NCBI GenBank assembly: GCA_022844135.1
Contig: JALHMG010000019.1
Location: 1 to 64,000 of the forward strand
Length of the DNA: 64,000 nt
Source: Lysobacterales bacterium
GTDB lineage: Bacteria; Pseudomonadota; Gammaproteobacteria; Xanthomonadales; SZUA-5
Reading direction: 5' to 3'
Position numbers and translations under genes: made by a program. Below, piece after piece: positions 1-64,000 of the stretch (its first letter is position 1; the number at the start of each line of letters is the position of its first letter). The notes under the pieces were generated by a model. That model was not told the DNA's origin. It searched no databases and saw only the letters and a list, made by a program, of their open reading frames with translations.

Positions 1-254
1 CTAGAACAACTAGCTCAAAACTACTGCTCTTACATCAGGCACTCACTTCTCGACCCTCTAAAGATCAAGACCAAGCGCCCACACAAGACACTCCGAATCC
101 GTTTTCAATGAACCCGCTACCCTCAACAGCAGACTCAGCACCGAAGCGCCTACCCACCACCGGACCGCCTTTCCAACCAACCCAACATCTCGTTGGGTGA
201 GCCGCGCATCATAACCGGGAAATGATGGCTGTCAACACCGTGGGCGAAATTTTT
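1..254. other. Intergenic region, no gene seen
   Basis: No convincing reading frame lies ahead of ribB. The first ~200 bases are poor in G and rich in C and A on the plus strand, unlike the surrounding coding DNA. A TGCTCTTACA stretch at 26-35 loosely resembles an rRNA-operon boxA, so this could be spacer beside an rRNA operon outside the window, but nothing else supports that. No FMN riboswitch (RFN element) was recognised upstream of ribB. Confidence 0.3.
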
Positions 255-276
255 TTGAGCATTCGCTCAATTTATT
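255..276 (+). terminator. Small hairpin with T-rich tail, possible terminator
   Basis: TTGAGC at 255-260 pairs with GCTCAA at 265-270 across a four-base loop and is followed by TTTATT. An A/T tract also flanks the other side, so it could work in either direction. The stem is only six base pairs and the upstream gene is not visible, so this is tentative. Confidence 0.3.
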
Positions 277-493
277 GGTCGCCGATCGTTTTGCGCTGTA
301 TTCGACCGGGCACGTTCGCTATGGCAATTCTAGTTGGCCAGTTCCGACGAACTCCATGTCGATTTCGTTCCGAGTGCCCATACCGTCGGCGGCGGGCGCC
401 GTTGCTATCGACCGAGTGCGACAACTTGCGGCTTCAATAGGTGTCGACAGCACTGCCGTTAGACTTCGCGCGGTCTACTCGCGAGCGCACTTC

Positions 494-1573
494 ATGCCTT
501 TCAACACAATTCCCGAACTGCTGGACGAAGTTCGCGCCGGGCGAATGGTCGTGGTTCTTGATGATGAGGATCGCGAGAACGAGGGCGATCTGATCATGGC
601 GGCCGGCTGCGTCAGGGCTGAAGACATCAACTTCATGGCACGCCATGCGCGCGGTCTGATTTGCTTAGCCTTGACGCAGGATCGCTGCAAACGCCTGCAC
701 CTTCCGCCCATGGTGGTGCGTAACGGCACACGCATGGGTACGGCGTTTACGGTCTCAATCGAAGCTGCGACCGGCGTGACGACCGGCATCTCTGCTTACG
801 ACCGCGCGCATACCATCCGGACTGCCGTTGCTGCCACTGCGCGGCCGGAGGACCTGGTGCAGCCGGGACACATTTTTCCGCTCGCTGCGCAGCCAGGCGG
901 GGTGTTGGCGCGGGCCGGGCACACCGAGGCCGCAGTTGATCTGGCGTGCCTCGCAGGATTCGAGCCTGCCGGCGTACTGGTCGAAGTCATGGGCGACGAT
1001 GGACATATGGCGCGGCGTCCGCAGCTGGAGGTCTTTGCTACGCAACACGGCCTCAAGATCGGCAGCATCGCCGACCTGATCAGGTATCGGCTCGCCACCG
1101 AGAAGACGGTCGAGCGCGTTGCCGAGCAGCGTGTGCAGACGAGCGCTGGCGAGTTCACGCTGGTCGTTTATCGGGATGCATTGACGCACGACTTGCACCA
1201 TGCGCTGGTGCGTGGCTCGATCGATCCGACCCGACCGACACGGGTGCGAGTGCATAGCAAGAACCTTTGGAGCGACGTACTGGGTATCGAGCGACCTGAC
1301 TTTGGCCTGCAACTACGCGACGCTATGGCGGCAATCGCTAAGTTGGATAGTGGCGTGGTGATCGTACTGGGCGACCGCGCGACGCCCGAAGCGCAACTGC
1401 GACGCCTGCTTGGCGAGTCCTCAGATACTTCAAGTGCGCAACCTTGGCGAACCACTGGCATCGGCGCGCAGATTCTCGCGGACCTGGGTGCTGCGAAGAT
1501 CGTTGTGCTCGGAACGCCGCGGCCGTACTTTGGCTTGTCAGGTTTCGGGCTTGAGGTGGTGGGATTCGAGTGA
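494..1573 (+). CDS. ribB: 3,4-dihydroxy-2-butanone 4-phosphate synthase with degenerate GTP cyclohydrolase II-like tail
   Basis: Converts ribulose 5-phosphate to 3,4-dihydroxy-2-butanone 4-phosphate for riboflavin synthesis in the cytoplasm. The ATG at 494 is chosen because conserved RibB sequence begins there; an in-frame start at 275 would add 73 residues with no family resemblance. The acidic loop DDEDRENEGD lies at residues 23-32 and the catalytic HTEAAVDL segment near 142. The protein is 359 aa, longer than a stand-alone RibB, because a GTP cyclohydrolase II-like domain follows from about residue 205. In that domain the zinc-site region reads VHSKNLWSDV...RPDFG, so the cysteines of the usual ECLTGDV and RCDCG motifs are replaced. 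Cyclohydrolase activity is therefore unlikely. Such RibB-X fusions are common in proteobacteria; the tail's role is unknown. Confidence 0.9.
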   Translation: MPFNTIPELLDEVRAGRMVVVLDDEDRENEGDLIMAAGCVRAEDINFMARHARGLICLALTQDRCKRLHLPPMVVRNGTRMGTAFTVSIEAATGVTTGISAYDRAHTIRTAVAATARPEDLVQPGHIFPLAAQPGGVLARAGHTEAAVDLACLAGFEPAGVLVEVMGDDGHMARRPQLEVFATQHGLKIGSIADLIRYRLATEKTVERVAEQRVQTSAGEFTLVVYRDALTHDLHHALVRGSIDPTRPTRVRVHSKNLWSDVLGIERPDFGLQLRDAMAAIAKLDSGVVIVLGDRATPEAQLRRLLGESSDTSSAQPWRTTGIGAQILADLGAAKIVVLGTPRPYFGLSGFGLEVVGFE

Positions 1574-1730
1574 GGCGTCGATCGCACAGACGGTCAGCTG
1601 ACGACTGAACTCGAAACGTCGCGCAGCGCACCTGCCTGTCGACTTGGAGATTGTGGGACGGCCGCTTGCGCCATTTGATTTTCGCCACTGCCGCCCCCAC
1701 ACACGGGTCTGGCTTCTTTAGGTCGTACTC

Positions 1731-2270
1731 ATGAGCGAATCATTCCACGGCACCACCATCGTCTCAGTCCGGCGCGGCAATCGCGTGGTGATGGGCGGCG
1801 ACGGGCAGGTGTCGCTAGGCAATACGGTAGTCAAGGGTAACGCGCGCAAGGTTCGACGCCTGGGCAAAGGCAATGTGCTGTCTGGCTTTGCTGGTGCCAC
1901 CGCCGATGCGTTCACACTGTTCGAATTATTCGACGCCAAGCTGGAGAAACACGGCGGCAATCTGACCCGCGCCGCTGTCGAGCTGGCGAAAGACTGGCGA
2001 ACCGAGCGGCGCTTGATGCGCCTCGAAGCTCTGCTCGCCGTGGCAGACGCGGAAACTTCGCTGCTGATCACCGGCAACGGCGATGTGCTTGAACCGGAGC
2101 ATGGATTGATAGCGATCGGGTCTGGCGGCAACTATGCGCAGGCCGCTGCCAAAGCGCTGCTCGAAAACACCGAACTCGGGCCGCGCGATATCGTCGAGCG
2201 CGCATTGCATATCGCGGCCGACATTTGCGTCTACACCAATCACAACTTGACGATTGAAGAACTCGTTTGA
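1731..2270 (+). CDS. hslV: ATP-dependent protease HslVU, peptidase subunit HslV
   Basis: Threonine peptidase that forms the double hexameric chamber of the cytoplasmic HslVU (ClpYQ) protease. The N-terminus MSESFHG precedes the conserved TTIVSVRR; removal of those seven residues would expose Thr8 as the nucleophile. The length of 179 aa is normal for the family, and GGDGQVSLG and [12 protein letters not shown] are further family signatures. It sits 114 bp ahead of hslU on the same strand, the usual operon order. No clear heat-shock sigma-32 promoter could be recognised upstream, although the operon is heat-regulated in well-studied relatives. Confidence 0.96.
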
Positions 2271-2384
2271 GCGGGCCTGGGTACTCGGTTGTTGATTTCT
2301 GGCGCCAGCGGCAACGCACGCATGCTGGTCCTGGAATCACACCGCGAACCTCAGCCTGAGCATCGAGGAAAACCAGGAACTCCA

Positions 2385-3713
2385 ATGACCCCGCAGAACA
2401 TCGTCGCCGCCCTCGACCAGTACATCATCGGACAATCGGCCGCCAAGCGTGCCGTCGCGATTGCGTTGCGCAATCGCTGGCGGCGCATGCAGCTCGATCC
2501 GGTCATGCGCAACGAGGTGATGCCTAAGAACATACTGATGATCGGGCCGACCGGCGTTGGCAAGACCGAGATCGCGCGGCGCCTGGCGGCGCTGGCGAAC
2601 GCGCCGTTCGTCAAAGTGGAGGCCACCAAGTTCACGGAAGTGGGCTACGTGGGCAAAGATGTTGAGACCATCATTCGCGACCTCGCCGATGCCGCCGTCA
2701 AGCTGGCGCGCGAGCAAGCGGTCGAGAAGGTCAAGCCGTCGGCCGAAGTTCGCGCCGAGGAACGCATTTTGGATGCGCTGGTGCCCCGTCGCCAGGGCTT
2801 GAGCTTCGATCACAACCCCTCTGAATCGGTCGATCGCGACAACGACACACGCGCCAAACTTCGTGAGCGTTTGCGCGCTGGCGCGCTCGATGAACGCGAG
2901 ATCGAGATTGATCTCGCGCATTCGTTAGGCATCGAAATCGCCGCGCCGCCGGGCATGGAGGAGATGACCAGTCAGCTGAAGGGCTTGTTTCAGAATCTCG
3001 CCAGCCAGCGCAGCACCAAGCGTAAATTGCCGATCGGCAAGGCGCGCGCGCTGCTGATCGACGAGGAGGCCGCAAAGCTGATCAATGACGAAGAGATCAA
3101 AGCAGCGGCGATCAACAACGTCGAGCAAAACGGCATCGTCTTCATCGACGAGATCGACAAGGTTTGTCGTCGCGGCGAATACGGCGGCGCGGACGTCTCG
3201 CGTGAGGGAGTGCAGCGCGATCTTCTGCCCTTGGTCGAGGGCTCGACGGTATCGACCAAGTACGGCACGGTAAAAACCGACCACATTCTGTTCATCGCGT
3301 CCGGCGCCTTCCACCTGGCTAAGCCATCAGATCTGATCCCCGAGCTGCAAGGGCGCTTCCCGATTCGCGTCGAGTTGCAGCCGCTGAACGTCGACGACTT
3401 CGAACGCATTCTGCGCGAGCCTTCTAACGCATTAACGCGCCAGTACGTTGCGTTGATGGGCACCGAGGGGATGACCATCGAATTCACGACCGACGGCGTG
3501 CGACGCCTGGCCGAGATCGCCGCGCACGTCAATGAGCGCATGGAGAACATCGGCGCACGGCGTTTGCATACGGTGCTCGAGAAACTGCTGGAATCGCTGT
3601 CCTTCGATGCCTCCGAGCGCAGCGGCGAGCAGGTGACGATCGATGCCAAGTTCGTCGACCAGCACTTGGCGGAACTCGTGAAGAATGAGGATTTGAGCCG
3701 CTATATCCTCTAG
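2385..3713 (+). CDS. hslU: ATP-dependent protease HslVU, ATPase subunit HslU
   Basis: AAA+ unfoldase that recognises substrates, unfolds them and feeds them to HslV. The ATG at 2385 gives 442 aa, the normal length; an in-frame ATG at 2289 would add 32 unrelated residues. Walker A GPTGVGKT is at residues 54-61, followed by the [12 protein letters not shown] pore-loop segment. Walker B VFIDEIDK is near residue 250. The C-terminal DLSRYIL matches the tail that docks into HslV and activates it. An inserted I-domain lies between the Walker motifs, as expected. Confidence 0.97.
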
Positions 3714-3758
3714 CGATTGCACAACCGGCGTACCATGGTGCGTCCGACTGGGAGCAAA

Positions 3759-3990
3759 TAGTGTGGTGTTCCGTAATTACCTTGAACTATTTCCGCGTCT
3801 TTCGACCCCATGCAGCGTTGCTTTTAGCCCGTCGGCGCAGCCGCCGGTCGTTCGGTCGATCGCGCGGCATGCCGCGCAAGCCGATCGTCCTCACGGTCGC
3901 CATAGAAGAGCTATGTCTCCTCGTCGCGCCTTGCCTGACGCCGAAATCCATCGGAAATATTGTTCAACTTAATTACGGAACACCACACTA
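3759..3990 (-). mobile_element. MITE-like inverted-repeat element, copy 1
   Basis: A 232-bp non-coding element bounded by perfect terminal inverted repeats that begin TAGTGTGGTGTTCCGTAATT and are mirrored at the right end. The interior carries the palindrome GCGCGGCATGCCGCGC. The reverse complement aligns along its whole length with the element at 9428-9659, and its first part matches the one-ended copy at 57437. The outermost TA at each end could be a TA target duplication, as made by IS630/Tc1-type transposases. The element has no transposase, so it would need one in trans. Its right end stops three bases before the thiolase start codon. Confidence 0.75.
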
Positions 3991-3993
3991 GCC

Positions 3994-5271
3994 ATGACCC
4001 GCAAACCCCTCGCACACATCCTCGGCGGCGTGCGCACGCCGTTCTGTCGACAGAATACGGCGCTCACAGACCTTGGCAATCTCGCACTCGGCACGGAGGT
4101 GGTCGGCAAGTTGGTCGAGCGCTTCAAACTTCAGGGCGAGGAGCTCGGCGAGGTGGCTTTCGGCGCGGTGCTCAAGCACTCGCGCGATTTCAATCTGGCG
4201 CGAGAGATCGCGCTTGGCAGCGGCTTGAAACCGACCACACCGGGACTCACGTTGCAGCGAGCTTGCGGAACCGGATTCGAGTCGGCAATCGTGGTGGCCA
4301 ACAAAGTTGCGCTGGGACAGATCGACGCCGGTATTGGCGGCGGCAGCGATTCGTCGAGCGAAGTGCCGCTGGTCCTCAACCGCACTTTGAATGCGCGCAT
4401 TCTGGCGGCGAGCCGCGCGAAATCGATGGGCGAGCGACTGGTCGCGTTCAAGGGATTCAGATTAAAGGAACTCAAGCCCAGCGCGCCGTTGGTTGCCGAA
4501 CCTCGCACCGGCAAGAGCATGGGCGAGCACTGCGAGATGATGGCCAAAACCTGGAGCATCTCGCGCAGCGATCAGGATCGATTGGCGCTGCAGAGTCACC
4601 AACGCACGACAGCAGCTTACGAGCGTGGCTTTTATGAGCCGTCGGTATTGAGCTTTCGTGGTCTCAATCGCGACAACATCCTGCGCGCCGATACAACCTT
4701 GGACAAGCTGTCGAGCTTGAAGCCGGCATTCGACAAGACTTCTGGACACGGAACGCTCACTGCCGGTAACTCGACGCCGCTGTCCGACGGCGCGAGCGCG
4801 GTGCTGGTCGCTAGCAGCGATTGGGCCAGCGCACGCGGCCATACGCCACTTGCGGCCATCGTCGACGCTGAAGTGGCGGCCGTAGATTTTGTCGGCGGCG
4901 AGGGCTTGCTGATGGCGCCCACGGTTGCTGTTGCGCGATTGCTGTCGCGCTTGCGGCTGACGCTGGCGGACTTCGATCTGATCGAAATCCACGAGGCATT
5001 TGCGGCACAGGTGTTGTGCACGATCGCCGCACTCGAGTCGCCCGGCTATTGTCGCGACCGCCTCGGCTTGCCAGCCGCGATCGGCCGCATCGAGGTCGAA
5101 AAGATCAACCTTGTCGGCGGCAGTCTTGCCATCGGCCATCCTTTTGCTGCTACCGGCGGTCGTATGTTGATCGGCGCGGCGCAGCAGTTGGCCGAACGCG
5201 GCCAGGGGCGCGTGTTGATTACCGCCTGTGCGGCCGGTGGCATGGGCGTTGCGATGGTGTTGGAGCGCTGA
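3994..5271 (+). CDS. Thiolase (acetyl-CoA C-acyltransferase, FadI-like)
   Basis: Thiolase of 425 aa that would cleave 3-ketoacyl-CoA with CoA, or condense acetyl-CoA units, in fatty-acid oxidation. The nucleophilic cysteine is Cys91 in QRACGTGFESA. Downstream are the HEAFAAQ motif, the catalytic histidine in GHPFAATGGR near residue 380, and the second cysteine in CAAGGMG near 411. HEAF rather than NEAF and the overall length favour the FadI subgroup over short-chain PhaA/AtoB types. No FadJ partner is adjacent. The start codon lies three bases after the inverted-repeat element, so the ribosome-binding region must lie inside that element; only a weak GGAA about 13 bases upstream is visible. 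Confidence 0.88.
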   Translation: MTRKPLAHILGGVRTPFCRQNTALTDLGNLALGTEVVGKLVERFKLQGEELGEVAFGAVLKHSRDFNLAREIALGSGLKPTTPGLTLQRACGTGFESAIVVANKVALGQIDAGIGGGSDSSSEVPLVLNRTLNARILAASRAKSMGERLVAFKGFRLKELKPSAPLVAEPRTGKSMGEHCEMMAKTWSISRSDQDRLALQSHQRTTAAYERGFYEPSVLSFRGLNRDNILRADTTLDKLSSLKPAFDKTSGHGTLTAGNSTPLSDGASAVLVASSDWASARGHTPLAAIVDAEVAAVDFVGGEGLLMAPTVAVARLLSRLRLTLADFDLIEIHEAFAAQVLCTIAALESPGYCRDRLGLPAAIGRIEVEKINLVGGSLAIGHPFAATGGRMLIGAAQQLAERGQGRVLITACAAGGMGVAMVLER

Positions 5272-5294
5272 CGCCAGAGAGGTAGCCGGGCCAA

Positions 5295-6038
5295 TCAGCG
5301 CGACGGCAGTACGGTGCGTTTTGCCGGTCGTCCGATCAAATCAAGAAACGCGTTGAAAGCGCGCTCGGAGCGCTCAATCAGCGCCGCAGCGGAATCGGGC
5401 GTAGCGGCGGCAATGCTGTTTGCGCTTTGCGGCCCCGCCAACGCGCACAATTCTTCGGCATAGTCGGCTCGACCGAGCCAGCGCTGGATCAGTGCTCCAT
5501 CGACCTCAGGATGGAACTGCACGCCGTAAGCGTTTTCGCCGTAGCGAAACGCCTGCTGCTCGCAGCTATCGGTGCGCGCGAGTTGCACCGCGCCGTGCGG
5601 CAATCCGAATGTGAACCCGTGCCATTGAAACACGCGGCTCTTGGGCGCAAACGCATGCATCACCGGGTCTTGATGGCCATCGTCCGTGGCATGCAAATCG
5701 TACCAACCGATTTCCGAGGTATCAGCCCGTCGCACCGGCGCGCCCAGCACGTGCGCAAGCAACTGGGCGCCCAGGCAAATGCCGAGCACCGGCTTGCCCT
5801 GGTGCAGTGCGCGCTCGATGGCGCGCATCTCGGTGACAAGGTGAGCCCGATGCGGATGATCCTCGACGTTCATTGGTCCGCCGAGCACGATGAGTCCACG
5901 ATAGCGATCGACGTTCGGCTGCGCGTCGGGCTCGCGCTCGAAGTTCACGAAACGCACCCGATGTCCGCGCGCCCGGATCAAGGGATCGAGCGTGCCCAAG
6001 GGCTCTGCGGCGACGTGTTGGAAGACCAGGAGGCGCAT
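5295..6038 (-). CDS. Class I glutamine amidotransferase (GMP synthase-like domain)
   Basis: A 247-aa stand-alone glutamine amidotransferase that should release ammonia from glutamine, or hydrolyse a gamma-glutamyl bond. The nucleophile elbow GICLGAQ places the cysteine at residue 88; His176 and Glu178 in QFHPEVD complete the triad. LGGPMNVED near residue 52 forms the oxyanion region. It has no synthetase domain, so it resembles the YfeJ/YLR126C-type group whose natural substrate is usually unknown. It converges with the thiolase gene (23 bp gap) and lies just upstream of proS on the same strand. The substrate cannot be told from sequence. Confidence 0.85.
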   Translation of the reverse strand: MRLLVFQHVAAEPLGTLDPLIRARGHRVRFVNFEREPDAQPNVDRYRGLIVLGGPMNVEDHPHRAHLVTEMRAIERALHQGKPVLGICLGAQLLAHVLGAPVRRADTSEIGWYDLHATDDGHQDPVMHAFAPKSRVFQWHGFTFGLPHGAVQLARTDSCEQQAFRYGENAYGVQFHPEVDGALIQRWLGRADYAEELCALAGPQSANSIAAATPDSAAALIERSERAFNAFLDLIGRPAKRTVLPSR

Positions 6039-6060
6039 TTGGGCGGCAGGTGTCGGGGTT

Positions 6061-7764
6061 TTAACCGCGGATCTTCGCCATCAAGCGCTCGACCAAGCCC
6101 TCGCGCGACCAGTTTTCGTTTTCTGCGGCGCGCCGGTCGCGATACTCGAACTGCCCGGCCGCCAGTCCACGATCGCTAACGACAATCCGGTGCGGAATGC
6201 CGATCAGTTCCTGATCGGCAAACATCGCGCCGGGGCGTACACCTTTGCGATCGTCCATCAGCACATCGAGACCTGCTGCGGTCAGTTGCGAGTACAGCTC
6301 CTCCGCTGCCGCACGCACGGCCTCGCTACGATCGGCGCCAAGCGGCAGCACGGCTACATGGAACGGCGCGATCGCATTCGGCCACTGGATGCCGTTGGCA
6401 TCGTGGTTCTGCTCGATCGCTGCAGCCACGATGCGGCTGACGCCGATGCCGTAGCAGCCCATGAACATGGTGCGCGCCTTGCCGTTTTCGTCGAGCACCT
6501 CGGCGCCCATCGCCTTGGCGTATTTCTGGCCGAGCTGGAACACATGGCCGACCTCGATGCCGCGCGCGATCGACCAGGTGCCCATCGGCGCCGGCTCGCC
6601 TTCGACGACGTTGCGGATATCGGCGACCAGCGGCTCGGGCAAATCGCGGCCCCAATTGACGCCCTTGGTGTGGAAGCCGGTGGCGTTCGCGCCAACTACG
6701 AAATCGCTCATCGCCGCGACCGTGCGATCGGCGATCACGGTGATGGATTTTTTCGGACTCAGCGGTCCGATGAACCCCGGCACCGCACCCAGGTGCTCGA
6801 TGATTTCGGTTTCTGTAGCGAGGCGGTACTCGCCAAGACCTTCGATCTTGGCAAGCTTGATCTCATTGACCTGATGATCGCCGCGCACGAGCGCAAGAAC
6901 GAAGCCTTGCTCGCCCATCACAGCTACGGACTTGACGGTCGTCGCCAATGGCGCGCCCAGCAACGCCGCAACCTCCTCGCAGGTGCGCTGTGTAGGCGTG
7001 GCGAACTGCTCGAGCGCCTGGGTGGCAGCAGCGCGAGGACCGGGCGCAATCGCCTCGGCCAGCTCCACGTTCGCCGCGTAGTTGCCGTCGCTGGTAAAGG
7101 CGATCGCATCCTCGCCAGAGTCGGCCAGGACATGGAACTCGTGCGAACCGGTACCGCCGATGGCGCCCGAATCGGCAGCGACCGCGCGGAAGCGCAACCC
7201 CAGGCGCGTAAAGATGCGCGTGTACGCGTCGTACATGTTCTGGTACTCGCGTTGCATGCAAGCTTCGTCCAGATGGAACGAGTACGCATCTTTCATCAGG
7301 AACTCGCGCGCGCGCATCACACCGAAGCGCGGGCGGATTTCGTCGCGGAACTTGGTCTGGATTTGGTAGAAGTTGATCGGCAGTTGTTTGTACGAACGAA
7401 GCTCGCCACGCGCGAAGTCGGTGATCACTTCCTCGTGCGTGGGCCCGTAGCAGAACTCGCCGTCCTTGCGATCCTTGATCTTCAACAGCTGCCCGCCGAA
7501 CTTGGCCCAGCGCTCGGTCTCCTCCCACAGCTCACGCGGCTGGATCGATGGCATCAACAGCTCCAACGCACCAGCGCGATTCATCTCCTCGCGCACGATG
7601 GTCTCGACCTTGCGCAGCACGCGCAAGCCGAGCGGCGTCCAGGTGTAGATCCCGGCCGCGAGCTTGCGGATCATCCCTGCCCGCAGCATCAGCTTCTGGC
7701 TGATCACATCGGCATCGCTGGGCGTTTCTTTGACGGTGGCAAGATGAAACTGCGTGAGGCGCAT
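6061..7764 (-). CDS. proS: Proline-tRNA ligase
   Basis: Class II aminoacyl-tRNA synthetase that charges tRNA-Pro. The N-terminus has the conserved [15 protein letters not shown] segment, and class II motif 2 lies in the region [20 protein letters not shown]. Between motifs 2 and 3 a large insertion (roughly residues 225-400) matches the bacterial editing (INS) domain that clears mischarged Ala-tRNA-Pro. Motif 3 contains CYGIGVSR. The length of 567 aa fits the bacterial ProS type with editing domain. A C-terminal anticodon-binding domain follows, with [19 protein letters not shown]. Confidence 0.97.
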
Positions 7765-7830
7765 GGGCGTGTCGCTGGCTTTAGAGGCGCGCGATTCTAG
7801 GGGGAATAGGCCGAGTAGTTGCGCAGCCCG

Positions 7831-7914
7831 CTTTTTTGGTCCGCGGACCCATGGTCCGCAGGCTGGTCAATCCAGAATCGAAAGCTGCGGACCATGGGTC
7901 CGCGTACCAAAAAG
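7831..7914. repeat. Long imperfect inverted repeat between proS and dtd
   Basis: The arms at 7831-7861 and 7885-7914 are about 30 bases each and nearly perfectly complementary; they differ by one T in the T-run and one substitution. Each arm contains the near-palindrome GGACCCATGGTCC, so each can also fold on itself. The outer ends are T-rich on one side and A-rich on the other. The resulting stem with a ~23-base loop could be a bidirectional transcription terminator, although both flanking genes run leftward. It does not match the TAGTGTGG element family. Confidence 0.8.
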
Positions 7915-7922
7915 CAAGAGCG

Positions 7923-8360
7923 CTAGCGCGCCGTCAACCAGAAGGTCACCGGCCCATCGTTGGTCAATGTCACCTGCATGTGCGCGCCGAAGCGCCCGGT
8001 GGCTACGCGCACGCGGCGCGAGGCGACGGACACAGCGTGATCGAACAGCGCGCGACCCAGCTCCGGCGGCGCCGCGGGCGTGAAACTCGCACGCGTGCCG
8101 CTGTCGGTGTCGGCGGCGAGCGTGAACTGCGAGACCAGCAGCAACTCGCCGCCGATATCGAGCAGCGAGCGATTCATCTTGCCGGCGTCGTCTTCGAAGA
8201 TGCGGTAACTGAGGATGCGTTCGACAAGGCGTTCAGCGAGCTTGGGCGTATCCGCGCGTTCGACGGCAACCAGCGCGAGTATCCCTCGGCCTATCGCACC
8301 CACCCTCTCGGCGTCGACTTCGACGCTGGCGCGACTGACACGTTGGATCAAGCCGATCAT
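7923..8360 (-). CDS. dtd: D-aminoacyl-tRNA deacylase
   Basis: Hydrolyses D-aminoacyl-tRNAs (and Gly-tRNA-Ala) so that D-amino acids do not enter translation. The protein is 145 aa from the ATG at 8360, where the conserved [15 protein letters not shown] begins; an in-frame ATG at 8375 adds only five unconserved residues. The two DTD signatures are present: SQFTLAAD in the middle, and TNDGPVT near the C-terminus, which holds the cross-subunit Gly-Pro-type motif. The start overlaps the dusA stop by ATGA, so the two tRNA-related genes are probably translationally coupled. Confidence 0.95.
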
Positions 8361-9355
8361 GCCGCCGCCCGCCACTGGTCCACGGCGGCCAGCGCACGAT
8401 CGAGCGCAATGAAACCGCTGCCGGGTCGCGCGCTCGATAGCTCACGCCGAAACTGTCGAGCGCCCGGCTGGCCCTGGTACAACCCCAGGATATGCCGCGC
8501 GATGTGCTTGAGTTCTCCGCCGCGGGCAATGTGGCGCTCGATGTACGGCCGTAGCGACGCCAGCACGGCCTCGCGCGAGGGCACATCGTTGCCGAACAGT
8601 GCACCGTGAATCTGCGCCAGCGCATACGGATCGTGATACGCCAGCCGGCCCAGCATTACGCCATCCACCTGCGCCAGCGCCGCATCGATCGCCGCCTGAT
8701 CCATCAATCCGCCATTGAGCGCGATCGTCAACTCGGGTCGATCGCGTTTCAATGCGAACACGCGCGCATAGTCGAGCGGCGGAATCTCGCGATTTTCTTT
8801 GGGCGACAAACCTTTGAGCCACGCCTTGCGCGCGTGCACGACGAACACTGCGCAACCGGCACTGGCGACGGTGTCGATGAAGGCGCGAAAGAAGGCCTCG
8901 TCATCGAAATCATCGACACCTAATCGACACTTCACGGTCACGGGTACCGATACCACCGCGCGCATCGCCGCAACACAGTCGCCGACCAGCGCAGGCTCGG
9001 TCATCAGGCATGCACCGAAACGTCCCGCCTGCACCCGATCGCTGGGGCAGCCGCAGTTCAAGTTGATCTCATCGTAACCAAATTCCGCGCCGATACGCGC
9101 TGCCTGCGCCAGCAGCGCCGGGTCCGATCCACCCAGCTGCAAAGCCACCGGATGCTCTGCCGCATCGAAGCCCAGCAAGCGCTCCCGATCGCCAAAAATC
9201 GCCGCCTGCGCGACGACCATCTCGCTGTAAAGGCGCGCGTTCGGCGCCAACAGACGGTGGAAATAACGGCAGTGCCGATCCGTCCACTCCATCATCGGCG
9301 CCACAGACAAGCGCCAGGGTTGATGTAGCGTGGATTTACTTGATTCTGCGGGCAT
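8357..9355 (-). CDS. dusA: tRNA-dihydrouridine(20/20a) synthase
   Basis: FMN-dependent reductase that makes dihydrouridine in the tRNA D-loop. The ATG at 9355 gives 332 aa. It is supported by the duplicated 5' end at 10.5 kb, where the same MxAESSK start is preserved. [16 protein letters not shown] near residues 17-32 is the DusA signature. The catalytic cysteine is in [19 protein letters not shown] (Cys103). FMN-binding segments LNGGLMD and [10 protein letters not shown] follow. The 5' end of dusA is a known integration site for prophages and islands; the duplicated 5' fragment described below fits that history. Confidence 0.95.
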
Positions 9356-9417
9356 TCTGCGACTTCCTGGTTCCGTTCTATCCCGCGCTTTTCGCATGAT
9401 CCCGCCCACGGTGCGCC
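9288..9417. repeat. Direct repeat 1 spanning the dusA 5' end and upstream region (putative att side)
   Basis: About 130 bases, from within the APMMEW codons of dusA to ~60 bases upstream of its start, are repeated in the same orientation at 10443-10573 with scattered substitutions. One boundary falls exactly in the conserved APMM(E/D)W codons, the part of dusA used by dusA-specific integrases. The pair therefore looks like the two ends left by integration. Confidence 0.75.
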
Positions 9418-9427
9418 ATCACTGCAC

Positions 9428-9659
9428 TAGTGTGGTGTCCCAAAAATAACTTGAATAAATGTCCGATGGATTTCGGCCCGAGGCAAGGCGCGAGAAGGAG
9501 TCATAGCAGCGCTATGGCGACCGTGAGGTCGATCAGCTCGCGCGGCATGCCGCGCGATCGGCCGAACGCCCGGCGGCTGCGCCGACGGGCTAAAAGCAAC
9601 GTAGCATTCGGGTCGAAAGACGCGGACATAATTCCAGTTATTTTTGGGACACCACACTA
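9428..9659 (+). mobile_element. MITE-like inverted-repeat element, copy 2
   Basis: A 232-bp element, the same length as copy 1, with perfect terminal inverted repeats of about 24 bases that begin TAGTGTGGTGTCCCAAAAAT. The terminal bases after TAGTGTGGTGT differ from copies 1 and 3 but have changed together at both ends, so the inverted repeat stays perfect. The interior keeps GCGCGGCATGCCGCGC and a GCCCGGCGGCTGCGCCGACGGG block shared with copy 1. It has no coding potential. It lies between the dusA 5' end and the toxin-antitoxin pair. Confidence 0.75.
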
Positions 9660-9689
9660 GCTCTTGCGTGGAACGGGAGATGTTTTCAG

Positions 9690-10001
9690 TCAAGCCGCGA
9701 TCTCATGCGCCAATTGTGGGTGCGAGATCAGCAGTTTCAACAAGCAAAGCGCCACTCCAGGCGGCGCGAAACGGCCTTGCTCCCAATCACGAAGCGTAGC
9801 CACTGGCGTACCGATGCGCGCTGCAAACTCGGACTGCGATAGCCCTAGCTTGTTGCGCGCGGCACGCACCAGCAACTGCTCGGCGGTGGTGGTCCGACCC
9901 TTTGCCTCGGCAGCCTCGCGCAGCGCCTGGCGTACATCCGCCAACGGCTCGCCGGCATCGGCTTCGATAGCCTTGGCGATTCTCTCGATGTCCATGTTCA
10001 T
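9690..10001 (-). CDS. HigA-type antitoxin, XRE-family helix-turn-helix protein
   Basis: A 103-aa DNA-binding antitoxin. The C-terminal half is a Cro/cI-type helix-turn-helix in which LGLSQSEFAARIGTPVATLR is the core, followed by DWEQGRFAPPGVALCLLKLL, a pattern typical of HigA-2/RelB-like antitoxins that pair with RelE-fold toxins. The N-terminal half is helical and probably contacts the toxin. It follows the toxin gene with an ATGA overlap, the toxin-first order typical of higBA. It is expected to repress its own operon; no operator was identified. Confidence 0.88.
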   Translation of the reverse strand: MNMDIERIAKAIEADAGEPLADVRQALREAAEAKGRTTTAEQLLVRAARNKLGLSQSEFAARIGTPVATLRDWEQGRFAPPGVALCLLKLLISHPQLAHEIAA

Positions 10002-10294
10002 AGTGCCCCCTCGATGTCGTTGGGCGAAACGTTCTCGCGGTCATTCTTGGCGTACATCATGACCAACAGCAAGGTCCCGTCACTTGCGTAGTTGAAGTAG
10101 ATCACCCGCGCGCCGCCTCGCTTGCCTTGGCCCGGCAATGCCCAGCGGACTTTGCGAGCGCCATCCGCACCAGGAATGACGTCACCAGCTTCGGGATTGC
10201 AGGCAAGCCAAGACAGGAAATCGAGGCGCTGATCTTCCGACCAGAAGTCGTCGGCCTGACGTTGGAAGGTTGGGGTTTCGATGACCGTGCGCAT
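9998..10294 (-). CDS. HigB/RelE-fold toxin
   Basis: A 98-aa RelE-superfamily toxin, presumably a ribosome-dependent mRNA endonuclease. The start at 10294 (MRTVIETPTF) fits the family; an in-frame ATG at 10345 would add 17 residues lacking conservation. GARKVRWALPGQGKRGGARV followed by IYF is the core RelE/HigB-2 strand pattern, with basic residues suited to binding RNA. The C-terminal YAKNDRENVSPND is also characteristic. The stop overlaps the antitoxin start. Both genes lie between the two dusA 5'-end repeats, so they are likely cargo of a former integrated element. Confidence 0.87.
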   Translation of the reverse strand: MRTVIETPTFQRQADDFWSEDQRLDFLSWLACNPEAGDVIPGADGARKVRWALPGQGKRGGARVIYFNYASDGTLLLVMMYAKNDRENVSPNDIEGAL

Positions 10295-10442
10295 GAGTAG
10301 AGTACACGGGAATCCCGTATGTATCTCAAGCGCTTTCCGCTTCAACGAGCCGTGGATGCTGCGCCTTCAAATTTCGGAGCTGCGCGCACAAATAAAGCAC
10401 CGCTGAACTCCAAACCCTTGATCGATTGAGAAATCCTTTCAA

Positions 10443-10573
10443 TCCATCATCGGCGCCACAGAAAGGCGCCAGGGTTGATGTAGCGCGGATTTGCTTGATT
10501 CTGCGGTCATTTTGCGGCTTCCTGGTTCCCGTTCTATCCCGCGCTTTTCGCATGATCCTGCCCACGGTGCGCC
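10443..10573 (-). pseudogene. dusA: Second copy of the dusA 5' end (truncated fragment, direct repeat 2)
   Basis: On the minus strand an ATG at 10510 begins [20 protein letters not shown], then MMD and a stop. This is the DusA N-terminus ending precisely in the APMMxW signature. The upstream part to 10573 also matches the region upstream of intact dusA. The fragment is in direct orientation relative to dusA. It cannot encode an enzyme. It looks like the displaced 5' end left at the far side of an element integrated in dusA, now separated from it by only ~1.1 kb. Confidence 0.75.
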
Positions 10574-10636
10574 TGACACAGGAAAGTGTGGCGATAGCGT
10601 CAATCAACGGGCTGGCGTCCTGCCCAAAGATCGGAG

Positions 10637-10705
10637 CCTTTGACGTTTTAGTGCGTACTTGATGAAGCCGCCATCGATCAGAATCGCGTAAGACAGCTTC
10701 GCCAT
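10637..10705 (-). pseudogene. N-terminal remnant of an NYN-domain (LabA/DUF88-like) protein
   Basis: The minus strand from the ATG at 10705 reads MAKLSYAILIDGGFIKYALK, which matches the start of NYN-domain PIN-like nucleases (strand plus catalytic Asp in LIDGGF). The similarity ends after about 23 codons and the rest of the gene is missing. It lies beside other decayed accessory pieces. Confidence 0.45.
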
Positions 10706-10833
10706 GAAAACTCCGAACAGAGGTTGGCAACCAGCGGGTGGCGGACGAACCGCTCTTACATTGACACCCGCTGGGCGCCGTTTATCACCGTTGCCTCATT
10801 GCGAGACAAGATGGTGCAGCCCAGGCAACCTAA

Positions 10834-10950
10834 AGCCAGCGAGAGAACCGCGACGTCACCGATGTGCTGACGCGATTGCCGACGCTGAAGGCAAAGGACA
10901 TCGACAGCTTGCTGCCGATGAATTGGACGCCGGCAAAAACGTCCACTCAA
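10834..10950 (+). pseudogene. C-terminal remnant of an IS66-family transposase
   Basis: In frame from 10834 the plus strand contains RDVTDVLTRLPTLKAKDIDS followed by LLPMNWTPA, closely like the conserved C-terminus of IS66-family transposases (DVLTRLPT...ID.LLP..W.P). A stop lies just upstream in frame and the DDE region is absent, so only a scrap remains. The surrounding ~450 bp up to 11144 show no further gene. Confidence 0.6.
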
Positions 10951-11144
10951 GAACACGCCGTCTTAGCGCTGCACCCCACGGCAACCATGTGCGGCGTCGG
11001 ACGGATACTGTGTAGCCGTGACGATACTGAACGAGCGGCGCTGGAGGTTTCCGACCCTCGGCCCTTCGGTGCAAGCGCGTGTTCTTGTCCTTCCTTGGAC
11101 CCTGTCTTCCGCTTTCTCCCTGTCCACGTCCCACCGTTGCCGAA

Positions 11145-13376
11145 TCAACGGGCCGATGCGACCACAACCCGACCCTCGTCGACGGTGACGCGCAACTGCC
11201 TGTTTCGCGCTTCCGGATTCGCCAATCGCCATTCCGCCAACACACCGACAATGTGCGCGTCGAGCGCTCGTTGCAGGGGTCTGGCGCCGTACTGTGGGTC
11301 GAAGCCCACGCTAGCGAGAAACTCGACCACCGCATCGTCCCAAACCAGCGTAAGGCCGCGCTCGATCAGACCTTCGCGTTGGCGCAAATCGTCGAGCTCT
11401 TTGCGGGCGATGGCGCGCATGCTGATGGCGTCAAGCGAGCCGTAGCTGATGACCGCATCGAGCCGATTGTAGAACTCGGGCCGGAAGAAAGCGCGCGCGG
11501 CGTGATCGAAGCCATCCGGTGCGGACGATGAAAAGCCGATGGCGGCGGTCGCGTTGGCGCCCAGGTTCGAGGTGAGAACAACGATTGCGCTGGTGAAATC
11601 GTAAACGCGGCCAAAGCGATCGCTAATTCGGCCTTCGTCGAGCAGTCCCAGCAGCGCATCGAAAACCTCCGGCGCAGCCTTTTCGATCTCGTCGAACAAC
11701 ACCACCGAGAACGGCTGGCGCTCGATACTCTGCAGCCACCGCGGCGCGCGGCCGTCGCCGCCCCCAACCAGACGCGACAGTGCGTCGAAACCGGCGTATT
11801 CGCTCATATCCAGGCGCAGCAAGCGCTCATTCGCATCGCCGAAGCAATACCCGGCCAATGCGCGCGCCAATGCGGTCTTGCCGGTGCCGGTGGGACCCGT
11901 AAGCAAAAGTACCGCCACGGGCCGAATCGGATCATTGAGCCCGGCCTTGAGTGTGACGATGCACTGCGCTGCCGCAGCCACCGCCTGCTGCTGGCCGATG
12001 ACTTTGCCTGCGAGCGCGTTGCGCACATCGTCGAAGCGCAATAGCACATCGTCGCGCAGCAGCGCTTCCGGCAAGCCGCTGCGTGTTGCAAATGCGGCCA
12101 TTGCGGTATCGATGGTCACCGGCTCGCGGCGCGCTCGATGCGCCAACTCGCGAAGCAGGCGCACCGCCGGTCCGGGCACGCATGCCGCCGGCTGGAAACG
12201 CTGATGCAAGGCGAGCACCACGTCCGCTACCTGAGGCTCAAGCGTGCCGCGCCCACTGCTGCCGATTGTCCGCGCGACCTCGCGCATCAGCGATTGTGCG
12301 GCAGCGCCGACGAAGCCTTCGACGCGCACCACTTCGAAATGATCGACGAACCCCGGCAGCAACCGCCGGCAGGCTTCGAACTCGTCGCCAGTGGCCTCGG
12401 CCACCAGCCGCAAATCGCCGCGCGCCATGAACGGCGCCAGGAATGCGGCGACGCTGCTCTCGGGATTCTCCCCGCCTACCTGGATCAACTCAGCGAGATT
12501 TTCGATGGCGAGCAAGCCACGCACATAGCCCATCGCGGACACCAGCGCTTCGCAGCGCGCCTGCCATTGGCCGAGGTACATCATCCCGGCGACGATTCGC
12601 GCGCCGCTGATCCGCCACAGTCGATAGTCCTTGAGATCTGTATCGTCGTTGCTGTCTCGCACCCAACGCCGCGTCGCGTCGAGAAGCAGCGTGGTCTTGC
12701 CAACGCCGCGCGGTCCGACCAGCAACACGTTCCCGCGTTTGGCCTTCAGGCGCTCGGCCAACGCGACGGCCTCGCGCTCGCGCCCCAACGCGGCGCCGAG
12801 CAAGCGCCGATCCCTGAGAGCGGGTTCGGCGCATTCGAAAAGCACCTTGAGGCGCGGATGATCCTCGATGCGCTGCGCGCCGCGGCGCTCGCGCAGCGGC
12901 ACACTCAGCCATTCGATGCTGCAATCGTCCGGCGGCAGCATCAGAGCCAGCCGCATCGGATCGGCATCGCGCAGCGCCTCCTGCGCATAGTGCCTGGCGA
13001 GCGCCTTGAACTCGCCGCCGCGATCGATATCGAAACGCAGCTGCAATTGCGGCTGCAGACACCACAGCTGATCGCGATCGTCGACGCTGCGCACGCACGG
13101 AATACGCAGCGGCAGGGGCTCCACGGGAAACGTGCGTGCCCCGCGTTTGAAGCGCGCGCGCGCCTCGATTCGCACCCAGATCAACTCTGCCTCGGTGTGC
13201 TCGTTGAGTCGCCACGATGCGTTCGCAGCGAGCCAGGCGTGCAGCTCGCGCAACTCGTCATGCAGTGCGCGTTTGTCGCCGGCCCACGCGCTGGCGTACA
13301 AATCGTCGCCGAGCAATAAGCCGTGCCAGCCGCCCTGCGGATCGCGCCACTGCATGATCGGTGTACGCGCGCTCAT
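11145..13376 (-). CDS. HSP100/Clp-like double AAA+ ATPase, third gene of operon
   Basis: A 743-aa protein with two AAA+ modules in ClpA/ClpB order and no middle coiled coil. The first Walker A is GPRGVGKT near residue 222. The following segment AGMMYLGQW (~267) matches the D1 pore loop of ClpB. The D1 Walker B position reads LLAIENLAEL (~290), so the usual Asp-Glu pair is Glu-Asn. The second module has GPTGTGKT (~496), LFDEIEKAAPEVF (~561), a TSNLGA sensor and FFRPEFYNRLD, and looks competent for ATP hydrolysis. The GYVG pore loop of ClpB D2 is missing. Its start overlaps the preceding gene's stop by ATGA. Unlike its two partners it lacks a C-terminal extension. Function unknown; probably a remodeler or unfoldase subunit. 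Confidence 0.85.
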   Translation of the reverse strand: MSARTPIMQWRDPQGGWHGLLLGDDLYASAWAGDKRALHDELRELHAWLAANASWRLNEHTEAELIWVRIEARARFKRGARTFPVEPLPLRIPCVRSVDDRDQLWCLQPQLQLRFDIDRGGEFKALARHYAQEALRDADPMRLALMLPPDDCSIEWLSVPLRERRGAQRIEDHPRLKVLFECAEPALRDRRLLGAALGREREAVALAERLKAKRGNVLLVGPRGVGKTTLLLDATRRWVRDSNDDTDLKDYRLWRISGARIVAGMMYLGQWQARCEALVSAMGYVRGLLAIENLAELIQVGGENPESSVAAFLAPFMARGDLRLVAEATGDEFEACRRLLPGFVDHFEVVRVEGFVGAAAQSLMREVARTIGSSGRGTLEPQVADVVLALHQRFQPAACVPGPAVRLLRELAHRARREPVTIDTAMAAFATRSGLPEALLRDDVLLRFDDVRNALAGKVIGQQQAVAAAAQCIVTLKAGLNDPIRPVAVLLLTGPTGTGKTALARALAGYCFGDANERLLRLDMSEYAGFDALSRLVGGGDGRAPRWLQSIERQPFSVVLFDEIEKAAPEVFDALLGLLDEGRISDRFGRVYDFTSAIVVLTSNLGANATAAIGFSSSAPDGFDHAARAFFRPEFYNRLDAVISYGSLDAISMRAIARKELDDLRQREGLIERGLTLVWDDAVVEFLASVGFDPQYGARPLQRALDAHIVGVLAEWRLANPEARNRQLRVTVDEGRVVVASAR

Positions 13377-16300
13377 GGCAGCAGTCCTTGCAACATGAAT
13401 CGACGCAGCGATTCGGCATCGTCCAGCGCATCGATTTCCAGGCCATGGCGTACATCGACATGGCGGTGGCCGCGGCTGATGCGGATGATGTCGCGAGCCG
13501 CGGTTTCGCCGCTGAATTCGATCAGCGCCAGGCCTTCGTCGCGGCGCAACCAGTAGCCGGTTTCCGAGGCCAGCAGCGGCGCCAGCGCAAAGCCTTCGAG
13601 GCGAATCTCGGTGTCGACAAGATGTACTTCCCTGCAACCGACGAGCCGAGCCAGCGCGTTAGCCATCGCCGCAGCGAGCGCTTTGGCCTCGGGGTGCTGG
13701 CGACCATTCAAAGCGCGCACGCGCAGACCATAGGTTCCCGGCTCGGGCGCCATCAGCAGCATCTCCAGCCATTCCAGCTCGCGATGCAACGCCGACAGCG
13801 GAAGCAACGGCGCCGACTGTGCGTCATCCAGCCAGGCGAACTCATGTCGTTCGAGATCGACGCGCGCGTTTTGCAGCGCCTTGACGCCGACATTGTGCAC
13901 ATACCTGTGCAAGTGATCGCGCGTCCGCGGCAGGCGCCTGGTTCCGCCGCGCGGCGGAGGCCTGCGGGCACGGTCGAGCAGATCGGCGACGATGAGCAGC
14001 TGTTCCCGGCACACGGCGTAATGCGCTTGCCGGGTATCGATGCCGTCGAGCGTGATGCCGCCGCGACCCGGGTGCTCGTCCAGCAGCGTCTCGATATCGA
14101 CCAGCCGCTCGCCGATGCCCTGCAGTCTGCGCTCGTCGCCCTCGATATCCGTCGCCATAGCCTGGCGGCGCTGCGCGAACGGGATCGGTGCGGCCTCCAG
14201 ATTCAATTCGCCGTCGATAACCGCCAGGCGCACGCGCGTTGGTGCATCGAAGCGACTCGCGGCCAGCGCGCGCGCCAGCGGCTGCACCAGCACACGCTCG
14301 ACACCGCGCTTGAGCGCCCGCGCGCCGAGTGCCGCATCGCGACCGATGGACGTGAGCGCAACAACAGCCGCCGGGTCGATATCGATCAAACACTGGCGGG
14401 TGCGGATACCGCTACGCGCCAGAGCGGCGGCAATGGTCTGTTCGGTGATCGCCCGCAGTTCGGCATCACCTAGTTGCGAGAACGGCAAGACGTAATCGAT
14501 CCGATTGAAGAACTCCGGCCGGAAAAAGCGCCGCGCGGCTTCCTCATACGTCGCGCTGTCGTGGGTCGTGGCGGCGAATCCCAATTGCCGGCTGGCCTCG
14601 CGCGCCCCCAAGTTGGAGGTCATCACGATCACCGCCTGTTGGAAATGCGCCACGCGTCCGTGGGCGTCGGTGAGCCGGCCCTCATCGAGCAGCGACAGCA
14701 GTACATCGAACACGTCGGGCGCCGCTTTTTCGATTTCGTCGAGCAACACGACGCTGCTGGGCTGGCGCCGGATGGCCGCCGTCAATACGCCATCGGGCGC
14801 GGCAAAGGTGCCAACGAGGCGCGCGGCATCGCCATACTCGCCGTACTCGTTGAGATCGATGCGGATCATGGCGCTCGCGCCACCGAGATACGTGGCCAAA
14901 GCTTTGGCGCAAGCGGTCTTGCCGACACCGGTGGGACCGAGCAGCAACATTGTTGCCAATGGCCGGGCCGGATCGTTGAGGCCGGCCTTGGCGCGCAGCA
15001 GGACATCGCCCAGCGCGGCAATCGCCTGCGGCTGGCCCCGAAGGTGTTCCCGCAGCGCGCCCTCGACGTCGCTGCGCGTGAGCGGCTGATCGAGATCGAC
15101 GATGCTGGCCGCACTCCCGGTTCGACGCACAAACTCGGCGATCACCGCGGCACGGGTCAGCGACACACCCACCGAACGTGCGCTCAAGGTTCGCAGCACA
15201 TCGGCAATGCGCCCCGGAAAGGCGCGTTGCGCGAAGTAGCGATCCGCCAGCGCCAGCGCAGTGGGGATGGACTCGAGATCGAAGCGCACATCGAAGCGTT
15301 GCTCCAACTCGCGGAGCAGGTTGGACACAATGCGCCAGGTCGCCGCGGGCGGCGGTGGCGCAATGTTGATGACGAAAAACTGATCGGCAAAGGCGCGGCG
15401 CCGCTCGCGCAGCACGCGCCAGGCTTCCGGCGTGATCTCGCCCAGCACTCGCACGCGATGGCCGGCGATCCAGGGCAGCAGCAGATCGCCCATGTTTAAG
15501 CTGCTGCCGGAACTGAGGCCGGCGCTGAACAGACCGAGCAGATCGTCGAAATACAGCACTACGTTCTTGGCCGCCGCGAAGCGCAGAATCGCCAACCACC
15601 GGGCTTCCCATTGGCCCAGATAACTCATGCCGCTGATCACCCGTTGCGGCGCGATGTGCCAGACGCGCGCGGCCTTGGGGTCGTTCGCGTGCGCGGCCAG
15701 CCATTCGTGCAGCACACAGGTCTTGCCAACGCCGCTTTGACCCACCAGCACGATGGCGCGCTTCTCTTTGCGCTCAAGGCGCGCGCCAAGCGCAACCACC
15801 TCGGCGCTGCGCTCGATCGCGCGCTCCCGCGAACGCAGGGCGATGCCGACTTTCGCCAGCTCCGTACCGCCATCGAATTCCTCACCCCCACCGCCGAGCG
15901 CAGCGGCGTCGAGTTCTCCCTTGATCTTGCGCGCACCTACCGGCTGCCAGTCCAACTCCAGCGTACGCACGCGAGCGCGCAAACGCTCCGGCCCCAGCAA
16001 CTGGTGCAACTCGGGCGGCGATTCGCGCTCGCGAAGCCAGGCGCTGAACACTTGGCCGACGCGTTCGGCAGGCGGCTCTTCGCCATCCCATTCGAAATGC
16101 CGCGCCGGCCAGTTCGGGGTGAATGCCAGCGTGCGGCCGAGCGCCTCATAGCGCACCAACAGCACCTGCCCGACATGCTGCTGTCCCCCATGCCGCACAC
16201 GCACGGTCAACACGTCGTGCGTGAATACCGGCGTCGACAACCAGTCGGTCAACGCACGTTGGTCGGCTTCCACCGCGAGGGTCTGCAGATGCGTCAGCAA

Positions 16301-16429
16301 CTGAACCTGGAACGACTGCAGCGTGGCATCGAGAGTCGGTCCGCGCATGCTCACAGCCGCGTCGAACAAGGCCTGGACTCGCACATGGTCCACATGCATC
16401 TCGATGTAGATCGGTACGATGGTCTTCAT
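13373..16429 (-). CDS. HSP100/Clp-like double AAA+ ATPase with release-factor-like C-terminal domain, second gene of operon
   Basis: A 1018-aa protein. The N-terminal ~200 residues are unrecognised. D1 has GQSGVGKT (~231), the pore segment SGMSYLGQW (~270) and YFDDLLGLF (~293), where acidic Walker B residues are kept. D2 has GPTGVGKT (~500), LLDEIEKAAPDVFD (~563), MTSNLGA and FFRPEFFNRIDYV. The ClpB D2 pore loop GYVG is absent. From about residue 860 a tail resembles the PCRF domain of release factors RF1/RF2: a strand-helix region, then LEGFALAPLLASETGYWLRR, where release factors have gG.gaygrLk.E.G.HRv.R. No GGQ or SPF/PxT motif is present. The gene is coupled to both neighbours by ATGA overlaps. 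Confidence 0.82.
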   Translation of the reverse strand: MKTIVPIYIEMHVDHVRVQALFDAAVSMRGPTLDATLQSFQVQLLTHLQTLAVEADQRALTDWLSTPVFTHDVLTVRVRHGGQQHVGQVLLVRYEALGRTLAFTPNWPARHFEWDGEEPPAERVGQVFSAWLRERESPPELHQLLGPERLRARVRTLELDWQPVGARKIKGELDAAALGGGGEEFDGGTELAKVGIALRSRERAIERSAEVVALGARLERKEKRAIVLVGQSGVGKTCVLHEWLAAHANDPKAARVWHIAPQRVISGMSYLGQWEARWLAILRFAAAKNVVLYFDDLLGLFSAGLSSGSSLNMGDLLLPWIAGHRVRVLGEITPEAWRVLRERRRAFADQFFVINIAPPPPAATWRIVSNLLRELEQRFDVRFDLESIPTALALADRYFAQRAFPGRIADVLRTLSARSVGVSLTRAAVIAEFVRRTGSAASIVDLDQPLTRSDVEGALREHLRGQPQAIAALGDVLLRAKAGLNDPARPLATMLLLGPTGVGKTACAKALATYLGGASAMIRIDLNEYGEYGDAARLVGTFAAPDGVLTAAIRRQPSSVVLLDEIEKAAPDVFDVLLSLLDEGRLTDAHGRVAHFQQAVIVMTSNLGAREASRQLGFAATTHDSATYEEAARRFFRPEFFNRIDYVLPFSQLGDAELRAITEQTIAAALARSGIRTRQCLIDIDPAAVVALTSIGRDAALGARALKRGVERVLVQPLARALAASRFDAPTRVRLAVIDGELNLEAAPIPFAQRRQAMATDIEGDERRLQGIGERLVDIETLLDEHPGRGGITLDGIDTRQAHYAVCREQLLIVADLLDRARRPPPRGGTRRLPRTRDHLHRYVHNVGVKALQNARVDLERHEFAWLDDAQSAPLLPLSALHRELEWLEMLLMAPEPGTYGLRVRALNGRQHPEAKALAAAMANALARLVGCREVHLVDTEIRLEGFALAPLLASETGYWLRRDEGLALIEFSGETAARDIIRISRGHRHVDVRHGLEIDALDDAESLRRFMLQGLLP

Positions 16430-19400
16430 GGCCCAGCCTCGGCCTCGCCGATACGATCGATGGCCTGCTGCAAGCGATCGCGCATCCGCTCAGCAATCTG
16501 GTGCCGCGGCGCCAGGGTGTCCCACACTCGCCGCCACTTGCCTTCGCGCAACTCGCCCTTGTCGTGATCGAACTCGCGAATTCGCGGCAGTGGGCTTTCG
16601 GCGACGTTGCGCAACTGCGTCAGATCGATCTCGGCGCTGGCGTTGGTTGCGCGCAGCATCGCAAAGCGAGGAGCACCGGCTTCGCGCGCCGGACGCCACA
16701 CATGGACGCCCACTTCGCCCGCAAACAGGGCGGCACAAAGATCGGCTTCGACGGTCATCGTCAGCCCGATCACTGTCGATGGCGGCTGATCCAATACGGT
16801 GGTCTTGTACGGCACATCGTCCAAAGGGCGCGCGCGCAGATCCGAACCGTGGCGCTCGACCACCTGCACCACTTGCATCCTGCACTTCAGGTTGTGAAAG
16901 GCGCCAAGCAGCTCGCAGAGCCAGGCGTGCACATCGGCAACCAGAAGCAACTCGATGCGATCCGCATCGCGATAACCGGCCGCCAGAACTCGCCGCTTCA
17001 GCGCAAGCAACGCCTGGGTCAATCGACTCGCCTCGCCCGACGGCTCGATCTCGCGATCCCAAAAACTGGCGAGCGCTTCGTCTTCGTGGGTGCAGGCGGC
17101 ATTGAGCTGAGCCTGCGCATCGGCCTGCAATTGGCTCAGCAGCTTCAAGCGCTCGACCGCCGCCGGCAGCGGCGTCAATTGCCGCCGCGCCAAACGCCGC
17201 GCGGCCAGCTTGAGCATCTCAGCTTCGTCCACCAAGGCCTGCAGCTCGCTGCAGCTCAACACGCGCGCGCAGCGCTGTCGCAATCCGCGCGCGGCGTTAG
17301 CCAATGCCGCACCCGTGGCGGCCGGCCGCGCGCTCAGCGTCGCACGCACGCGCCGCTCTGCCAGAATCAGGTTGCTCGCTTGCGGATTCGCCGCCAGCGT
17401 TTCACTGAGCGGCACCACCAGCTCGCGCTCGATATGGCGCTTCAGCGCGCGAGCGCCGAATGCCGCGTCGAATCCGACATCGGCCAGACGCTCGACCGTA
17501 TCGGCCGGCAACTCCGGAAGAATGCCGCGCTGACGGAGTCCGTCGCGCGCCAACACTCGATCCACCTCTCGAGCCGCTATGGCGCGGCACTGATCGCGGT
17601 CGAGCGGCGCGAACGGCACGATTGCATCGAAGCGGTTGTACAACTCCGGACGCACGAAGCGCTTGACCGCCGCTTCGTACTCGCCGCCGCTTCGGCGCGA
17701 GGCAAAGCCCATCGCAGCGCGCTGCGCATCGGCCGCACCCAGGTTCGATGTCAGCAATACCACGGCGTTCGATAAATCCGCCACGCGACCGCTGCCGTCC
17801 GTGAGCCGGCCATCGCCGAGCATTTGCAACAGCAGATCGAAAAAACTTGGATGCGCTTTTTCGAACTCGTCGAGCAGCAGCACCGCGAACGGCTGTTCGC
17901 GTATGCGCGCCGTGAGCAGCCCTTCGGGCGCACCGTAGGCACTGCTGCCGATCAAGCGCTGCACCGACGACGGATCGGTGGCTTGCGACAAATCAAATCG
18001 CGTCAGCCGCTCGCTGCTGCCGAACAAGAAAGCGGCGAGCGTTTTGGCGAGTTCGGTCTTGCCGGTACCGGTGGGACCGATCAGCAAGAAACTGCCGAGC
18101 GGCCGACCACCGCGATGCAAGTCGGCTTTGATCTCGGCAATGCGCGCCAGCACCGTCCTCACGGCCTCGGTCTGGCCGCGCACACGCGTTGTGAAGAAGC
18201 GCTCGGCGCTGGCGCGATCGAAGGGCTGAGCCTCATCCAACAGCCAGGGCGGCAAGCCGGTTTGTGCGGCGAATTCGCGCGTCGCCAAAGCCACCGTCAC
18301 TGGCTGTCCGATCTGCCCGAGATCGCGCAGGAACTCGATGGCGCGCGCGGGACGCGCCGAGTAGCCGGCGTAACGCCGATGCAGTCGTTCGATCCATGCG
18401 ATCTCCGCTGCGCCAGCGTCGATGCGCAGCGCCTTCGCCTCGGCCAGCAGGATCTGGCGCGTCGTCTCCACATCCGGCGCCTGTACCGTGACGGTCTGGA
18501 AGGCCGCGATCAATCCCGGCTCATCGCGCTCGATCGCTGCCAGTTGCTCGGGCGTACATTCGGCGACCACACGCAGCGTTCCGCGCGCGATATCGCCGCG
18601 CAGGAATCCCGCCATCGACTGCTCGCCTGCGCGGCAACGCCCAACCTCCATCAGCTCAGTCAAGTGCCCCAGATGCAGTATCGATTTGGCTTTGGCCATT
18701 TCGCGCACCAGCTCGCGCAAGCGCTGCTGCCATTGCCCGTATCCGCTTTGCCCGGCGATCAGCCGCGCACCGTCGGTCTGCAGCAGAGCCATCGCCGGAT
18801 ATCGCTTCGCCAGCTCGGCGACCGCCGATGTTTTGCCGCAACCCGGCGGACCCACCAGCAATACCGAATGCGCCATGGCGCCGCTCAGCGCTTCAGCGAG
18901 GCGCAGGACCACGGCGTCGAGCGCGGTCGCGCGCATCGGCGGAAACGGATCGGCCACCGCAGCCAGCACTGAGGTGTCGACCTGGTCGCGTCTGGCTGCT
19001 CTGGCTTTGGCCGACGGAACTTCCAAAGGCACCGAACTCGAAGTCAACGTCGCGCCACGGAATCGATCGATTTGCGCCAGCTCGCGCAAACGCGCGCGCT
19101 CAAGTTTCGACAGCCGCACTTGGGCATGCTGTACCACCGTCTCACGCAAATCTTCCTCCGTCTCGGCAGCCAGCGACAGGCCAATCGCCGGCGCAACCGC
19201 CAACCATTGCGCGCCATGCCGCGCGTACAGCACCTGCACAGCGAGCGAAACCGGCAGGCGCCACTCAGCGGACCGCGACGGCGCCTTGATCTCGATGGGT
19301 ATCGTCGTCGAGGTTGGCTCGGGCCAAATGCGGCGATGCACATGATCGATCGCCTCGCGACTCAAAAACGTCTCGATACGCTTCGCTAACGCCCGCTCGC

Positions 19401-19518
19401 CACCTTTGCGCGTAGCACTGATCCGACTCAGCTCGGGAAAGCCGGCCGCATGGACCCAAAATTGACCATCGTCAAGTGGGATTGCCAGCCAGTACAAATT
19501 GAGATCGATGTGCGCCAT
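16426..19518 (-). CDS. HSP100/Clp-like double AAA+ ATPase with RF2-like C-terminal domain, first gene of operon
   Basis: A 1030-aa protein from the ATG at 19518 (MAHIDLNLYWLAIP); an in-frame ATG at 19578 is possible and no clear ribosome-binding site decides. Residues 1-200 form an unrecognised N-terminal domain. D1 has GPPGCGKT (~222) and AGQSGYGQW (~258), but its Walker B reads ILHLGHLTEL (~279), without Asp or Glu. D2 has GPTGTGKT (~481), LLLDEFEKAH (~551), LTSNLGA and a FVRPELYNRFD sensor region; the GYVG pore loop is deleted. The C-terminal part contains ASFWDREIEP (~818), like the FWD segment of RF2, then a PCRF-like region ending TVEADLCAALFAGEVGVHVW (~938). It heads an operon of three paralogues on the minus strand. 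Confidence 0.82.
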   Translation of the reverse strand: MAHIDLNLYWLAIPLDDGQFWVHAAGFPELSRISATRKGGERALAKRIETFLSREAIDHVHRRIWPEPTSTTIPIEIKAPSRSAEWRLPVSLAVQVLYARHGAQWLAVAPAIGLSLAAETEEDLRETVVQHAQVRLSKLERARLRELAQIDRFRGATLTSSSVPLEVPSAKARAARRDQVDTSVLAAVADPFPPMRATALDAVVLRLAEALSGAMAHSVLLVGPPGCGKTSAVAELAKRYPAMALLQTDGARLIAGQSGYGQWQQRLRELVREMAKAKSILHLGHLTELMEVGRCRAGEQSMAGFLRGDIARGTLRVVAECTPEQLAAIERDEPGLIAAFQTVTVQAPDVETTRQILLAEAKALRIDAGAAEIAWIERLHRRYAGYSARPARAIEFLRDLGQIGQPVTVALATREFAAQTGLPPWLLDEAQPFDRASAERFFTTRVRGQTEAVRTVLARIAEIKADLHRGGRPLGSFLLIGPTGTGKTELAKTLAAFLFGSSERLTRFDLSQATDPSSVQRLIGSSAYGAPEGLLTARIREQPFAVLLLDEFEKAHPSFFDLLLQMLGDGRLTDGSGRVADLSNAVVLLTSNLGAADAQRAAMGFASRRSGGEYEAAVKRFVRPELYNRFDAIVPFAPLDRDQCRAIAAREVDRVLARDGLRQRGILPELPADTVERLADVGFDAAFGARALKRHIERELVVPLSETLAANPQASNLILAERRVRATLSARPAATGAALANAARGLRQRCARVLSCSELQALVDEAEMLKLAARRLARRQLTPLPAAVERLKLLSQLQADAQAQLNAACTHEDEALASFWDREIEPSGEASRLTQALLALKRRVLAAGYRDADRIELLLVADVHAWLCELLGAFHNLKCRMQVVQVVERHGSDLRARPLDDVPYKTTVLDQPPSTVIGLTMTVEADLCAALFAGEVGVHVWRPAREAGAPRFAMLRATNASAEIDLTQLRNVAESPLPRIREFDHDKGELREGKWRRVWDTLAPRHQIAERMRDRLQQAIDRIGEAEAGP

Positions 19519-19819
19519 TCGCGCACTAGAGAGCATGCAAAGCGGAAGTTCAAGCGTCGCAGTGCAACCGCCAGGCACGGCCGAGAATTCAGCGCCCTGC
19601 GCGGCTGCGACTTTGGCTCAGTCATCGATCAGCCCAAACCCAGCGCGACGGCGTGTCATCAGTGCTGGATCCACGGCCACAGACTAGTGCGCGAAACCTT
19701 GTGAATCGGTAAGCGCGACCGCTGGTTCCCGATTTGAATGGCCTGACACCCGCTGTGTTTGTCCCTCTACCGATTTCCATTCGATCACGCTGGGCGTGAA
19801 GGCGTCTGAATGGCTGCGA

Positions 19820-20030
19820 CTGACAAGCGGGATGTCCCGTTCTACCCACCAGTCAAAGCACTCGCCGGCACTTCGCCACCGCGCGCGCCAAGTAGATCGG
19901 CGCTGCCGCCCTTGGCGTGCGTCGGCTCCGGCCAGCGCAACGGCTCGCCATCGGTGCGGCCGATAAAAAAGAACCGCTGCCGCGTCGTCGGGTCGCCGAA
20001 GTCCGCACAGTTGAGCACGCGGAAGTCACT
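19820..20030 (-). pseudogene. Remnant of a C5-cytosine DNA methyltransferase, frameshifted
   Basis: The minus strand encodes LNCADFGDPTTRQRFFFIGR followed by TDGEPLRWPEPTHAKGG, the conserved region after the catalytic core in phage and restriction-type C5-cytosine methyltransferases (LN..D.G.PQ.R.R.F.I, then WP.PTH). Near 19880 the frame shifts, and the next frame continues WRSAGECFDWWVERDIP, the expected following WR.A...DW block. The catalytic PCQ and ENV motifs and the target-recognition domain are absent. It is a dead fragment of a modification gene. The rest of the 19519-20090 gap shows no gene. Confidence 0.65.
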
Positions 20031-20090
20031 ACTGCGACAACGAATCCTTGGTGCATCATCATCGTATTTGATCAGCATCGGTAACACTTC

Positions 20091-20918
20091 ATGGCCAAGC
20101 ACATGTCAACGAAGCCAAAACCGTTCTGCTTCGTGCTCATGCCGTTTGAAGCCAAGTTCAATGACATCTACGAGTACGGAATCAAGGGAGCCTGCACCGA
20201 TGCCGGCATACACTGTGAACGCGTAGATGAGCAGGTGTACCTAGGCTCGATTCTTGAGAGAATCTACAGTCAGATCGACAAGGCCGATCTGCTGGTCGCA
20301 GACATGACCGGCAAGAACCCCAACGTCTTCTACGAAGTCGGCTATGCCCACGCGTTGGGCAAGAACGTAGTCTTGTTGACAAGCGTCGCCGAAGACATCC
20401 CGTTTGATCTGAAGCACTTCCCACACATTGTCTACGGCTCAGAGATCAAGACCCTTCAAACGCATTTGACGCGATTCCTGAAGCATTTGACTTCAGATGA
20501 ATCGCCCGATCAAGCAGCTACAAAAATTGGCCTTGAGATCTTCCGCGGCAGTGAGAAATTATCTGACGGCAACGTCATCATAACGGTTGGAAATTATCGG
20601 CTGGGAGGCCATTTCACACTACTCAACGCCTCGACCCGAACCTACGCTCGTGGAGATTTTAGAATTGCAGTCATTGCGCCACCTCCCTTTGAATTGGCGA
20701 GAGCTGAAAATGGAAAACTGTGTAGTGTTACCAAGCTACAAGACGGTAGCTACCTCCATGTGTTACCGGAGTTCGATAAACTCTTCCCTGGTGCTGCAAC
20801 GAGCTTCTCATGGTATCTGGAGACATTTGGACCAAATCCTGATGAATTCAAAGCCTGCCTTCGCGTTTTCTCGGACGCTGGATTGCGTGATTTTCCTATT
20901 ACGATCAGACGAACTTAA
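20091..20918 (+). CDS. TIR/nucleoside deoxyribosyltransferase-like protein, putative conflict effector
   Basis: A 275-aa protein. Residues ~10-130 match the predicted nucleoside 2-deoxyribosyltransferase/TIR-like family: FCFVLMPF, a GIHCERVDE segment, DKADLLVADMTGKNPNVFYE, then VGYAHALGKNVVLLT. The Glu in FYEVGYAHA lines up with the catalytic Glu of deoxyribosyltransferases, so cleavage of a nucleotide or NAD glycosidic bond is possible. The C-terminal ~140 residues are not recognised and look beta-rich. The start could be the ATG at 20091 or, less likely, 20106. The DNA is visibly poorer in GC than its neighbours, and it sits beside a methyltransferase remnant, both signs of horizontal transfer. 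Its operon partners are not evident. Confidence 0.7.
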   Translation: MAKHMSTKPKPFCFVLMPFEAKFNDIYEYGIKGACTDAGIHCERVDEQVYLGSILERIYSQIDKADLLVADMTGKNPNVFYEVGYAHALGKNVVLLTSVAEDIPFDLKHFPHIVYGSEIKTLQTHLTRFLKHLTSDESPDQAATKIGLEIFRGSEKLSDGNVIITVGNYRLGGHFTLLNASTRTYARGDFRIAVIAPPPFELARAENGKLCSVTKLQDGSYLHVLPEFDKLFPGAATSFSWYLETFGPNPDEFKACLRVFSDAGLRDFPITIRRT

Positions 20919-21178
20919 ACTGAGGACCTCTAGCCGAAGCCAAGACAGGCGGCGACAGAACAAGGTCGAAGTATATCGCGGGTCGGACTTGCGCTTGCCA
21001 GGGACGGCGCTTGCGAAAACTTGGCGCGTTTCGCCCGCGCTTGGCGCCGACGCATCGTCGCAAGATCTCGAATGGGCACTGCCAAGCCCCGAGACGATCT
21101 CCAGCAATCGATGCCCGGCATGCGGGCTGGTACGAATCGAAAATATTGCGCGGGATTTTGGATTGACGGAGACCAGAC

Positions 21179-22120
21179 ATGTTCAACCCGGCCAAACGCC
21201 CGATGGTCCTCGATGGAGGTCTTGCTACCGAACTCGCCCGGCGCGGCTTCGATATCGGGGGCGAGCTTTGGTCGGCGCGCCTGCTCGCTGACGCACCGGA
21301 AGCGATAAAGGCTGTGCATCGCGCTTACTTTGAGGCCGGCGCCGATGTCGCCATCACCGCCAGCTATCAGGCGAGCTTCGAAGGCTTCGCGGCACGCGGA
21401 TTTTCGCGCAGCGACACTGAGCGACTCATGCAGCGTTCGGTGTCGCTCGCGCGCGCCGCGAGAGAGGAGCTTGCCGAAAGCGAGGGCGCTGCGGCGCGTA
21501 CCCGGTGGGTTGCGGCGTCGGTGGGTCCTTACGGGGCGACGCTGCATGACGGCTCGGAGTATCGCGGCGATGACGGGTTGAGCGAAGACGCCCTGGTCGC
21601 GTTCCATCAACCGCGCATGGATGCACTCCTTGGCGCCGATCCCGACCTGCTCGCGTGCGAAACGCTTCCGTCGCTGCGCGAGGCGCGAGCGATTCTGCGT
21701 GCGCTGGGTGCGTATCCCAAGGCTCGCGCCTGGGTGAGCTTTACCTGTCGCGACGGTTCGTCGACTTGCGCCGGCGACGCGATTGCCGACTGCGCCCGAA
21801 CGCTGGACGCGGCGCCGCAGGTGGTAGCGATGGGGATCAACTGCGTGGACCCGGCGCTGGTGACATCTCTGGTGCGAACGATGGCCGCCGTTTCCGACAA
21901 GCCGATCGTGGTTTACCCGAACTCGGGCGAGGTCTGGAACGCCACGGCTCGCTGCTGGGAGGGAAACGCCACGCGCTTCACGGCGCACGTGCGCGAGTGG
22001 CTGGACGCGGGTGCCATGTGGATCGGCGGCTGCTGCCGGACCACGCCCGAGGACATCCGGCTGGTTCGGGACCTGGTGGATTCCGCCGTCTCGCGCTTCC
22101 CGCTCGCAGTGGCGGACTGA
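21179..22120 (+). CDS. mmuM: Homocysteine S-methyltransferase
   Basis: A 313-aa zinc enzyme that transfers a methyl group from S-methylmethionine or S-adenosylmethionine to homocysteine, making methionine. LDGGLATELARRG at residues 11-23 is the family's N-terminal signature. The zinc ligands are the Cys in GINCVDP and the paired Cys in GGCCRTTPEDI near the C-terminus. The length matches stand-alone MmuM proteins, with no folate or B12 modules. The 260-bp gap upstream shows no SAM riboswitch that I can recognise and no gene. It ends 140 bp ahead of the MoxR cassette, on the same strand. Confidence 0.9.
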   Translation: MFNPAKRPMVLDGGLATELARRGFDIGGELWSARLLADAPEAIKAVHRAYFEAGADVAITASYQASFEGFAARGFSRSDTERLMQRSVSLARAAREELAESEGAAARTRWVAASVGPYGATLHDGSEYRGDDGLSEDALVAFHQPRMDALLGADPDLLACETLPSLREARAILRALGAYPKARAWVSFTCRDGSSTCAGDAIADCARTLDAAPQVVAMGINCVDPALVTSLVRTMAAVSDKPIVVYPNSGEVWNATARCWEGNATRFTAHVREWLDAGAMWIGGCCRTTPEDIRLVRDLVDSAVSRFPLAVAD

Positions 22121-22260
22121 GTCGATGCCATCGCCGATGCGATTGCCGCTCAGGCGCGCCGAGTTGGTCGATCCAACCTCACAACCAACTGGAGGCTCGG
22201 TCTTGCGGCCAGGCGCGGCGCTCACGTAGGGTTGCCGCTTTCGACTGTCGATGGTTTCTC

Positions 22261-23343
22261 ATGTCCGAGCTGCGCTTGCCTGCTGAGCTGAAGTTCGCCG
22301 CTGAGTTAGCGGCGCTGGAAGCGACCGACGATGCGTTGCGGCCACCGCAATGGCGCTTGAGCCCGAAGGCGGTCGAGACGTATGTCATGGGGAGCGCCAG
22401 GCCGATCGGCGGCGTGGCGATCACGCCAAAGTACTACGGCGATCGCGCACTGGTGCAGGTAGCGATTGCGACTTTGGCCTCGGATCGTGCGCTGATGCTG
22501 GCCGGCGAGCCGGGCACCGCCAAGAGCTGGCTGTCGGAGCATTTGTCGGCCGCCATTTGCGGAACCTCGCTGCTGACCGTGCAGGGAACTGCCGGCACCA
22601 GCGAGGACCATCTCAAGTATGGGTGGAACTATGCGCTGCTGATCGCCGAGGGCCCGAGCGAGCGAGCGCTGGTGCCATCGCCGGTGATGCGCGCGATGCG
22701 ACAGGGCAAGATCGCTCGCGTCGAGGAAATCACGCGCACCAGTCCGGAGGTGCAGGACGCGCTGATTTCGATTTTGTCGGAGAAGCAGATTGCGGTACCG
22801 GAGTTGAACGAAACGGTCAGCGCGCAGCGCGGCTTTTCGATCATCGCTACGGCCAATACGCGCGACCGCGGCGTCAACGAAATGAGTGCGGCGTTGAAGC
22901 GCCGCTTCAATTTCGTGACCGTGCCGGTGGTCGACGACCTCGACCAGGAGATCCGCATTGTTCAGCAGCGCGAGGCGCAGTTGCGGAGCGATTACCAGGT
23001 CGGCGCGCCGCCGCCTGAAGATCTGACACGATTGCTGGTCACCGTGTTCCAGGAGCTGCGCAGCGGCGCCACCAAGGACGGCAAGACCAAAGTTCGCACG
23101 CCGAACGGCGTGTTGTCGACGGCCGAGGCGATCAGCGTGCTGTTCAACAGCGGCATTCTCGCGCAGAGTTTTGGCGATGGCGCCGTCGGCGGCGTCGATG
23201 TCGCCCGCGCTCTGACCGGCGCGCTGGCGAAGGAAGGCGCCGATGATTTGAAGGTGCTGCGCGAGTATCTGGAAACCGTGGCCAAGACGCGCGGCGGCGC
23301 GTGGAAGGCTTTCTACGCAGCGGCGAAGCAAACCTTGGCCTGA
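22261..23343 (+). CDS. MoxR-family AAA+ ATPase
   Basis: A 360-aa AAA+ ATPase, first gene of a four-gene overlapping cassette. Walker A AGEPGTAKSWLSE is at residues ~81-93. The Walker B region RVEEITRTSPEVQDALISIL is near 153 and has Glu-Glu in place of Asp-Glu. Sensor 1 is IIATANTRDRGVNEMS, with ALKRRFNFVTVP after it. MoxR proteins act as chaperone-like partners of VWA proteins, often loading metal or activating a complex. The start at 22261 is supported by the MSELRLPAELKF start region and by spacing; the frame is open further upstream but overlaps mmuM. The stop and the next start overlap as TGATG. Confidence 0.88.
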   Translation: MSELRLPAELKFAAELAALEATDDALRPPQWRLSPKAVETYVMGSARPIGGVAITPKYYGDRALVQVAIATLASDRALMLAGEPGTAKSWLSEHLSAAICGTSLLTVQGTAGTSEDHLKYGWNYALLIAEGPSERALVPSPVMRAMRQGKIARVEEITRTSPEVQDALISILSEKQIAVPELNETVSAQRGFSIIATANTRDRGVNEMSAALKRRFNFVTVPVVDDLDQEIRIVQQREAQLRSDYQVGAPPPEDLTRLLVTVFQELRSGATKDGKTKVRTPNGVLSTAEAISVLFNSGILAQSFGDGAVGGVDVARALTGALAKEGADDLKVLREYLETVAKTRGGAWKAFYAAAKQTLA

Positions 23344-25667
23344 TGGCAGTGAGTCTGGCGGGCGTCCATTTGTTTCCGGTGCGGCACCACTCGCCGCGCG
23401 CCGCGCTGTGTTTGCGCGCGCTGCTCGATGAGGTGCGCCCGGCGTTGGTCCTGATCGAAGGCCCCAGCGACGCCGATGCGTTGATTCCGATTCTGAGCGC
23501 GGACGACACGAAGCCGCCGATCGCCATCCTGGCTTACCGCACCGACGGCACGCCGCAAAGCGCGATGTGGCCGTTCGCGCGCTATTCGCCGGAGTTTCAG
23601 GCGCTGCGATGGGCGCACGAGCATGGCGCCCAGGCGCGCTTCATCGACTGGCCATCGGGGATGGCGCTGGCGGCTGATGCGGCAAGAGCCCAAACAGATT
23701 CCCACCGAGCTGCGGCAGCATCGGACGAGGACACTCGGCCGATAGCGCCCGAAGACGCTGCGCCCGATCGCTACCGAGCGCTCGCCGAGCGCTTTGGCCT
23801 GCGTCATTTCGATGAGTTCTGGGACGCGTTTTTCGAGACGCCCTGTTACCAGCCGGCAAGCTTCCGCGACGCGCTCAACGCCTATGCCGAGTGGACTGCG
23901 CCGGCGATCGAACGCGACGCGGAGAGCGCGCTGCGCGATCGCGTCATGGGCGATGCGATCGCTGCTGCCATTGCCTCTGGCACGGCGCCGCAGCGCATCG
24001 TTGCGGTGCTCGGCGCGGCACATGTTGCCGCGTTGCTGCGCGGCGACCCGGCGCCACAATCGGCGCTGCCCGACGCGTTGCCGACGGCGCTGGCGGTGGT
24101 GCCGTATTCGTATCCGCGATTGTCCGAGCAGAGCGGTTACGGCGCCGGCAATCGCGCCCCTTGGTTTTACGAACGCGCTTACGAAGGCGGCAACGACTTT
24201 GCGCACGCGTCGCTGCTGGTGCTGATCGAATTTGCCGGCAATTTGCGCGCTCGGGGATTTTCGGTGTCGCTGGCGGACGTCATCGAGGCCTATCGATTGG
24301 CCCGGACCTTGGCCGAGATTCGCGGCAAGTCCGCGCCGGGCGTGGACGAGTTGTCGGAGGCAACGCAAGCCACGCTGGCGCGCGGCGAGGCGGCGCCGAT
24401 ACGCGAGTTCCTGCTGCCGCTGCTGATCGGCCGACGCATCGGTCAACTCGGCGCCAGCGCCGGGCGCAATTCGCTGCAACTGGAATTTGCGCAAGGGATC
24501 GCGGCATACGGCCTCCCGCAGATCGATGAGCCAGAGACTGTCACGTTGCGGCTCGCCGATAGCACACAGGCTGGCGCCAGTTTGTTCCTGCATCGCTTGC
24601 GCGTCGCCGATGTGCCGTTCGCCAGTTATGTCGGTTCGCAATCGGTGCTGACGCGCGGGCGCGCGGAGGACGACGAGGCGGGTGGTTACGGTGCGCTGAG
24701 CCGCGTACGCGAACACTGGGAAGTACAGTGGTCGCCAGCCACCGAAGTGGCGCTCGCCGAGCGCGTGATCTACGGCGAGCGGTTCGCCGAGGTATGCGAA
24801 CGGCGCCTCAACGAGGCCATTGGAACGGCCAGCCTTGCCGCCGATGCCACGCGTGTGCTGATCGACGCGGTGCTCACCGACGCCGCGCAGGCCCTGGCGC
24901 GAGCGCTCGACGCGGCCGAGCGCCTGAGCAGCATCGACGACGACGTCGTCAGCTTGAGCCAGGCAGCGCGCACCTTGTCGGCGCTCAAGAGCTACGGCAG
25001 TTCGAGACCGACATTGACGCAAATCGCCGGCACCATCGAGCGCCTGCTGGTCGGCACTTTCACCCGCGCGATGCTGCGCTTGCCGATCGCCTGTCGCGGC
25101 GACGTCGAAGCCAGCGGCGATGCGCGTTCTGCCATGCGCACGCTGCACGAACTGGCGCTGTCGCAGCCCGCGCTCGATCGCGGCACCTGGATGCAGACGC
25201 TCACCGATATCGCCGGCGACGAAGGGCTGGAGGCGACCGCCAGCGGCGTCGCGGCGGCGCTCCTGTATCTGGCGCGCGAGCTGGACGAGGCCGATTTGCG
25301 GGGGTTGCTGGAACGCCGTCTGGGCGACGTGATCCGTCCAGCGCGCGCCGCGGACTTCCTGGCCGGTTTTTTCCAGGTCAACGCGCTCGTATTGCTGAAG
25401 AATCGCGAAATCGTCGCGGCGCTGAGCGAGTTTCTCCAGGCGCTCTCGGCGCAGCATTTTCGCGACGCACTGCCGGCGCTGCGCCGCGCCTTCGCAGTCC
25501 TCGGCGCCAGCGAGCGCCGATTTTTGCTCGAGCATCTGGTCGGGCTGCATGGCCGCGCCGCGCCTGCCGTCGCTACGCAAGTAGTCGCTGCAGCGGACCA
25601 GCAGGCGCTCAGCGATCTGGGCGCCGCGCTGGGCCAGGCGCTGGACGATTTGGGTGACTTGTTATGA
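23343..25667 (+). CDS. DUF5682 family protein
   Basis: A 774-aa protein of the DUF5682 family, found beside MoxR and VWA genes in many bacteria. Near the N-terminus it has LFPVRHHSPRAALCLRALL and LIEGPSDADAL, and later VAVLGAAHVAALL. This RHHSP / EGP / GAAH pattern recalls the EreA/ChaN/TIKI-like fold, in which such residues form a metal or catalytic site; that link is an inference. The C-terminal ~350 residues are helical and unassigned. It overlaps MoxR at its start and the VWA gene at its stop (ATGA), so the four proteins are probably made together in fixed ratio. Confidence 0.82.
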   Translation: MAVSLAGVHLFPVRHHSPRAALCLRALLDEVRPALVLIEGPSDADALIPILSADDTKPPIAILAYRTDGTPQSAMWPFARYSPEFQALRWAHEHGAQARFIDWPSGMALAADAARAQTDSHRAAAASDEDTRPIAPEDAAPDRYRALAERFGLRHFDEFWDAFFETPCYQPASFRDALNAYAEWTAPAIERDAESALRDRVMGDAIAAAIASGTAPQRIVAVLGAAHVAALLRGDPAPQSALPDALPTALAVVPYSYPRLSEQSGYGAGNRAPWFYERAYEGGNDFAHASLLVLIEFAGNLRARGFSVSLADVIEAYRLARTLAEIRGKSAPGVDELSEATQATLARGEAAPIREFLLPLLIGRRIGQLGASAGRNSLQLEFAQGIAAYGLPQIDEPETVTLRLADSTQAGASLFLHRLRVADVPFASYVGSQSVLTRGRAEDDEAGGYGALSRVREHWEVQWSPATEVALAERVIYGERFAEVCERRLNEAIGTASLAADATRVLIDAVLTDAAQALARALDAAERLSSIDDDVVSLSQAARTLSALKSYGSSRPTLTQIAGTIERLLVGTFTRAMLRLPIACRGDVEASGDARSAMRTLHELALSQPALDRGTWMQTLTDIAGDEGLEATASGVAAALLYLARELDEADLRGLLERRLGDVIRPARAADFLAGFFQVNALVLLKNREIVAALSEFLQALSAQHFRDALPALRRAFAVLGASERRFLLEHLVGLHGRAAPAVATQVVAAADQQALSDLGAALGQALDDLGDLL

Positions 25668-26860
25668 GCCTGGGGCCCGACGCTGCGGCAACGTTGCTGC
25701 GATGGCGCCTGGTGCTCGGCGCCGAGGCCGAACGCGCCGAACCGCTGCTCGGGCTTGCGGCGTTATCGGGCCGATGCGGGCCCGGCGTCGACGACGTGGT
25801 GGCGTTGACGGACGAGGAATTGGCGGCGCTCGACGACACGCTCGATTTCGTCTACGGCGCCAGTCGCAAAACCGGACTGACGACCTACCTGCCGCGCTGG
25901 CTGGAACGCGTGCGCGGCTTCTTCACCGCCGACGTTGTCGCTTTGGTGCAGAAAGATGCCATCGAGAAAAAGGGCCTGACGCGACTGCTGTTCGAGCCTG
26001 AAACCCTGCCTTATCTGGAGAAGAACGCCGATCTCGTCGCCACCTTGCTGTCGGCGCGGGCGCTGGTGCCGGACGAAGCCAAGGAGATAGCGCGCGGCAT
26101 CGTCCGCGAAGTGGTCGAGGCGCTGCGCAAGAAGCTGGAGACAGCCACGCGCACGGCACTGATCGGCGCGGTCAAGCGCCATTCGCGCAGCCCGTTCAAG
26201 GTCGCACGCAATCTCGATTGGAAGCGCACCGTGCAGCGCAATCTGCATACGTTCGATCGCGCCAGGCGGCGCCTGGTGCCGGAGTCGTTCCACTTTCTCG
26301 CCAACCAGCGCAAGCGCCACGAATGGCAAGTGGCGATCCTCGTCGATCAGTCCGGGTCGATGGCGGTGAGCGTGGTCTACAGCGCAATCATGGCGGCGAT
26401 TTTTGCGTCGATCGATGTGCTGCAGACGCGTCTTGCGTACTTCAATCACGACACCGTCGTCGATATGACGCCGCAGCTCACCGACCCGGTCGATGTGTTA
26501 TTCAGCGCGCAATTGGGCGGCGCCGAAAACTACAACCTGGCGCTCGATTTCGCCAAGGCGAATTACCTCGATCGTCCGGAAAAAACGCTGTTGCTGCTGA
26601 TCACCGATCTGTATCACACCGCCGGCGACAACGCGCGTTTTCTGCACCAGGTGCAAGAGATGATCGAAGCGAAAGTAAAATTCATGGTGCTGCTGAAGTT
26701 GTCCGATGCCGGCCAACCGAGCTACGACCATCAGCTGGCGAAACAACTGGCAGCCCTGGGTGCGCACTGCTTCGGCGCCTCACCCAAACAGCTGGTGGAT
26801 ATCGTCGAACGCATCATGAAAAACCAGCCCTATGAACAACTTGCGCAAAACCTGACATGA
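25664..26860 (+). CDS. VWA domain-containing protein
   Basis: A 398-aa cytoplasmic protein with a von Willebrand A domain in its C-terminal half. The MIDAS motif DQSGSMAVS starts near residue 228. The later MIDAS acidic residue is in LLLITDLYHT; the usual threonine position is less clear. Residues 1-215 are helical and contain the basic stretch RNLDWKRTVQRNLHTFD ahead of the VWA fold, typical of MoxR-linked VWA proteins. No signal peptide or membrane segment is seen. It overlaps both neighbours by ATGA. The expected role is a metal-dependent adaptor acting with the MoxR ATPase. Confidence 0.9.
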   Translation: MSLGPDAAATLLRWRLVLGAEAERAEPLLGLAALSGRCGPGVDDVVALTDEELAALDDTLDFVYGASRKTGLTTYLPRWLERVRGFFTADVVALVQKDAIEKKGLTRLLFEPETLPYLEKNADLVATLLSARALVPDEAKEIARGIVREVVEALRKKLETATRTALIGAVKRHSRSPFKVARNLDWKRTVQRNLHTFDRARRRLVPESFHFLANQRKRHEWQVAILVDQSGSMAVSVVYSAIMAAIFASIDVLQTRLAYFNHDTVVDMTPQLTDPVDVLFSAQLGGAENYNLALDFAKANYLDRPEKTLLLLITDLYHTAGDNARFLHQVQEMIEAKVKFMVLLKLSDAGQPSYDHQLAKQLAALGAHCFGASPKQLVDIVERIMKNQPYEQLAQNLT

Positions 26861-29745
26861 GCGATATTCCCAGTCTTCCGCTGAGCCAGCTCAAACTGGT
26901 GGTCAGCGATCCGCAAGAGCTGGCCAAGGGCATGGCGATCGCCGACAAGGGCGGCATCCGCCATCTGGCGCGCTACGGCAACAAGCTCTTTGCCGATGCC
27001 GATGGCAGCGGCGCGGCGCCGTACAAAGCGCAAATCGTCCACGACGAGAAAGGTTATCGCGGCCGTTGCTCATGCATGGCGGCGCGCAGCCGACCGTTCT
27101 GCAAACACGCCGCAGCGCTGTTGGTGGCCTGGGCGCGCGATCCGGCGGGTTTTGCGATCTCCGAAGCGCCGTTGACGGCGCCGCCCGCGACGGGCGGCGA
27201 AAGCAAGCGCGCCAAGCCCAAAACCGGCAAAGTCGATGCCCAGGCGCTCATGCGCCAAGGCATCGACCAGACCTTAAGCCTGGTGCGCGAACTTGCGCTC
27301 TCGGGCATCAGCACGCTCGGGGCGGAACGCGTGGCGCAGATTCGCGCGCTGGCCGAAACGCTGCGCGCCGAACGTTTGCGCCGGCTCAGCGCGAGTCTCT
27401 TGGAACTGGCGCAACTGCTGGATGTCGCTGTAGCCGATTTCGGCATGCTCGATAGCGAGGCCTATGCCGACGCACTCATCGACATCAGCCTCACGGCGCG
27501 GCGCATCGCTCGCCATCTGGATGGGGCCGAGGCGCTGAAGCCGGAGTACGTGGAGACCTTGATCGGCAAAACCTGGACGAAAAAAGATCGAAGCGACGCT
27601 GGGTCGCTGGATCTCATCGAATACGCGTTCATCCACAGCGTCACCGCCGACGACTACGTGATTCGCGAGAGCCGCCTCGTCGATCTGGCGAGCGGTTCGC
27701 ATTACAGCGAAAAGCAAATCCTGCCGGCATTTCTCGCCAAGCGCAGCACGCCCAAACGCAGTTACGCAGGCTTCGTGCTGCGCGGCGCGGGTGGCGGGCG
27801 CTATCCGGGGTTTGCGCCGATTCGCCTGGATCTGGCCAACGAAGGCGAGTTCGACGAGCCGCGCGCCGGAGACTATGCGCGCCTGCTGGCAAGCGCCTTG
27901 CCAGGCGTTGGTGCTGCTCTGAGCGCGCTGCTGGAGGCGCGCAAGGATGTGTTCGGCGCCGACAGCGTGCCGGTGGCGATACGCCTCGACTCGCTCTACG
28001 CCGAGGGCGAGCGGCTGTTCGCGCTCGACGCCAATGGCGAGAGCCTGCTGATCGCCGGCGGCGATGCCGCAGTGACGGCCGTGACACAAGCGCTGGCGAT
28101 GGCAGAACTGCGTTGCGTGCTCGGCGATATGCTGCTGGTCGGAGCCATGCCCTGTCTCAACCCGCTTGCGCTGCTGGTTCGCCGCGCTGGCCGCGACGAC
28201 CTGCTGCCGCTGCCAGCGCCCGACGCGACTGCCTTGTTGCGACAGCGAAAGCGTTCCGCCGGGCGTCGCGAGCGCTGGATAGACAGTGCACGCGAGCTTG
28301 GCATGGGCGCTGCAGCGCTGACGCTTGGCGAGGCGCGCGAGGAACTCGCCGACATCCTCGCCGAAGGTTTGAGCGCACTGGTGCCGCGACGCGTCGACGG
28401 CCTGGTCGCGCGCCTGCAGAGTCTGTCTCTGGTCAAACCCGCAGCGCTGCTTGCTGAGGTGGCGCAACGCGCCGATCCAGGCGAGAAGCTGGACGATGCG
28501 ATCCGCCTGCTCCAGGTGCTCGGCATCGGCTTGACGCGATTGGCGTCGAACAAGAAAGTCGAGCGCTCCGCCCTGGCGCGCTCGCCGCTGCACCCGGCCA
28601 TCGAGGTGCTGCCGCCGACTGTCGATCTCGACGCCGCCGGATTGATCGCGGAACTCGGTGCTGGCCGGTTGCAAGGCCACAGCCGCGCCATCGCCATCGA
28701 CCGCGCGCTGGCTTCCTTCGATGCGGAGACGCTGGCGCAGATGGCGCCGATCTTGTTCGCCGATGGCAGCGTGTGCGGACTCGTGGCGCGGCGTTACGCA
28801 GCGCACCCGGAGCTCGCCATCGGTCTCGCCCGGCAAGTGCTGCTGGCCACTGCCGTGCGCGAGCGACGGTGGACGGTGGAAGCTGCGTTTGCCGATCACG
28901 CGCGCATTGCGAAGCTGAGCGCGATATGCGTTTTGCAGGCGCTGGCGACGCCGCCAGCGCTGGACTTGTTGCGCCAGTATCGCGATCAACGCCGGCCCGA
29001 TCCGGCGCTGAAGGCGATGGCGAGCTGGGTGCTGGATCCGGATCGCGCGCCCGGCGTTCACCAGGAGTTTCTCGACGGCTTGCATGCCGGCAGTCGCGAC
29101 GAGCGTATTCGCGCACTGCAGAAGATCGGCGAGAACGGCGCCATTGCCGCTATCCACGCGGTGCGCCTGCTCGCGGTGAGCGACCCCAGCGTGCCGGTGC
29201 GCCACTGCGCCTGGGCGACACTGGCCTTGCTGCTGGACGTCGGAATCGTACCGATGTTGATTGCGCAACTGCGCGAGCGGCACAACGACGACGATGCCGG
29301 CCGCGAGGCGGCGCATGCGCTGGGCTTGCTGGGCGATAGCCGCGCGATCGGGCCGCTGCTGGATGCTTTTGCCGATGGCTTCAAGCCAGCGATTCTGGCC
29401 GACAGCCTGCGCGCGATTGGCGCGCCGGTGCTGCCGGCATTGATTGCGCGTATCGACGCGCAGCCGGAAATTGCCGAGCGCAAGGCGGCGCAGGAGATTG
29501 CGATCGGCGTCGGGATCGAGGCCACACGCGATTGCCTGGCGGCGCGCCTGCAGCACGCGCCGATCGCGGAGCTGGCGGCCATGGCACAGCGATATCTGAA
29601 ACTGGCTGGCGGCAACGCGCAACTCAAACTGTGGCTGGCCGATGCCATCGAAGCGCGCGCTATCCGCGATGGCGAGGTCTCGGCCGAGGTCAAGCGCTTG
29701 CTGAATCGTGCCCGCACTCCGCCGAAGGCTAAAGCCAAAACCTGA
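26857..29745 (+). CDS. SWIM zinc-finger protein with C-terminal HEAT-like repeats
   Basis: A 962-aa protein that closes the MoxR cassette. A SWIM zinc finger CSCMAARSRPFCKH lies at residues ~71-84 (CxC...CxH), a fold that binds nucleic acid or protein. A long unassigned middle region follows. From about residue 730 it has repeated helical units such as REAAHALGLLGDSRAIGPLL and ALQKIGENGAIAAIHAVRLL, typical of HEAT/PBS-lyase-like repeats used as protein scaffolds. The start overlaps the VWA stop by ATGA. Its likely job is to bring the MoxR/VWA machinery to a nucleic-acid or protein target; that is inference from domains only. Confidence 0.83.
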   Translation: MSDIPSLPLSQLKLVVSDPQELAKGMAIADKGGIRHLARYGNKLFADADGSGAAPYKAQIVHDEKGYRGRCSCMAARSRPFCKHAAALLVAWARDPAGFAISEAPLTAPPATGGESKRAKPKTGKVDAQALMRQGIDQTLSLVRELALSGISTLGAERVAQIRALAETLRAERLRRLSASLLELAQLLDVAVADFGMLDSEAYADALIDISLTARRIARHLDGAEALKPEYVETLIGKTWTKKDRSDAGSLDLIEYAFIHSVTADDYVIRESRLVDLASGSHYSEKQILPAFLAKRSTPKRSYAGFVLRGAGGGRYPGFAPIRLDLANEGEFDEPRAGDYARLLASALPGVGAALSALLEARKDVFGADSVPVAIRLDSLYAEGERLFALDANGESLLIAGGDAAVTAVTQALAMAELRCVLGDMLLVGAMPCLNPLALLVRRAGRDDLLPLPAPDATALLRQRKRSAGRRERWIDSARELGMGAAALTLGEAREELADILAEGLSALVPRRVDGLVARLQSLSLVKPAALLAEVAQRADPGEKLDDAIRLLQVLGIGLTRLASNKKVERSALARSPLHPAIEVLPPTVDLDAAGLIAELGAGRLQGHSRAIAIDRALASFDAETLAQMAPILFADGSVCGLVARRYAAHPELAIGLARQVLLATAVRERRWTVEAAFADHARIAKLSAICVLQALATPPALDLLRQYRDQRRPDPALKAMASWVLDPDRAPGVHQEFLDGLHAGSRDERIRALQKIGENGAIAAIHAVRLLAVSDPSVPVRHCAWATLALLLDVGIVPMLIAQLRERHNDDDAGREAAHALGLLGDSRAIGPLLDAFADGFKPAILADSLRAIGAPVLPALIARIDAQPEIAERKAAQEIAIGVGIEATRDCLAARLQHAPIAELAAMAQRYLKLAGGNAQLKLWLADAIEARAIRDGEVSAEVKRLLNRARTPPKAKAKT

Positions 29746-29789
29746 GGCACGCTCGCAATCGCTTGCGTGCGCAGGGCGGCCAAGGTAGC

Positions 29790-29945
29790 GTGTACTTCGT
29801 CGATGTTGCGCAGCAAGCTCTGATGTGGGCCTTTACGCGCGACCCCTTCGATCGCCTGATCACCGCGCACGCGGCCTTGCACAAGGCGCCGCTGATCACG
29901 CTTGAGGCCACCATTCGCAAACACTACCCGCAGGCGATGCAATGA
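29790..29945 (+). pseudogene. C-terminal remnant of a VapC (PIN-domain) toxin
   Basis: The frame reads VYFVDVAQQALMWAFTRDPF, then DRLITAHAALHKAPLITLEA and TIRKHYPQAMQ. RDPFDRLI..A is the acidic active-site segment of VapC PIN domains and LIT.E..I..HYP the closing strand. The N-terminal half with the first catalytic Asp is missing. An in-frame ATG at 29763 could begin a 60-residue peptide. The stop overlaps the aceK ATG at 29942 (ATGA), so translation of the remnant could still couple to aceK. Confidence 0.6.
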
Positions 29946-31651
29946 GTGCAGCAGACGACTTCGCTGGAGAACTGGTGCGCGCCTTTGCCGATTACAACGC
30001 GCGCTTTCGCGAAATCACCCAGCGCGCCAAGCGTCGCTTCGAACGTCAGGAGTGGACGGCCGCACGGCTCGACGCCATCGAGCGCATCGAACTGTACGAT
30101 GTGTGCGTGGCCGAAACCTCGCGGCGTATCGAGGCCGAGCTAGAAAGCGAGATCGCCAATCGCACGCTGTGGGCGCAGGTCAAGGCGCGCTATGCGGAGT
30201 TGATTGCGCCGCTGCTCGATCAAGAACTCAACAAGACCTTCTTCAACACGCTGACGAGGCGTTTTTTCAAGACCCGCGGCCTGGATGCGGCGATCGAATT
30301 CGTCGCGCTGGAAATCGAGCCGACCGACAGCCTGACGCACCCGGTGCCGCGCTATTCGTTCAGCGCTACGCGCTCGCCGGCCGAACTTTTCCGGCGCGTG
30401 CTGGACGGCTACAAGTTCGCGGTGCCGTATGCCGATGTCGATCGCTGCGCCGCAAGCATCGCCGCCTCGGTGGCGCAACAATTGGACGCCTGGGAAGGCA
30501 ACGGCGCAATTCGCGCGGTGGAAATGCTGGAAACCGTGTTCTATCGCGAACGCCGCGCGTACCTTGTCGGCCGCGTGTTCGGCGAGCGCGAATACGCGCC
30601 GCTGGTGATTGCGCTGATGCACGGTACGCAGGGGCTGCGCGCCGATGCGGTGATGGTCAAGCGCGACGATGTGGCGGTGCTGTTCGGCTTCACGCGTAGC
30701 TACTTCCAGGCGGACCTGGAAACCGTGGGCGATGCGGTGGTATTCCTACGCACGCTGCTGCCGAGAAAGCCGGTCAACGAGCTGTACACCGTGCTCGGGC
30801 GCGCCAAGCAGGGCAAGACCGAGCGTTATCGGCATTTCTTCCGGCATTTCGAAAGCGTCGATGAGCCCTTCGTGCACGCCGATGGTGAGCGTGGCTTGGT
30901 CATGGCGGTGTTCACGCTGCCGAGCTATCCGCTGGTCTTCAAGATCATCCGCGATCGCTTTGCTCCATCGAAACTCATGGCGCGTCAGGACGTCATCGAC
31001 AAGTACCAGCTGGTGTTCAAGCACGACCGCGCCGGGCGCTTGATCGATGCGCAGGAGTTCCGCTTCCTGCGCTTCCCGCGCGAGCGCTTCGCGCCAGCGG
31101 TGCTCGAGGAGCTGTTCGATTCCTGCCGCTCCAGCGTCATCGAAGATGGCGATCACTTGATCATCACGCATATGTATGTGGAGCGGCGCTTGCGGCCGCT
31201 GAATCTGTTCCTTCGCGAATCGGCGCCGGAGCTGGTCGAGCGCGCCGTGCTCGATTACGGATTGGCGATCAAGGATCTGGCTTCGAGCAACGTTTTCCCG
31301 GGCGATCTGCTGCTGAAGAATTTTGGCGTCACGCGCCATGGCCGGGTGATCTTCTACGACTACGACGAGCTTTGCCTGGTGACCGAATGCCGCTTCCGCG
31401 AGCTGCCCGCGCCGCGCGATGACGATGAGGAGATGCACCACGGCGCGTGGTACTACGTCGGCGATGCCGATGTGTTCCCGGAGCAATTCACCGAATTCCT
31501 GGGGCTGCCGCGTCGCCATCGCGAGATGCTGATCGCCAAACATGGCGAGATCTTCACTGTGCGCTGGTGGCAGGAGATGCAGCAGCGACTATCGGCCGGA
31601 CAGTTCTTCGACATCCCGCCGTATCGCGATGACGTGAGACTGGCGCGATGA
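29942..31651 (+). CDS. aceK: Isocitrate dehydrogenase kinase/phosphatase
   Basis: Bifunctional enzyme that phosphorylates and dephosphorylates isocitrate dehydrogenase, directing carbon between the TCA cycle and the glyoxylate bypass. The 569-aa length matches the family. The N-terminal regulatory region includes the conserved LNKTFFNTLTRRFF. The kinase region has LVFKIIRDRFAPSK with its lysine, and KNFGVTRHGRVIFYDYDELC, which carries the metal-binding Asp. The glyoxylate genes aceA and aceB are not in the window. It overlaps bioC at its end by ATGA. Confidence 0.96.
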   Translation: MSAADDFAGELVRAFADYNARFREITQRAKRRFERQEWTAARLDAIERIELYDVCVAETSRRIEAELESEIANRTLWAQVKARYAELIAPLLDQELNKTFFNTLTRRFFKTRGLDAAIEFVALEIEPTDSLTHPVPRYSFSATRSPAELFRRVLDGYKFAVPYADVDRCAASIAASVAQQLDAWEGNGAIRAVEMLETVFYRERRAYLVGRVFGEREYAPLVIALMHGTQGLRADAVMVKRDDVAVLFGFTRSYFQADLETVGDAVVFLRTLLPRKPVNELYTVLGRAKQGKTERYRHFFRHFESVDEPFVHADGERGLVMAVFTLPSYPLVFKIIRDRFAPSKLMARQDVIDKYQLVFKHDRAGRLIDAQEFRFLRFPRERFAPAVLEELFDSCRSSVIEDGDHLIITHMYVERRLRPLNLFLRESAPELVERAVLDYGLAIKDLASSNVFPGDLLLKNFGVTRHGRVIFYDYDELCLVTECRFRELPAPRDDDEEMHHGAWYYVGDADVFPEQFTEFLGLPRRHREMLIAKHGEIFTVRWWQEMQQRLSAGQFFDIPPYRDDVRLAR

Positions 31652-32520
31652 GTCTCGACAGGCGGCGCGTGGCCGCATCCTTTGGCGCGGCGGCAGCTCG
31701 CTACGATCAGGCCGCCGTGTTGCAAGCGCAAGTTGGCGAGGAGTTGCTCGAACGCACCGCGCAGCTCGCGCAGAAACCTGCGCGCATTCTCGACGTGGGC
31801 GCCGGTACGGGCCGGCTCACAGCCAGGCTGCGCAAGCGTTTCCCGAGCAGCGACGTGGTCGCGCTCGACTTGAGCTTCGGGATGCTGCAAGCCGCCAAAC
31901 GCCACGGCGGCTGGTGGAAGCCACTGCCGCGCGTGCAAGCCGATGCGGCCGCACTGCCGCTTGCCGACGCCAGCGTCGATGTGTTGTTTTCGAACCTATG
32001 CGTGCAATGGTGCGACGACCTGCCGGCGGCGCTGCTGTCCTTTCGGCGCGTGCTCAAACCCGGCGGTTGGCTGCTGTTTACGACCTTTGGCCCGGACACG
32101 CTCAAGGAGCTTCGGGCCGCCTTCGCAGCAGTCGACGATCGCGCGCACGTGCATCGCTTTCTCGATATGCACGACGTCGGCGACGCCGTTCTCGCGCAGG
32201 GTTTTGCCGACCCGATGCTCGACGTCGAGCGCTACACGCTGACCTACGCCGACACCGTCTCGCTGATGAGGGATTTGAAAGCGATCGGCGCCCGCAATGC
32301 GCACCAGGATCGCCCCCGCGGCCTGATGTCGCGACGCGCGCTGCACGCCCTCGAAGCGGCCTACGAGCCGTTGCGAGTGAACGGCGTGCTTCCCGCCAGC
32401 TATGAGGTGATCTTCGCCCAGGCTCAAGCCCCACTCCCCGGCGCGCCGTTGAAAACGGCGGGTGGCGATCTGGCCAGCTTCAGTCTCGAGGACATGCGCG
32501 CACGAGTGCGGCGACGATGA
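31648..32520 (+). CDS. bioC: Malonyl-[acyl-carrier protein] O-methyltransferase
   Basis: Class I SAM-dependent methyltransferase of 290 aa. RVAASFGAAAARYDQAAVLQ at residues 7-26 is the BioC N-terminal signature, ILDVGAGTGRLT is the SAM-binding motif I, and SNLCVQWCDDLP with the later GGWLLFTTFGPDTLKELRAA are BioC-specific. It methylates the malonyl thioester so that fatty-acid synthase can build the pimelate moiety of biotin. No other bio genes are nearby; the gene is coupled to aceK by ATGA, an unusual partnership. A generic methyltransferase is possible but less likely. Confidence 0.86.
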   Translation: MSLDRRRVAASFGAAAARYDQAAVLQAQVGEELLERTAQLAQKPARILDVGAGTGRLTARLRKRFPSSDVVALDLSFGMLQAAKRHGGWWKPLPRVQADAAALPLADASVDVLFSNLCVQWCDDLPAALLSFRRVLKPGGWLLFTTFGPDTLKELRAAFAAVDDRAHVHRFLDMHDVGDAVLAQGFADPMLDVERYTLTYADTVSLMRDLKAIGARNAHQDRPRGLMSRRALHALEAAYEPLRVNGVLPASYEVIFAQAQAPLPGAPLKTAGGDLASFSLEDMRARVRRR

Positions 32521-32559
32521 GCGAATATGCTGAGCTCAAGGCGTCGGCCCGCCAGCGCT

Positions 32560-32946
32560 TCACCACATCGTTCTCGCGCCGAAGGTGAGCAGCATCGCGT
32601 CGTCCGTGACCAGCATTGCGTCTTCGATCAGTGCTTGCGCGGCGAGCATGCGATCAAACGGATCCCGATGCTCATGGGCAAAACCACCTGCGAGCAGAGC
32701 GTGGGCATGACGCATCGGCAGTAGTGTAAAACGATCGGCAGACATGATCGCCTCGAAACCCGCTAGCAATCGATCGACGCCCTTCAGTTTGCCGATGCGG
32801 GCTTTGGTGGCAATTTCCCATGCGCTCGCTGCGCTCACCAGAACTTCGTTGCTGTTGAGCAAAATCGCGTCGCGGGCCGTTGCCGACAGGCGCTGGTCGT
32901 TGGCGCTCCACCACAGCAGCGTGTGCGTGTCGAGCAGAAGCTTCAT
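32560..32946 (-). CDS. VapC-type PIN-domain toxin
   Basis: A 128-aa PIN-domain ribonuclease toxin. The acidic metal-binding residues are seen in LLLDTHTLLWW at the N-terminus, SAASAWEIATKARIGKL in the middle and HRDPFDRMLAAQAL toward the end, followed by LVTDDAML. This is the subgroup usually annotated as type II toxin of the Phd/VapB-PIN kind. It lies 16 bp downstream of its antitoxin on the minus strand. It is complete, unlike the VapC scrap ahead of aceK. Confidence 0.92.
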   Translation of the reverse strand: MKLLLDTHTLLWWSANDQRLSATARDAILLNSNEVLVSAASAWEIATKARIGKLKGVDRLLAGFEAIMSADRFTLLPMRHAHALLAGGFAHEHRDPFDRMLAAQALIEDAMLVTDDAMLLTFGARTMW

Positions 32947-32962
32947 CGTCTACGGCCGGCGG

Positions 32963-33187
32963 TCACTCGACATCCCACGCGGCAAGTTCCACGTCTGGCA
33001 GCGGGTCAAAAAATCCTGCATCGTCGATTTCCGGAATGCGCCCTGGTTTGCGGACGGTCTCGCTGGGCGCCAACGGCATTAAACGCGCGTAAGGCACGCC
33101 TGCTTTGGCCAAAATGATTTCCTTACCCGCATGCGCTTCTTCAAGCAGCCTCGAGAAGTGGGTTTTTGCCTCGTGGACGTTGATCAT
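32963..33187 (-). CDS. Phd/YefM-family antitoxin
   Basis: A 74-aa antitoxin. MINVHEAKTHFSRLLEEAHA followed by GKEIILAKAGVPYARLMPL is the classic Phd/YefM fold that binds operator DNA and represses the operon. The C-terminal half is acidic (EIDDAGFFDPLPDVELAAWD) and would wrap the toxin. It is first in the operon and is followed by the PIN toxin. The 183-bp region up to the lipoprotein gene shows no other gene. Confidence 0.92.
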   Translation of the reverse strand: MINVHEAKTHFSRLLEEAHAGKEIILAKAGVPYARLMPLAPSETVRKPGRIPEIDDAGFFDPLPDVELAAWDVE

Positions 33188-33370
33188 CGCGATGTGCCCG
33201 TACGTGATGGACGATGCTTAGTCCATCAGTTTAGTCCGCAGACGTACATCGGTCCAGTTGCCCGATCTGCTTGGGCTGAACGACATCGCTCAACTGCAGC
33301 ACGTCGCCGCAAGCCGCCGTTCACTTCGCTCGACATAGCCTCATGATCGCCTCGAACCGGGAGTGACGCG

Positions 33371-34156
33371 ATGCGCCGATGGGTCGTGTTCTGTGTGATT
33401 CTGCTTGCCGTGGTCGGCTGCGCGAAGAAAGTAACGTCGGCGCCAGAAGCGGCGAATTCTGTCGACGGAATCGCGAACGTCGAAAGCCAGCTGGCCTACG
33501 AGCACTCGGTGACGTTCGAGCTGCCGTTGCCGCTGGTTCCTGTGCGAATGGGCGAGCTGCGAAAGGCGTGTACCGATCACGCGCACGGCCGCTGCAGTCT
33601 CATCGAGTACGAAGCGTCGAGCAGTGCTTATCGCGCTGGGCGGATGGTCGTTCGATTGGCGCCCGAAGCGGTCGAGCCGCTGGTAACGAGGGCGGGGCAA
33701 GGCGGAAAGTCGACGGAGCGCAGCACGCGGGCGGAGGATTTGTCGGTGGCGGTGGCCGACAATGCGCGCGCTCGCGATCGCATGGAGGCGCAGGCGCGGC
33801 GACTCGATGCGCTGGCGGAACGCAATGACCTCAGCGTTGCCGATCATCTGCAGCTGGCGCGCGAGCTGGCCACTCTGGAGGCCGAGCGCGCTGCAGCGGA
33901 ACGTCTGGCGGCGCAGCATGCGCTGCGGCTGGAGACCAATCTTCTGACGCTGGAGTTTCGCGCCATCGAACCGCCGCCGTCGCGCTGGGCCAACCTGGGC
34001 GAGGCGCTCGGCGCTTCCTTCGATCAATTCCTCGACGGCACCGCTGAAGCCATCGAAGCCACCGCCTATGCGCTGCCCTACCTGTTGCTGCTGTTCCCGC
34101 TGGCGCTGCTGTGGCGGTGGCTGTGGCGCTGGGCAACCGGCGCGCGCAGGCGTTGA
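33371..34156 (+). CDS. DUF4349 domain lipoprotein
   Basis: A 261-aa predicted lipoprotein. Residues 1-17 form a signal peptide ending in the lipobox AVVGC, so Cys17 would be lipidated. After a long beta-rich region there is a helical, probably coiled-coil, stretch rich in Ala/Glu/Arg (roughly residues 120-200). A single membrane helix near the C-terminus (ALPYLLLLFPLALLWRWLWR) is followed by basic residues. This layout (lipobox, coiled coil, C-terminal membrane helix) is the DUF4349 pattern. The function is unknown in the family. Confidence 0.8.
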   Translation: MRRWVVFCVILLAVVGCAKKVTSAPEAANSVDGIANVESQLAYEHSVTFELPLPLVPVRMGELRKACTDHAHGRCSLIEYEASSSAYRAGRMVVRLAPEAVEPLVTRAGQGGKSTERSTRAEDLSVAVADNARARDRMEAQARRLDALAERNDLSVADHLQLARELATLEAERAAAERLAAQHALRLETNLLTLEFRAIEPPPSRWANLGEALGASFDQFLDGTAEAIEATAYALPYLLLLFPLALLWRWLWRWATGARRR

Positions 34157-34174
34157 GGCAGGAATTCTTGCCTC
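34155..34174. repeat. Twenty-base near-perfect palindrome after the lipoprotein gene
   Basis: GAGGCAGGAATTCTTGCCTC overlaps the stop of the lipoprotein gene; 18 of 20 positions are self-complementary. There is no T-run, so it is not a typical intrinsic terminator. It could be a protein-binding site or simply chance. Confidence 0.3.
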
Positions 34175-34257
34175 GTGCGGGCGGCGTTCAACATCGCGCG
34201 GACTTTCAACAACTGCGTCCGATGTCGAACTTGTAACTCCGATCCGTTTTACCGAGC

Positions 34258-35241
34258 ATGTTTGGCCGTCCCACCGACCGCGGCACTATGCACGTTGCAA
34301 GAGCGGCACTCATTCGCTGCGAAACACTCGATTTGTTCGGCGCGCCGGCTGCCGTCGCGCCCGGGCTGAACGACGTCAGCGACAACACCGAAAGCCCAGA
34401 GCCGGGTCCGCCGAAACGAACCGAGCCGGACCAACTCGATCTATTTCGGCACTCGCCCAGCGAGCTTGCAGCGAACGACGTGCGGCGAGCGCTGCTGGAT
34501 CGGGACGCGGCCGGCGCTCGTCGAGGTCTGGCAGCACTGAACGTGGCACCGGGCTACACAACGTTCGTTGCCGACTGCGCGATGGTCATCGAACTGATCG
34601 AACGCCAGGACGCCCGCTGGGCTGATCCCGCGGCCGCGGTGCCCTGGATTGAGATGGAGTTATGGCCGGCCGCCGAGCGCTGCCTGCAGCGCGACGCACT
34701 GCTTCTGATTCGCCCCGCGTTGCTGGCGCTGCTCGATCGCTGCGAGCGTCGGTTCGATCCGGGCTGCCGACATGCGCATGCCAGTTATCTCTGGCAGCGG
34801 CTGGGTCAGCCCGCGCAGGCAGTCCTGGCGCTGGAGCAAGATCCGCATTGGCGCGAGCCGTTGGAAGGACTGCTGTGGCACGCCGATCTGAGCGAGCAGG
34901 CACAGATGCACGAGCGCGTGAACGCCGATGTGCTCGACTTGTGCCTGAGGTGGCCGGAGGCGGCCGAAAACTGGCTCAACACCAGCCGCGCGTGGTCCTC
35001 GCGTTGGTTCGCCTGGTGCGAGCTTGACGACGCGCTGCCGATGCACGCATTTCCTGCGTGGTGCCGGCTGACGCGCGCGGTGGAATTCGCGATCCCGGAT
35101 GCAAGCGACCAGCGCCTCGGCGCGCAGTTGTTGCGCACGGCCGATCAACTGGCGCGGCGCAGCTCAGATCTTGCTCTGCGCAAAGCGCTGCACGCGCAAT
35201 CGCCAGCACTGCTCGCCGCATGGCTGGCGGAGCGCAGCTGA
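34258..35241 (+). CDS. Uncharacterised protein with a beta-clamp-like QLDLF motif
   Basis: A 327-aa protein that I do not recognise. The N-terminal 65 residues look disordered (Pro/Glu-rich) and carry two similar short motifs, LDLFGAP at 24-30 and QLDLF at 59-63; the latter equals the consensus for binding the DNA polymerase sliding clamp. The rest is helical, rich in Leu, Ala and Trp, with a repeat-like feel (TPR/HEAT-like arrays), and no catalytic motif. The start may be 34258 or 34288. The next gene begins 205 bp downstream. No signal peptide is present. Confidence 0.55.
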   Translation: MFGRPTDRGTMHVARAALIRCETLDLFGAPAAVAPGLNDVSDNTESPEPGPPKRTEPDQLDLFRHSPSELAANDVRRALLDRDAAGARRGLAALNVAPGYTTFVADCAMVIELIERQDARWADPAAAVPWIEMELWPAAERCLQRDALLLIRPALLALLDRCERRFDPGCRHAHASYLWQRLGQPAQAVLALEQDPHWREPLEGLLWHADLSEQAQMHERVNADVLDLCLRWPEAAENWLNTSRAWSSRWFAWCELDDALPMHAFPAWCRLTRAVEFAIPDASDQRLGAQLLRTADQLARRSSDLALRKALHAQSPALLAAWLAERS

Positions 35242-35445
35242 CACGGCCACTACGGGCAGCTTGAGCGACCAACGCCAATTTCAACGCCGATCGGGCATCG
35301 TGCGATCATACGAACGTCGAAGGCCGGTAGCGCCGTGCTTCCGAAACGATGGATCGTGTTGCCGCGTCATTCCACCCGGTTCGGCATTGCTCGTCGTCGC
35401 CCTGGCGCTTCCTGTCCCTTCGTTTTGAATTCACATCACCAGCCC

Positions 35446-36216
35446 ATGTCCTATCCATTCTCCACCATCGGTTTACCCCCCGACGCCGGCCCTGCCGAAG
35501 TCGACGCTGCGTACGAGGACTTCAAGGCGCGCGCCGGGTCGATGACCGTCGGCGATGCGGCGCGGCTGGAAGAGGCGTTCCTCGAGGCCAAGCGTATCGT
35601 TGCCGAGCGCGATCCCTCGTACTTGCCGCACGGCGCTGAGTACCCCAATCCCTGGCGCGAGCCGCCGAGGGATGCCGCGGGCGCGAGCGATAGCGATCGA
35701 ACCGCCCCACCGCAGCCGCCAGCCGCGGCGATGCCATCTGCGGACGTGCTCGCAACCACGCTGCTCGGCTTTCTTCGCCAGGCGCCCGATCTCGACGCGC
35801 TGATCGTGATGCTGCGCCCGGTGCGCGGCTGGATGGATGCCGATACGCGCAATGGCGCCGATCGGCATTTGCGCGAGTGGCTGGCCGATGGCGGCGACTT
35901 GAGCGCCGCGCAAGTGGTGCGCCTGGCACGCTTGTTCGATTGGCAGCCAGAAACCAAACCGATGCAAGCGCCCGATCGCGATACGGCGTGGCGTGAGCGC
36001 GTGCGCCAGGCGTTCCAGATCATGGCCCCACCGCCGCCCGAGGCCACCGATGCATTGGGGCGCACCTTCCTGATCGTCGGCGGCATCGCAGGTGTCGGTC
36101 TGATGCTGCTGCTCGCACCAAAGATCCTCGGCGGCTCCGTACGCATCCTGATCCCGCTGGCCATCGCCGGCGTGGCCGCGTGGATGTTGATTCGGTGGGC
36201 GAAGAAGAGGCCATAG
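35446..36216 (+). CDS. Membrane-anchored protein with degenerate J-domain-like N-terminus
   Basis: A 256-aa protein. The start at 35446 is chosen because MSYPFSTIGLPPDAGPAEVD followed by AAYEDFKARA resembles the first helices of a DnaJ J-domain. The HPD tripeptide that activates DnaK is absent, so this is at most a J-like domain. A Pro/Ala-rich linker follows, then a helical middle. Two hydrophobic segments at the C-terminus (FLIVGGIAGVGLMLLLAPKI and ILIPLAIAGVAAWMLIRW) would anchor it in the inner membrane with a basic tail. An in-frame ATG at 35335 adds 37 residues without support. The function is unknown. Confidence 0.6.
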   Translation: MSYPFSTIGLPPDAGPAEVDAAYEDFKARAGSMTVGDAARLEEAFLEAKRIVAERDPSYLPHGAEYPNPWREPPRDAAGASDSDRTAPPQPPAAAMPSADVLATTLLGFLRQAPDLDALIVMLRPVRGWMDADTRNGADRHLREWLADGGDLSAAQVVRLARLFDWQPETKPMQAPDRDTAWRERVRQAFQIMAPPPPEATDALGRTFLIVGGIAGVGLMLLLAPKILGGSVRILIPLAIAGVAAWMLIRWAKKRP

Positions 36217-36375
36217 CGCGATCCGAAATCGGCGCGGAACGATCTGCATCACGTCCAGTCAGAATTTGCGAGATTGTTTAGCCCAGTTCTGCATCGGATG
36301 CCCCTTGCGGCGGCTTGCGAACGTGAATTGGACCATGAATAACTAGAGGGCAGCGAATCGCTTTGGGGGGAAGCG

Positions 36376-37224
36376 TTGGCGTTTTTCTCGATCATCCGAA
36401 GTGCGTATGACGCGATCGACAGGTCTAGCGCCGAGAGCGATATCAAGTTGGCGCTGATGCATGGCAACTACCTTGACTGCAACGACGCCGTGCGTCAGCA
36501 CTTGCAGAATTGTCGATCTCTTTGTGGATGCGACGATCCGCTGGGTCTTGACGCTGCGATCGCAGCGGAGGTGCAAAGGAACACCGAACACCTCTGTAAC
36601 CATTCCAGTAGCCTGGGGAACCCGGTTTTTACCTGCTGCCCGCTGGACAAGTACCTCGGGTTCTTCACAGAGGGGCTCAAATCGGAAGCCACGGCGAAGC
36701 ATCGCATTCAAAACGTGCTGGACGAGCTAAAAGAAATTCCCCGTCATCAACGCTGGGCAGCCGACGAACATCTTAGATACAACCGCTTGTTCGACTCGTG
36801 GTTACAACGACAGAGTACAAGCTTGCTCGACGTCCTGCACTGGCTATCGGATCGCTCCCCGGCGCAAGGCTCACCTTGTGCAAACTTTATGGAGCTTGGG
36901 TTGGTGCCTTGGGGTGCGCTGGCCGAGTTCGCACCAGTGGTTGTCATCGAATGGCCAGGAGGCGCGATGCGGAAGCCTACATGGCTAGACAACAAATTGA
37001 CGTTCTACTTCGACGGCGCGCCTGCGGATGGCCATTCTGGATGGACTCGAAACCTCTACAATGGAGAACCGGGGCGTCGCGAATGGGTTGCCAAGGGAAG
37101 CGCGTTACGCCAACCTTTTCGCGCCAGTCTGATTCAAGCTGAAGCGACCGTACATCTGCACTTGCCACCCGCTCGATTTTGGTCACGTAGTGTTGAGCGA
37201 CTGCTGGAGCATCGAACGCTATGA
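36376..37224 (+). CDS. Uncharacterised protein, first gene of the KGGVGR operon
   Basis: A 282-aa protein that I do not recognise. The start is TTG at 36376, directly preceded by a strong GGGGGGAA purine run (36365-36372) that fits a ribosome-binding site. The protein is soluble, with several Cys residues in the N-terminal half (NCRSLCGCDD, CCPLDKY) that are not in a clear zinc pattern. The C-terminal half is rich in Trp and aromatic residues. It ends in an ATGA overlap with the next gene. Base composition is lower in GC than that of the core genes, suggesting acquired DNA. Confidence 0.65.
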   Translation: MAFFSIIRSAYDAIDRSSAESDIKLALMHGNYLDCNDAVRQHLQNCRSLCGCDDPLGLDAAIAAEVQRNTEHLCNHSSSLGNPVFTCCPLDKYLGFFTEGLKSEATAKHRIQNVLDELKEIPRHQRWAADEHLRYNRLFDSWLQRQSTSLLDVLHWLSDRSPAQGSPCANFMELGLVPWGALAEFAPVVVIEWPGGAMRKPTWLDNKLTFYFDGAPADGHSGWTRNLYNGEPGRREWVAKGSALRQPFRASLIQAEATVHLHLPPARFWSRSVERLLEHRTL

Positions 37225-38240
37225 ACGTATTTCGAGCCCTGGATCAAATCGGTAGTGTGGATGAGCTATCTGCAGCGATGCATCGGCACTTGAGCGGCGC
37301 ACTTGATGGCAGCCTCGACGTGCTACATGACGAAACGAGGACCACCGCGCTTGAGTCGCTTTACCTTTACTGGCGCGGCGAACGGCCCGATCAACTTCCT
37401 CTCTTTGTTGGCGCGCTCAAGCCGCTTCTCGGGTGCGAATCAAGCGATGTTGTTCGTGAAAACGGATTCAACCTAATAAGCGCGCTTGCGCCTTACTTGC
37501 GTTCAGAAGATGTCCAAAGTTTGGAGTCTGCTTGCCCATTTCCGGATACGACCCATGATCCCCAAGGTGAATCGCGAGCCCTTAACGCTGTGGGTCAAGC
37601 GCAATTGCGGGCGCGAAGCAGTCTGAAATTGGGGGCTTTCGAGGCCTGGGTCGGATTTCTCCGCAAGACAATACTTGGCGGTTGTCGGAAGGACGCAGAT
37701 GCTGCTCGCCCAGCACTAATGATCGTGCTGGGCCATATTCGGCGCTTGCACCGATGCCTGTCTACGGACGACGTCCTCGCAGTAGTAAACGCCCTGATGC
37801 ACTCCGAGCGCCGATCCGAAGGAAGCGTGGCCGAGTGGCTTTATCTGGAATTCTTCAGCCGCCAGCTCAGACCAGATGCTGAGTCGAGTCAGATCGAGTT
37901 GATCAATTCCATCAAGCAGATTCGGTGGCCATTCATGGAGTTAACAGGGACAACATTTGTCGACGAGATCGCTGACGGCGCAAATCAGCTGCTGTCGCAC
38001 ATAGACTCTGAATCAGGACTCCTGGCCTGGGATGCGGCGCACGAGGTGGAGCAGTTCTGTCAGTGGCTCAGACGACAGGCGGAAGTAAAGTTTCGCACCG
38101 GCATCGCCGCCGACAAGATCGATGCCACGGCGATGCAAGTCGCCGCAACAAAAGACAGCCGCTCAAGGCACTCTGAAAGCCGCTCCTCGCCCCTGTGGCT
38201 GCAACCCGTGGCTGGACCGCATTTGTCAAAAGCCGCCTGA
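37221..38240 (+). CDS. Uncharacterised helical protein, second gene of the KGGVGR operon
   Basis: A 339-aa mostly helical protein without recognised domains. The N-terminal ~110 residues (ALESLYLYWRGERPDQLPLF, VRENGFNLISALAPYL) suggest a HEAT-like helical fold. No catalytic motif, signal peptide or membrane segment is seen. The C-terminal ~40 residues are Ser/Arg-rich and look disordered. It is coupled to the previous gene by ATGA and lies 6 bp ahead of the ATPase gene, so it probably works as a partner of that ATPase. Confidence 0.65.
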   Translation: MNVFRALDQIGSVDELSAAMHRHLSGALDGSLDVLHDETRTTALESLYLYWRGERPDQLPLFVGALKPLLGCESSDVVRENGFNLISALAPYLRSEDVQSLESACPFPDTTHDPQGESRALNAVGQAQLRARSSLKLGAFEAWVGFLRKTILGGCRKDADAARPALMIVLGHIRRLHRCLSTDDVLAVVNALMHSERRSEGSVAEWLYLEFFSRQLRPDAESSQIELINSIKQIRWPFMELTGTTFVDEIADGANQLLSHIDSESGLLAWDAAHEVEQFCQWLRRQAEVKFRTGIAADKIDATAMQVAATKDSRSRHSESRSSPLWLQPVAGPHLSKAA

Positions 38241-38246
38241 CTTTGT

Positions 38247-41090
38247 ATGAGCCAATCGCAACGCAAACCCACCCGCTTTGTCGCCTTTTACTCGCACAAG
38301 GGCGGCGTCGGGCGGTCAATGGCGCTGTGCAATGTGGCGTATGTACTTGCGAAGAAAGGCAGCAAGGTGCTGCTAATCGACCTCGATCTCGAAGCTCCCG
38401 GGTTACATCAGTCGGACTTGTTCCTCGACCTCTTTCAGAGCCCAATGTCCAAGGGATCCGAAACGAGAGGCTTGCTTGATCTGATCGAACGTTGGTCGGA
38501 AGAGATGCTGAAACCAACAGCATACGATTGGCGTTTATCCGACCACATTGTGCAATCGACCAGCGCGTTTTCGCACGTCGATCCAAACAGCGACGATGCC
38601 GCCGCTCTTGGCAGCATGCACTTGCTTCCGGCAGGTCATCAATCAGGCTATCGCGAACGACTAATCGGGCTTCGCTGGGATCGTTTTTACCAGGACTACG
38701 AAGGGCGCAGCTTTTTTGGCGATTTGCAGGAAATGATTCGCATCGAAGGCTTCGATTACGCGCTGATCGACAGCCGCACCGGGCTCAGCGATGTGTTCTA
38801 CATCGCCACGATGGCGCTTGCCGATACCGTGGTGCTGCTGTCATCTCTGAACCGCCAGAACATCGACGGGACACGAAATGCGTATGAGGTTCTAACCTCG
38901 AGAGATGCCGAGGAGAAGTTTGGCAAGAAGAACATCCAATTGGTGCTGACGCCGCTGCCCGGCGCCGAGGCCGCCATTGAATTGCGTTTGTCGGAAATAG
39001 CATCGCAATGGCCCGAACTCGATATCCGCGCCTCGAACGACCTACCCTATGTTCCCGAACTCGCGTTGCGCGAAGAGACGCGATGCCGCACTCTCGAATT
39101 CCGTAAGTATCGGGCTGATTCTGATCCTTACTTTCAGGGCATCCTGCGCCTCTGCGACGACCTGGCTACCAACAAGTCGCCGCCGATTCGACCGCCGATG
39201 TATACCGAATCCGAGAATCCATTCCTGTCGATCCGGACCGACTTCCACGACGAGGCTTCGCTTGAAAGGTACTACGTCGATCCGAGCCATCAGATCGTAG
39301 AAGCGATGGAGGCATTTATGCCCACCATTGTCGAAGGTGCGCGCGGCTCTGGCAAGACAATGCTTGCGCGCAACTACTCGTACGAGCTTGCATTTGTGCG
39401 CAAAGAGGTACGTGAGAAGTGCCGAACAATTGGCCTCTACTTCCGTCTCGATGTCGACCTGTTGCGAAGTTTCGACACGCGCGACGATGACTTGCGCCTG
39501 ACCTTCAACCGGCTCTTCGGTTGCTTTTGGGATTTGCTGGTCTTGCGGAAAGCCCTCGCTGGACTGGACGCAACGGGCGTTGGCCTTGAGTACTGGCTCG
39601 AAACTTCGGCGCAGAGGCGCTTGTTCGCAAAACTGGCGCGCGAGCTAGGAAAGCCCGCAAACGATCTCGACAGTTACCAAGCTTTCGTTGAATCTGTCAT
39701 CGAAGCACATCTTGCTGAGATACGACTCTACCTCAACAATCCAGACCATGCTCGAAAGCCAATCATCTCTCAGGACAACGTACTGCTGAAGCTGCTTCTC
39801 GACAGCCTGAGGCGCGCGAAGAATTTCGGAGATCGTTTTTTTGTGGTTATGGTCGACGAGTACGAGAACTTCCGCAGATACCAGCAGAGAATCGTCAACA
39901 CGCGCCTGAAACAGAGCAAGCGCGACGATGCCGTTACGTACAAAATGTTCATACGGCATGGGGGGTTGAAAACACCGGAGACAGAAGCGGACGGACAGCC
40001 CATTCAGATCGTCCATGACTACCGTAGCTTTCGGCTCGACGAAGATATCGACCTGGAGACGTTTCGCGACCATATGCGCAAGGTCGTCGGCAAGCACTTG
40101 CAGCAATCGCGGTTTGCCCATTTGGGCGTGAACGACATCGATCTTCTATTGGCGAGCATTGACATTGAAGCGGAAGCCCAGCGCCTTGCGTCACGAGGTC
40201 GCGCAAAGGTACTGGAGAACTGGGTTGACAATCATCCGAACTTGCTGGCGGCAGAAAAGCGCATGGTGCGTGATTGGCTGGCAAGGCAGAGCAGTCTGCT
40301 ACGGTGCGCTGTGGCCATGGTCGTCATCAATCAGGGAAAGAAAGCCGATCAGGTCATTGCGGCATTCGACGGCGATACCGAACAAGCGCGCAACTGGTTA
40401 CACAACTACCGGCGCGGTGCACTGTTCTGGCTGTGCGCTCTGAAGCGCGAGTCGAAGCTTTACGCCGGCTTCGGCGATGTGGTTGGGGTCGCGGGATTTA
40501 ACGTGCGCTATTGCCTGGATCAATGCCATGCAATCGTTGGGCAATGGCTAACGCTGCCGCCCGAGAGGCGTGTGTTGCCGATTCCGGTTGACCAACAATC
40601 GGAGGCCATCCAAGCGCGCGCTCAAAGCTACAAACGTGCGCTACTGGAAGAAGGCGAGCATGCCCGTGAGCTCACGGGGATGATTGAACGGCTGGGACGC
40701 ATCTTCAATGTGCTGCACCGATCTCCCAAGCAGAGCGAGCCGGAAATCAACCACTTCAAGCTCAAAGGTGAGATCAGTGAAAGATCAGAGGCCGTGCTGC
40801 GCGCAGCGCATGGCGCAGGAGCATTGCGCCGGTTGGCTGAGAACAAGCAGAAATCTCTGGCCGATGTGCGCGGCGAGGTCTGGCAACTTCACCCGAGATT
40901 CGCGCCGCTGTTTGGTATTTCTTGGCGAAAGAAAAAGCAATTGGAACTATCGGGAGAGGATTTCGAGACGATACTTTGGGGCGACGACGCGACCTGGCGC
41001 GGATGGCTAAGGCTGTTCGAGAAGAAACACGATGTTGGCGCGCCTGTCGACGAGTCACAAATGCCGCTGGCGTTTTCCGATGACGTCTGA
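38247..41090 (+). CDS. KGGVGR-variant P-loop ATPase fused to a second AAA-type ATPase
   Basis: A 947-aa protein with two NTPase modules. Residues 1-300 are ParA/MinD-like with the variant P-loop HKGGVGRSMA (Lys18-Ser24), where Arg replaces the usual Lys of KGGxGKT. Then come LLIDLDLEAPG and ALIDSRTGLSD, the Walker B-type segment. A second P-loop, EGARGSGKTMLARNY, lies near 360-375 with Walker B FVVMVDEYENF near 535, like ORC/CDC6-type AAA ATPases. The last 300 residues are helical. KGGVGR-variant ATPases are often found in bacterial defence or signalling islands. The gene is the core of the operon and overlaps the next gene by 11 bases. Confidence 0.8.
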   Translation: MSQSQRKPTRFVAFYSHKGGVGRSMALCNVAYVLAKKGSKVLLIDLDLEAPGLHQSDLFLDLFQSPMSKGSETRGLLDLIERWSEEMLKPTAYDWRLSDHIVQSTSAFSHVDPNSDDAAALGSMHLLPAGHQSGYRERLIGLRWDRFYQDYEGRSFFGDLQEMIRIEGFDYALIDSRTGLSDVFYIATMALADTVVLLSSLNRQNIDGTRNAYEVLTSRDAEEKFGKKNIQLVLTPLPGAEAAIELRLSEIASQWPELDIRASNDLPYVPELALREETRCRTLEFRKYRADSDPYFQGILRLCDDLATNKSPPIRPPMYTESENPFLSIRTDFHDEASLERYYVDPSHQIVEAMEAFMPTIVEGARGSGKTMLARNYSYELAFVRKEVREKCRTIGLYFRLDVDLLRSFDTRDDDLRLTFNRLFGCFWDLLVLRKALAGLDATGVGLEYWLETSAQRRLFAKLARELGKPANDLDSYQAFVESVIEAHLAEIRLYLNNPDHARKPIISQDNVLLKLLLDSLRRAKNFGDRFFVVMVDEYENFRRYQQRIVNTRLKQSKRDDAVTYKMFIRHGGLKTPETEADGQPIQIVHDYRSFRLDEDIDLETFRDHMRKVVGKHLQQSRFAHLGVNDIDLLLASIDIEAEAQRLASRGRAKVLENWVDNHPNLLAAEKRMVRDWLARQSSLLRCAVAMVVINQGKKADQVIAAFDGDTEQARNWLHNYRRGALFWLCALKRESKLYAGFGDVVGVAGFNVRYCLDQCHAIVGQWLTLPPERRVLPIPVDQQSEAIQARAQSYKRALLEEGEHARELTGMIERLGRIFNVLHRSPKQSEPEINHFKLKGEISERSEAVLRAAHGAGALRRLAENKQKSLADVRGEVWQLHPRFAPLFGISWRKKKQLELSGEDFETILWGDDATWRGWLRLFEKKHDVGAPVDESQMPLAFSDDV

Positions 41091-42018
41091 TGTGGCTCAC
41101 CTATCCATCGCCGAAGCACGCGAGCGGATTGCAGCGACAGCACCCGCGCTATTGGTGACCGGTGTTCGCGCGGACGCAGTCGTCGAGGAGCGCGACAATT
41201 GGGTTGGTGATGCGCAAATTGATCGCCTGTCCGTCACACCCGATGGTACAGGTGGCATCAGCCGCTATCGCTTGGTCCTGGCAAGACAGTCCACCGCGCC
41301 AAAGGAAGCCTTGGCGACGTGGCGAAATTTCACCGAGCAGTTGCAGGCTATCGACCACGTGGTCGACGGCCGGCTACTGCTCGACTTTACGGCCTTTACC
41401 TTCGACGCGTTGCTATACCTTCTACGCAGTCTGGATAGCTTGGGGTTGGCAGAGTTCGATTACTGCTACGCCACTCCGCAGAGCTACGACGATGATCCCA
41501 TCCTGGACCGACAGTTCGACATTCAGCAGCCCAAAGGCTATGCAGAACTCGTGGAGCCTGATCAAATTCGGAAGAAGCTGATTTTTTTGGGATTCGACGA
41601 GCTGCGCGCAGATCGATTCATCCGCACCTATGACTGGCAGCCACAAGAGTTGCATTTCTGTGTCGGCGACCCAGGTACCATTCCTGACGGGTTCGAGCGT
41701 TCGATGACCATGCTGTCCGACGAAACCCGGCAGTTGCTGCAACGCCATCCCGAGCAGCTGACTCGGCTCGACGCTACCGATGCTCGTAAGGCAGAACAAC
41801 TGATCTTTGATTTCGTTCACCAGCAAAAGCACATTGATTTGGTTCCCATCGGACCGAAGCCATGGACTTTCGCTGCCGCCTCCGCATACATCAAGCTCAA
41901 GCGCGATTCGCGACACCACATGGCGCCGATGCGAATCTTGTATGACTACGGCCAGCGCAAACGCGATCGGACGCGCGGTATCGGCAAAGTTGTCTTTGGT
42001 TCGTGGTGCCTGCGCTAG
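41080..42018 (+). CDS. Uncharacterised protein, fourth gene of the KGGVGR operon
   Basis: A 312-aa protein that I do not recognise. The start at 41080 (MTSDVAHLSIAEARERIA) overlaps the ATPase stop by 11 bases; an in-frame ATG at 41032 would lie deeper in that gene. It has a mixed alpha/beta look, with DFTAFTFDALLYLLRSLDSL and FDYCYATPQSYDDDP in the middle and a basic C-terminus (ILYDYGQRKRDRTRGIGK). No membrane segment is seen. The overlap indicates translational coupling with the KGGVGR ATPase, so it is likely a functional partner or effector; what it does cannot be told. Confidence 0.65.
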   Translation: MTSDVAHLSIAEARERIAATAPALLVTGVRADAVVEERDNWVGDAQIDRLSVTPDGTGGISRYRLVLARQSTAPKEALATWRNFTEQLQAIDHVVDGRLLLDFTAFTFDALLYLLRSLDSLGLAEFDYCYATPQSYDDDPILDRQFDIQQPKGYAELVEPDQIRKKLIFLGFDELRADRFIRTYDWQPQELHFCVGDPGTIPDGFERSMTMLSDETRQLLQRHPEQLTRLDATDARKAEQLIFDFVHQQKHIDLVPIGPKPWTFAAASAYIKLKRDSRHHMAPMRILYDYGQRKRDRTRGIGKVVFGSWCLR

Positions 42019-42209
42019 TCCTTGCGACCCACTTTCGGCAACAAAGTCCATCTTGGCGGTAGGCTACGCGGACTTCCGACCAATCATTTCGCGTGTGCAT
42101 TTCGTTAGGCGCCCGAAACGTCGGCAAGGCGCCATTCGTTGCAGAATCGGCTGCGACAATCGGCGCCAATCGGTCTCCTTTGTAAGCAACACGACCACGG
42201 AGCAGGCTT

Positions 42210-43523
42210 ATGGCCATCGTCATCATTCATGGTTGGAGCGACACGGCAGAATCCTTTGAGCCGCTGGCGGAGATCGTGCACAGTGGGCTGGGTGCGCCGC
42301 CGGTGCAGATCAAGCTGGGCGACTGGCTGTCGATGCAGGACGACGTAACGTTGCCGGATATTGCTGAGGCAATGCAGAAGGCGTGGGCGGCGAGCGGGTT
42401 GTCGTTTGCGGCGCATGCGCATGATGTGATCGTGCACAGTACCGGCGCGCTGGTCGTACGCGAATGGATGACGCGCTTTTTTACGCCTGCTACGGTGCCG
42501 ATCAAGCGCTTTGTTATGTTGGCGCCAGCCAACTTCGGCTCTGGGCTGGCACACAAAGGTCGTAGCTTCATCGGCCGCGCTGTGAAGGGTTGGGGCTCGG
42601 GGTTTCAAACGGGTACCCAGGTGTTGCGCTCGCTCGAGATCGCCTCGCCCTACACGGCGGCGCTGGCCGATCGCGATCTCTTCGATACGACCGTGCGCTG
42701 GTATGGTGCTGGCGCGGTGTTGGCAACGGTCCTGGTCGGTGACGAAGGCTACAGCGGCATTCGCGCAATCGCCAACGAAGACGGATCGGATGGTACGGTC
42801 CGCTGGAGCACGGCCAATCTCAATGCGCTGCGCATCGACGTGGCGCTGGGCAGCCAGCCTGGCAGCACGCAGCGCGGTCCGCACTTGGTTGCCACGCAAG
42901 GCGAGATCGCCTTCGGCATGCTCGCCAAGCACAATCACAGCTCGATCGTCGACGCCGGCAACAAGCCGCAGTTCGCGGTTCGCGACCAGGCGCTGCTGCA
43001 AGCCTTACGCGTGACCGACGCCGACTTCGTGCGCGACGCCGCCGGCCAGTTTCCCTGGCAGCGACGCGTCGATGGACTGGCGCCGGCGACGACCAGGAAG
43101 CGCTTGCAGAACACGGTGGTGCACCTCACCGATCATCTGGGACACGAGGTCCATGACTACTTCTTCGAGTTCTACCGCAAACCGGTCGGCAGCGATGCGC
43201 GCTTCGAGCAGCGCTTTTTCGAGAAAGTCGTCAACCACGTGCACGCCTATCAAGCGAACCAGTCTTGGCGGTCGCTGTACTTGGATATCGATGAACTCGA
43301 TAAGCTTCGAGCGCAAATCCCGAAGCTCTTCGTCAGCGTTGCTGCAACCCCGGAGTTCACGGGCAAGCAGCCGGTTGGCTACATGGGCACGGCCAGCGAC
43401 AGCACCGGCGAGCTGGTAATCGCGAACGCTGACCTGCCGCGGTTTTTCGCGGCGCATCGTACTGTGATCCTGCGTCTGGTCATTCCACGGTATCAGTCGT
43501 CCAGCGTGTTCCGCTTGAAGTGA
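42210..43523 (+). CDS. Alpha/beta-fold hydrolase (lipase/esterase-like)
   Basis: A 437-aa protein. MAIVIIHGWSDTAESFEPLA is the oxyanion-hole strand-turn of lipases. The nucleophile elbow is VHSTGALVVREW (Ser with H-S-x-G; the first Gly of GxSxG is Val). A candidate catalytic His lies in KHNHSSIVD. The C-terminal ~150 residues (FFEFYRKPVGSDARFEQRFF, DELDKLRAQIPKLFVSV) form an extra beta-rich domain not seen in simple esterases. It lies 191 bp after the KGGVGR operon on the same strand and may be its effector, for instance a phospholipase, or an unrelated gene. Confidence 0.7.
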   Translation: MAIVIIHGWSDTAESFEPLAEIVHSGLGAPPVQIKLGDWLSMQDDVTLPDIAEAMQKAWAASGLSFAAHAHDVIVHSTGALVVREWMTRFFTPATVPIKRFVMLAPANFGSGLAHKGRSFIGRAVKGWGSGFQTGTQVLRSLEIASPYTAALADRDLFDTTVRWYGAGAVLATVLVGDEGYSGIRAIANEDGSDGTVRWSTANLNALRIDVALGSQPGSTQRGPHLVATQGEIAFGMLAKHNHSSIVDAGNKPQFAVRDQALLQALRVTDADFVRDAAGQFPWQRRVDGLAPATTRKRLQNTVVHLTDHLGHEVHDYFFEFYRKPVGSDARFEQRFFEKVVNHVHAYQANQSWRSLYLDIDELDKLRAQIPKLFVSVAATPEFTGKQPVGYMGTASDSTGELVIANADLPRFFAAHRTVILRLVIPRYQSSSVFRLK

Positions 43524-43574
43524 CAGTGCCGCCTGCGCAGGTTTGCCAGAGCGAACGACAAAGCATGTCGCTTG

Positions 43575-44240
43575 TTACGCGTACCGCGTCGGATCGGGCA
43601 CGCCGGCATCGATGAAACCCTGACGGCGCAACCGGCAGGAGTCGCATTTGCCGCAGGCGGCGCCGTTCGGGGCGGCTTGGTAGCAGCTCACGGTGAGACC
43701 GTAGTCGACGCCGAGCTCGGTGCCGGCGCGGATGATTTGCGCTTTGGTCATTTCGATGATCGGCGCGCGGATCGCGATGCGCGCGCCTTCCACGCCGACG
43801 CGTGTGGCCAGCTGCGCGAGGCGCTCGAAGGCGGCGATGAACTCGGGACGGCAATCGGGATAGCCGGAGTAATCGACGGCATTGACGCCGATGTAGATCT
43901 CACTGGCGCCGACGACTTCGGCGTGCCCGAGCGCAAGCGCCAGCATCAGCGTATTGCGCGCCGGTACGTAGGTGACTGGAATGCCGCTGGTGGGGGACTC
44001 GGGCACGGCGATCGCATCGTCGGTCAGCGCCGAGCCGCCGATGGCGCGCAGGTCGAGCGGAATGACCCGATGACTGGCCGCCCCAAGCGCTGTTGCCACA
44101 TTTCGCGCGGCATCGAGCTCGGCGCGATGGCGCTGCCCGTAGTCCACGCTCAGCGCATGCACCTGCCGCCCATCGCGCCGCGCCATCGCCAGCACCGTGG
44201 CCGAATCGAGCCCCCCGGACAGCAATAACACCGCCTTCAC
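43575..44240 (-). CDS. queC: 7-cyano-7-deazaguanine (preQ0) synthase
   Basis: ATP-dependent enzyme that turns 7-carboxy-7-deazaguanine into preQ0 for queuosine in tRNA. The GTG start at 44240 gives 221 aa, begins [20 protein letters not shown], and overlaps the preceding stop as GTGA; a start further upstream would run into the MFS gene. The PP-loop is LSGGLDS. The zinc-binding cysteines are in SCYQA...AACGKCDSC near the C-terminus. Length and motifs are standard. queD, queE and queF are not in the window. The coupling to an MFS transporter is notable. Confidence 0.95.
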
Positions 44241-45454
44241 GCGCGGAACTCCTGGCGGATACGCGTGGCCGCGATGAGTGCAACAACGATCATGCCGCAG
44301 AGCATCCAGAACGCCGGTCGATAGCTTTGCGTGGCGTCGAAGATACTCGCCATGACGAAACTCCCCAGTCCGCCGCCGACGCAATCGAAGATTGCGATCA
44401 GCCCCATGATTTTGCCCGTGGCTTTGAGCCCGAAGTTTTCAACCGTGAGCAACTGCAGCATGGTGTACAGGCCGCCCCAGCCGATGCCGAAAACGGCGAG
44501 CGCCAGGAACACGCTGCCGGGCGTAGCGATGGCGAGCAGCGCCGCGCCGATCGCCATCACCGCCATGTTGGCGATGAAGACGCGCTTGGGCCCGAGCCGG
44601 TCGGCCAGAAAGCCGAACAAGAACTTACCGATCAAGGCCGCGCCGAGCATCGCCATATAGCCGAGCGAAATCTCTTTGACGCCCACTGTGCCAAGATAAA
44701 TCGGCAGTTGGTACAAGGTACCGAGCATCGCGAAGAAGGTCAGGAACGCGCACCCGCCGAGCACCCAAAAGCTCATCGTGCGTACGGTCTGCGCAACGGT
44801 CAGGCCGGGCAGCGCGTCGCTGCGCAGGGGCGCGGCTTCTTTCGCTCCGTAGGGTTTCAAGCCGCGTTCGGCCGGCGAGGACCGCACCAGCAAAACGACA
44901 ATCGCAAATCCGATCAGCGCCGCGATCGCTTCGAACTGAAAGGCGTCGCGCCAACCGTAGCTGGGAATCAGCCACTTCTCGGCAATCGGCGGAAACACGA
45001 ACGAGGCCAGACTCGATCCCACCAACGCGACGCCGATCGCTGTGCCGCGTTCGGCATCGAACCAGCGCGACACCAGGGCCACCACCGGCACCAGCCCCGC
45101 CAGCGCCAGCACAATCGCGAACAGCACATGGATGGCGTACAGCATGTTCAAGCTGTCCAGCGCGCCGTACAAGTAATAGCCGCCGGCCAGAGCCAACATG
45201 CCGATCTGCATCAACACGCGGGTACCGAAGCGATCGATCAGAATGCCGATGAAGGGTGCGAACACACCGAGCAGCAAAAAGGTGATCAATTCGCCGCGCG
45301 AAATCTGCGCGGCCGTCCAACCGAACTCGGCGATCAGCGCGGGACGGAATGGACCCAGGCCCGACAGGATCAAACCATTGCTGATCATCAGCACCAGCAT
45401 CGCGCAGATCGCGATCACGCCGTGGTAACTGCCCGTCCAATGCCGCTCGCTCAT
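44237..45454 (-). CDS. Major facilitator superfamily transporter
   Basis: A 405-aa inner-membrane transporter with about 12 hydrophobic helices and a charged central loop ([20 protein letters not shown]) between two six-helix halves. The loop motif [13 protein letters not shown] between helices 2 and 3 and [14 protein letters not shown] in the second half are MFS signatures. It resembles monocarboxylate or oxalate/formate-type carriers more than drug pumps. Its stop overlaps the GTG start of queC, so it could import or export a deazaguanine or another queuosine-pathway compound, but the substrate is not shown by sequence. Confidence 0.88.
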
Positions 45455-45595
45455 CGAGATCGCCCTCGCCGATTAGGCCGACAAGCATGCGCGGGCGCCG
45501 CACAGCGGGCAAGGCGGGCTGCGCTGGTGCTGGTTGCGGGGAGGTCAAAACATCGGCACGCTACGCCCCGGCGATGATTCGACCGTGGATTGACG

Positions 45596-46180
45596 ATGCC
45601 CAGTGCCAAGCGTGCCGACGATGTCGGCGAATTCACCTATCGCGACTACCAGCGCTGGCCGGCCCATCCGCGCTATGAGTTGCTCGACGGCCGAGCTCGT
45701 CTGATGGCGCCTCCGAGCACATCCCATCAGCGCGTTGTGTTTGAGCTGGGGAGGCAAATCGGCAATGCGTTGGAAGGTCGTTCCTGTCAGGCCTTTGCCG
45801 CCCCAGTCGGCGTGCGCTTGCCCATCGACGATGAATCGGACGAGTACATCAAGACTGCGCTGGAGCCGGATCTGGTGATCGTTTGCGATCCCGCCAAGAT
45901 CGATGCCAAGGGCATACGCGGTGCGCCGGATGTGGTGATCGAGGTACTTTCGCCATCGACCGCAGCCTATGACAGCATCGACAAGCGCGCCGCTTACGAG
46001 CGCGCAGGCGTACGCGAGCTTTGGCTGATCGATGTCGCCAGCGGGCTGGTGCACCGCTACCTGAAAGAAGGCAAGGGATTCAATCCGCCCGAATTGCTGC
46101 GCGCCGAAGGCCGTATCGAGCTTTGCCTGGGCTTTGCGCTGTCGCTGGATTTCATGGTGGCGCTGCGCGAGCGCGATTGA
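45596..46180 (+). CDS. Uma2-family (DUF820) endonuclease-like protein, copy 1
   Basis: A 194-aa PD-(D/E)XK nuclease-fold protein. FTYRDYQRWP and YELLDGRARLMAPPSTSHQR form the N-terminal Uma2 signature. The active-site core is EPDLVIVCDP followed by VVIEVLSPST (Asp, then Glu-Val). ELWLIDVASGLVHRY completes the fold. It is followed 43 bp later by a near-identical second copy. A TTG six bases upstream could also serve as start. Uma2 proteins are abundant in cyanobacteria and some proteobacteria; their biological role is largely unknown. Confidence 0.88.
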   Translation: MPSAKRADDVGEFTYRDYQRWPAHPRYELLDGRARLMAPPSTSHQRVVFELGRQIGNALEGRSCQAFAAPVGVRLPIDDESDEYIKTALEPDLVIVCDPAKIDAKGIRGAPDVVIEVLSPSTAAYDSIDKRAAYERAGVRELWLIDVASGLVHRYLKEGKGFNPPELLRAEGRIELCLGFALSLDFMVALRERD

Positions 46181-46223
46181 CGGCTGGTTGCGGGAGAATC
46201 AAGAATTCGACGCCAGGTGAACT

Positions 46224-46808
46224 ATGCCGAATGCAAGACGTGCCGACGATATCGGCGAATTTACTTATCGCGACTACCAGCGCTGGCCGGCGAGGCCGCG
46301 CTACGAGTTGCTGGATGGCCGCGCGCGTCTGATGGCGCCGCCGACAACGTCCCATCAACGGGTGGTTTTTGAGCTTGGCGCGCAGATCAGGAATGCGTTA
46401 CAAGGTCATTCTTGTCAGGCCTTTGCCGGCCCCGTCGGCGTGCGCTTGCCCATCGACGATGAATCGGACGAGTACATCAAGACTGCGCTGGAGCCGGATC
46501 TGGTGATCGTTTGCGATCCCGCCAAGATCGATGCCAAGGGCATACGCGGTGCGCCGGATGTGGTGATCGAGGTACTTTCGCCATCGACCGCAGCCTACGA
46601 CAGCATCGACAAGCGCGCCGCTTACGAGCGCGCGGGCGTACGCGAGCTATGGCTGATCGATGCCGCCAGCGGGCTGGTGCATCGCTACCTGAAAGAAGGC
46701 AAGGGATTCAACCCGCCCGAATTGCTGCGCGCCGAAGGCAGCATCGAGCTTTGCCTGGGCTTTGCGCTGTCGCTGGATTTCATGGTGGCGCTGCGCGAGC
46801 GCGATTAG
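46224..46808 (+). CDS. Uma2-family (DUF820) endonuclease-like protein, copy 2
   Basis: A 194-aa tandem duplicate of the preceding gene, offset by 628 bp. The first ~65 codons differ at a number of positions (for example PPTTSHQR versus PPSTSHQR). From about 46437 onward the DNA is almost identical to copy 1, with the core around EPDLVIVCDP and VVIEVLSPST apparently unchanged. This uneven divergence suggests gene conversion or a very recent duplication. The catalytic residues are intact, so both copies may be active, perhaps as a heterodimer. Confidence 0.88.
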   Translation: MPNARRADDIGEFTYRDYQRWPARPRYELLDGRARLMAPPTTSHQRVVFELGAQIRNALQGHSCQAFAGPVGVRLPIDDESDEYIKTALEPDLVIVCDPAKIDAKGIRGAPDVVIEVLSPSTAAYDSIDKRAAYERAGVRELWLIDAASGLVHRYLKEGKGFNPPELLRAEGSIELCLGFALSLDFMVALRERD

Positions 46809-46811
46809 GCC

Positions 46812-46904
46812 GGTTCTTGGTTCTTGTATCTTGGTGCCCACAAGAGCACGAATCGTTGACGGGGTCTGGGCTAACTCACCCACGAACCAAGAACCAAGAA
46901 CCAA
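46812..46904. repeat. Heptanucleotide repeats forming an inverted pair
   Basis: GGTTCTTGGTTCTTG at 46812-46826 is exactly complementary to CAAGAACCAAGAACC at 46888-46902. The right arm is three tandem GAACCAA units (46884-46904), the left arm two GGTTCTT units. The arms flank ~60 bases with no gene. The stem could act in termination after the Uma2 genes. A related GGTTGTT array lies at 52399. The rest of the 46809-47029 gap is without recognised features. Confidence 0.7.
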
Positions 46905-47029
46905 CAACCCGCTTTCCGGGCATTTCCAAGGCAACCCATGACCGCCAGCCCACCGCAGCCACGGCGGCGGCTTGAGCTATCCATGGGGCTCAGGGTACGC
47001 TCTACGCTCTTCACGAATTTCTAACTCCA

Positions 47030-48265
47030 ATGCTCCGCACCATTCCGCATAACGAGCGCCTTAGCGAAGTCCGTTACGACATCCGGGGACCGCTGCACGC
47101 ACGAGCGTTGGACTTGGAGCAGCAAGGTCGACCGATCGTGCGCCTCAACATCGGCAATCCGGGGCGGTTTGGGTTCGAAGCGCCAGCGCACGTGCGCGAG
47201 GCGATCGCCAGGCACCTGCGCGACAGCGAGGCGTATTGCCATCAGCAGGGTCTGGTCGAAGCGCGCGAGGCGATCGTCGAAGTTCAGCAAAAGCGTGGCG
47301 TCGCGGCGGATATCCAGCAGGTGTACATCGGCAACGGCGTGAGCGAGCTGATCGACCTTTCGCTGCGCGGATTGCTCAATCCGGGCGATGAGGTGCTGGT
47401 GCCGGCGCCCGATTATCCGCTGTGGACTGCGGCGGTGATTTTGAACGACGGCCAGCCGGTGCATTACCCGTGCCCGCCGGAGCGCCTGGGCTTGCCGGAC
47501 CCGGAAGAAATCGAGCGCTTGATTACGCCGCGCACGCGCGCGCTGGTGGTCATCAACCCGAATAACCCGAATGGCGCGGTGTATCCCTTGGAGCTGCTGC
47601 GCGCGATCGCGGCGATCGCCGAGCGCCACCGGCTGGTGGTTTTCAGCGATGAGATTTACGAGGGCTTGCTGTACGACGATGCGCAGTTCTACCCGATGGC
47701 GCCGCTGGTGAACGGCACGTTGTGTCTGACCATGAGCGGTTTGTCCAAGATGCATCGCGCCTGCGGCTATCGCGTCGGCTGGATGACGGCCACCGGGCGC
47801 GTGTCGGCAGCGCGCGAGTATTTGAAGAGTCTGGACTTGCTGGCCGCGCTGCGCTTGTGCAGCAACGTGCAAGGCCAATGGGCGATTCCGGCGGCGCTGC
47901 GTGGACCGGATACGCATACCGCGCTGTGCCGACCGGGCGGGCGTTTGTACGAAACGCGCGCGGCGCTGCTGCGTGCCGTGGCGCGTTCGCGCTATCTCAA
48001 CGTCGTGGCGCCGCAGGGCGCGATGTACGGTTTCGTGGGCATCGACGACAGCGAATTGCCAGCGTTCGACGATCAGCAGTTTGCGCTGGAATTGCTGGAA
48101 CGCAAGCAAATCCTGATCGTGCCGGGTTCGTCGTTCAACGTGCCCTATCGCAACCATTTCCGCATCACGTTACTGCCCGAAGCGGCATTGATGGAGCGCG
48201 TGATCGGCGCCATCGACGAATTCGTCGCCGCCAGCGTGGCCGGCGAGCGCCGAGCGGTGGCGTGA
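47030..48265 (+). CDS. alaA: Alanine aminotransferase AlaA
   Basis: PLP-dependent class I aminotransferase of 411 aa that makes alanine from pyruvate and glutamate. It aligns along its whole length with E. coli AlaA: YDIRGPLHARALDLEQQG, LNIGNPGRFGFEAP, IYIGNGVSELI-type region, VPAPDYPLWTAAV, INPNNPNGAVYPLELL and FSDEIYEGLLYDDAQ. The PLP lysine is in SGLSKMHRACGYRVGW near residue 239, where Met-His replaces Thr-Tyr of E. coli. The C-terminal ITLLPEAALMERVIGAI also agrees. It overlaps the following SGNH hydrolase by GTGA. Confidence 0.92.
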   Translation: MLRTIPHNERLSEVRYDIRGPLHARALDLEQQGRPIVRLNIGNPGRFGFEAPAHVREAIARHLRDSEAYCHQQGLVEAREAIVEVQQKRGVAADIQQVYIGNGVSELIDLSLRGLLNPGDEVLVPAPDYPLWTAAVILNDGQPVHYPCPPERLGLPDPEEIERLITPRTRALVVINPNNPNGAVYPLELLRAIAAIAERHRLVVFSDEIYEGLLYDDAQFYPMAPLVNGTLCLTMSGLSKMHRACGYRVGWMTATGRVSAAREYLKSLDLLAALRLCSNVQGQWAIPAALRGPDTHTALCRPGGRLYETRAALLRAVARSRYLNVVAPQGAMYGFVGIDDSELPAFDDQQFALELLERKQILIVPGSSFNVPYRNHFRITLLPEAALMERVIGAIDEFVAASVAGERRAVA

Positions 48266-48987
48266 TTCGCGCGTTGCTGGTGGCGGCGATTCTGGCGCCA
48301 ACCGCGGCCAACGCCGAGCAGCGCCCGGCGCGCTATCTGGCGATCGGCGATTCCTACACGATCGGCGAAAGCGTTTCGCCGGCTGAGCGTTGGCCCAACG
48401 CACTGGTGCGCGCTTTGCGTGCCAGCGGCGTGGCGATCGATGACGCGGCTGTCTTCGCGCGGACCGGCTGGACCACCGACGAATTGCTCGCCAAACTGGA
48501 CGTCGCCGAATATGGCAAGCCGGTGGCACTGACCGAAACCGAAGTCGCCGCCAGCCTCGCGCCGCCGTATGACCTGGTCAGCCTGCTGATTGGCGTCAAC
48601 AACCAGTATCGCGGACGCGATGTGGCCAATTTCGAAGCCGAGTTTACGCGCCTGCTGGTACGCGCGATCGGCTATGCGGGCGGCGAGACGCAACGCGTGA
48701 TCGTACTTTCCATTCCGGACTGGGGCAGCACGCCGTTTGCGCGCGAAAAAGGCCGCGATGCAGCCACGATCGCGACTGAGATCGATCGCTACAACGCAGC
48801 CAAGCGCCGCATTTGCGCGGCGCACAACATTGCGTTCATCGACATCACCGGCTTCACGCGCGAGGCGCTGGGCGATCCTTCCCTGTTGGCCGACGACGGT
48901 CTGCACCCTTCGGGCAAGGATTACGCGCGGTGGGCGGAGAAGGCGCTACCGTTTGCTCGCGAAGCGTTGCAGCACGCGCGAGATTAA
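48262..48987 (+). CDS. Secreted SGNH/GDSL-family hydrolase
   Basis: A 241-aa exported esterase or lipase-like protein. The GTG start at 48262 overlaps the alaA stop (GTGA) and begins a signal peptide MIRALLVAAILAPTAANA, with likely cleavage before EQRPAR. Block I is AIGDSYTIGE (nucleophile Ser), block III is LLIGVNNQYRG (Asn), and block V is ADDGLHPSGKDY (Asp and His). These are the four SGNH motifs. The natural ester substrate is unknown. Confidence 0.88.
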   Translation: MIRALLVAAILAPTAANAEQRPARYLAIGDSYTIGESVSPAERWPNALVRALRASGVAIDDAAVFARTGWTTDELLAKLDVAEYGKPVALTETEVAASLAPPYDLVSLLIGVNNQYRGRDVANFEAEFTRLLVRAIGYAGGETQRVIVLSIPDWGSTPFAREKGRDAATIATEIDRYNAAKRRICAAHNIAFIDITGFTREALGDPSLLADDGLHPSGKDYARWAEKALPFAREALQHARD

Positions 48988-49047
48988 GCGCGGTCGGGCC
49001 GCCACACGTTCCCGCGACAGCAGAGACCGCAACCGGAAATCGCTACA

Positions 49048-49635
49048 CTACTCGCGAAATCGCGGCAGCGCCTCGACGATGCGCTGCAAGCGTTCGCGCG
49101 CGCTCTGCATCTCCAGCATCTGCTGCCGCTCGCTCAGATCGAACGGCAACATCTCCGCCAACCGTTGGCCGACCCAGCTGGCGTCGTCGAGTTGCGCTTT
49201 GCTGGGCGTCGGCGCGCCGGGCATCAGGTTTTCATAGAGATTGCCGGCAAGCGTGCCGAGCAATGCGTACTCCGGCGGCAGCGGCTCGCTGCGCTCCTCC
49301 GGCCAGGTCGATATGCGACCGAGCAGCAGTCCATCGTTGCGGCCGTGCACCTGATCGACATGGAATCGCAAACCGCCCTGCACTCGGATACCGAGCAATC
49401 CATCCGGCAGCGCGTCGAAGTCGACGATATGCGCCAGCGTGCCGATGGCGACCACACTCGATGCTGCGCCGGCCTCATGGCCGCGCAGCAGCAGCAAAAC
49501 GCCGAACGGACGGTTCTCGCTGGTGCAGTCGCGCACCATGGACAAGTAGCGCGGCTCGAATATGCGCAGGTTGAGCGTGCCGCCGGGAAACAGCACGGTC
49601 GATAGCGGAAACAGCGGCGTATCCAACGGATTCAC
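49048..49635 (-). CDS. LON N-terminal (PUA-like) substrate-binding domain protein
   Basis: A 195-aa stand-alone LON-substrate-binding domain protein, lacking the ATPase and protease of Lon. It begins with a GTG at 49635 that overlaps the mpl stop (GTGA). PLFPLSTVLFPGGTLNLRIF followed by EPRYLSMVRDC is the family signature. The C-terminal part is helical (RQQMLEMQSARERLQRIVEAL). Such proteins are common next to proteobacterial core genes; the role is unclear, possibly as an adaptor or in protein quality control. Confidence 0.88.
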   Translation of the reverse strand: MNPLDTPLFPLSTVLFPGGTLNLRIFEPRYLSMVRDCTSENRPFGVLLLLRGHEAGAASSVVAIGTLAHIVDFDALPDGLLGIRVQGGLRFHVDQVHGRNDGLLLGRISTWPEERSEPLPPEYALLGTLAGNLYENLMPGAPTPSKAQLDDASWVGQRLAEMLPFDLSERQQMLEMQSARERLQRIVEALPRFRE

Positions 49636-50993
49636 GACGACACCATCGCTGCAAAGCGCTGCGCTGCGCCATCGAAACCGCCATTGCTCATGAACACCAC
49701 ACGATCGCCGTCGCGCGCTTCGCGCTGCACGGCAAGCAACAGCTCATCGACGCTGGCAGCAACGACCAGGCGCTCGGCGATCGGCGCCAAGGTCGCCCGC
49801 GCATCCCAGTTGAGCGCCGGACGGGCGAGCACGAACACCCGATCGGCCGCGTCGAAAGCCTCAGGCAATGCCGCGGCGTGCGCGCCCTGGCGCATCGAAT
49901 TGCTGCGCGGCTCCATGACCGCCAGCACGCGTCGGCCCGGGTCGCGCTGACGCACGCCTGCAAGCGTGGTGGCGATCGCCGTCGGGTGATGTGCGAAGTC
50001 ATCGTAGACGGCAATGCTCGCGTCGCGATCGATACGTTCGAGCCGCCGTTTAACGCCGCCGAACTCACTCAGCGCTGCGCATGCGATGTGCGGTGCTACA
50101 CCTGCAGCGTTCGCCGCAGCAACCGCCGCGAGCGCATTGCGCACGTTGTGATCGCCCACCAGCGACCAGCGCACCTGTGCCACCTGCGCACCGCGATGAA
50201 ACACGGCGAATGCGCTGCCATCGTTGCACATTAATTCCCCGCGCCAATCGACGTCGCCCACGAGGCCGAAGCGCTCGATCGGCGTCCACGCGCCCATCGC
50301 CAGCACTTCGGCAAGATGGGCATCCTCGCCGTTGACGATCAGCCGGCCATTGCGCGGCACGATGCGCACCAGATGGTGAAACTGGCGCTGGATTGCCGCC
50401 ACGTCCGGGAAGATGTCGGCGTGGTCGTATTCGAGATTGTTGAGGATGGCGATCTTCGGTCGGTAATGGACGAATTTGCTGCGCTTGTCGAAGAATGCGG
50501 TGTCGTACTCGTCGGCTTCGATCACGAACCATGGCGCCGCGCCCAGGCGCGCCGATACCGGAAAATCGCGCGGCACCCCGCCGATCAGAAAGCCAGGCGC
50601 GAGGCCGGCACGGTCGAGCACGAAGGCGAGCATGGTAGTGGTGGTGGTCTTGCCGTGCGTGCCGGCCACTGCAAGCACTTTGCGCTGCGCCAGCACGCGA
50701 TCGGCTAACCACTGCGGTCCGCTGGTGTAACGTCGTCCTGCATCGAGAATCGCCTCGACCTCCGGATTGCCGCGCGTCATCGCGTTGCCGATCACCAGCT
50801 CCGTGGGCGGCGGCGGCACATTCTCGGCGCGATAGCCGTCCATCAGCGCGATCCCGAGCGCCTGCAACTGCGTGCTCATCGGCGGATACACCGCCGCATC
50901 GCTGCCAGAGACCGGCAGGCCCAGCTCGCGCGCCAATGCGGCGATGCCGCCCATGAATGTGCCGCAAATGCCGAGGATGTGGATGGCGCTCAT
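49632..50993 (-). CDS. mpl: UDP-N-acetylmuramate:L-alanyl-gamma-D-glutamyl-meso-diaminopimelate ligase
   Basis: Mur-ligase-family enzyme that rejoins recycled tripeptide to UDP-MurNAc in peptidoglycan recycling. The ATG at 50993 gives 453 aa and starts MSAIHILGICGTFMGGIAAL, the Mpl signature; it overlaps the upstream gene's stop by ATGA. The P-loop AVAGTHGKTTTTTMLAFVLD, the acidic VIEADEYDTAFFDKRSKFVH region and LNNLEYDHADIFPD are typical of Mpl, as is the C-terminal YDDFAHHPTAI. The length is normal. Confidence 0.95.
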   Translation of the reverse strand: MSAIHILGICGTFMGGIAALARELGLPVSGSDAAVYPPMSTQLQALGIALMDGYRAENVPPPPTELVIGNAMTRGNPEVEAILDAGRRYTSGPQWLADRVLAQRKVLAVAGTHGKTTTTTMLAFVLDRAGLAPGFLIGGVPRDFPVSARLGAAPWFVIEADEYDTAFFDKRSKFVHYRPKIAILNNLEYDHADIFPDVAAIQRQFHHLVRIVPRNGRLIVNGEDAHLAEVLAMGAWTPIERFGLVGDVDWRGELMCNDGSAFAVFHRGAQVAQVRWSLVGDHNVRNALAAVAAANAAGVAPHIACAALSEFGGVKRRLERIDRDASIAVYDDFAHHPTAIATTLAGVRQRDPGRRVLAVMEPRSNSMRQGAHAAALPEAFDAADRVFVLARPALNWDARATLAPIAERLVVAASVDELLLAVQREARDGDRVVFMSNGGFDGAAQRFAAMVSS

Positions 50994-51502
50994 CCGAGCA
51001 ACCATCCAACCAGCGACTCGTGGATGACGACCAGAGAAAACGCCAGCGCCAGCGCCATCCAGAATCCGATCTGCAGCGCGTGGCGCAAAATGTGCGCATC
51101 GATGACAAAAGTCCAGATGAACAGACCAAGCAAGCCCAGTTGCAAGAATTGCACACCCAGATCGCTGCTGCCCTCGTTGCCGATCAAGGCTTGGCGCACC
51201 GGTATGGCAATCAAGGTAATCGCGATGCTGGCCGCACAGGAGGCGATGGTCGTTTGCGTAAAGCGCTCGGCGAAGCCGAATAGCCATAGCACTGAATACA
51301 AAAGAGCCAGATTGAGCGCCAGGCGCGCCACCACGACCATCGGATCGTATTCTTGGCGACTCAGTTCCAGATGCAAGAAACTGGCGAGCAGTGTCAGGAT
51401 CAGCAATTGACCGAGCAACACGCGCGATGCCGGCGCGTCGCCCGGCGAAGCGCGCAGCGTCATGACATCGTACGTCCAACGCAGGAACGTCGTCAGAGAC
51501 AT
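50990..51502 (-). CDS. Small integral membrane protein, unknown function
   Basis: A 170-aa inner-membrane protein with about five hydrophobic helices (for example VLLGQLLILTLLASFLHLEL, LALNLALLYSVLWLFGF, GLLGLFIWTFVIDAHIL and IGFWMALALAFSLVVIHESL). No charged catalytic pattern is visible. It starts at 51502, one base from the divergent tusA-like gene, and is coupled to mpl by ATGA. A helper in cell-wall recycling is possible by context only. Confidence 0.7.
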   Translation of the reverse strand: MSLTTFLRWTYDVMTLRASPGDAPASRVLLGQLLILTLLASFLHLELSRQEYDPMVVVARLALNLALLYSVLWLFGFAERFTQTTIASCAASIAITLIAIPVRQALIGNEGSSDLGVQFLQLGLLGLFIWTFVIDAHILRHALQIGFWMALALAFSLVVIHESLVGWLLG

Positions 51503-51730
51503 ATGAGCGAGATCGAATTGGACGCGCGCGGCCTCATGTGCCCAGAACCTCTGGTGCTCGCAAAATTGCGGCTGAAGAGCATGCCATCAGGAAGCGTACT
51601 TGCGGTGGACACCGACGACCCACTGGCGCCACTGGACCTGGAAGCGCTGTGCGTTCATTCAGGCGATGAGTGGCTGGGTTCGCGCCAGATCGATGGTGCG
51701 GCGCGCTCGCGTATACGAAAACGCGGATAA
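51503..51730 (+). CDS. TusA-family sulfurtransferase
   Basis: A 75-aa protein that begins MSEIELDARGLMCPEPLVLA. The CPEP motif (Cys13) and the following helix are the TusA/SirA/YedF signature; the cysteine carries a persulfide for sulfur relay, as in tRNA 2-thiolation or sulfur oxidation. The C-terminal strand DEWLGSRQIDG follows. It starts adjacent to, and divergent from, the membrane-protein gene, so the promoters must lie within the two coding regions. Confidence 0.85.
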   Translation: MSEIELDARGLMCPEPLVLAKLRLKSMPSGSVLAVDTDDPLAPLDLEALCVHSGDEWLGSRQIDGAARSRIRKRG

Positions 51731-51769
51731 GCGTCACCGGGCGCCACCTGAGCGTCCGCCCTTGATGCC

Positions 51770-52327
51770 TTACGTCAACGCCAGAATCCGCCCCAGGATT
51801 TCATCGACGCTGCCCTCGCCCGCGACGCGATGCAAGCGCCCGGCGCGCGCGTAGTACTCAAGCACTGGCGCCGTTTGCTGCTGATAAACGTGGAGCCGAT
51901 TGGCGACCGCCTCAGGGCTGTCGTCGGCGCGGCCCTCGGCTTTGGCCCGGCCCGCCAGCCGCGCCAGTAACGATGCTTCGGGCACATCCAACTGCACCAC
52001 AAGATCGAGCGGAAGCTGCATTCGCTTGAGCAGACCATCCAGCGCCAGCGCTTGCGCTTCGTTACGCGGATAGCCATCGAGAATGAAACCGGAAGCCACA
52101 TCGGGCAATCCAAGCCGTTCCTCAAGCATTCCGAGGACGACTTCGTCGGACACCAGATTGCCTTTTTCCATGACCGCCCTGGCCTGCAAGCCCAGCGGCG
52201 TTCCCGCTGCGACAGCAGCGCGCAACAGCTCTCCGGTGGAGATGTGCGCGATGTTGAGGCGCGCCTTGAGCAGCGCCGCCTGAGTGCCTTTGCCAGATCC
52301 GGGTGCCCCGAGCAATACGATCCGCAT
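51770..52327 (-). CDS. adk: Adenylate kinase, short-lid form
   Basis: A 185-aa adenylate kinase (ATP + AMP to 2 ADP). The start at 52327 gives the correct N-terminus MRIVLLGAPGSGKGTQAALL with its P-loop; an in-frame ATG at 52447 would add 40 residues, partly encoded by the heptamer repeat. FILDGYPRNEAQA is the AMP-binding region and LAGRAKAEGRADDSPEAVAN the short lid, without the zinc-finger-type long LID insertion of the E. coli enzyme. The short lid form is typical of Xanthomonas-like and other groups. Confidence 0.94.
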   Translation of the reverse strand: MRIVLLGAPGSGKGTQAALLKARLNIAHISTGELLRAAVAAGTPLGLQARAVMEKGNLVSDEVVLGMLEERLGLPDVASGFILDGYPRNEAQALALDGLLKRMQLPLDLVVQLDVPEASLLARLAGRAKAEGRADDSPEAVANRLHVYQQQTAPVLEYYARAGRLHRVAGEGSVDEILGRILALT

Positions 52328-52398
52328 GAACGCCTGTATCCCTGAAACGCAAGCTCCTGAACCTAGCGCGGGCGATGGGTCTGAGTCAAACGGCCTGT

Positions 52399-52426
52399 GG
52401 TTGTTGGTTGTTGGTTGTTGGTTGTT
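52399..52426. repeat. Four tandem heptanucleotide repeats (GGTTGTT)
   Basis: GGTTGTT occurs four times in tandem at 52399-52426, upstream of adk and downstream of dnaB. It is one base away from the GGTTCTT unit at 46812. Copy number could vary by slippage. It is in the leader ahead of the adk start and could affect adk expression. Confidence 0.75.
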
Positions 52427-52446
52427 GTGCCCCGCGCCCCGCCTCA

Positions 52447-54225
52447 TTAATCAAACGCGCTTTCCCGCGCGATGGAGTCAAAGCGCGTGAACTGACCGCG
52501 GAACCAAAGGTCCAGGCTGCCGGTGGGGCCATTGCGGTGCTTGGCGATAATGATTTCGGCAATGCCTTTCTTGGCTGAGTCCTGGTGGTAGTACTCGTCG
52601 CGATAGATGAAACAAATGAGATCGGCGTCCTGCTCGATGGCGCCGGAGTTGTGGCACACGATGCCATCGGCCATCCAGTTCTCCGGGCCCGGCACGCTCA
52701 AGTCGTACACCGACTCGACGCCTCCGGATGTCACGCGGGTGATGGCGGTCCAGCCGCTCACCCAGCCTTTGCTACGGATCCGATCGCAAAAGGCCACGCG
52801 CTCGCCGGGCTTCAAGTCTGAAGCCACCTTCCAACCATCCGCTGTCAGCACCCGGTGGCCTTCGGTTGCGCGCAAAACGACGCGGGCCTCGGTTTCGACG
52901 CGCAGCGTCTGTTGCCTGCCGACCAGATAAACCTCGCTGGCCTGTGCCTGCGTGACTTGCTGGTCCGCGGCCAGGCACTTCACGTGCGGACGCTTGCCGA
53001 CCAGCGAAGCGATCGGAACGCGTCGCCCGTCCGCGAGCACGACCAGCGTGTCGCCCGTCACGCACTCGCGCAAGTCCGCCATGATCGGACGTTTGTCGTT
53101 GCGCTGCTCCAGCGAGCGATTGAGCTGGCTGAGCGCGATCACCGGTACGTTCATTTCTTTGGCAATGGCTTTCAGATTTCGTGAGATTTCGCTGATCTCG
53201 GTAGCGCGGTTCTCGCGCGTACCAGGCACCTGCATCAATTGCATGTAGTCGATGACGATGAGCCCCAGGCCATGCTCGCGCTTGAGCCGCCGCGTGCGCG
53301 CTCGCAGCTCCGAGGGCGACAGCCCGGCAGTGTCGTCGATGAAAATGCGCGCGCCGGTCAGCAACGTGATGGCGCTGGTGACGCGCGGCCAGTCTTCGTC
53401 GGCCAGATCGCCATTGCGCAAGCGGCGCTGATCGATGCGGCCCAATGACGAGATCATGCGCAGCGCCAGCTGCGCGGTGGGCATCTCCATACTGAAAATC
53501 GCGACCGGCTGGCCGCTCTGGATTGCCGCATGCTCGGCGATGTTCATCGCAAACGAGGTCTTGCCCATCGATGGTCGCGCAGCGACGATCACCAGATCGC
53601 CGGGCTGCAAGCCATTGGTCATCGTATTGAGATCGGCAAACCCGGTATCGAGGCCGCTGAGTGCGCCTTTATTGGAATAGCGATGCTCGATGGTGCGATA
53701 GGCTTCCTTGAGCGCCTCGGACACCGGCACAAAGGTACCGCGCCCACGTTTGCCGCGCTCGCCGATGTCGAACACCAGTTTTTCGGCCGATTGCAGCAAC
53801 TCTTCGCTGCCGCGACCTTCGGGAGCCAGCACGCCATCGACGATCTCGGTGCCAGCTTCCATCAGCTGGCGCATGATCGCCTTCTCGCGGACGATCTCTG
53901 CGTACGCCACGATGTTCGCCGAACCCGGCGTATTGTTCGCCAGTTCGATGATGTACGCGATGCCGCCAGCGCTCTCGGCCAGCTCATTGCGTTCCAGCCA
54001 CTCGCCCAGCGTGACCGCATCGCAGGGCTGGCCTTTTTCCTTGAGCGCCGAGATCGCCTGAAAAATCGCGCGGTGGTCCTGGCGATAAAAGTCCTCGCTG
54101 CCCACCTTGTCGGAAATCTTGAAGTACGCCTCGTCCGACAGCATCAATGCGCCGAGCACGGCTTGCTCTGCGTCCAGGCTGAAGGGTGGCGTGCGTACGC
54201 CAGCAAATCGGGAGCGATCGTTCAT
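52447..54225 (-). CDS. dnaB: Replicative DNA helicase DnaB, interrupted in frame by a mini-intein
   Basis: A 592-residue precursor; the mature helicase would be 453 aa (387 + 66). It is a hexameric 5'-3' helicase of the replication fork. FSLDAEQAVLGALMLSDEAY is the N-terminal domain start. Walker A is ARPSMGKTSFAMNIAEH, with the RecA-like GLIVIDYMQLMQVPGTRENR. NRSLEQRNDKRPIMADLRE is followed by the intein at the exact position where the helicase would read DLRE-SGAIEQDADLICFIYR. The flanking exteins are fully conserved, so splicing is presumably essential for viability. Confidence 0.95.
   Translation of the reverse strand: MNDRSRFAGVRTPPFSLDAEQAVLGALMLSDEAYFKISDKVGSEDFYRQDHRAIFQAISALKEKGQPCDAVTLGEWLERNELAESAGGIAYIIELANNTPGSANIVAYAEIVREKAIMRQLMEAGTEIVDGVLAPEGRGSEELLQSAEKLVFDIGERGKRGRGTFVPVSEALKEAYRTIEHRYSNKGALSGLDTGFADLNTMTNGLQPGDLVIVAARPSMGKTSFAMNIAEHAAIQSGQPVAIFSMEMPTAQLALRMISSLGRIDQRRLRNGDLADEDWPRVTSAITLLTGARIFIDDTAGLSPSELRARTRRLKREHGLGLIVIDYMQLMQVPGTRENRATEISEISRNLKAIAKEMNVPVIALSQLNRSLEQRNDKRPIMADLRECVTGDTLVVLADGRRVPIASLVGKRPHVKCLAADQQVTQAQASEVYLVGRQQTLRVETEARVVLRATEGHRVLTADGWKVASDLKPGERVAFCDRIRSKGWVSGWTAITRVTSGGVESVYDLSVPGPENWMADGIVCHNSGAIEQDADLICFIYRDEYYHQDSAKKGIAEIIIAKHRNGPTGSLDLWFRGQFTRFDSIARESAFD
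52648..53064 (-). other. DnaB mini-intein (139 residues, no homing endonuclease)
   Basis: Begins at precursor Cys388 with CVTGDTLVVLADGRRVPIAS (block A) and has block B in RATEGHRVLTADGWK. It ends with block F VYDLSVPGPENWMADGIV and block G CHN; the next residue is Ser of SGAIEQD. First Cys, penultimate His, last Asn and +1 Ser are all present, so splicing should work. There is no LAGLIDADG or HNH segment between the two halves, so it is a mini-intein that cannot home by itself. The insertion site is the one used by other DnaB inteins (after DLRE, as in Rhodothermus). Confidence 0.93.
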
Positions 54226-54313
54226 GGCGCAATTCTGCCTGAAGGTCGACCGGGCTTAGCTTGTGCATCCGTCAAGGATTGCGCCGCGCAGTACGCGCAG
54301 CGCGAATACGATG

Positions 54314-54345
54314 TTTAGCAGGCTGTTGAGAAACAGTCTGCTAAA
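54314..54345. terminator. Strong hairpin between dnaB and the enoyl-CoA hydratase
   Basis: Arms 54314-54327 and 54332-54345 form a 14-bp stem with one mismatch around a GAGA loop. It lies just after the stop of the minus-strand enoyl-CoA hydratase and upstream of dnaB. The flanks carry short A/T runs only, so it may be a weak intrinsic terminator. Confidence 0.45.
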
Positions 54346-54352
54346 ACGCCTG

Positions 54353-55102
54353 CTAACCCCGCGCCTTGAGCCGCGCAACAAGTTGATGCAATACCGCTTG
54401 CGATTCCGGATGGAACCAACCATCGACGAAGTCGTCGATGTGCGCATCGGCGCCGGAATACAAGGCCACCAGATCGGCGCGCGCGGAGGCCCGATTGACG
54501 CTCATTGCGCGTCTGGGCAGCGACAAATGGAACTGACACCATTCGATAGCGCGCTCGATGACGCGTTCTGGCGCCACCAGCTCATCCACCAGTCCGATTG
54601 CACGCGCTGCCGCAGCGTCGATCATATTGCCGGCGACGATATGGCGCTCCGCCGCGTGGCGACCGAGCAGGCGTTGCAGCGAACCCAGAATCGCTGGCGG
54701 CAGCGCCAGCCCGACCTGGGTTTCGTTCAAACCCAGCTTGAACGGACCGTCGGCCATGACCCGGTAGTCGCAATTGAGTGCCACAACCGTACCGCCCGCC
54801 GGGCTGTGGCCAGTGATCGCGGCAACGGTCGGAATGGGCGAGGCGGCAACGCCTCCGATCAGGCCAAAGAAGTCGATCCACACCGCGCGCATGCGGTCGC
54901 GATCCAGTGTCAGCAGCGTCGGCACATCGAGGCCAGCGCTGAACAAACCAGGCCCGGCGCTGATCACCAACGCATCGGCACGCGCCGGCGCCTCCGCGAC
55001 CGCGGCGCGCAAGGCCGCAATCAGTTCCGGGGACAGCGCGTTGACGGGCGGGCGGTTCAAGCGCACTTCGAGAATGCGGTCGTGTTGGATGTGCGTAAGC
55101 AT
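54353..55102 (-). CDS. Enoyl-CoA hydratase/isomerase family protein
   Basis: A 249-aa crotonase-fold protein. The start at 55102 gives MLTHIQHDRILEVRLNRPPV with the family N-terminus; the open frame extends much further upstream but lacks homology. LVISAGPGLFSAGLDVPTL and AAITGHSPAGGTVVALNCDY supply the oxyanion-hole segments. The second catalytic Glu position falls in LNETQVGLALPP. It would hydrate or isomerise an enoyl-CoA, with exact substrate unknown. It diverges from the copper chaperone gene. Confidence 0.85.
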   Translation of the reverse strand: MLTHIQHDRILEVRLNRPPVNALSPELIAALRAAVAEAPARADALVISAGPGLFSAGLDVPTLLTLDRDRMRAVWIDFFGLIGGVAASPIPTVAAITGHSPAGGTVVALNCDYRVMADGPFKLGLNETQVGLALPPAILGSLQRLLGRHAAERHIVAGNMIDAAAARAIGLVDELVAPERVIERAIEWCQFHLSLPRRAMSVNRASARADLVALYSGADAHIDDFVDGWFHPESQAVLHQLVARLKARG

Positions 55103-55334
55103 GGGAGTTGAATCCTTGGTGGAGCGAAACCCTGAAAATACGGTCAGTCTTCTTCGAAGCGGATGTAGCTGTTGAAGCACGGCTTCGCCGCCAGACCGGC
55201 GCCGCGCACAGCGCAGCGGCAGGTATTTTGGATGCGTGCGCGATATCCATACGCGCGTCCGAGGCGTTGCCCTTGAGCGAGCGTTAACGCTGCGGACCAT
55301 ATCATCTGGCGCTGCAAACGATGGAGAACTGGCG

Positions 55335-55808
55335 ATGAATCGAACGCTACTGATGGTACTGACGATGGCAACGACACCAACGTGGGCTTGCGGTGAACTC
55401 ACCGTCGAAAACGCCTGGATTCGCGCCGCCCCGCCGGGGGCGACTGCACTCGCCGGCTTCGCCACCTTCAGCAATCCGCATGAGCAGTCTGTATTGATCC
55501 AGGGCGCCAGCGCTGCTGGTTTCGGCGCGGTGGAAATGCACAGCATGAGCATCGATGAGGCGGGCGTCATGCGCATGCGTCGGCTCGATCTGGTCGAGGT
55601 CAAAGTCGGCGAAGCGCAGACCATGGCGCCGGGCGGCAATCATTTGATGCTGCTGGCGCCGCAAAAGTCGTACAAGGCGGGCGACACCATCGACGTGGCG
55701 CTCACGCTATGCGAAGAGAAGCAGCAAACCGTGCGTTTTATCGTCGCCGACTCGGCGCCGAATGGCGAGATGTCGAGCACGGAGCACGATCACGCGCACC
55801 ACCACTAA
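55335..55808 (+). CDS. Periplasmic copper chaperone PCuAC
   Basis: A 157-aa exported copper(I) chaperone that helps load the CuA site of cytochrome oxidase. The start at 55335 (MNRTLLMVLTMATTPTWA) gives a signal peptide with cleavage near WACG; a longer in-frame start at 55236 is less likely. After ENAWIRAAPPGATALAGF come the metal ligands VEMHSMSIDEAGVMRM and PGGNHLMLL, the H(M)x10Mx21HxM-type motif of the family. The C-terminus ends in a His-rich tail (EHDHAHHH), probably an additional metal-binding stretch. Confidence 0.92.
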   Translation: MNRTLLMVLTMATTPTWACGELTVENAWIRAAPPGATALAGFATFSNPHEQSVLIQGASAAGFGAVEMHSMSIDEAGVMRMRRLDLVEVKVGEAQTMAPGGNHLMLLAPQKSYKAGDTIDVALTLCEEKQQTVRFIVADSAPNGEMSSTEHDHAHHH

Positions 55809-55823
55809 GCCGCAAAGTTCGCG

Positions 55824-57227
55824 TCAATGCATGCGGCGATGCAGCCGCACCGTCATGCGCCTGGGCGTTACCGTGAATGCCAGGACCTCTTCCAGCTCGG
55901 TGCTGGGAATGGTCAGCTCGACGCGGAAATGGGCGAGCAACATCGATAGCACCATGCGCACCTCGACCATCGCCAGGTGGCGACCTGGGCAAATCCGCGG
56001 CCCGGTGCCGAACTGCAGGAACGCGCGCTTGTCGTGGACGCCCTCGCGCGAATCGCGCAGCCAGCGCTGCGGTTTAAATTGCATCGGCTGATCGAAGTTC
56101 TTCGCCGATTGCAGCGCCGGACGATGGATCAGGCAAATGCGCTCGCCTTTGCGCACCAACACATCGCCAACCACCTGGTCCGAGGTGGGCATCATCATGA
56201 AAATGCCAATGGTGGGACGAAGGCGCATGCTTTCGTGTACCGCAGCCTCGCAAAGCTCCAGCTGATCCAACTGATCGATGCCGGGGCACACCGAAGCTTC
56301 GCCCAGCGCAGATCGCGCTTCCGCGGCCAACGCGTCCTGCACCTCGGGGTGCTCTGCAAGAAACGGCATGCACCAGCTGAGCGAGTTTGCCGTCGTGTCT
56401 TCGCCGGCCAGCAGCAGCGTCAGCACATTGGCACGGATGCGCTGATCGTCGAGCGCGGATTCGCCGCTCTGCGCCTGCATCAGCATCGCTTCCAGCAGGT
56501 GCCGCGGTTTTCCCGGTTGGCGCTGACGCAACTGCTCGCGGCCACGCGCGATCAAGGCATCGACGTGCGCATGGACCGCCGCCAGGGCGCTTTTGAGGCG
56601 CCGCTCGCTCGGCGAGGGCAGCCATCGCCACCAATGGATCGGCGCCATGATCCGGCGCAACAGCGCCGGGAAAATGAGCGCCATGTGTTGCTGGATGCGA
56701 TCGCCGGATTGCTCGATGGTGTTGGGGTCTTCGCCAAACGCCAGCGCGCTGGTGACATCGACCGTGTAGCGCATCAACTCATCGGTCATGTCGAAGATTT
56801 CGTTAGCGGCGGCGGCGCGCTCGAATCGGCGATAAAGGCGTTCCGTCACCTGCTGCAGCAGCGGGAAGAACGCCGGCAGGTTGGTATGGTTGAGCGCCTG
56901 CATGATGAGCTTGCGCTGCGGTAACCACTCATCGCCCTCGGCTGTGAAGAGGCCATCGAATCCCATCTCTTGAGCTGCCAGACGCACCGGCGTTGAGCGC
57001 TGCCAATCGTGCGGACGCTGGCGCATGATGTGTTGAAACGCCGCAACATCGTCGCTGACGATGATCGGCCTGCCCATCATGTCGAGGTGGAACGGCGAAC
57101 CGAACTCGCGTGCCCATGCCTCCATCTGCAGATGCAGGCGCGCGGGGACAACTTGAAGAAGATTGCCGAGAATCGGCAGGCCTTTGGGGCCCGGCAACGA
57201 TTCGGCAGTTCTGGGGGTCGCAGTCAT
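55824..57227 (-). CDS. Cytochrome P450
   Basis: A 467-aa soluble bacterial P450 monooxygenase from the ATG at 57227 (MTATPRTAESLPGPKGLPIL). The Pro-rich hinge follows directly, without an N-terminal membrane anchor. The I-helix oxygen-binding segment is LLLAGEDTTANSLSW, the K-helix ExxR is HESMRLRP, and the heme-binding loop FGTGPRICPGRHLA carries the axial Cys. No ferredoxin or ferredoxin reductase gene is adjacent. The substrate cannot be predicted from the sequence. Confidence 0.93.
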   Translation of the reverse strand: MTATPRTAESLPGPKGLPILGNLLQVVPARLHLQMEAWAREFGSPFHLDMMGRPIIVSDDVAAFQHIMRQRPHDWQRSTPVRLAAQEMGFDGLFTAEGDEWLPQRKLIMQALNHTNLPAFFPLLQQVTERLYRRFERAAAANEIFDMTDELMRYTVDVTSALAFGEDPNTIEQSGDRIQQHMALIFPALLRRIMAPIHWWRWLPSPSERRLKSALAAVHAHVDALIARGREQLRQRQPGKPRHLLEAMLMQAQSGESALDDQRIRANVLTLLLAGEDTTANSLSWCMPFLAEHPEVQDALAAEARSALGEASVCPGIDQLDQLELCEAAVHESMRLRPTIGIFMMMPTSDQVVGDVLVRKGERICLIHRPALQSAKNFDQPMQFKPQRWLRDSREGVHDKRAFLQFGTGPRICPGRHLAMVEVRMVLSMLLAHFRVELTIPSTELEEVLAFTVTPRRMTVRLHRRMH

Positions 57228-57326
57228 GGTGGCCTTCGTCCATCGAAGACCGCCACTGTAGCGAATTGCGGCGCACAACGCGCAGTGCCTTGAGCCCCGC
57301 AAGCTGCCGCTCGAATGGTGTCGAGT

Positions 57327-57436
57327 TCAGATACGGCTCAGGTGACGATACTTCTTGCCGAAGTCGTCATAGCGACCTTCCTGAAAATGCTCGTCGACGT
57401 ACTCCTGGATCTCGCTCAACGTGCCGTCCGTGCCAC
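57327..57436 (-). pseudogene. C-terminal remnant of an unidentified gene truncated at the inverted-repeat element
   Basis: On the minus strand the 35 codons before the stop at 57327-57329 read EIQEYVDEHFQEGRYDDFGK then KYRHLSRI, a coding-like, charged helical tail. The frame runs into the TAGTGTGG element at 57437 and its 5' part is not found beyond it. It once lay directly upstream of the P450 gene on the same strand. I do not recognise the family. Confidence 0.4.
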
Positions 57437-57580
57437 TAGTGTGGTGTTCCGTAATTAAGTTGAAGTAAGTTCCGATGCATTTTGGCCCGAGACTAGGCGA
57501 GGAGGGTGAAAGTCGGCTTCTTTCGCGGCATGCCGCGAGCCGACTTGAACGCCCGGCGGCTGCGCCGCCGGGCCGAGAAT
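57437..57580 (+). mobile_element. MITE-like element, copy 3, one end missing
   Basis: It starts with TAGTGTGGTGTTCCGTAATT and is the same as the copy 1 terminus for about 30 bases. It shares the central CGCGGCATGCCGCG palindrome and a CCGGCGGCTGCGCCG block, where its own complementary arms (AGTCGGCT...AGCCGACT, GCCCGGCGGC...GCCGCCGGGC) form strong stems. No matching right terminal repeat follows, so the copy is truncated near 57580. Confidence 0.65.
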
Positions 57581-57623
57581 GATTGCGCGCATGACAGACC
57601 GATAGGGCGGTGGGAGCTTCAGG

Positions 57624-57706
57624 CTACGATGCGTATCGTAGCTAGGTCAATTGGTCTCATTGAAACGCTTTGCAGCATTGCGAAAGCGATGTACGATTCG
57701 CATCGT
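57624..57706. promoter_or_regulatory. Two predicted operators ACGAT-N4-ATCGT ahead of the BlaI-type regulator
   Basis: CTACGATGCGTATCGTAG at 57624-57641 and ACGATTCGCATCGT at 57693-57706 share the dyad ACGAT-N4-ATCGT, 67 bp apart, both upstream of the blaI-like gene. BlaI/MecI/CopY repressors bind dyads of about this size as dimers. The site sequence differs from the classical TACA..TGTA operator, so the assignment rests on symmetry, repetition and position. Confidence 0.6.
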
Positions 57707-57729
57707 CTAATTGCTATCTCAGGTGTCGC

Positions 57730-58122
57730 TTGAAGACCGATCTCCCGCGTCCCACCGAAGCCGAAGTGGAGTTGCTGAAGATTCTTTGGACGTTGGGGCC
57801 GAGCACGGTCCGCGATGTCCACGATGAGCACACGCGGCGCGCGCGGCAAACGGCGTACACGACGACGCTGAAAATGCTGCAAGTGATGCACGCGAAGGGT
57901 TTGGTGATTCGCGACGAGTCGCAGCGCGCGCATCGCTTCGCCGCCGCCGTGTCGCGCGACGCGACGGAGCGCGCCTTCGTCGGCGATTTGATCACTCGGC
58001 TGTTCGATGGCTCGCGCGCGCGACTGGTCCTGCAGGCGCTGGGCAACGAAGGCGCTCCGCCGGCGACCGAGCGCGACGAAATCCGTCAACTGCTGGCAGC
58101 GATGGAGAAGTCGTCGCCATGA
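57730..58122 (+). CDS. BlaI/MecI/CopY-family transcriptional repressor
   Basis: A 130-aa winged-helix repressor. RPTEAEVELLKILWTLGPST followed by VRDVHDEHTRRARQTAYTTT is the BlaI DNA-binding domain; the C-terminal half is a helical dimerisation region with the likely protease-cleavage loop. The start is probably TTG at 57730, preceded by AGGTG at 57721-57725; a TTG at 57670 is also in frame but would put the second operator inside the gene. It is coupled to the M56 peptidase gene by ATGA, the normal regulator-sensor pairing, and should repress both. Confidence 0.9.
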   Translation: MKTDLPRPTEAEVELLKILWTLGPSTVRDVHDEHTRRARQTAYTTTLKMLQVMHAKGLVIRDESQRAHRFAAAVSRDATERAFVGDLITRLFDGSRARLVLQALGNEGAPPATERDEIRQLLAAMEKSSP

Positions 58123-59747
58123 ACGTCGAGCTATTGATCCATGCGACCGGTTGGACCTTGATCCACTCGTTGTGGATCGGTGTTGCGGCGTGGTTGCTGT
58201 TTCGCTTGCCGCAACTCGGCAAACAGCTGTCGACGCAGGCCGCCTACAACTGGGGCCTGACCTGCCTGTTGTTGATGGTGCTCGCGCTGGTTTTCACGTT
58301 CGATCAGCATTGGCAGTCCGGGCAGCTTCTCGCCAACGAGCGAGCGATCGAAGCGGCAGAAGCGGCGTTGCCGGTGCCAGGTTCGGCAGGGCCAGTCATT
58401 GTCAATACGCCAGCGCCGGCGCCGTCGACGATCGATGCCGTGCTGCCTGTCCTGGTGCTCTTCTGGGCTCTGGCGGTGCTTTTCCTGGGCGCTCGATTGG
58501 CGCGTGCGCAGTGGGCTTTGCGGCGCTTGGTCAGAGCGAGCGTTTCCCTGCCGGATCTTCAGGTCCAGGTCGACGAGCTGGCCGACAAACTCGGCGTCCG
58601 CCGAAGCGTTGCGGTGCTGTCGAGCGCGTGCGCCAAGGCGCCGTTCGTGTTCGGCTACTTTGCGCCGGTCATCGTGCTGCCGGCCGCCGTCGCTTCGGGT
58701 CTGCCGTTCGAGCAAATGCGGCTGGTACTGGCGCACGAACTGGCGCACTTGCGGCGTTACGACTATCTGGTGAACTGGCTCCAGATCGGTGTCGAGACGC
58801 TGCTCTTCTACCACCCAGCCGTGCGCATATTGAACAACGATATTCGCCGCTTGCGCGAAGCGTGCTGCGACGATCTGGCCCTGCGATACGGCAACCGCAA
58901 GACCTACGCGACCGCCTTGCTGGCGCTTGCCGATTATCGCAACGGCGACAGCGTACTGGCACCGAGCGCCGTGGCTGGCGGGCTGCTATGGCGCATCCAG
59001 CGCATCGCCGGCGCGCCGAGCAAAGACCGCCGTTCGGTCGGTCGCACTTTACTGCCGTTGGCCGCGCTGCTTACGGTGTTCGCCGCAACGCCGATGATTC
59101 AGCCGCAAGGCCCTGCGTTGCGCGACGTCGAACTGCGTGCGCTTGAGTTGATCGCTGCAACGCCAGCGCGGATCGATCGGCCGGCTACCGCTGGCATCGA
59201 GCACTCCGTGCCACCGTTGGCGCCAGCGCAAGCCACGCCGGTGGAGCGCATCAGTGTGGTGCAGCCGGCGCCGCTGGCCGCGGCCGCGCCGCCAATCGCG
59301 CTGCAGCGATCGCAGCCGGCCACGGTTCGATTGCAGCCCACCGACGCGTTTGCCGCAGTCCTGCCCGACGTTGCCCCCTTGGTGAGCGTCGCGCCGCGGT
59401 ACCCCCGAGGCGTTGCAGCGACAAACGTGGTGGTCGAAGCGAGCTATCAGGTCAACGGCGCCGGTCGGGTGGATGACGTGCGCATCCTCAACGCAGCGCC
59501 GCGGGCATTCGCAGACAACGTTGCGCATGCGCTGCGCCAATGGCAGTTCCCGGCCTCCGGCGAGCGCTTCGAGTTGCGGCATCGTTTCGAGTTCCGCGCC
59601 GAGCCGGACGCGGGTTCGCGCGATTGCCAGCAGATCGGCAGCAGCAAACTGTGCGTGGTCAGCCCCCGCACCCGGCCAGCTTCGGTGCTGGATGGCGCGC
59701 GCTGCTCGCAGACCACCGGTTCGCGGATGTGTCGCGGTCGCGATTGA
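58119..59747 (+). CDS. BlaR1-like M56 membrane metallopeptidase with TonB-type C-terminal domain
   Basis: A 542-aa membrane sensor/protease. N-terminal helices (LLIHATGWTLIHSLWIGVAA, NWGLTCLLLMVLALVFTF, LPVLVLFWALAVLFLGARLA) precede the zinc motif LAHELAHLRRYDYL near residue 206 and the downstream acidic residue in REACCDDLALRYG. A fourth helix is at ~305. From about 425 a TonB-type domain (APRYPRGVAATNVVVEASYQ, ALRQWQFP) replaces the penicillin-binding sensor of BlaR1. This fusion is common in Lysobacterales. It should cleave the BlaI-type repressor when activated; the signal is unknown. Confidence 0.9.
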   Translation: MNVELLIHATGWTLIHSLWIGVAAWLLFRLPQLGKQLSTQAAYNWGLTCLLLMVLALVFTFDQHWQSGQLLANERAIEAAEAALPVPGSAGPVIVNTPAPAPSTIDAVLPVLVLFWALAVLFLGARLARAQWALRRLVRASVSLPDLQVQVDELADKLGVRRSVAVLSSACAKAPFVFGYFAPVIVLPAAVASGLPFEQMRLVLAHELAHLRRYDYLVNWLQIGVETLLFYHPAVRILNNDIRRLREACCDDLALRYGNRKTYATALLALADYRNGDSVLAPSAVAGGLLWRIQRIAGAPSKDRRSVGRTLLPLAALLTVFAATPMIQPQGPALRDVELRALELIAATPARIDRPATAGIEHSVPPLAPAQATPVERISVVQPAPLAAAAPPIALQRSQPATVRLQPTDAFAAVLPDVAPLVSVAPRYPRGVAATNVVVEASYQVNGAGRVDDVRILNAAPRAFADNVAHALRQWQFPASGERFELRHRFEFRAEPDAGSRDCQQIGSSKLCVVSPRTRPASVLDGARCSQTTGSRMCRGRD

Positions 59748-59762
59748 CGAGCAGCACCGCGA

Positions 59763-63179
<3,417 letters not shown>

Positions 63180-63343
63180 GAGATCGCAACAGACGGCGGC
63201 GGGGCGCGGAGAATAGCCGGATTGCCAAGCGCTGACCCACCGCAAAGCGGATGCGCCACCGCGGCAGACCTAAGTTGTGCCGCGTTGCGGCTGCGCCATC
63301 GCAGAGCGATTTCCGTTCCGGTTGGGATGCGTGGCCACAGCCC

Positions 63344-64000
63344 TCACGAGCCGCCGATTCGATCCAGCGCCGCGTCGATGCGTGTCAGTGCTTCGCGCTT
63401 GCCGGCCAGGTAAACCGTGTGATCGATCGACGGGCTCACCTGGGTGCCGGTCATGGCCACGCGCAGCGGCTGGGCGACCTTCCCCAGGCCAATGCCCAGG
63501 GTGGCGGCAGCCGATTCGAGCGCGGCGTGAATACCAGCTACGGTCCAGGGCGCAGCATCGAGCGCGGCTTTCGCCGCCGCCAATGGCGCCGCCGCTGCGG
63601 CGGTCAGGTGTTTGGCCACCGCCGCCGCATCGTAGTGGGTCAACGGCTCGAACCACACCCGCGCACGCTCGGCCATCTCCTTGAGCGTGTGTACCCGCTC
63701 GCGCAGCGCGACGATGACATCCTCACTCGCCGGACCCTGGCTCGGATCGATGCCCTGCTGCTGCAGATGCCAGGTGAATTCGCTTGCGATGGTCGCCGGA
63801 TCGAGCGTCTTCAAATAGTGCTGATTCAGCCAACGCAACTTCTCGACATCGAAACGCGAGGCCGATTGATTGACATCGTCGGTGGAAAAGAGCGCGGTCA
63901 TCTCAGCCATCGAGAAAATCTCCTGATCGCCATGCGACCAACCCAGGCGCACCAGGTAATTGAGCAGCGCGTGCGGCAGAAAACCCTCATCGCGATAAGC
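63344..64000 (-). CDS. gltX: Glutamate-tRNA ligase, C-terminal part (runs off the window)
   Basis: The 3' part of a class I glutamyl-tRNA synthetase; the frame continues past 64000, so the N-terminal catalytic domain, including the HIGH and KMSKS-type motifs, is outside. Visible at the start is [20 protein letters not shown], then [19 protein letters not shown] and [10 protein letters not shown], the segments that follow the KLSKR loop in GltX. The remaining ~170 residues are the helical anticodon-binding domain, with [16 protein letters not shown] near the end. About 219 codons are present. Confidence 0.95.

Follow-up and report, generated by a model that had tools for sequence, protein, structure and literature searches.

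The closest described parallels for the locus studied here are the class I HSP100/Clp ATPases ClpB and ClpA and the bacterial release factor RF2 (prfB). In release factor structures, the stop codon is read by the motifs GxGGxE, PxT/SPF, and HTS. Mixed rings of paralogous ATPases in which the first AAA+ tier (D1) is inactive and the second (D2) active are represented by Pex1/Pex6, which is eukaryotic, belongs to a different AAA class, and has no release factor–like part. In open-access full texts, a body of literature that excludes most subscription papers as well as preprints, we found no earlier description of HSP100–RF2 fusions, of an HSP100 ATPase combined with a gutted RF2, or of the gene triple reported below; a review of release factors (PMC6514570) does not mention Clp, and PMC7159879 mentions Clp and not release factors.

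We analyzed a stretch of 64,000 nucleotides from a Lysobacterales bacterium (the window), in which three minus-strand open reading frames (ORFs) were confirmed and named A, B, and C by transcription order. Their start codons lie at 19518 (A, N-terminus MAHIDL), 16429 (B, MKTIVP), and 13376 (C, MSARTP), the A/B and B/C junctions are ATGA overlaps as read from the sequence, and the products are 1030, 1018, and 743 aa long. Pfam assigns to each of them two AAA+ modules followed by ClpB_D2-small (PF10431), with AAA_2 (PF07724) at E-values of 1e-33 to 9e-40. A and B continue into extra C-terminal tails of ~300 residues, from about residue 722 in A and 737 in B, and C has no tail. This is the layout that a sequence-only reading of the window had described (three ATGA-overlapping genes with two AAA+ modules each, the first two tailed), and ORFs and Pfam uphold it. 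Elsewhere, the host genome (5.34 Mb) encodes ordinary ATPases of the ClpA and ClpB kind as well as release factors of the RF1/RF2 type, and thus the triple is no substitute for these. The features of the locus, with the evidence for each in brackets where it goes beyond the motifs named, are:

16426..19518, minus strand: gene A, first of the triple, with N-domain, D1, D2, and RF2-like tail (ORF, Pfam, orthologues, clade)
18994..19518, minus strand: A N-terminal domain, residues 1-175, homologous to the B and C N-domains, second half weakly HicB/UPF0150-like (hhalign, PDB profile match)
18274..18903, minus strand: A D1, which retains Walker A, has a Walker B with its acidic pair replaced (ILHLGHL), and lacks both the Arg finger and an aromatic pore-loop residue
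17359..18171, minus strand: A D2, ATPase site complete, GYVG pore loop deleted
16429..17355, minus strand: A tail, residues 722-1030, RF2 domain 1 plus domains 2/4, without domain 3 (PDB profile search, model, Foldseek, structure alignment)
13373..16429, minus strand: gene B, with N-domain, D1, D2, and RF2-like tail (ORF, Pfam, orthologues, clade)
15935..16429, minus strand: B N-terminal domain (hhalign)
15185..15835, minus strand: B D1, in which Walker B (VLYFDDL) has D in place of the catalytic E and the Arg finger is missing
14225..15091, minus strand: B D2, ATPase site complete, GYVG loop deleted
13376..14221, minus strand: B tail, residues 737-1018, of which 896-1018 correspond to RF2 domains 2/4 without domain 3 (model, structure alignment Z 12.2, hhalign to single-gene tails E 8e-9)
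11145..13376, minus strand: gene C, with N-domain, D1 (Walker B LLAIENL), D2 (site complete, GYVG loop deleted), and no tail

The motor modules were surveyed for motifs in 127 sequences, comprising A, B, C, and a related single-gene type. Wherever D2 is covered, its Walker A Lys, Walker B Asp-Glu, sensor 1 Asn, Arg finger, and sensor 2 Arg are invariant. D1 retains Walker A, and its Walker B pair reads Gly-Asn in A, Asp-Asp in B, Glu-Asn in C, and Pro-Asp in the single-gene type, so that the catalytic Glu is replaced by N, D, N, and D, respectively; the Arg finger is gone from all groups. The D1 pore-loop position holds Tyr or Phe in nearly all B and C sequences and Gly in A. None of the 127 sequences has the GYVG pore loop of D2, which is present in the host's own ClpA and ClpB, and the corresponding segment spans 16-22 residues (mostly 17-19) compared with 22 in those two proteins. 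The triple is probably not a threader that works through a D2 loop as ClpB does, and some threading is possible, given the D1 Walker A and the aromatic pore-loop residue of B and C. Near the aligned ClpP-docking position, [LIVM]G[FLVIM] occurs in 23/34 A, 23/27 B, 15/21 C, and 25/45 single-gene sequences. An [LIVM]GF tripeptide lies near the ClpP-docking-loop position in many D2 modules of the A, B, C, and single-gene types (D2 modules at 11454-18105 in the window), and a ClpP-linked unfoldase, as this tripeptide might suggest, is only a lead. Each N-domain of the triple is homologous to the other two (hhalign 92-96%). The sole PDB match to the A N-domain profile is 2yzt (TTHA1756), at E 0.012, a UPF0150 protein that has served as a template for HicB (PMC4848639), and the N-domain likely contains a HicB-like module.

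The critical question is what the tails are. The window A and B tails by themselves give no significant Pfam match, and none to PCRF. The bridge to release factors is provided by relatives, among which a search with PCRF (PF03462) matched the C-terminal part of single-gene HSP100 proteins above the Pfam cut-off, in 40 of 43 single-gene tails and with a best E of 5.4e-12. When a profile of the single-gene tails was compared with all PDB sequences, 41 release factor chains ranked first, RF2 ahead of RF1 (best E 6.7e-18 vs about 1e-9), and the alignment covered RF2 domain 1, the PCRF core, and then, with domain 3 skipped, the RF2 C-terminus. The profile of 34 A tails gave the same kind of result, with RF2 as all of the top 19 PDB matches (E 2.2e-5) and three collinear pieces equivalent to domain 1, the PCRF core, and the C-terminus. 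RF2 was also first for the profile of 26 B tails, as a weak match (E 0.089). In profile–profile comparisons, single-gene tails matched release factors at E 4e-9 and were themselves matched by A tails at E 2e-9 and B tails at E 8e-9; for these A and B matches, none of 40 block-shuffled controls scored as well and the reversed control came nowhere near. The B tail matched release factors directly at E 0.026, with 1 of 40 shuffles as good, and because this direct match is weak, B is assigned by way of the single-gene tails and the structural model. Tails diverge fast, at 15-20% identity. The sequence-only reading had placed GEVGVHVW of A and LLASETGYWLRR of B on the RF2 segment 'GWLRTETGVHRLVR', which is where both fall in our alignments; it had also equated ASFWDREIEP of A with the RF2 FW motif, and in the profile alignments this stretch lies off that motif. 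We therefore regard the FW in A as a coincidence and not a signature of RF2 domain 1: FW occurs in 8/34 A tails vs 40/43 single-gene tails, where it is aligned.

Models of the tails were built with AlphaFold2 from orthologue alignments. In a Foldseek search of the PDB with the A model (pLDDT 89, pTM 0.84), RF1 or RF2 accounted for 31 of 31 matches at E <= 1e-3. The model aligned best to Escherichia coli RF2, at Z 13.8 over 259 residues (model 15-298 on RF2 4-364) with an rmsd of 6.5 Å, which we take to reflect a different hinging of two domains, since the part corresponding to domains 2/4 alone fits RF2 at about 3-4 Å. In the B model (pLDDT 82.6, pTM 0.78), tail residues 93-139, which belong to the domain 1 part, are unreliable. 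It matches RF2 at Z 12.2 and 2.5 Å over 118 residues with 20% identity; across the PDB, 37 release factor entries score Z 10 or more, three incomplete structures of RF2 or PrfH score 6-7, and unrelated folds reach Z 4.8 or less. Profiles and models together identify the A and B tails as an RF2-derived module that comprises domain 1 and domains 2/4 and lacks domain 3. The comparison of predicted tail structures with RF1/RF2, proposed along with the first reading, thus found the match, and the PCRF core recognized there was part of a larger resemblance, for RF2 domain 1 and the C-terminal domain 4 segment, both overlooked at that time, are also present.

What the tails have lost was judged against reference positions that are at least 90% identical in the RF1 and RF2 of relatives. 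In the single-gene tails, positions of structural importance (MY, GxxA, ExGxH, RxY, D, and GxD) are retained, and GxGGxE, HRxxR, and HTS are gone. Neither GxGGxE nor HTS was found in any A or B tail, SPF was found in 0 of 103 tails, and HRxxR is rare (7/34 A tails, 1/26 B tails). The GGQ-bearing domain 3 is missing from A and B tails, and the single GGQ encountered among 34 A tails is wrongly placed and due to chance. These counts agree with the earlier observation that GGQ and the motifs that read stop codons are absent. With the GGQ domain and the codon-reading motifs gone, neither stop-codon decoding nor peptidyl-tRNA hydrolysis is expected of the tails, and as judged by these motifs the triple is neither a peptidyl-tRNA hydrolase nor a stop-codon decoder.

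A scan of a genome collection with A recovered 80 loci; A orthologues occur at 33 of them, mostly followed immediately by B and C in unchanged order (ORFs assigned by best match). Cultured carriers include Zavarzinella formosa and Acanthopleuribacter pedis. The triple is found in this order in Planctomycetota, Verrucomicrobiota, Acidobacteriota (Holophagae, Acanthopleuribacter), Riflebacteria, and a Lysobacterales relative (82% identity), and a Lentisphaerae contig carries A and ends soon after. Its occurrence in several phyla answers the question, left by the sequence-only reading, of whether the genes are found together elsewhere. In a tree of the D1–D2 region, A, B, and C are each monophyletic (support 97, 99, and 100) and stand apart from the single-gene relatives and from ClpA/ClpB; this tree was made with a quick method and has long branches, and its deeper order is not relied on. 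On sequence grounds, the three genes go back to ancient duplications and have been retained together. Among 199 evenly sampled Planctomycetota genomes, with presence thresholds set to part orthologues from paralogues, C occurs in 12, B in the same 12 and one more, and A in those 13 and two more (Fisher p about 1e-17 for co-occurrence, a value that ignores the relatedness of the genomes). In four genomes (G101, G103, G106, G110), C or all three genes are unlinked, and in two others (G181, G233) the genes lie on separate contigs, yet each of these genomes has the complete set; part of this apparent unlinking may be due to broken contigs. That the genes are found together even where they are not linked is our strongest indication that the products of A, B, and C may act jointly. 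The distribution of the triple is patchy: it is rare in the window's own order (2/101 genomes) and present in about 6-8% of sampled Planctomycetota.

Clustering of ORFs around 32 triple loci and 45 single-gene loci yielded, as conserved neighbors, just antisense shadows, housekeeping genes, and synteny of close relatives, so that function cannot be read from context. At locus L009, similarity to the window stops at both ends of the triple, and the flanks differ between the two Lysobacterales genomes. A plasmid search gave no match to the triple, phage matches were to general Clp ATPases with coverage limited to the AAA part, and PADLOC matched nothing in the triple beyond general AAA similarity. 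Several other features of the window were recorded. On one side of the triple are a proteasome-type protease subunit and an AAA_2 ATPase that together resemble HslVU (1731-3713), a class II synthetase that carries an editing domain and is probably ProRS (6061-7764), a DTD-like ORF (7923-8375), and a dihydrouridine synthase (8357-9409); the translation-related genes of 1731-9409 are apparently chromosomal background. On the other side, a divergent ORF at 20091-20918 has a nucleoside deoxyribosyltransferase-like match and a weak PADLOC match to a TIR effector, and no DNA match to this ORF was seen beside the triple at L009. Further along, 21655-29745 (plus strand) encodes a MoxR-like AAA_5 protein, DUF5682, VWA_CoxE, and a HEAT-repeat protein, and resembles MoxR-vWA conflict systems; G+C falls to 0.56-0.57 in 36001-42000, and 38247-41090 encodes a P-loop protein that is both ParA-like and ORC-CDC6-like, adjoined by an ORF without Pfam match (37221-38240).

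The reading that we favor, and regard as evenly poised between right and wrong, is that the triple encodes a stand-alone HSP100-type machine, a mixed ring driven by D2 that would use gutted RF2 as a docking surface. A, B, and C would form one ring, probably six-membered, in which D1 would act as an ATP-binding assembly tier and D2 would do the work. B and C would touch the client through their aromatic D1 loops, and the gutted RF2 modules would hang off A and B at their C-terminal face, the exit side, where their surface could recruit a partner, possibly a former ligand of RF2, to be remodeled or evicted upon ATP hydrolysis by D2. That each subunit has its own fixed D1 defect fits an asymmetric mixed ring. 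The mixed ring had already been suggested from the sequence, and it gains indirect support from the three clades, from co-occurrence even where genes are unlinked, and from the subunit-specific defects. The accompanying suggestion, that the ring docks on ribosomes, has not gained support: the tails have lost GxGGxE, SPF/PxT, and HTS, and with them the universal basic motif HRxxR, and no neighbor is tied to translation. Docking on ribosomes or termination complexes would still be the most appealing version of the favored reading. As a specific alternative, ribosome docking would mean rescue or recycling, with the tails in the A site or on the GTPase-associated center of ribosomes that are stalled or idle, where the ring would pull on or evict a component. 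Retention of both ribosome-facing parts of RF2 (domain 1 and domains 2/4) and of universal structural residues in single-gene tails speaks for it, whereas the lost motifs, GGQ among them, and the lack of linkage to translation genes (the ProRS-, DTD-, and Dus-like genes of the window are not beside the triple in L009) speak against it, and we consider it unlikely, if still a serious candidate. Net charge of the tails, considered as a hint of ribosome binding, is uninformative, as release factors are themselves mostly acidic.

Alternatively, the RF2 module could be purely structural, serving ring assembly or capping with no partner in translation. Conservation of fold residues alongside loss of contact residues, and the fast divergence of the tails, would suit such a role; however, the C-terminal segment of single-gene tails is highly conserved, which suggests a specific contact, and C manages without a tail, and we think this improbable. 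A conflict system, in which gutted RF2 would lure a toxin or invader directed against release factors and the AAA+ ring would respond, could explain the patchy distribution and the differing flanks of the two Lysobacterales genomes. Such a system is made very improbable by the absence of an effector gene conserved with the triple, of a plasmid match, and of any specific PADLOC match. Finally, A and B could be ordinary ClpB/ClpA paralogues whose tails resemble RF2 by chance, as the missing Pfam PCRF match of the window tails might suggest; we give this almost no credence, since release factors come up in every one of the independent searches by sequence and by structure, and chance similarity of the tails is ruled out by shuffle controls, PDB profile searches, and structure matches. 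The favored reading of a D2-driven mixed ring could be extended to a three-subunit AAA+ ring with a dead, codon-blind RF2 as its targeting arm that remodels ribosomes or termination/rescue complexes, which we consider rather doubtful. If true, it would amount to ATP-driven translation quality control outside every known rescue pathway (tmRNA, ArfA, ArfB, PrfH, RqcH).

Compared with ClpB and ClpA, the triple shares two AAA+ modules in the same order, a complete D2 site, and ClpB_D2-small. In contrast to them, its D1 is catalytically degenerate, its D2 lacks the GYVG loop, its N-domain is not recognized as Clp_N, and it adds an RF2-derived tail (A and B) and three co-occurring paralogues; whole-protein scores against the ClpA/ClpB NCBIfam equivalogs are strong, at 247-311 bits, and fall far short of the cut-offs of 993-1232. 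With RF2 the tails have in common the fold of domains 1 and 2/4, ExGxH, RxY, and the C-terminal GD/RTG segments, whereas domain 3 (GGQ), SPF, GxGGxE, HRxxR, and HTS are missing and the tails are fused to an ATPase. The nearest relatives, single-gene HSP100–PCRF ATPases for which we likewise found no published description, share the D1 losses, the D2 loop deletion, and the RF2-type tail, and differ in that they are encoded by one gene of about 1130 aa, form a separate clade, and are mostly membrane-anchored (hydrophobic N-terminal segment in 34/45). They occur in Lysobacter, Xanthomonas, Hyphomicrobium, Acidobacteriota, and others (L043-L088; e.g., L047:9296-12613, L044:9071-12520), and their tail end, VVRRYRExPSPLVRD...RTG...VLxGDFD, is among the most conserved tail parts. 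RF2, minus its catalytic domain and codon-reading parts, has been recruited as an accessory of Clp-type ATPases, in a widespread single-gene form and a three-subunit form, making the triple a concrete candidate for a link between a protein-remodeling motor and the translation termination machinery. With it, the idea of a mixed HSP100 ring in bacteria whose D1 tier is inactive can be put to the test, a ring that in outline would work like Pex1/Pex6.
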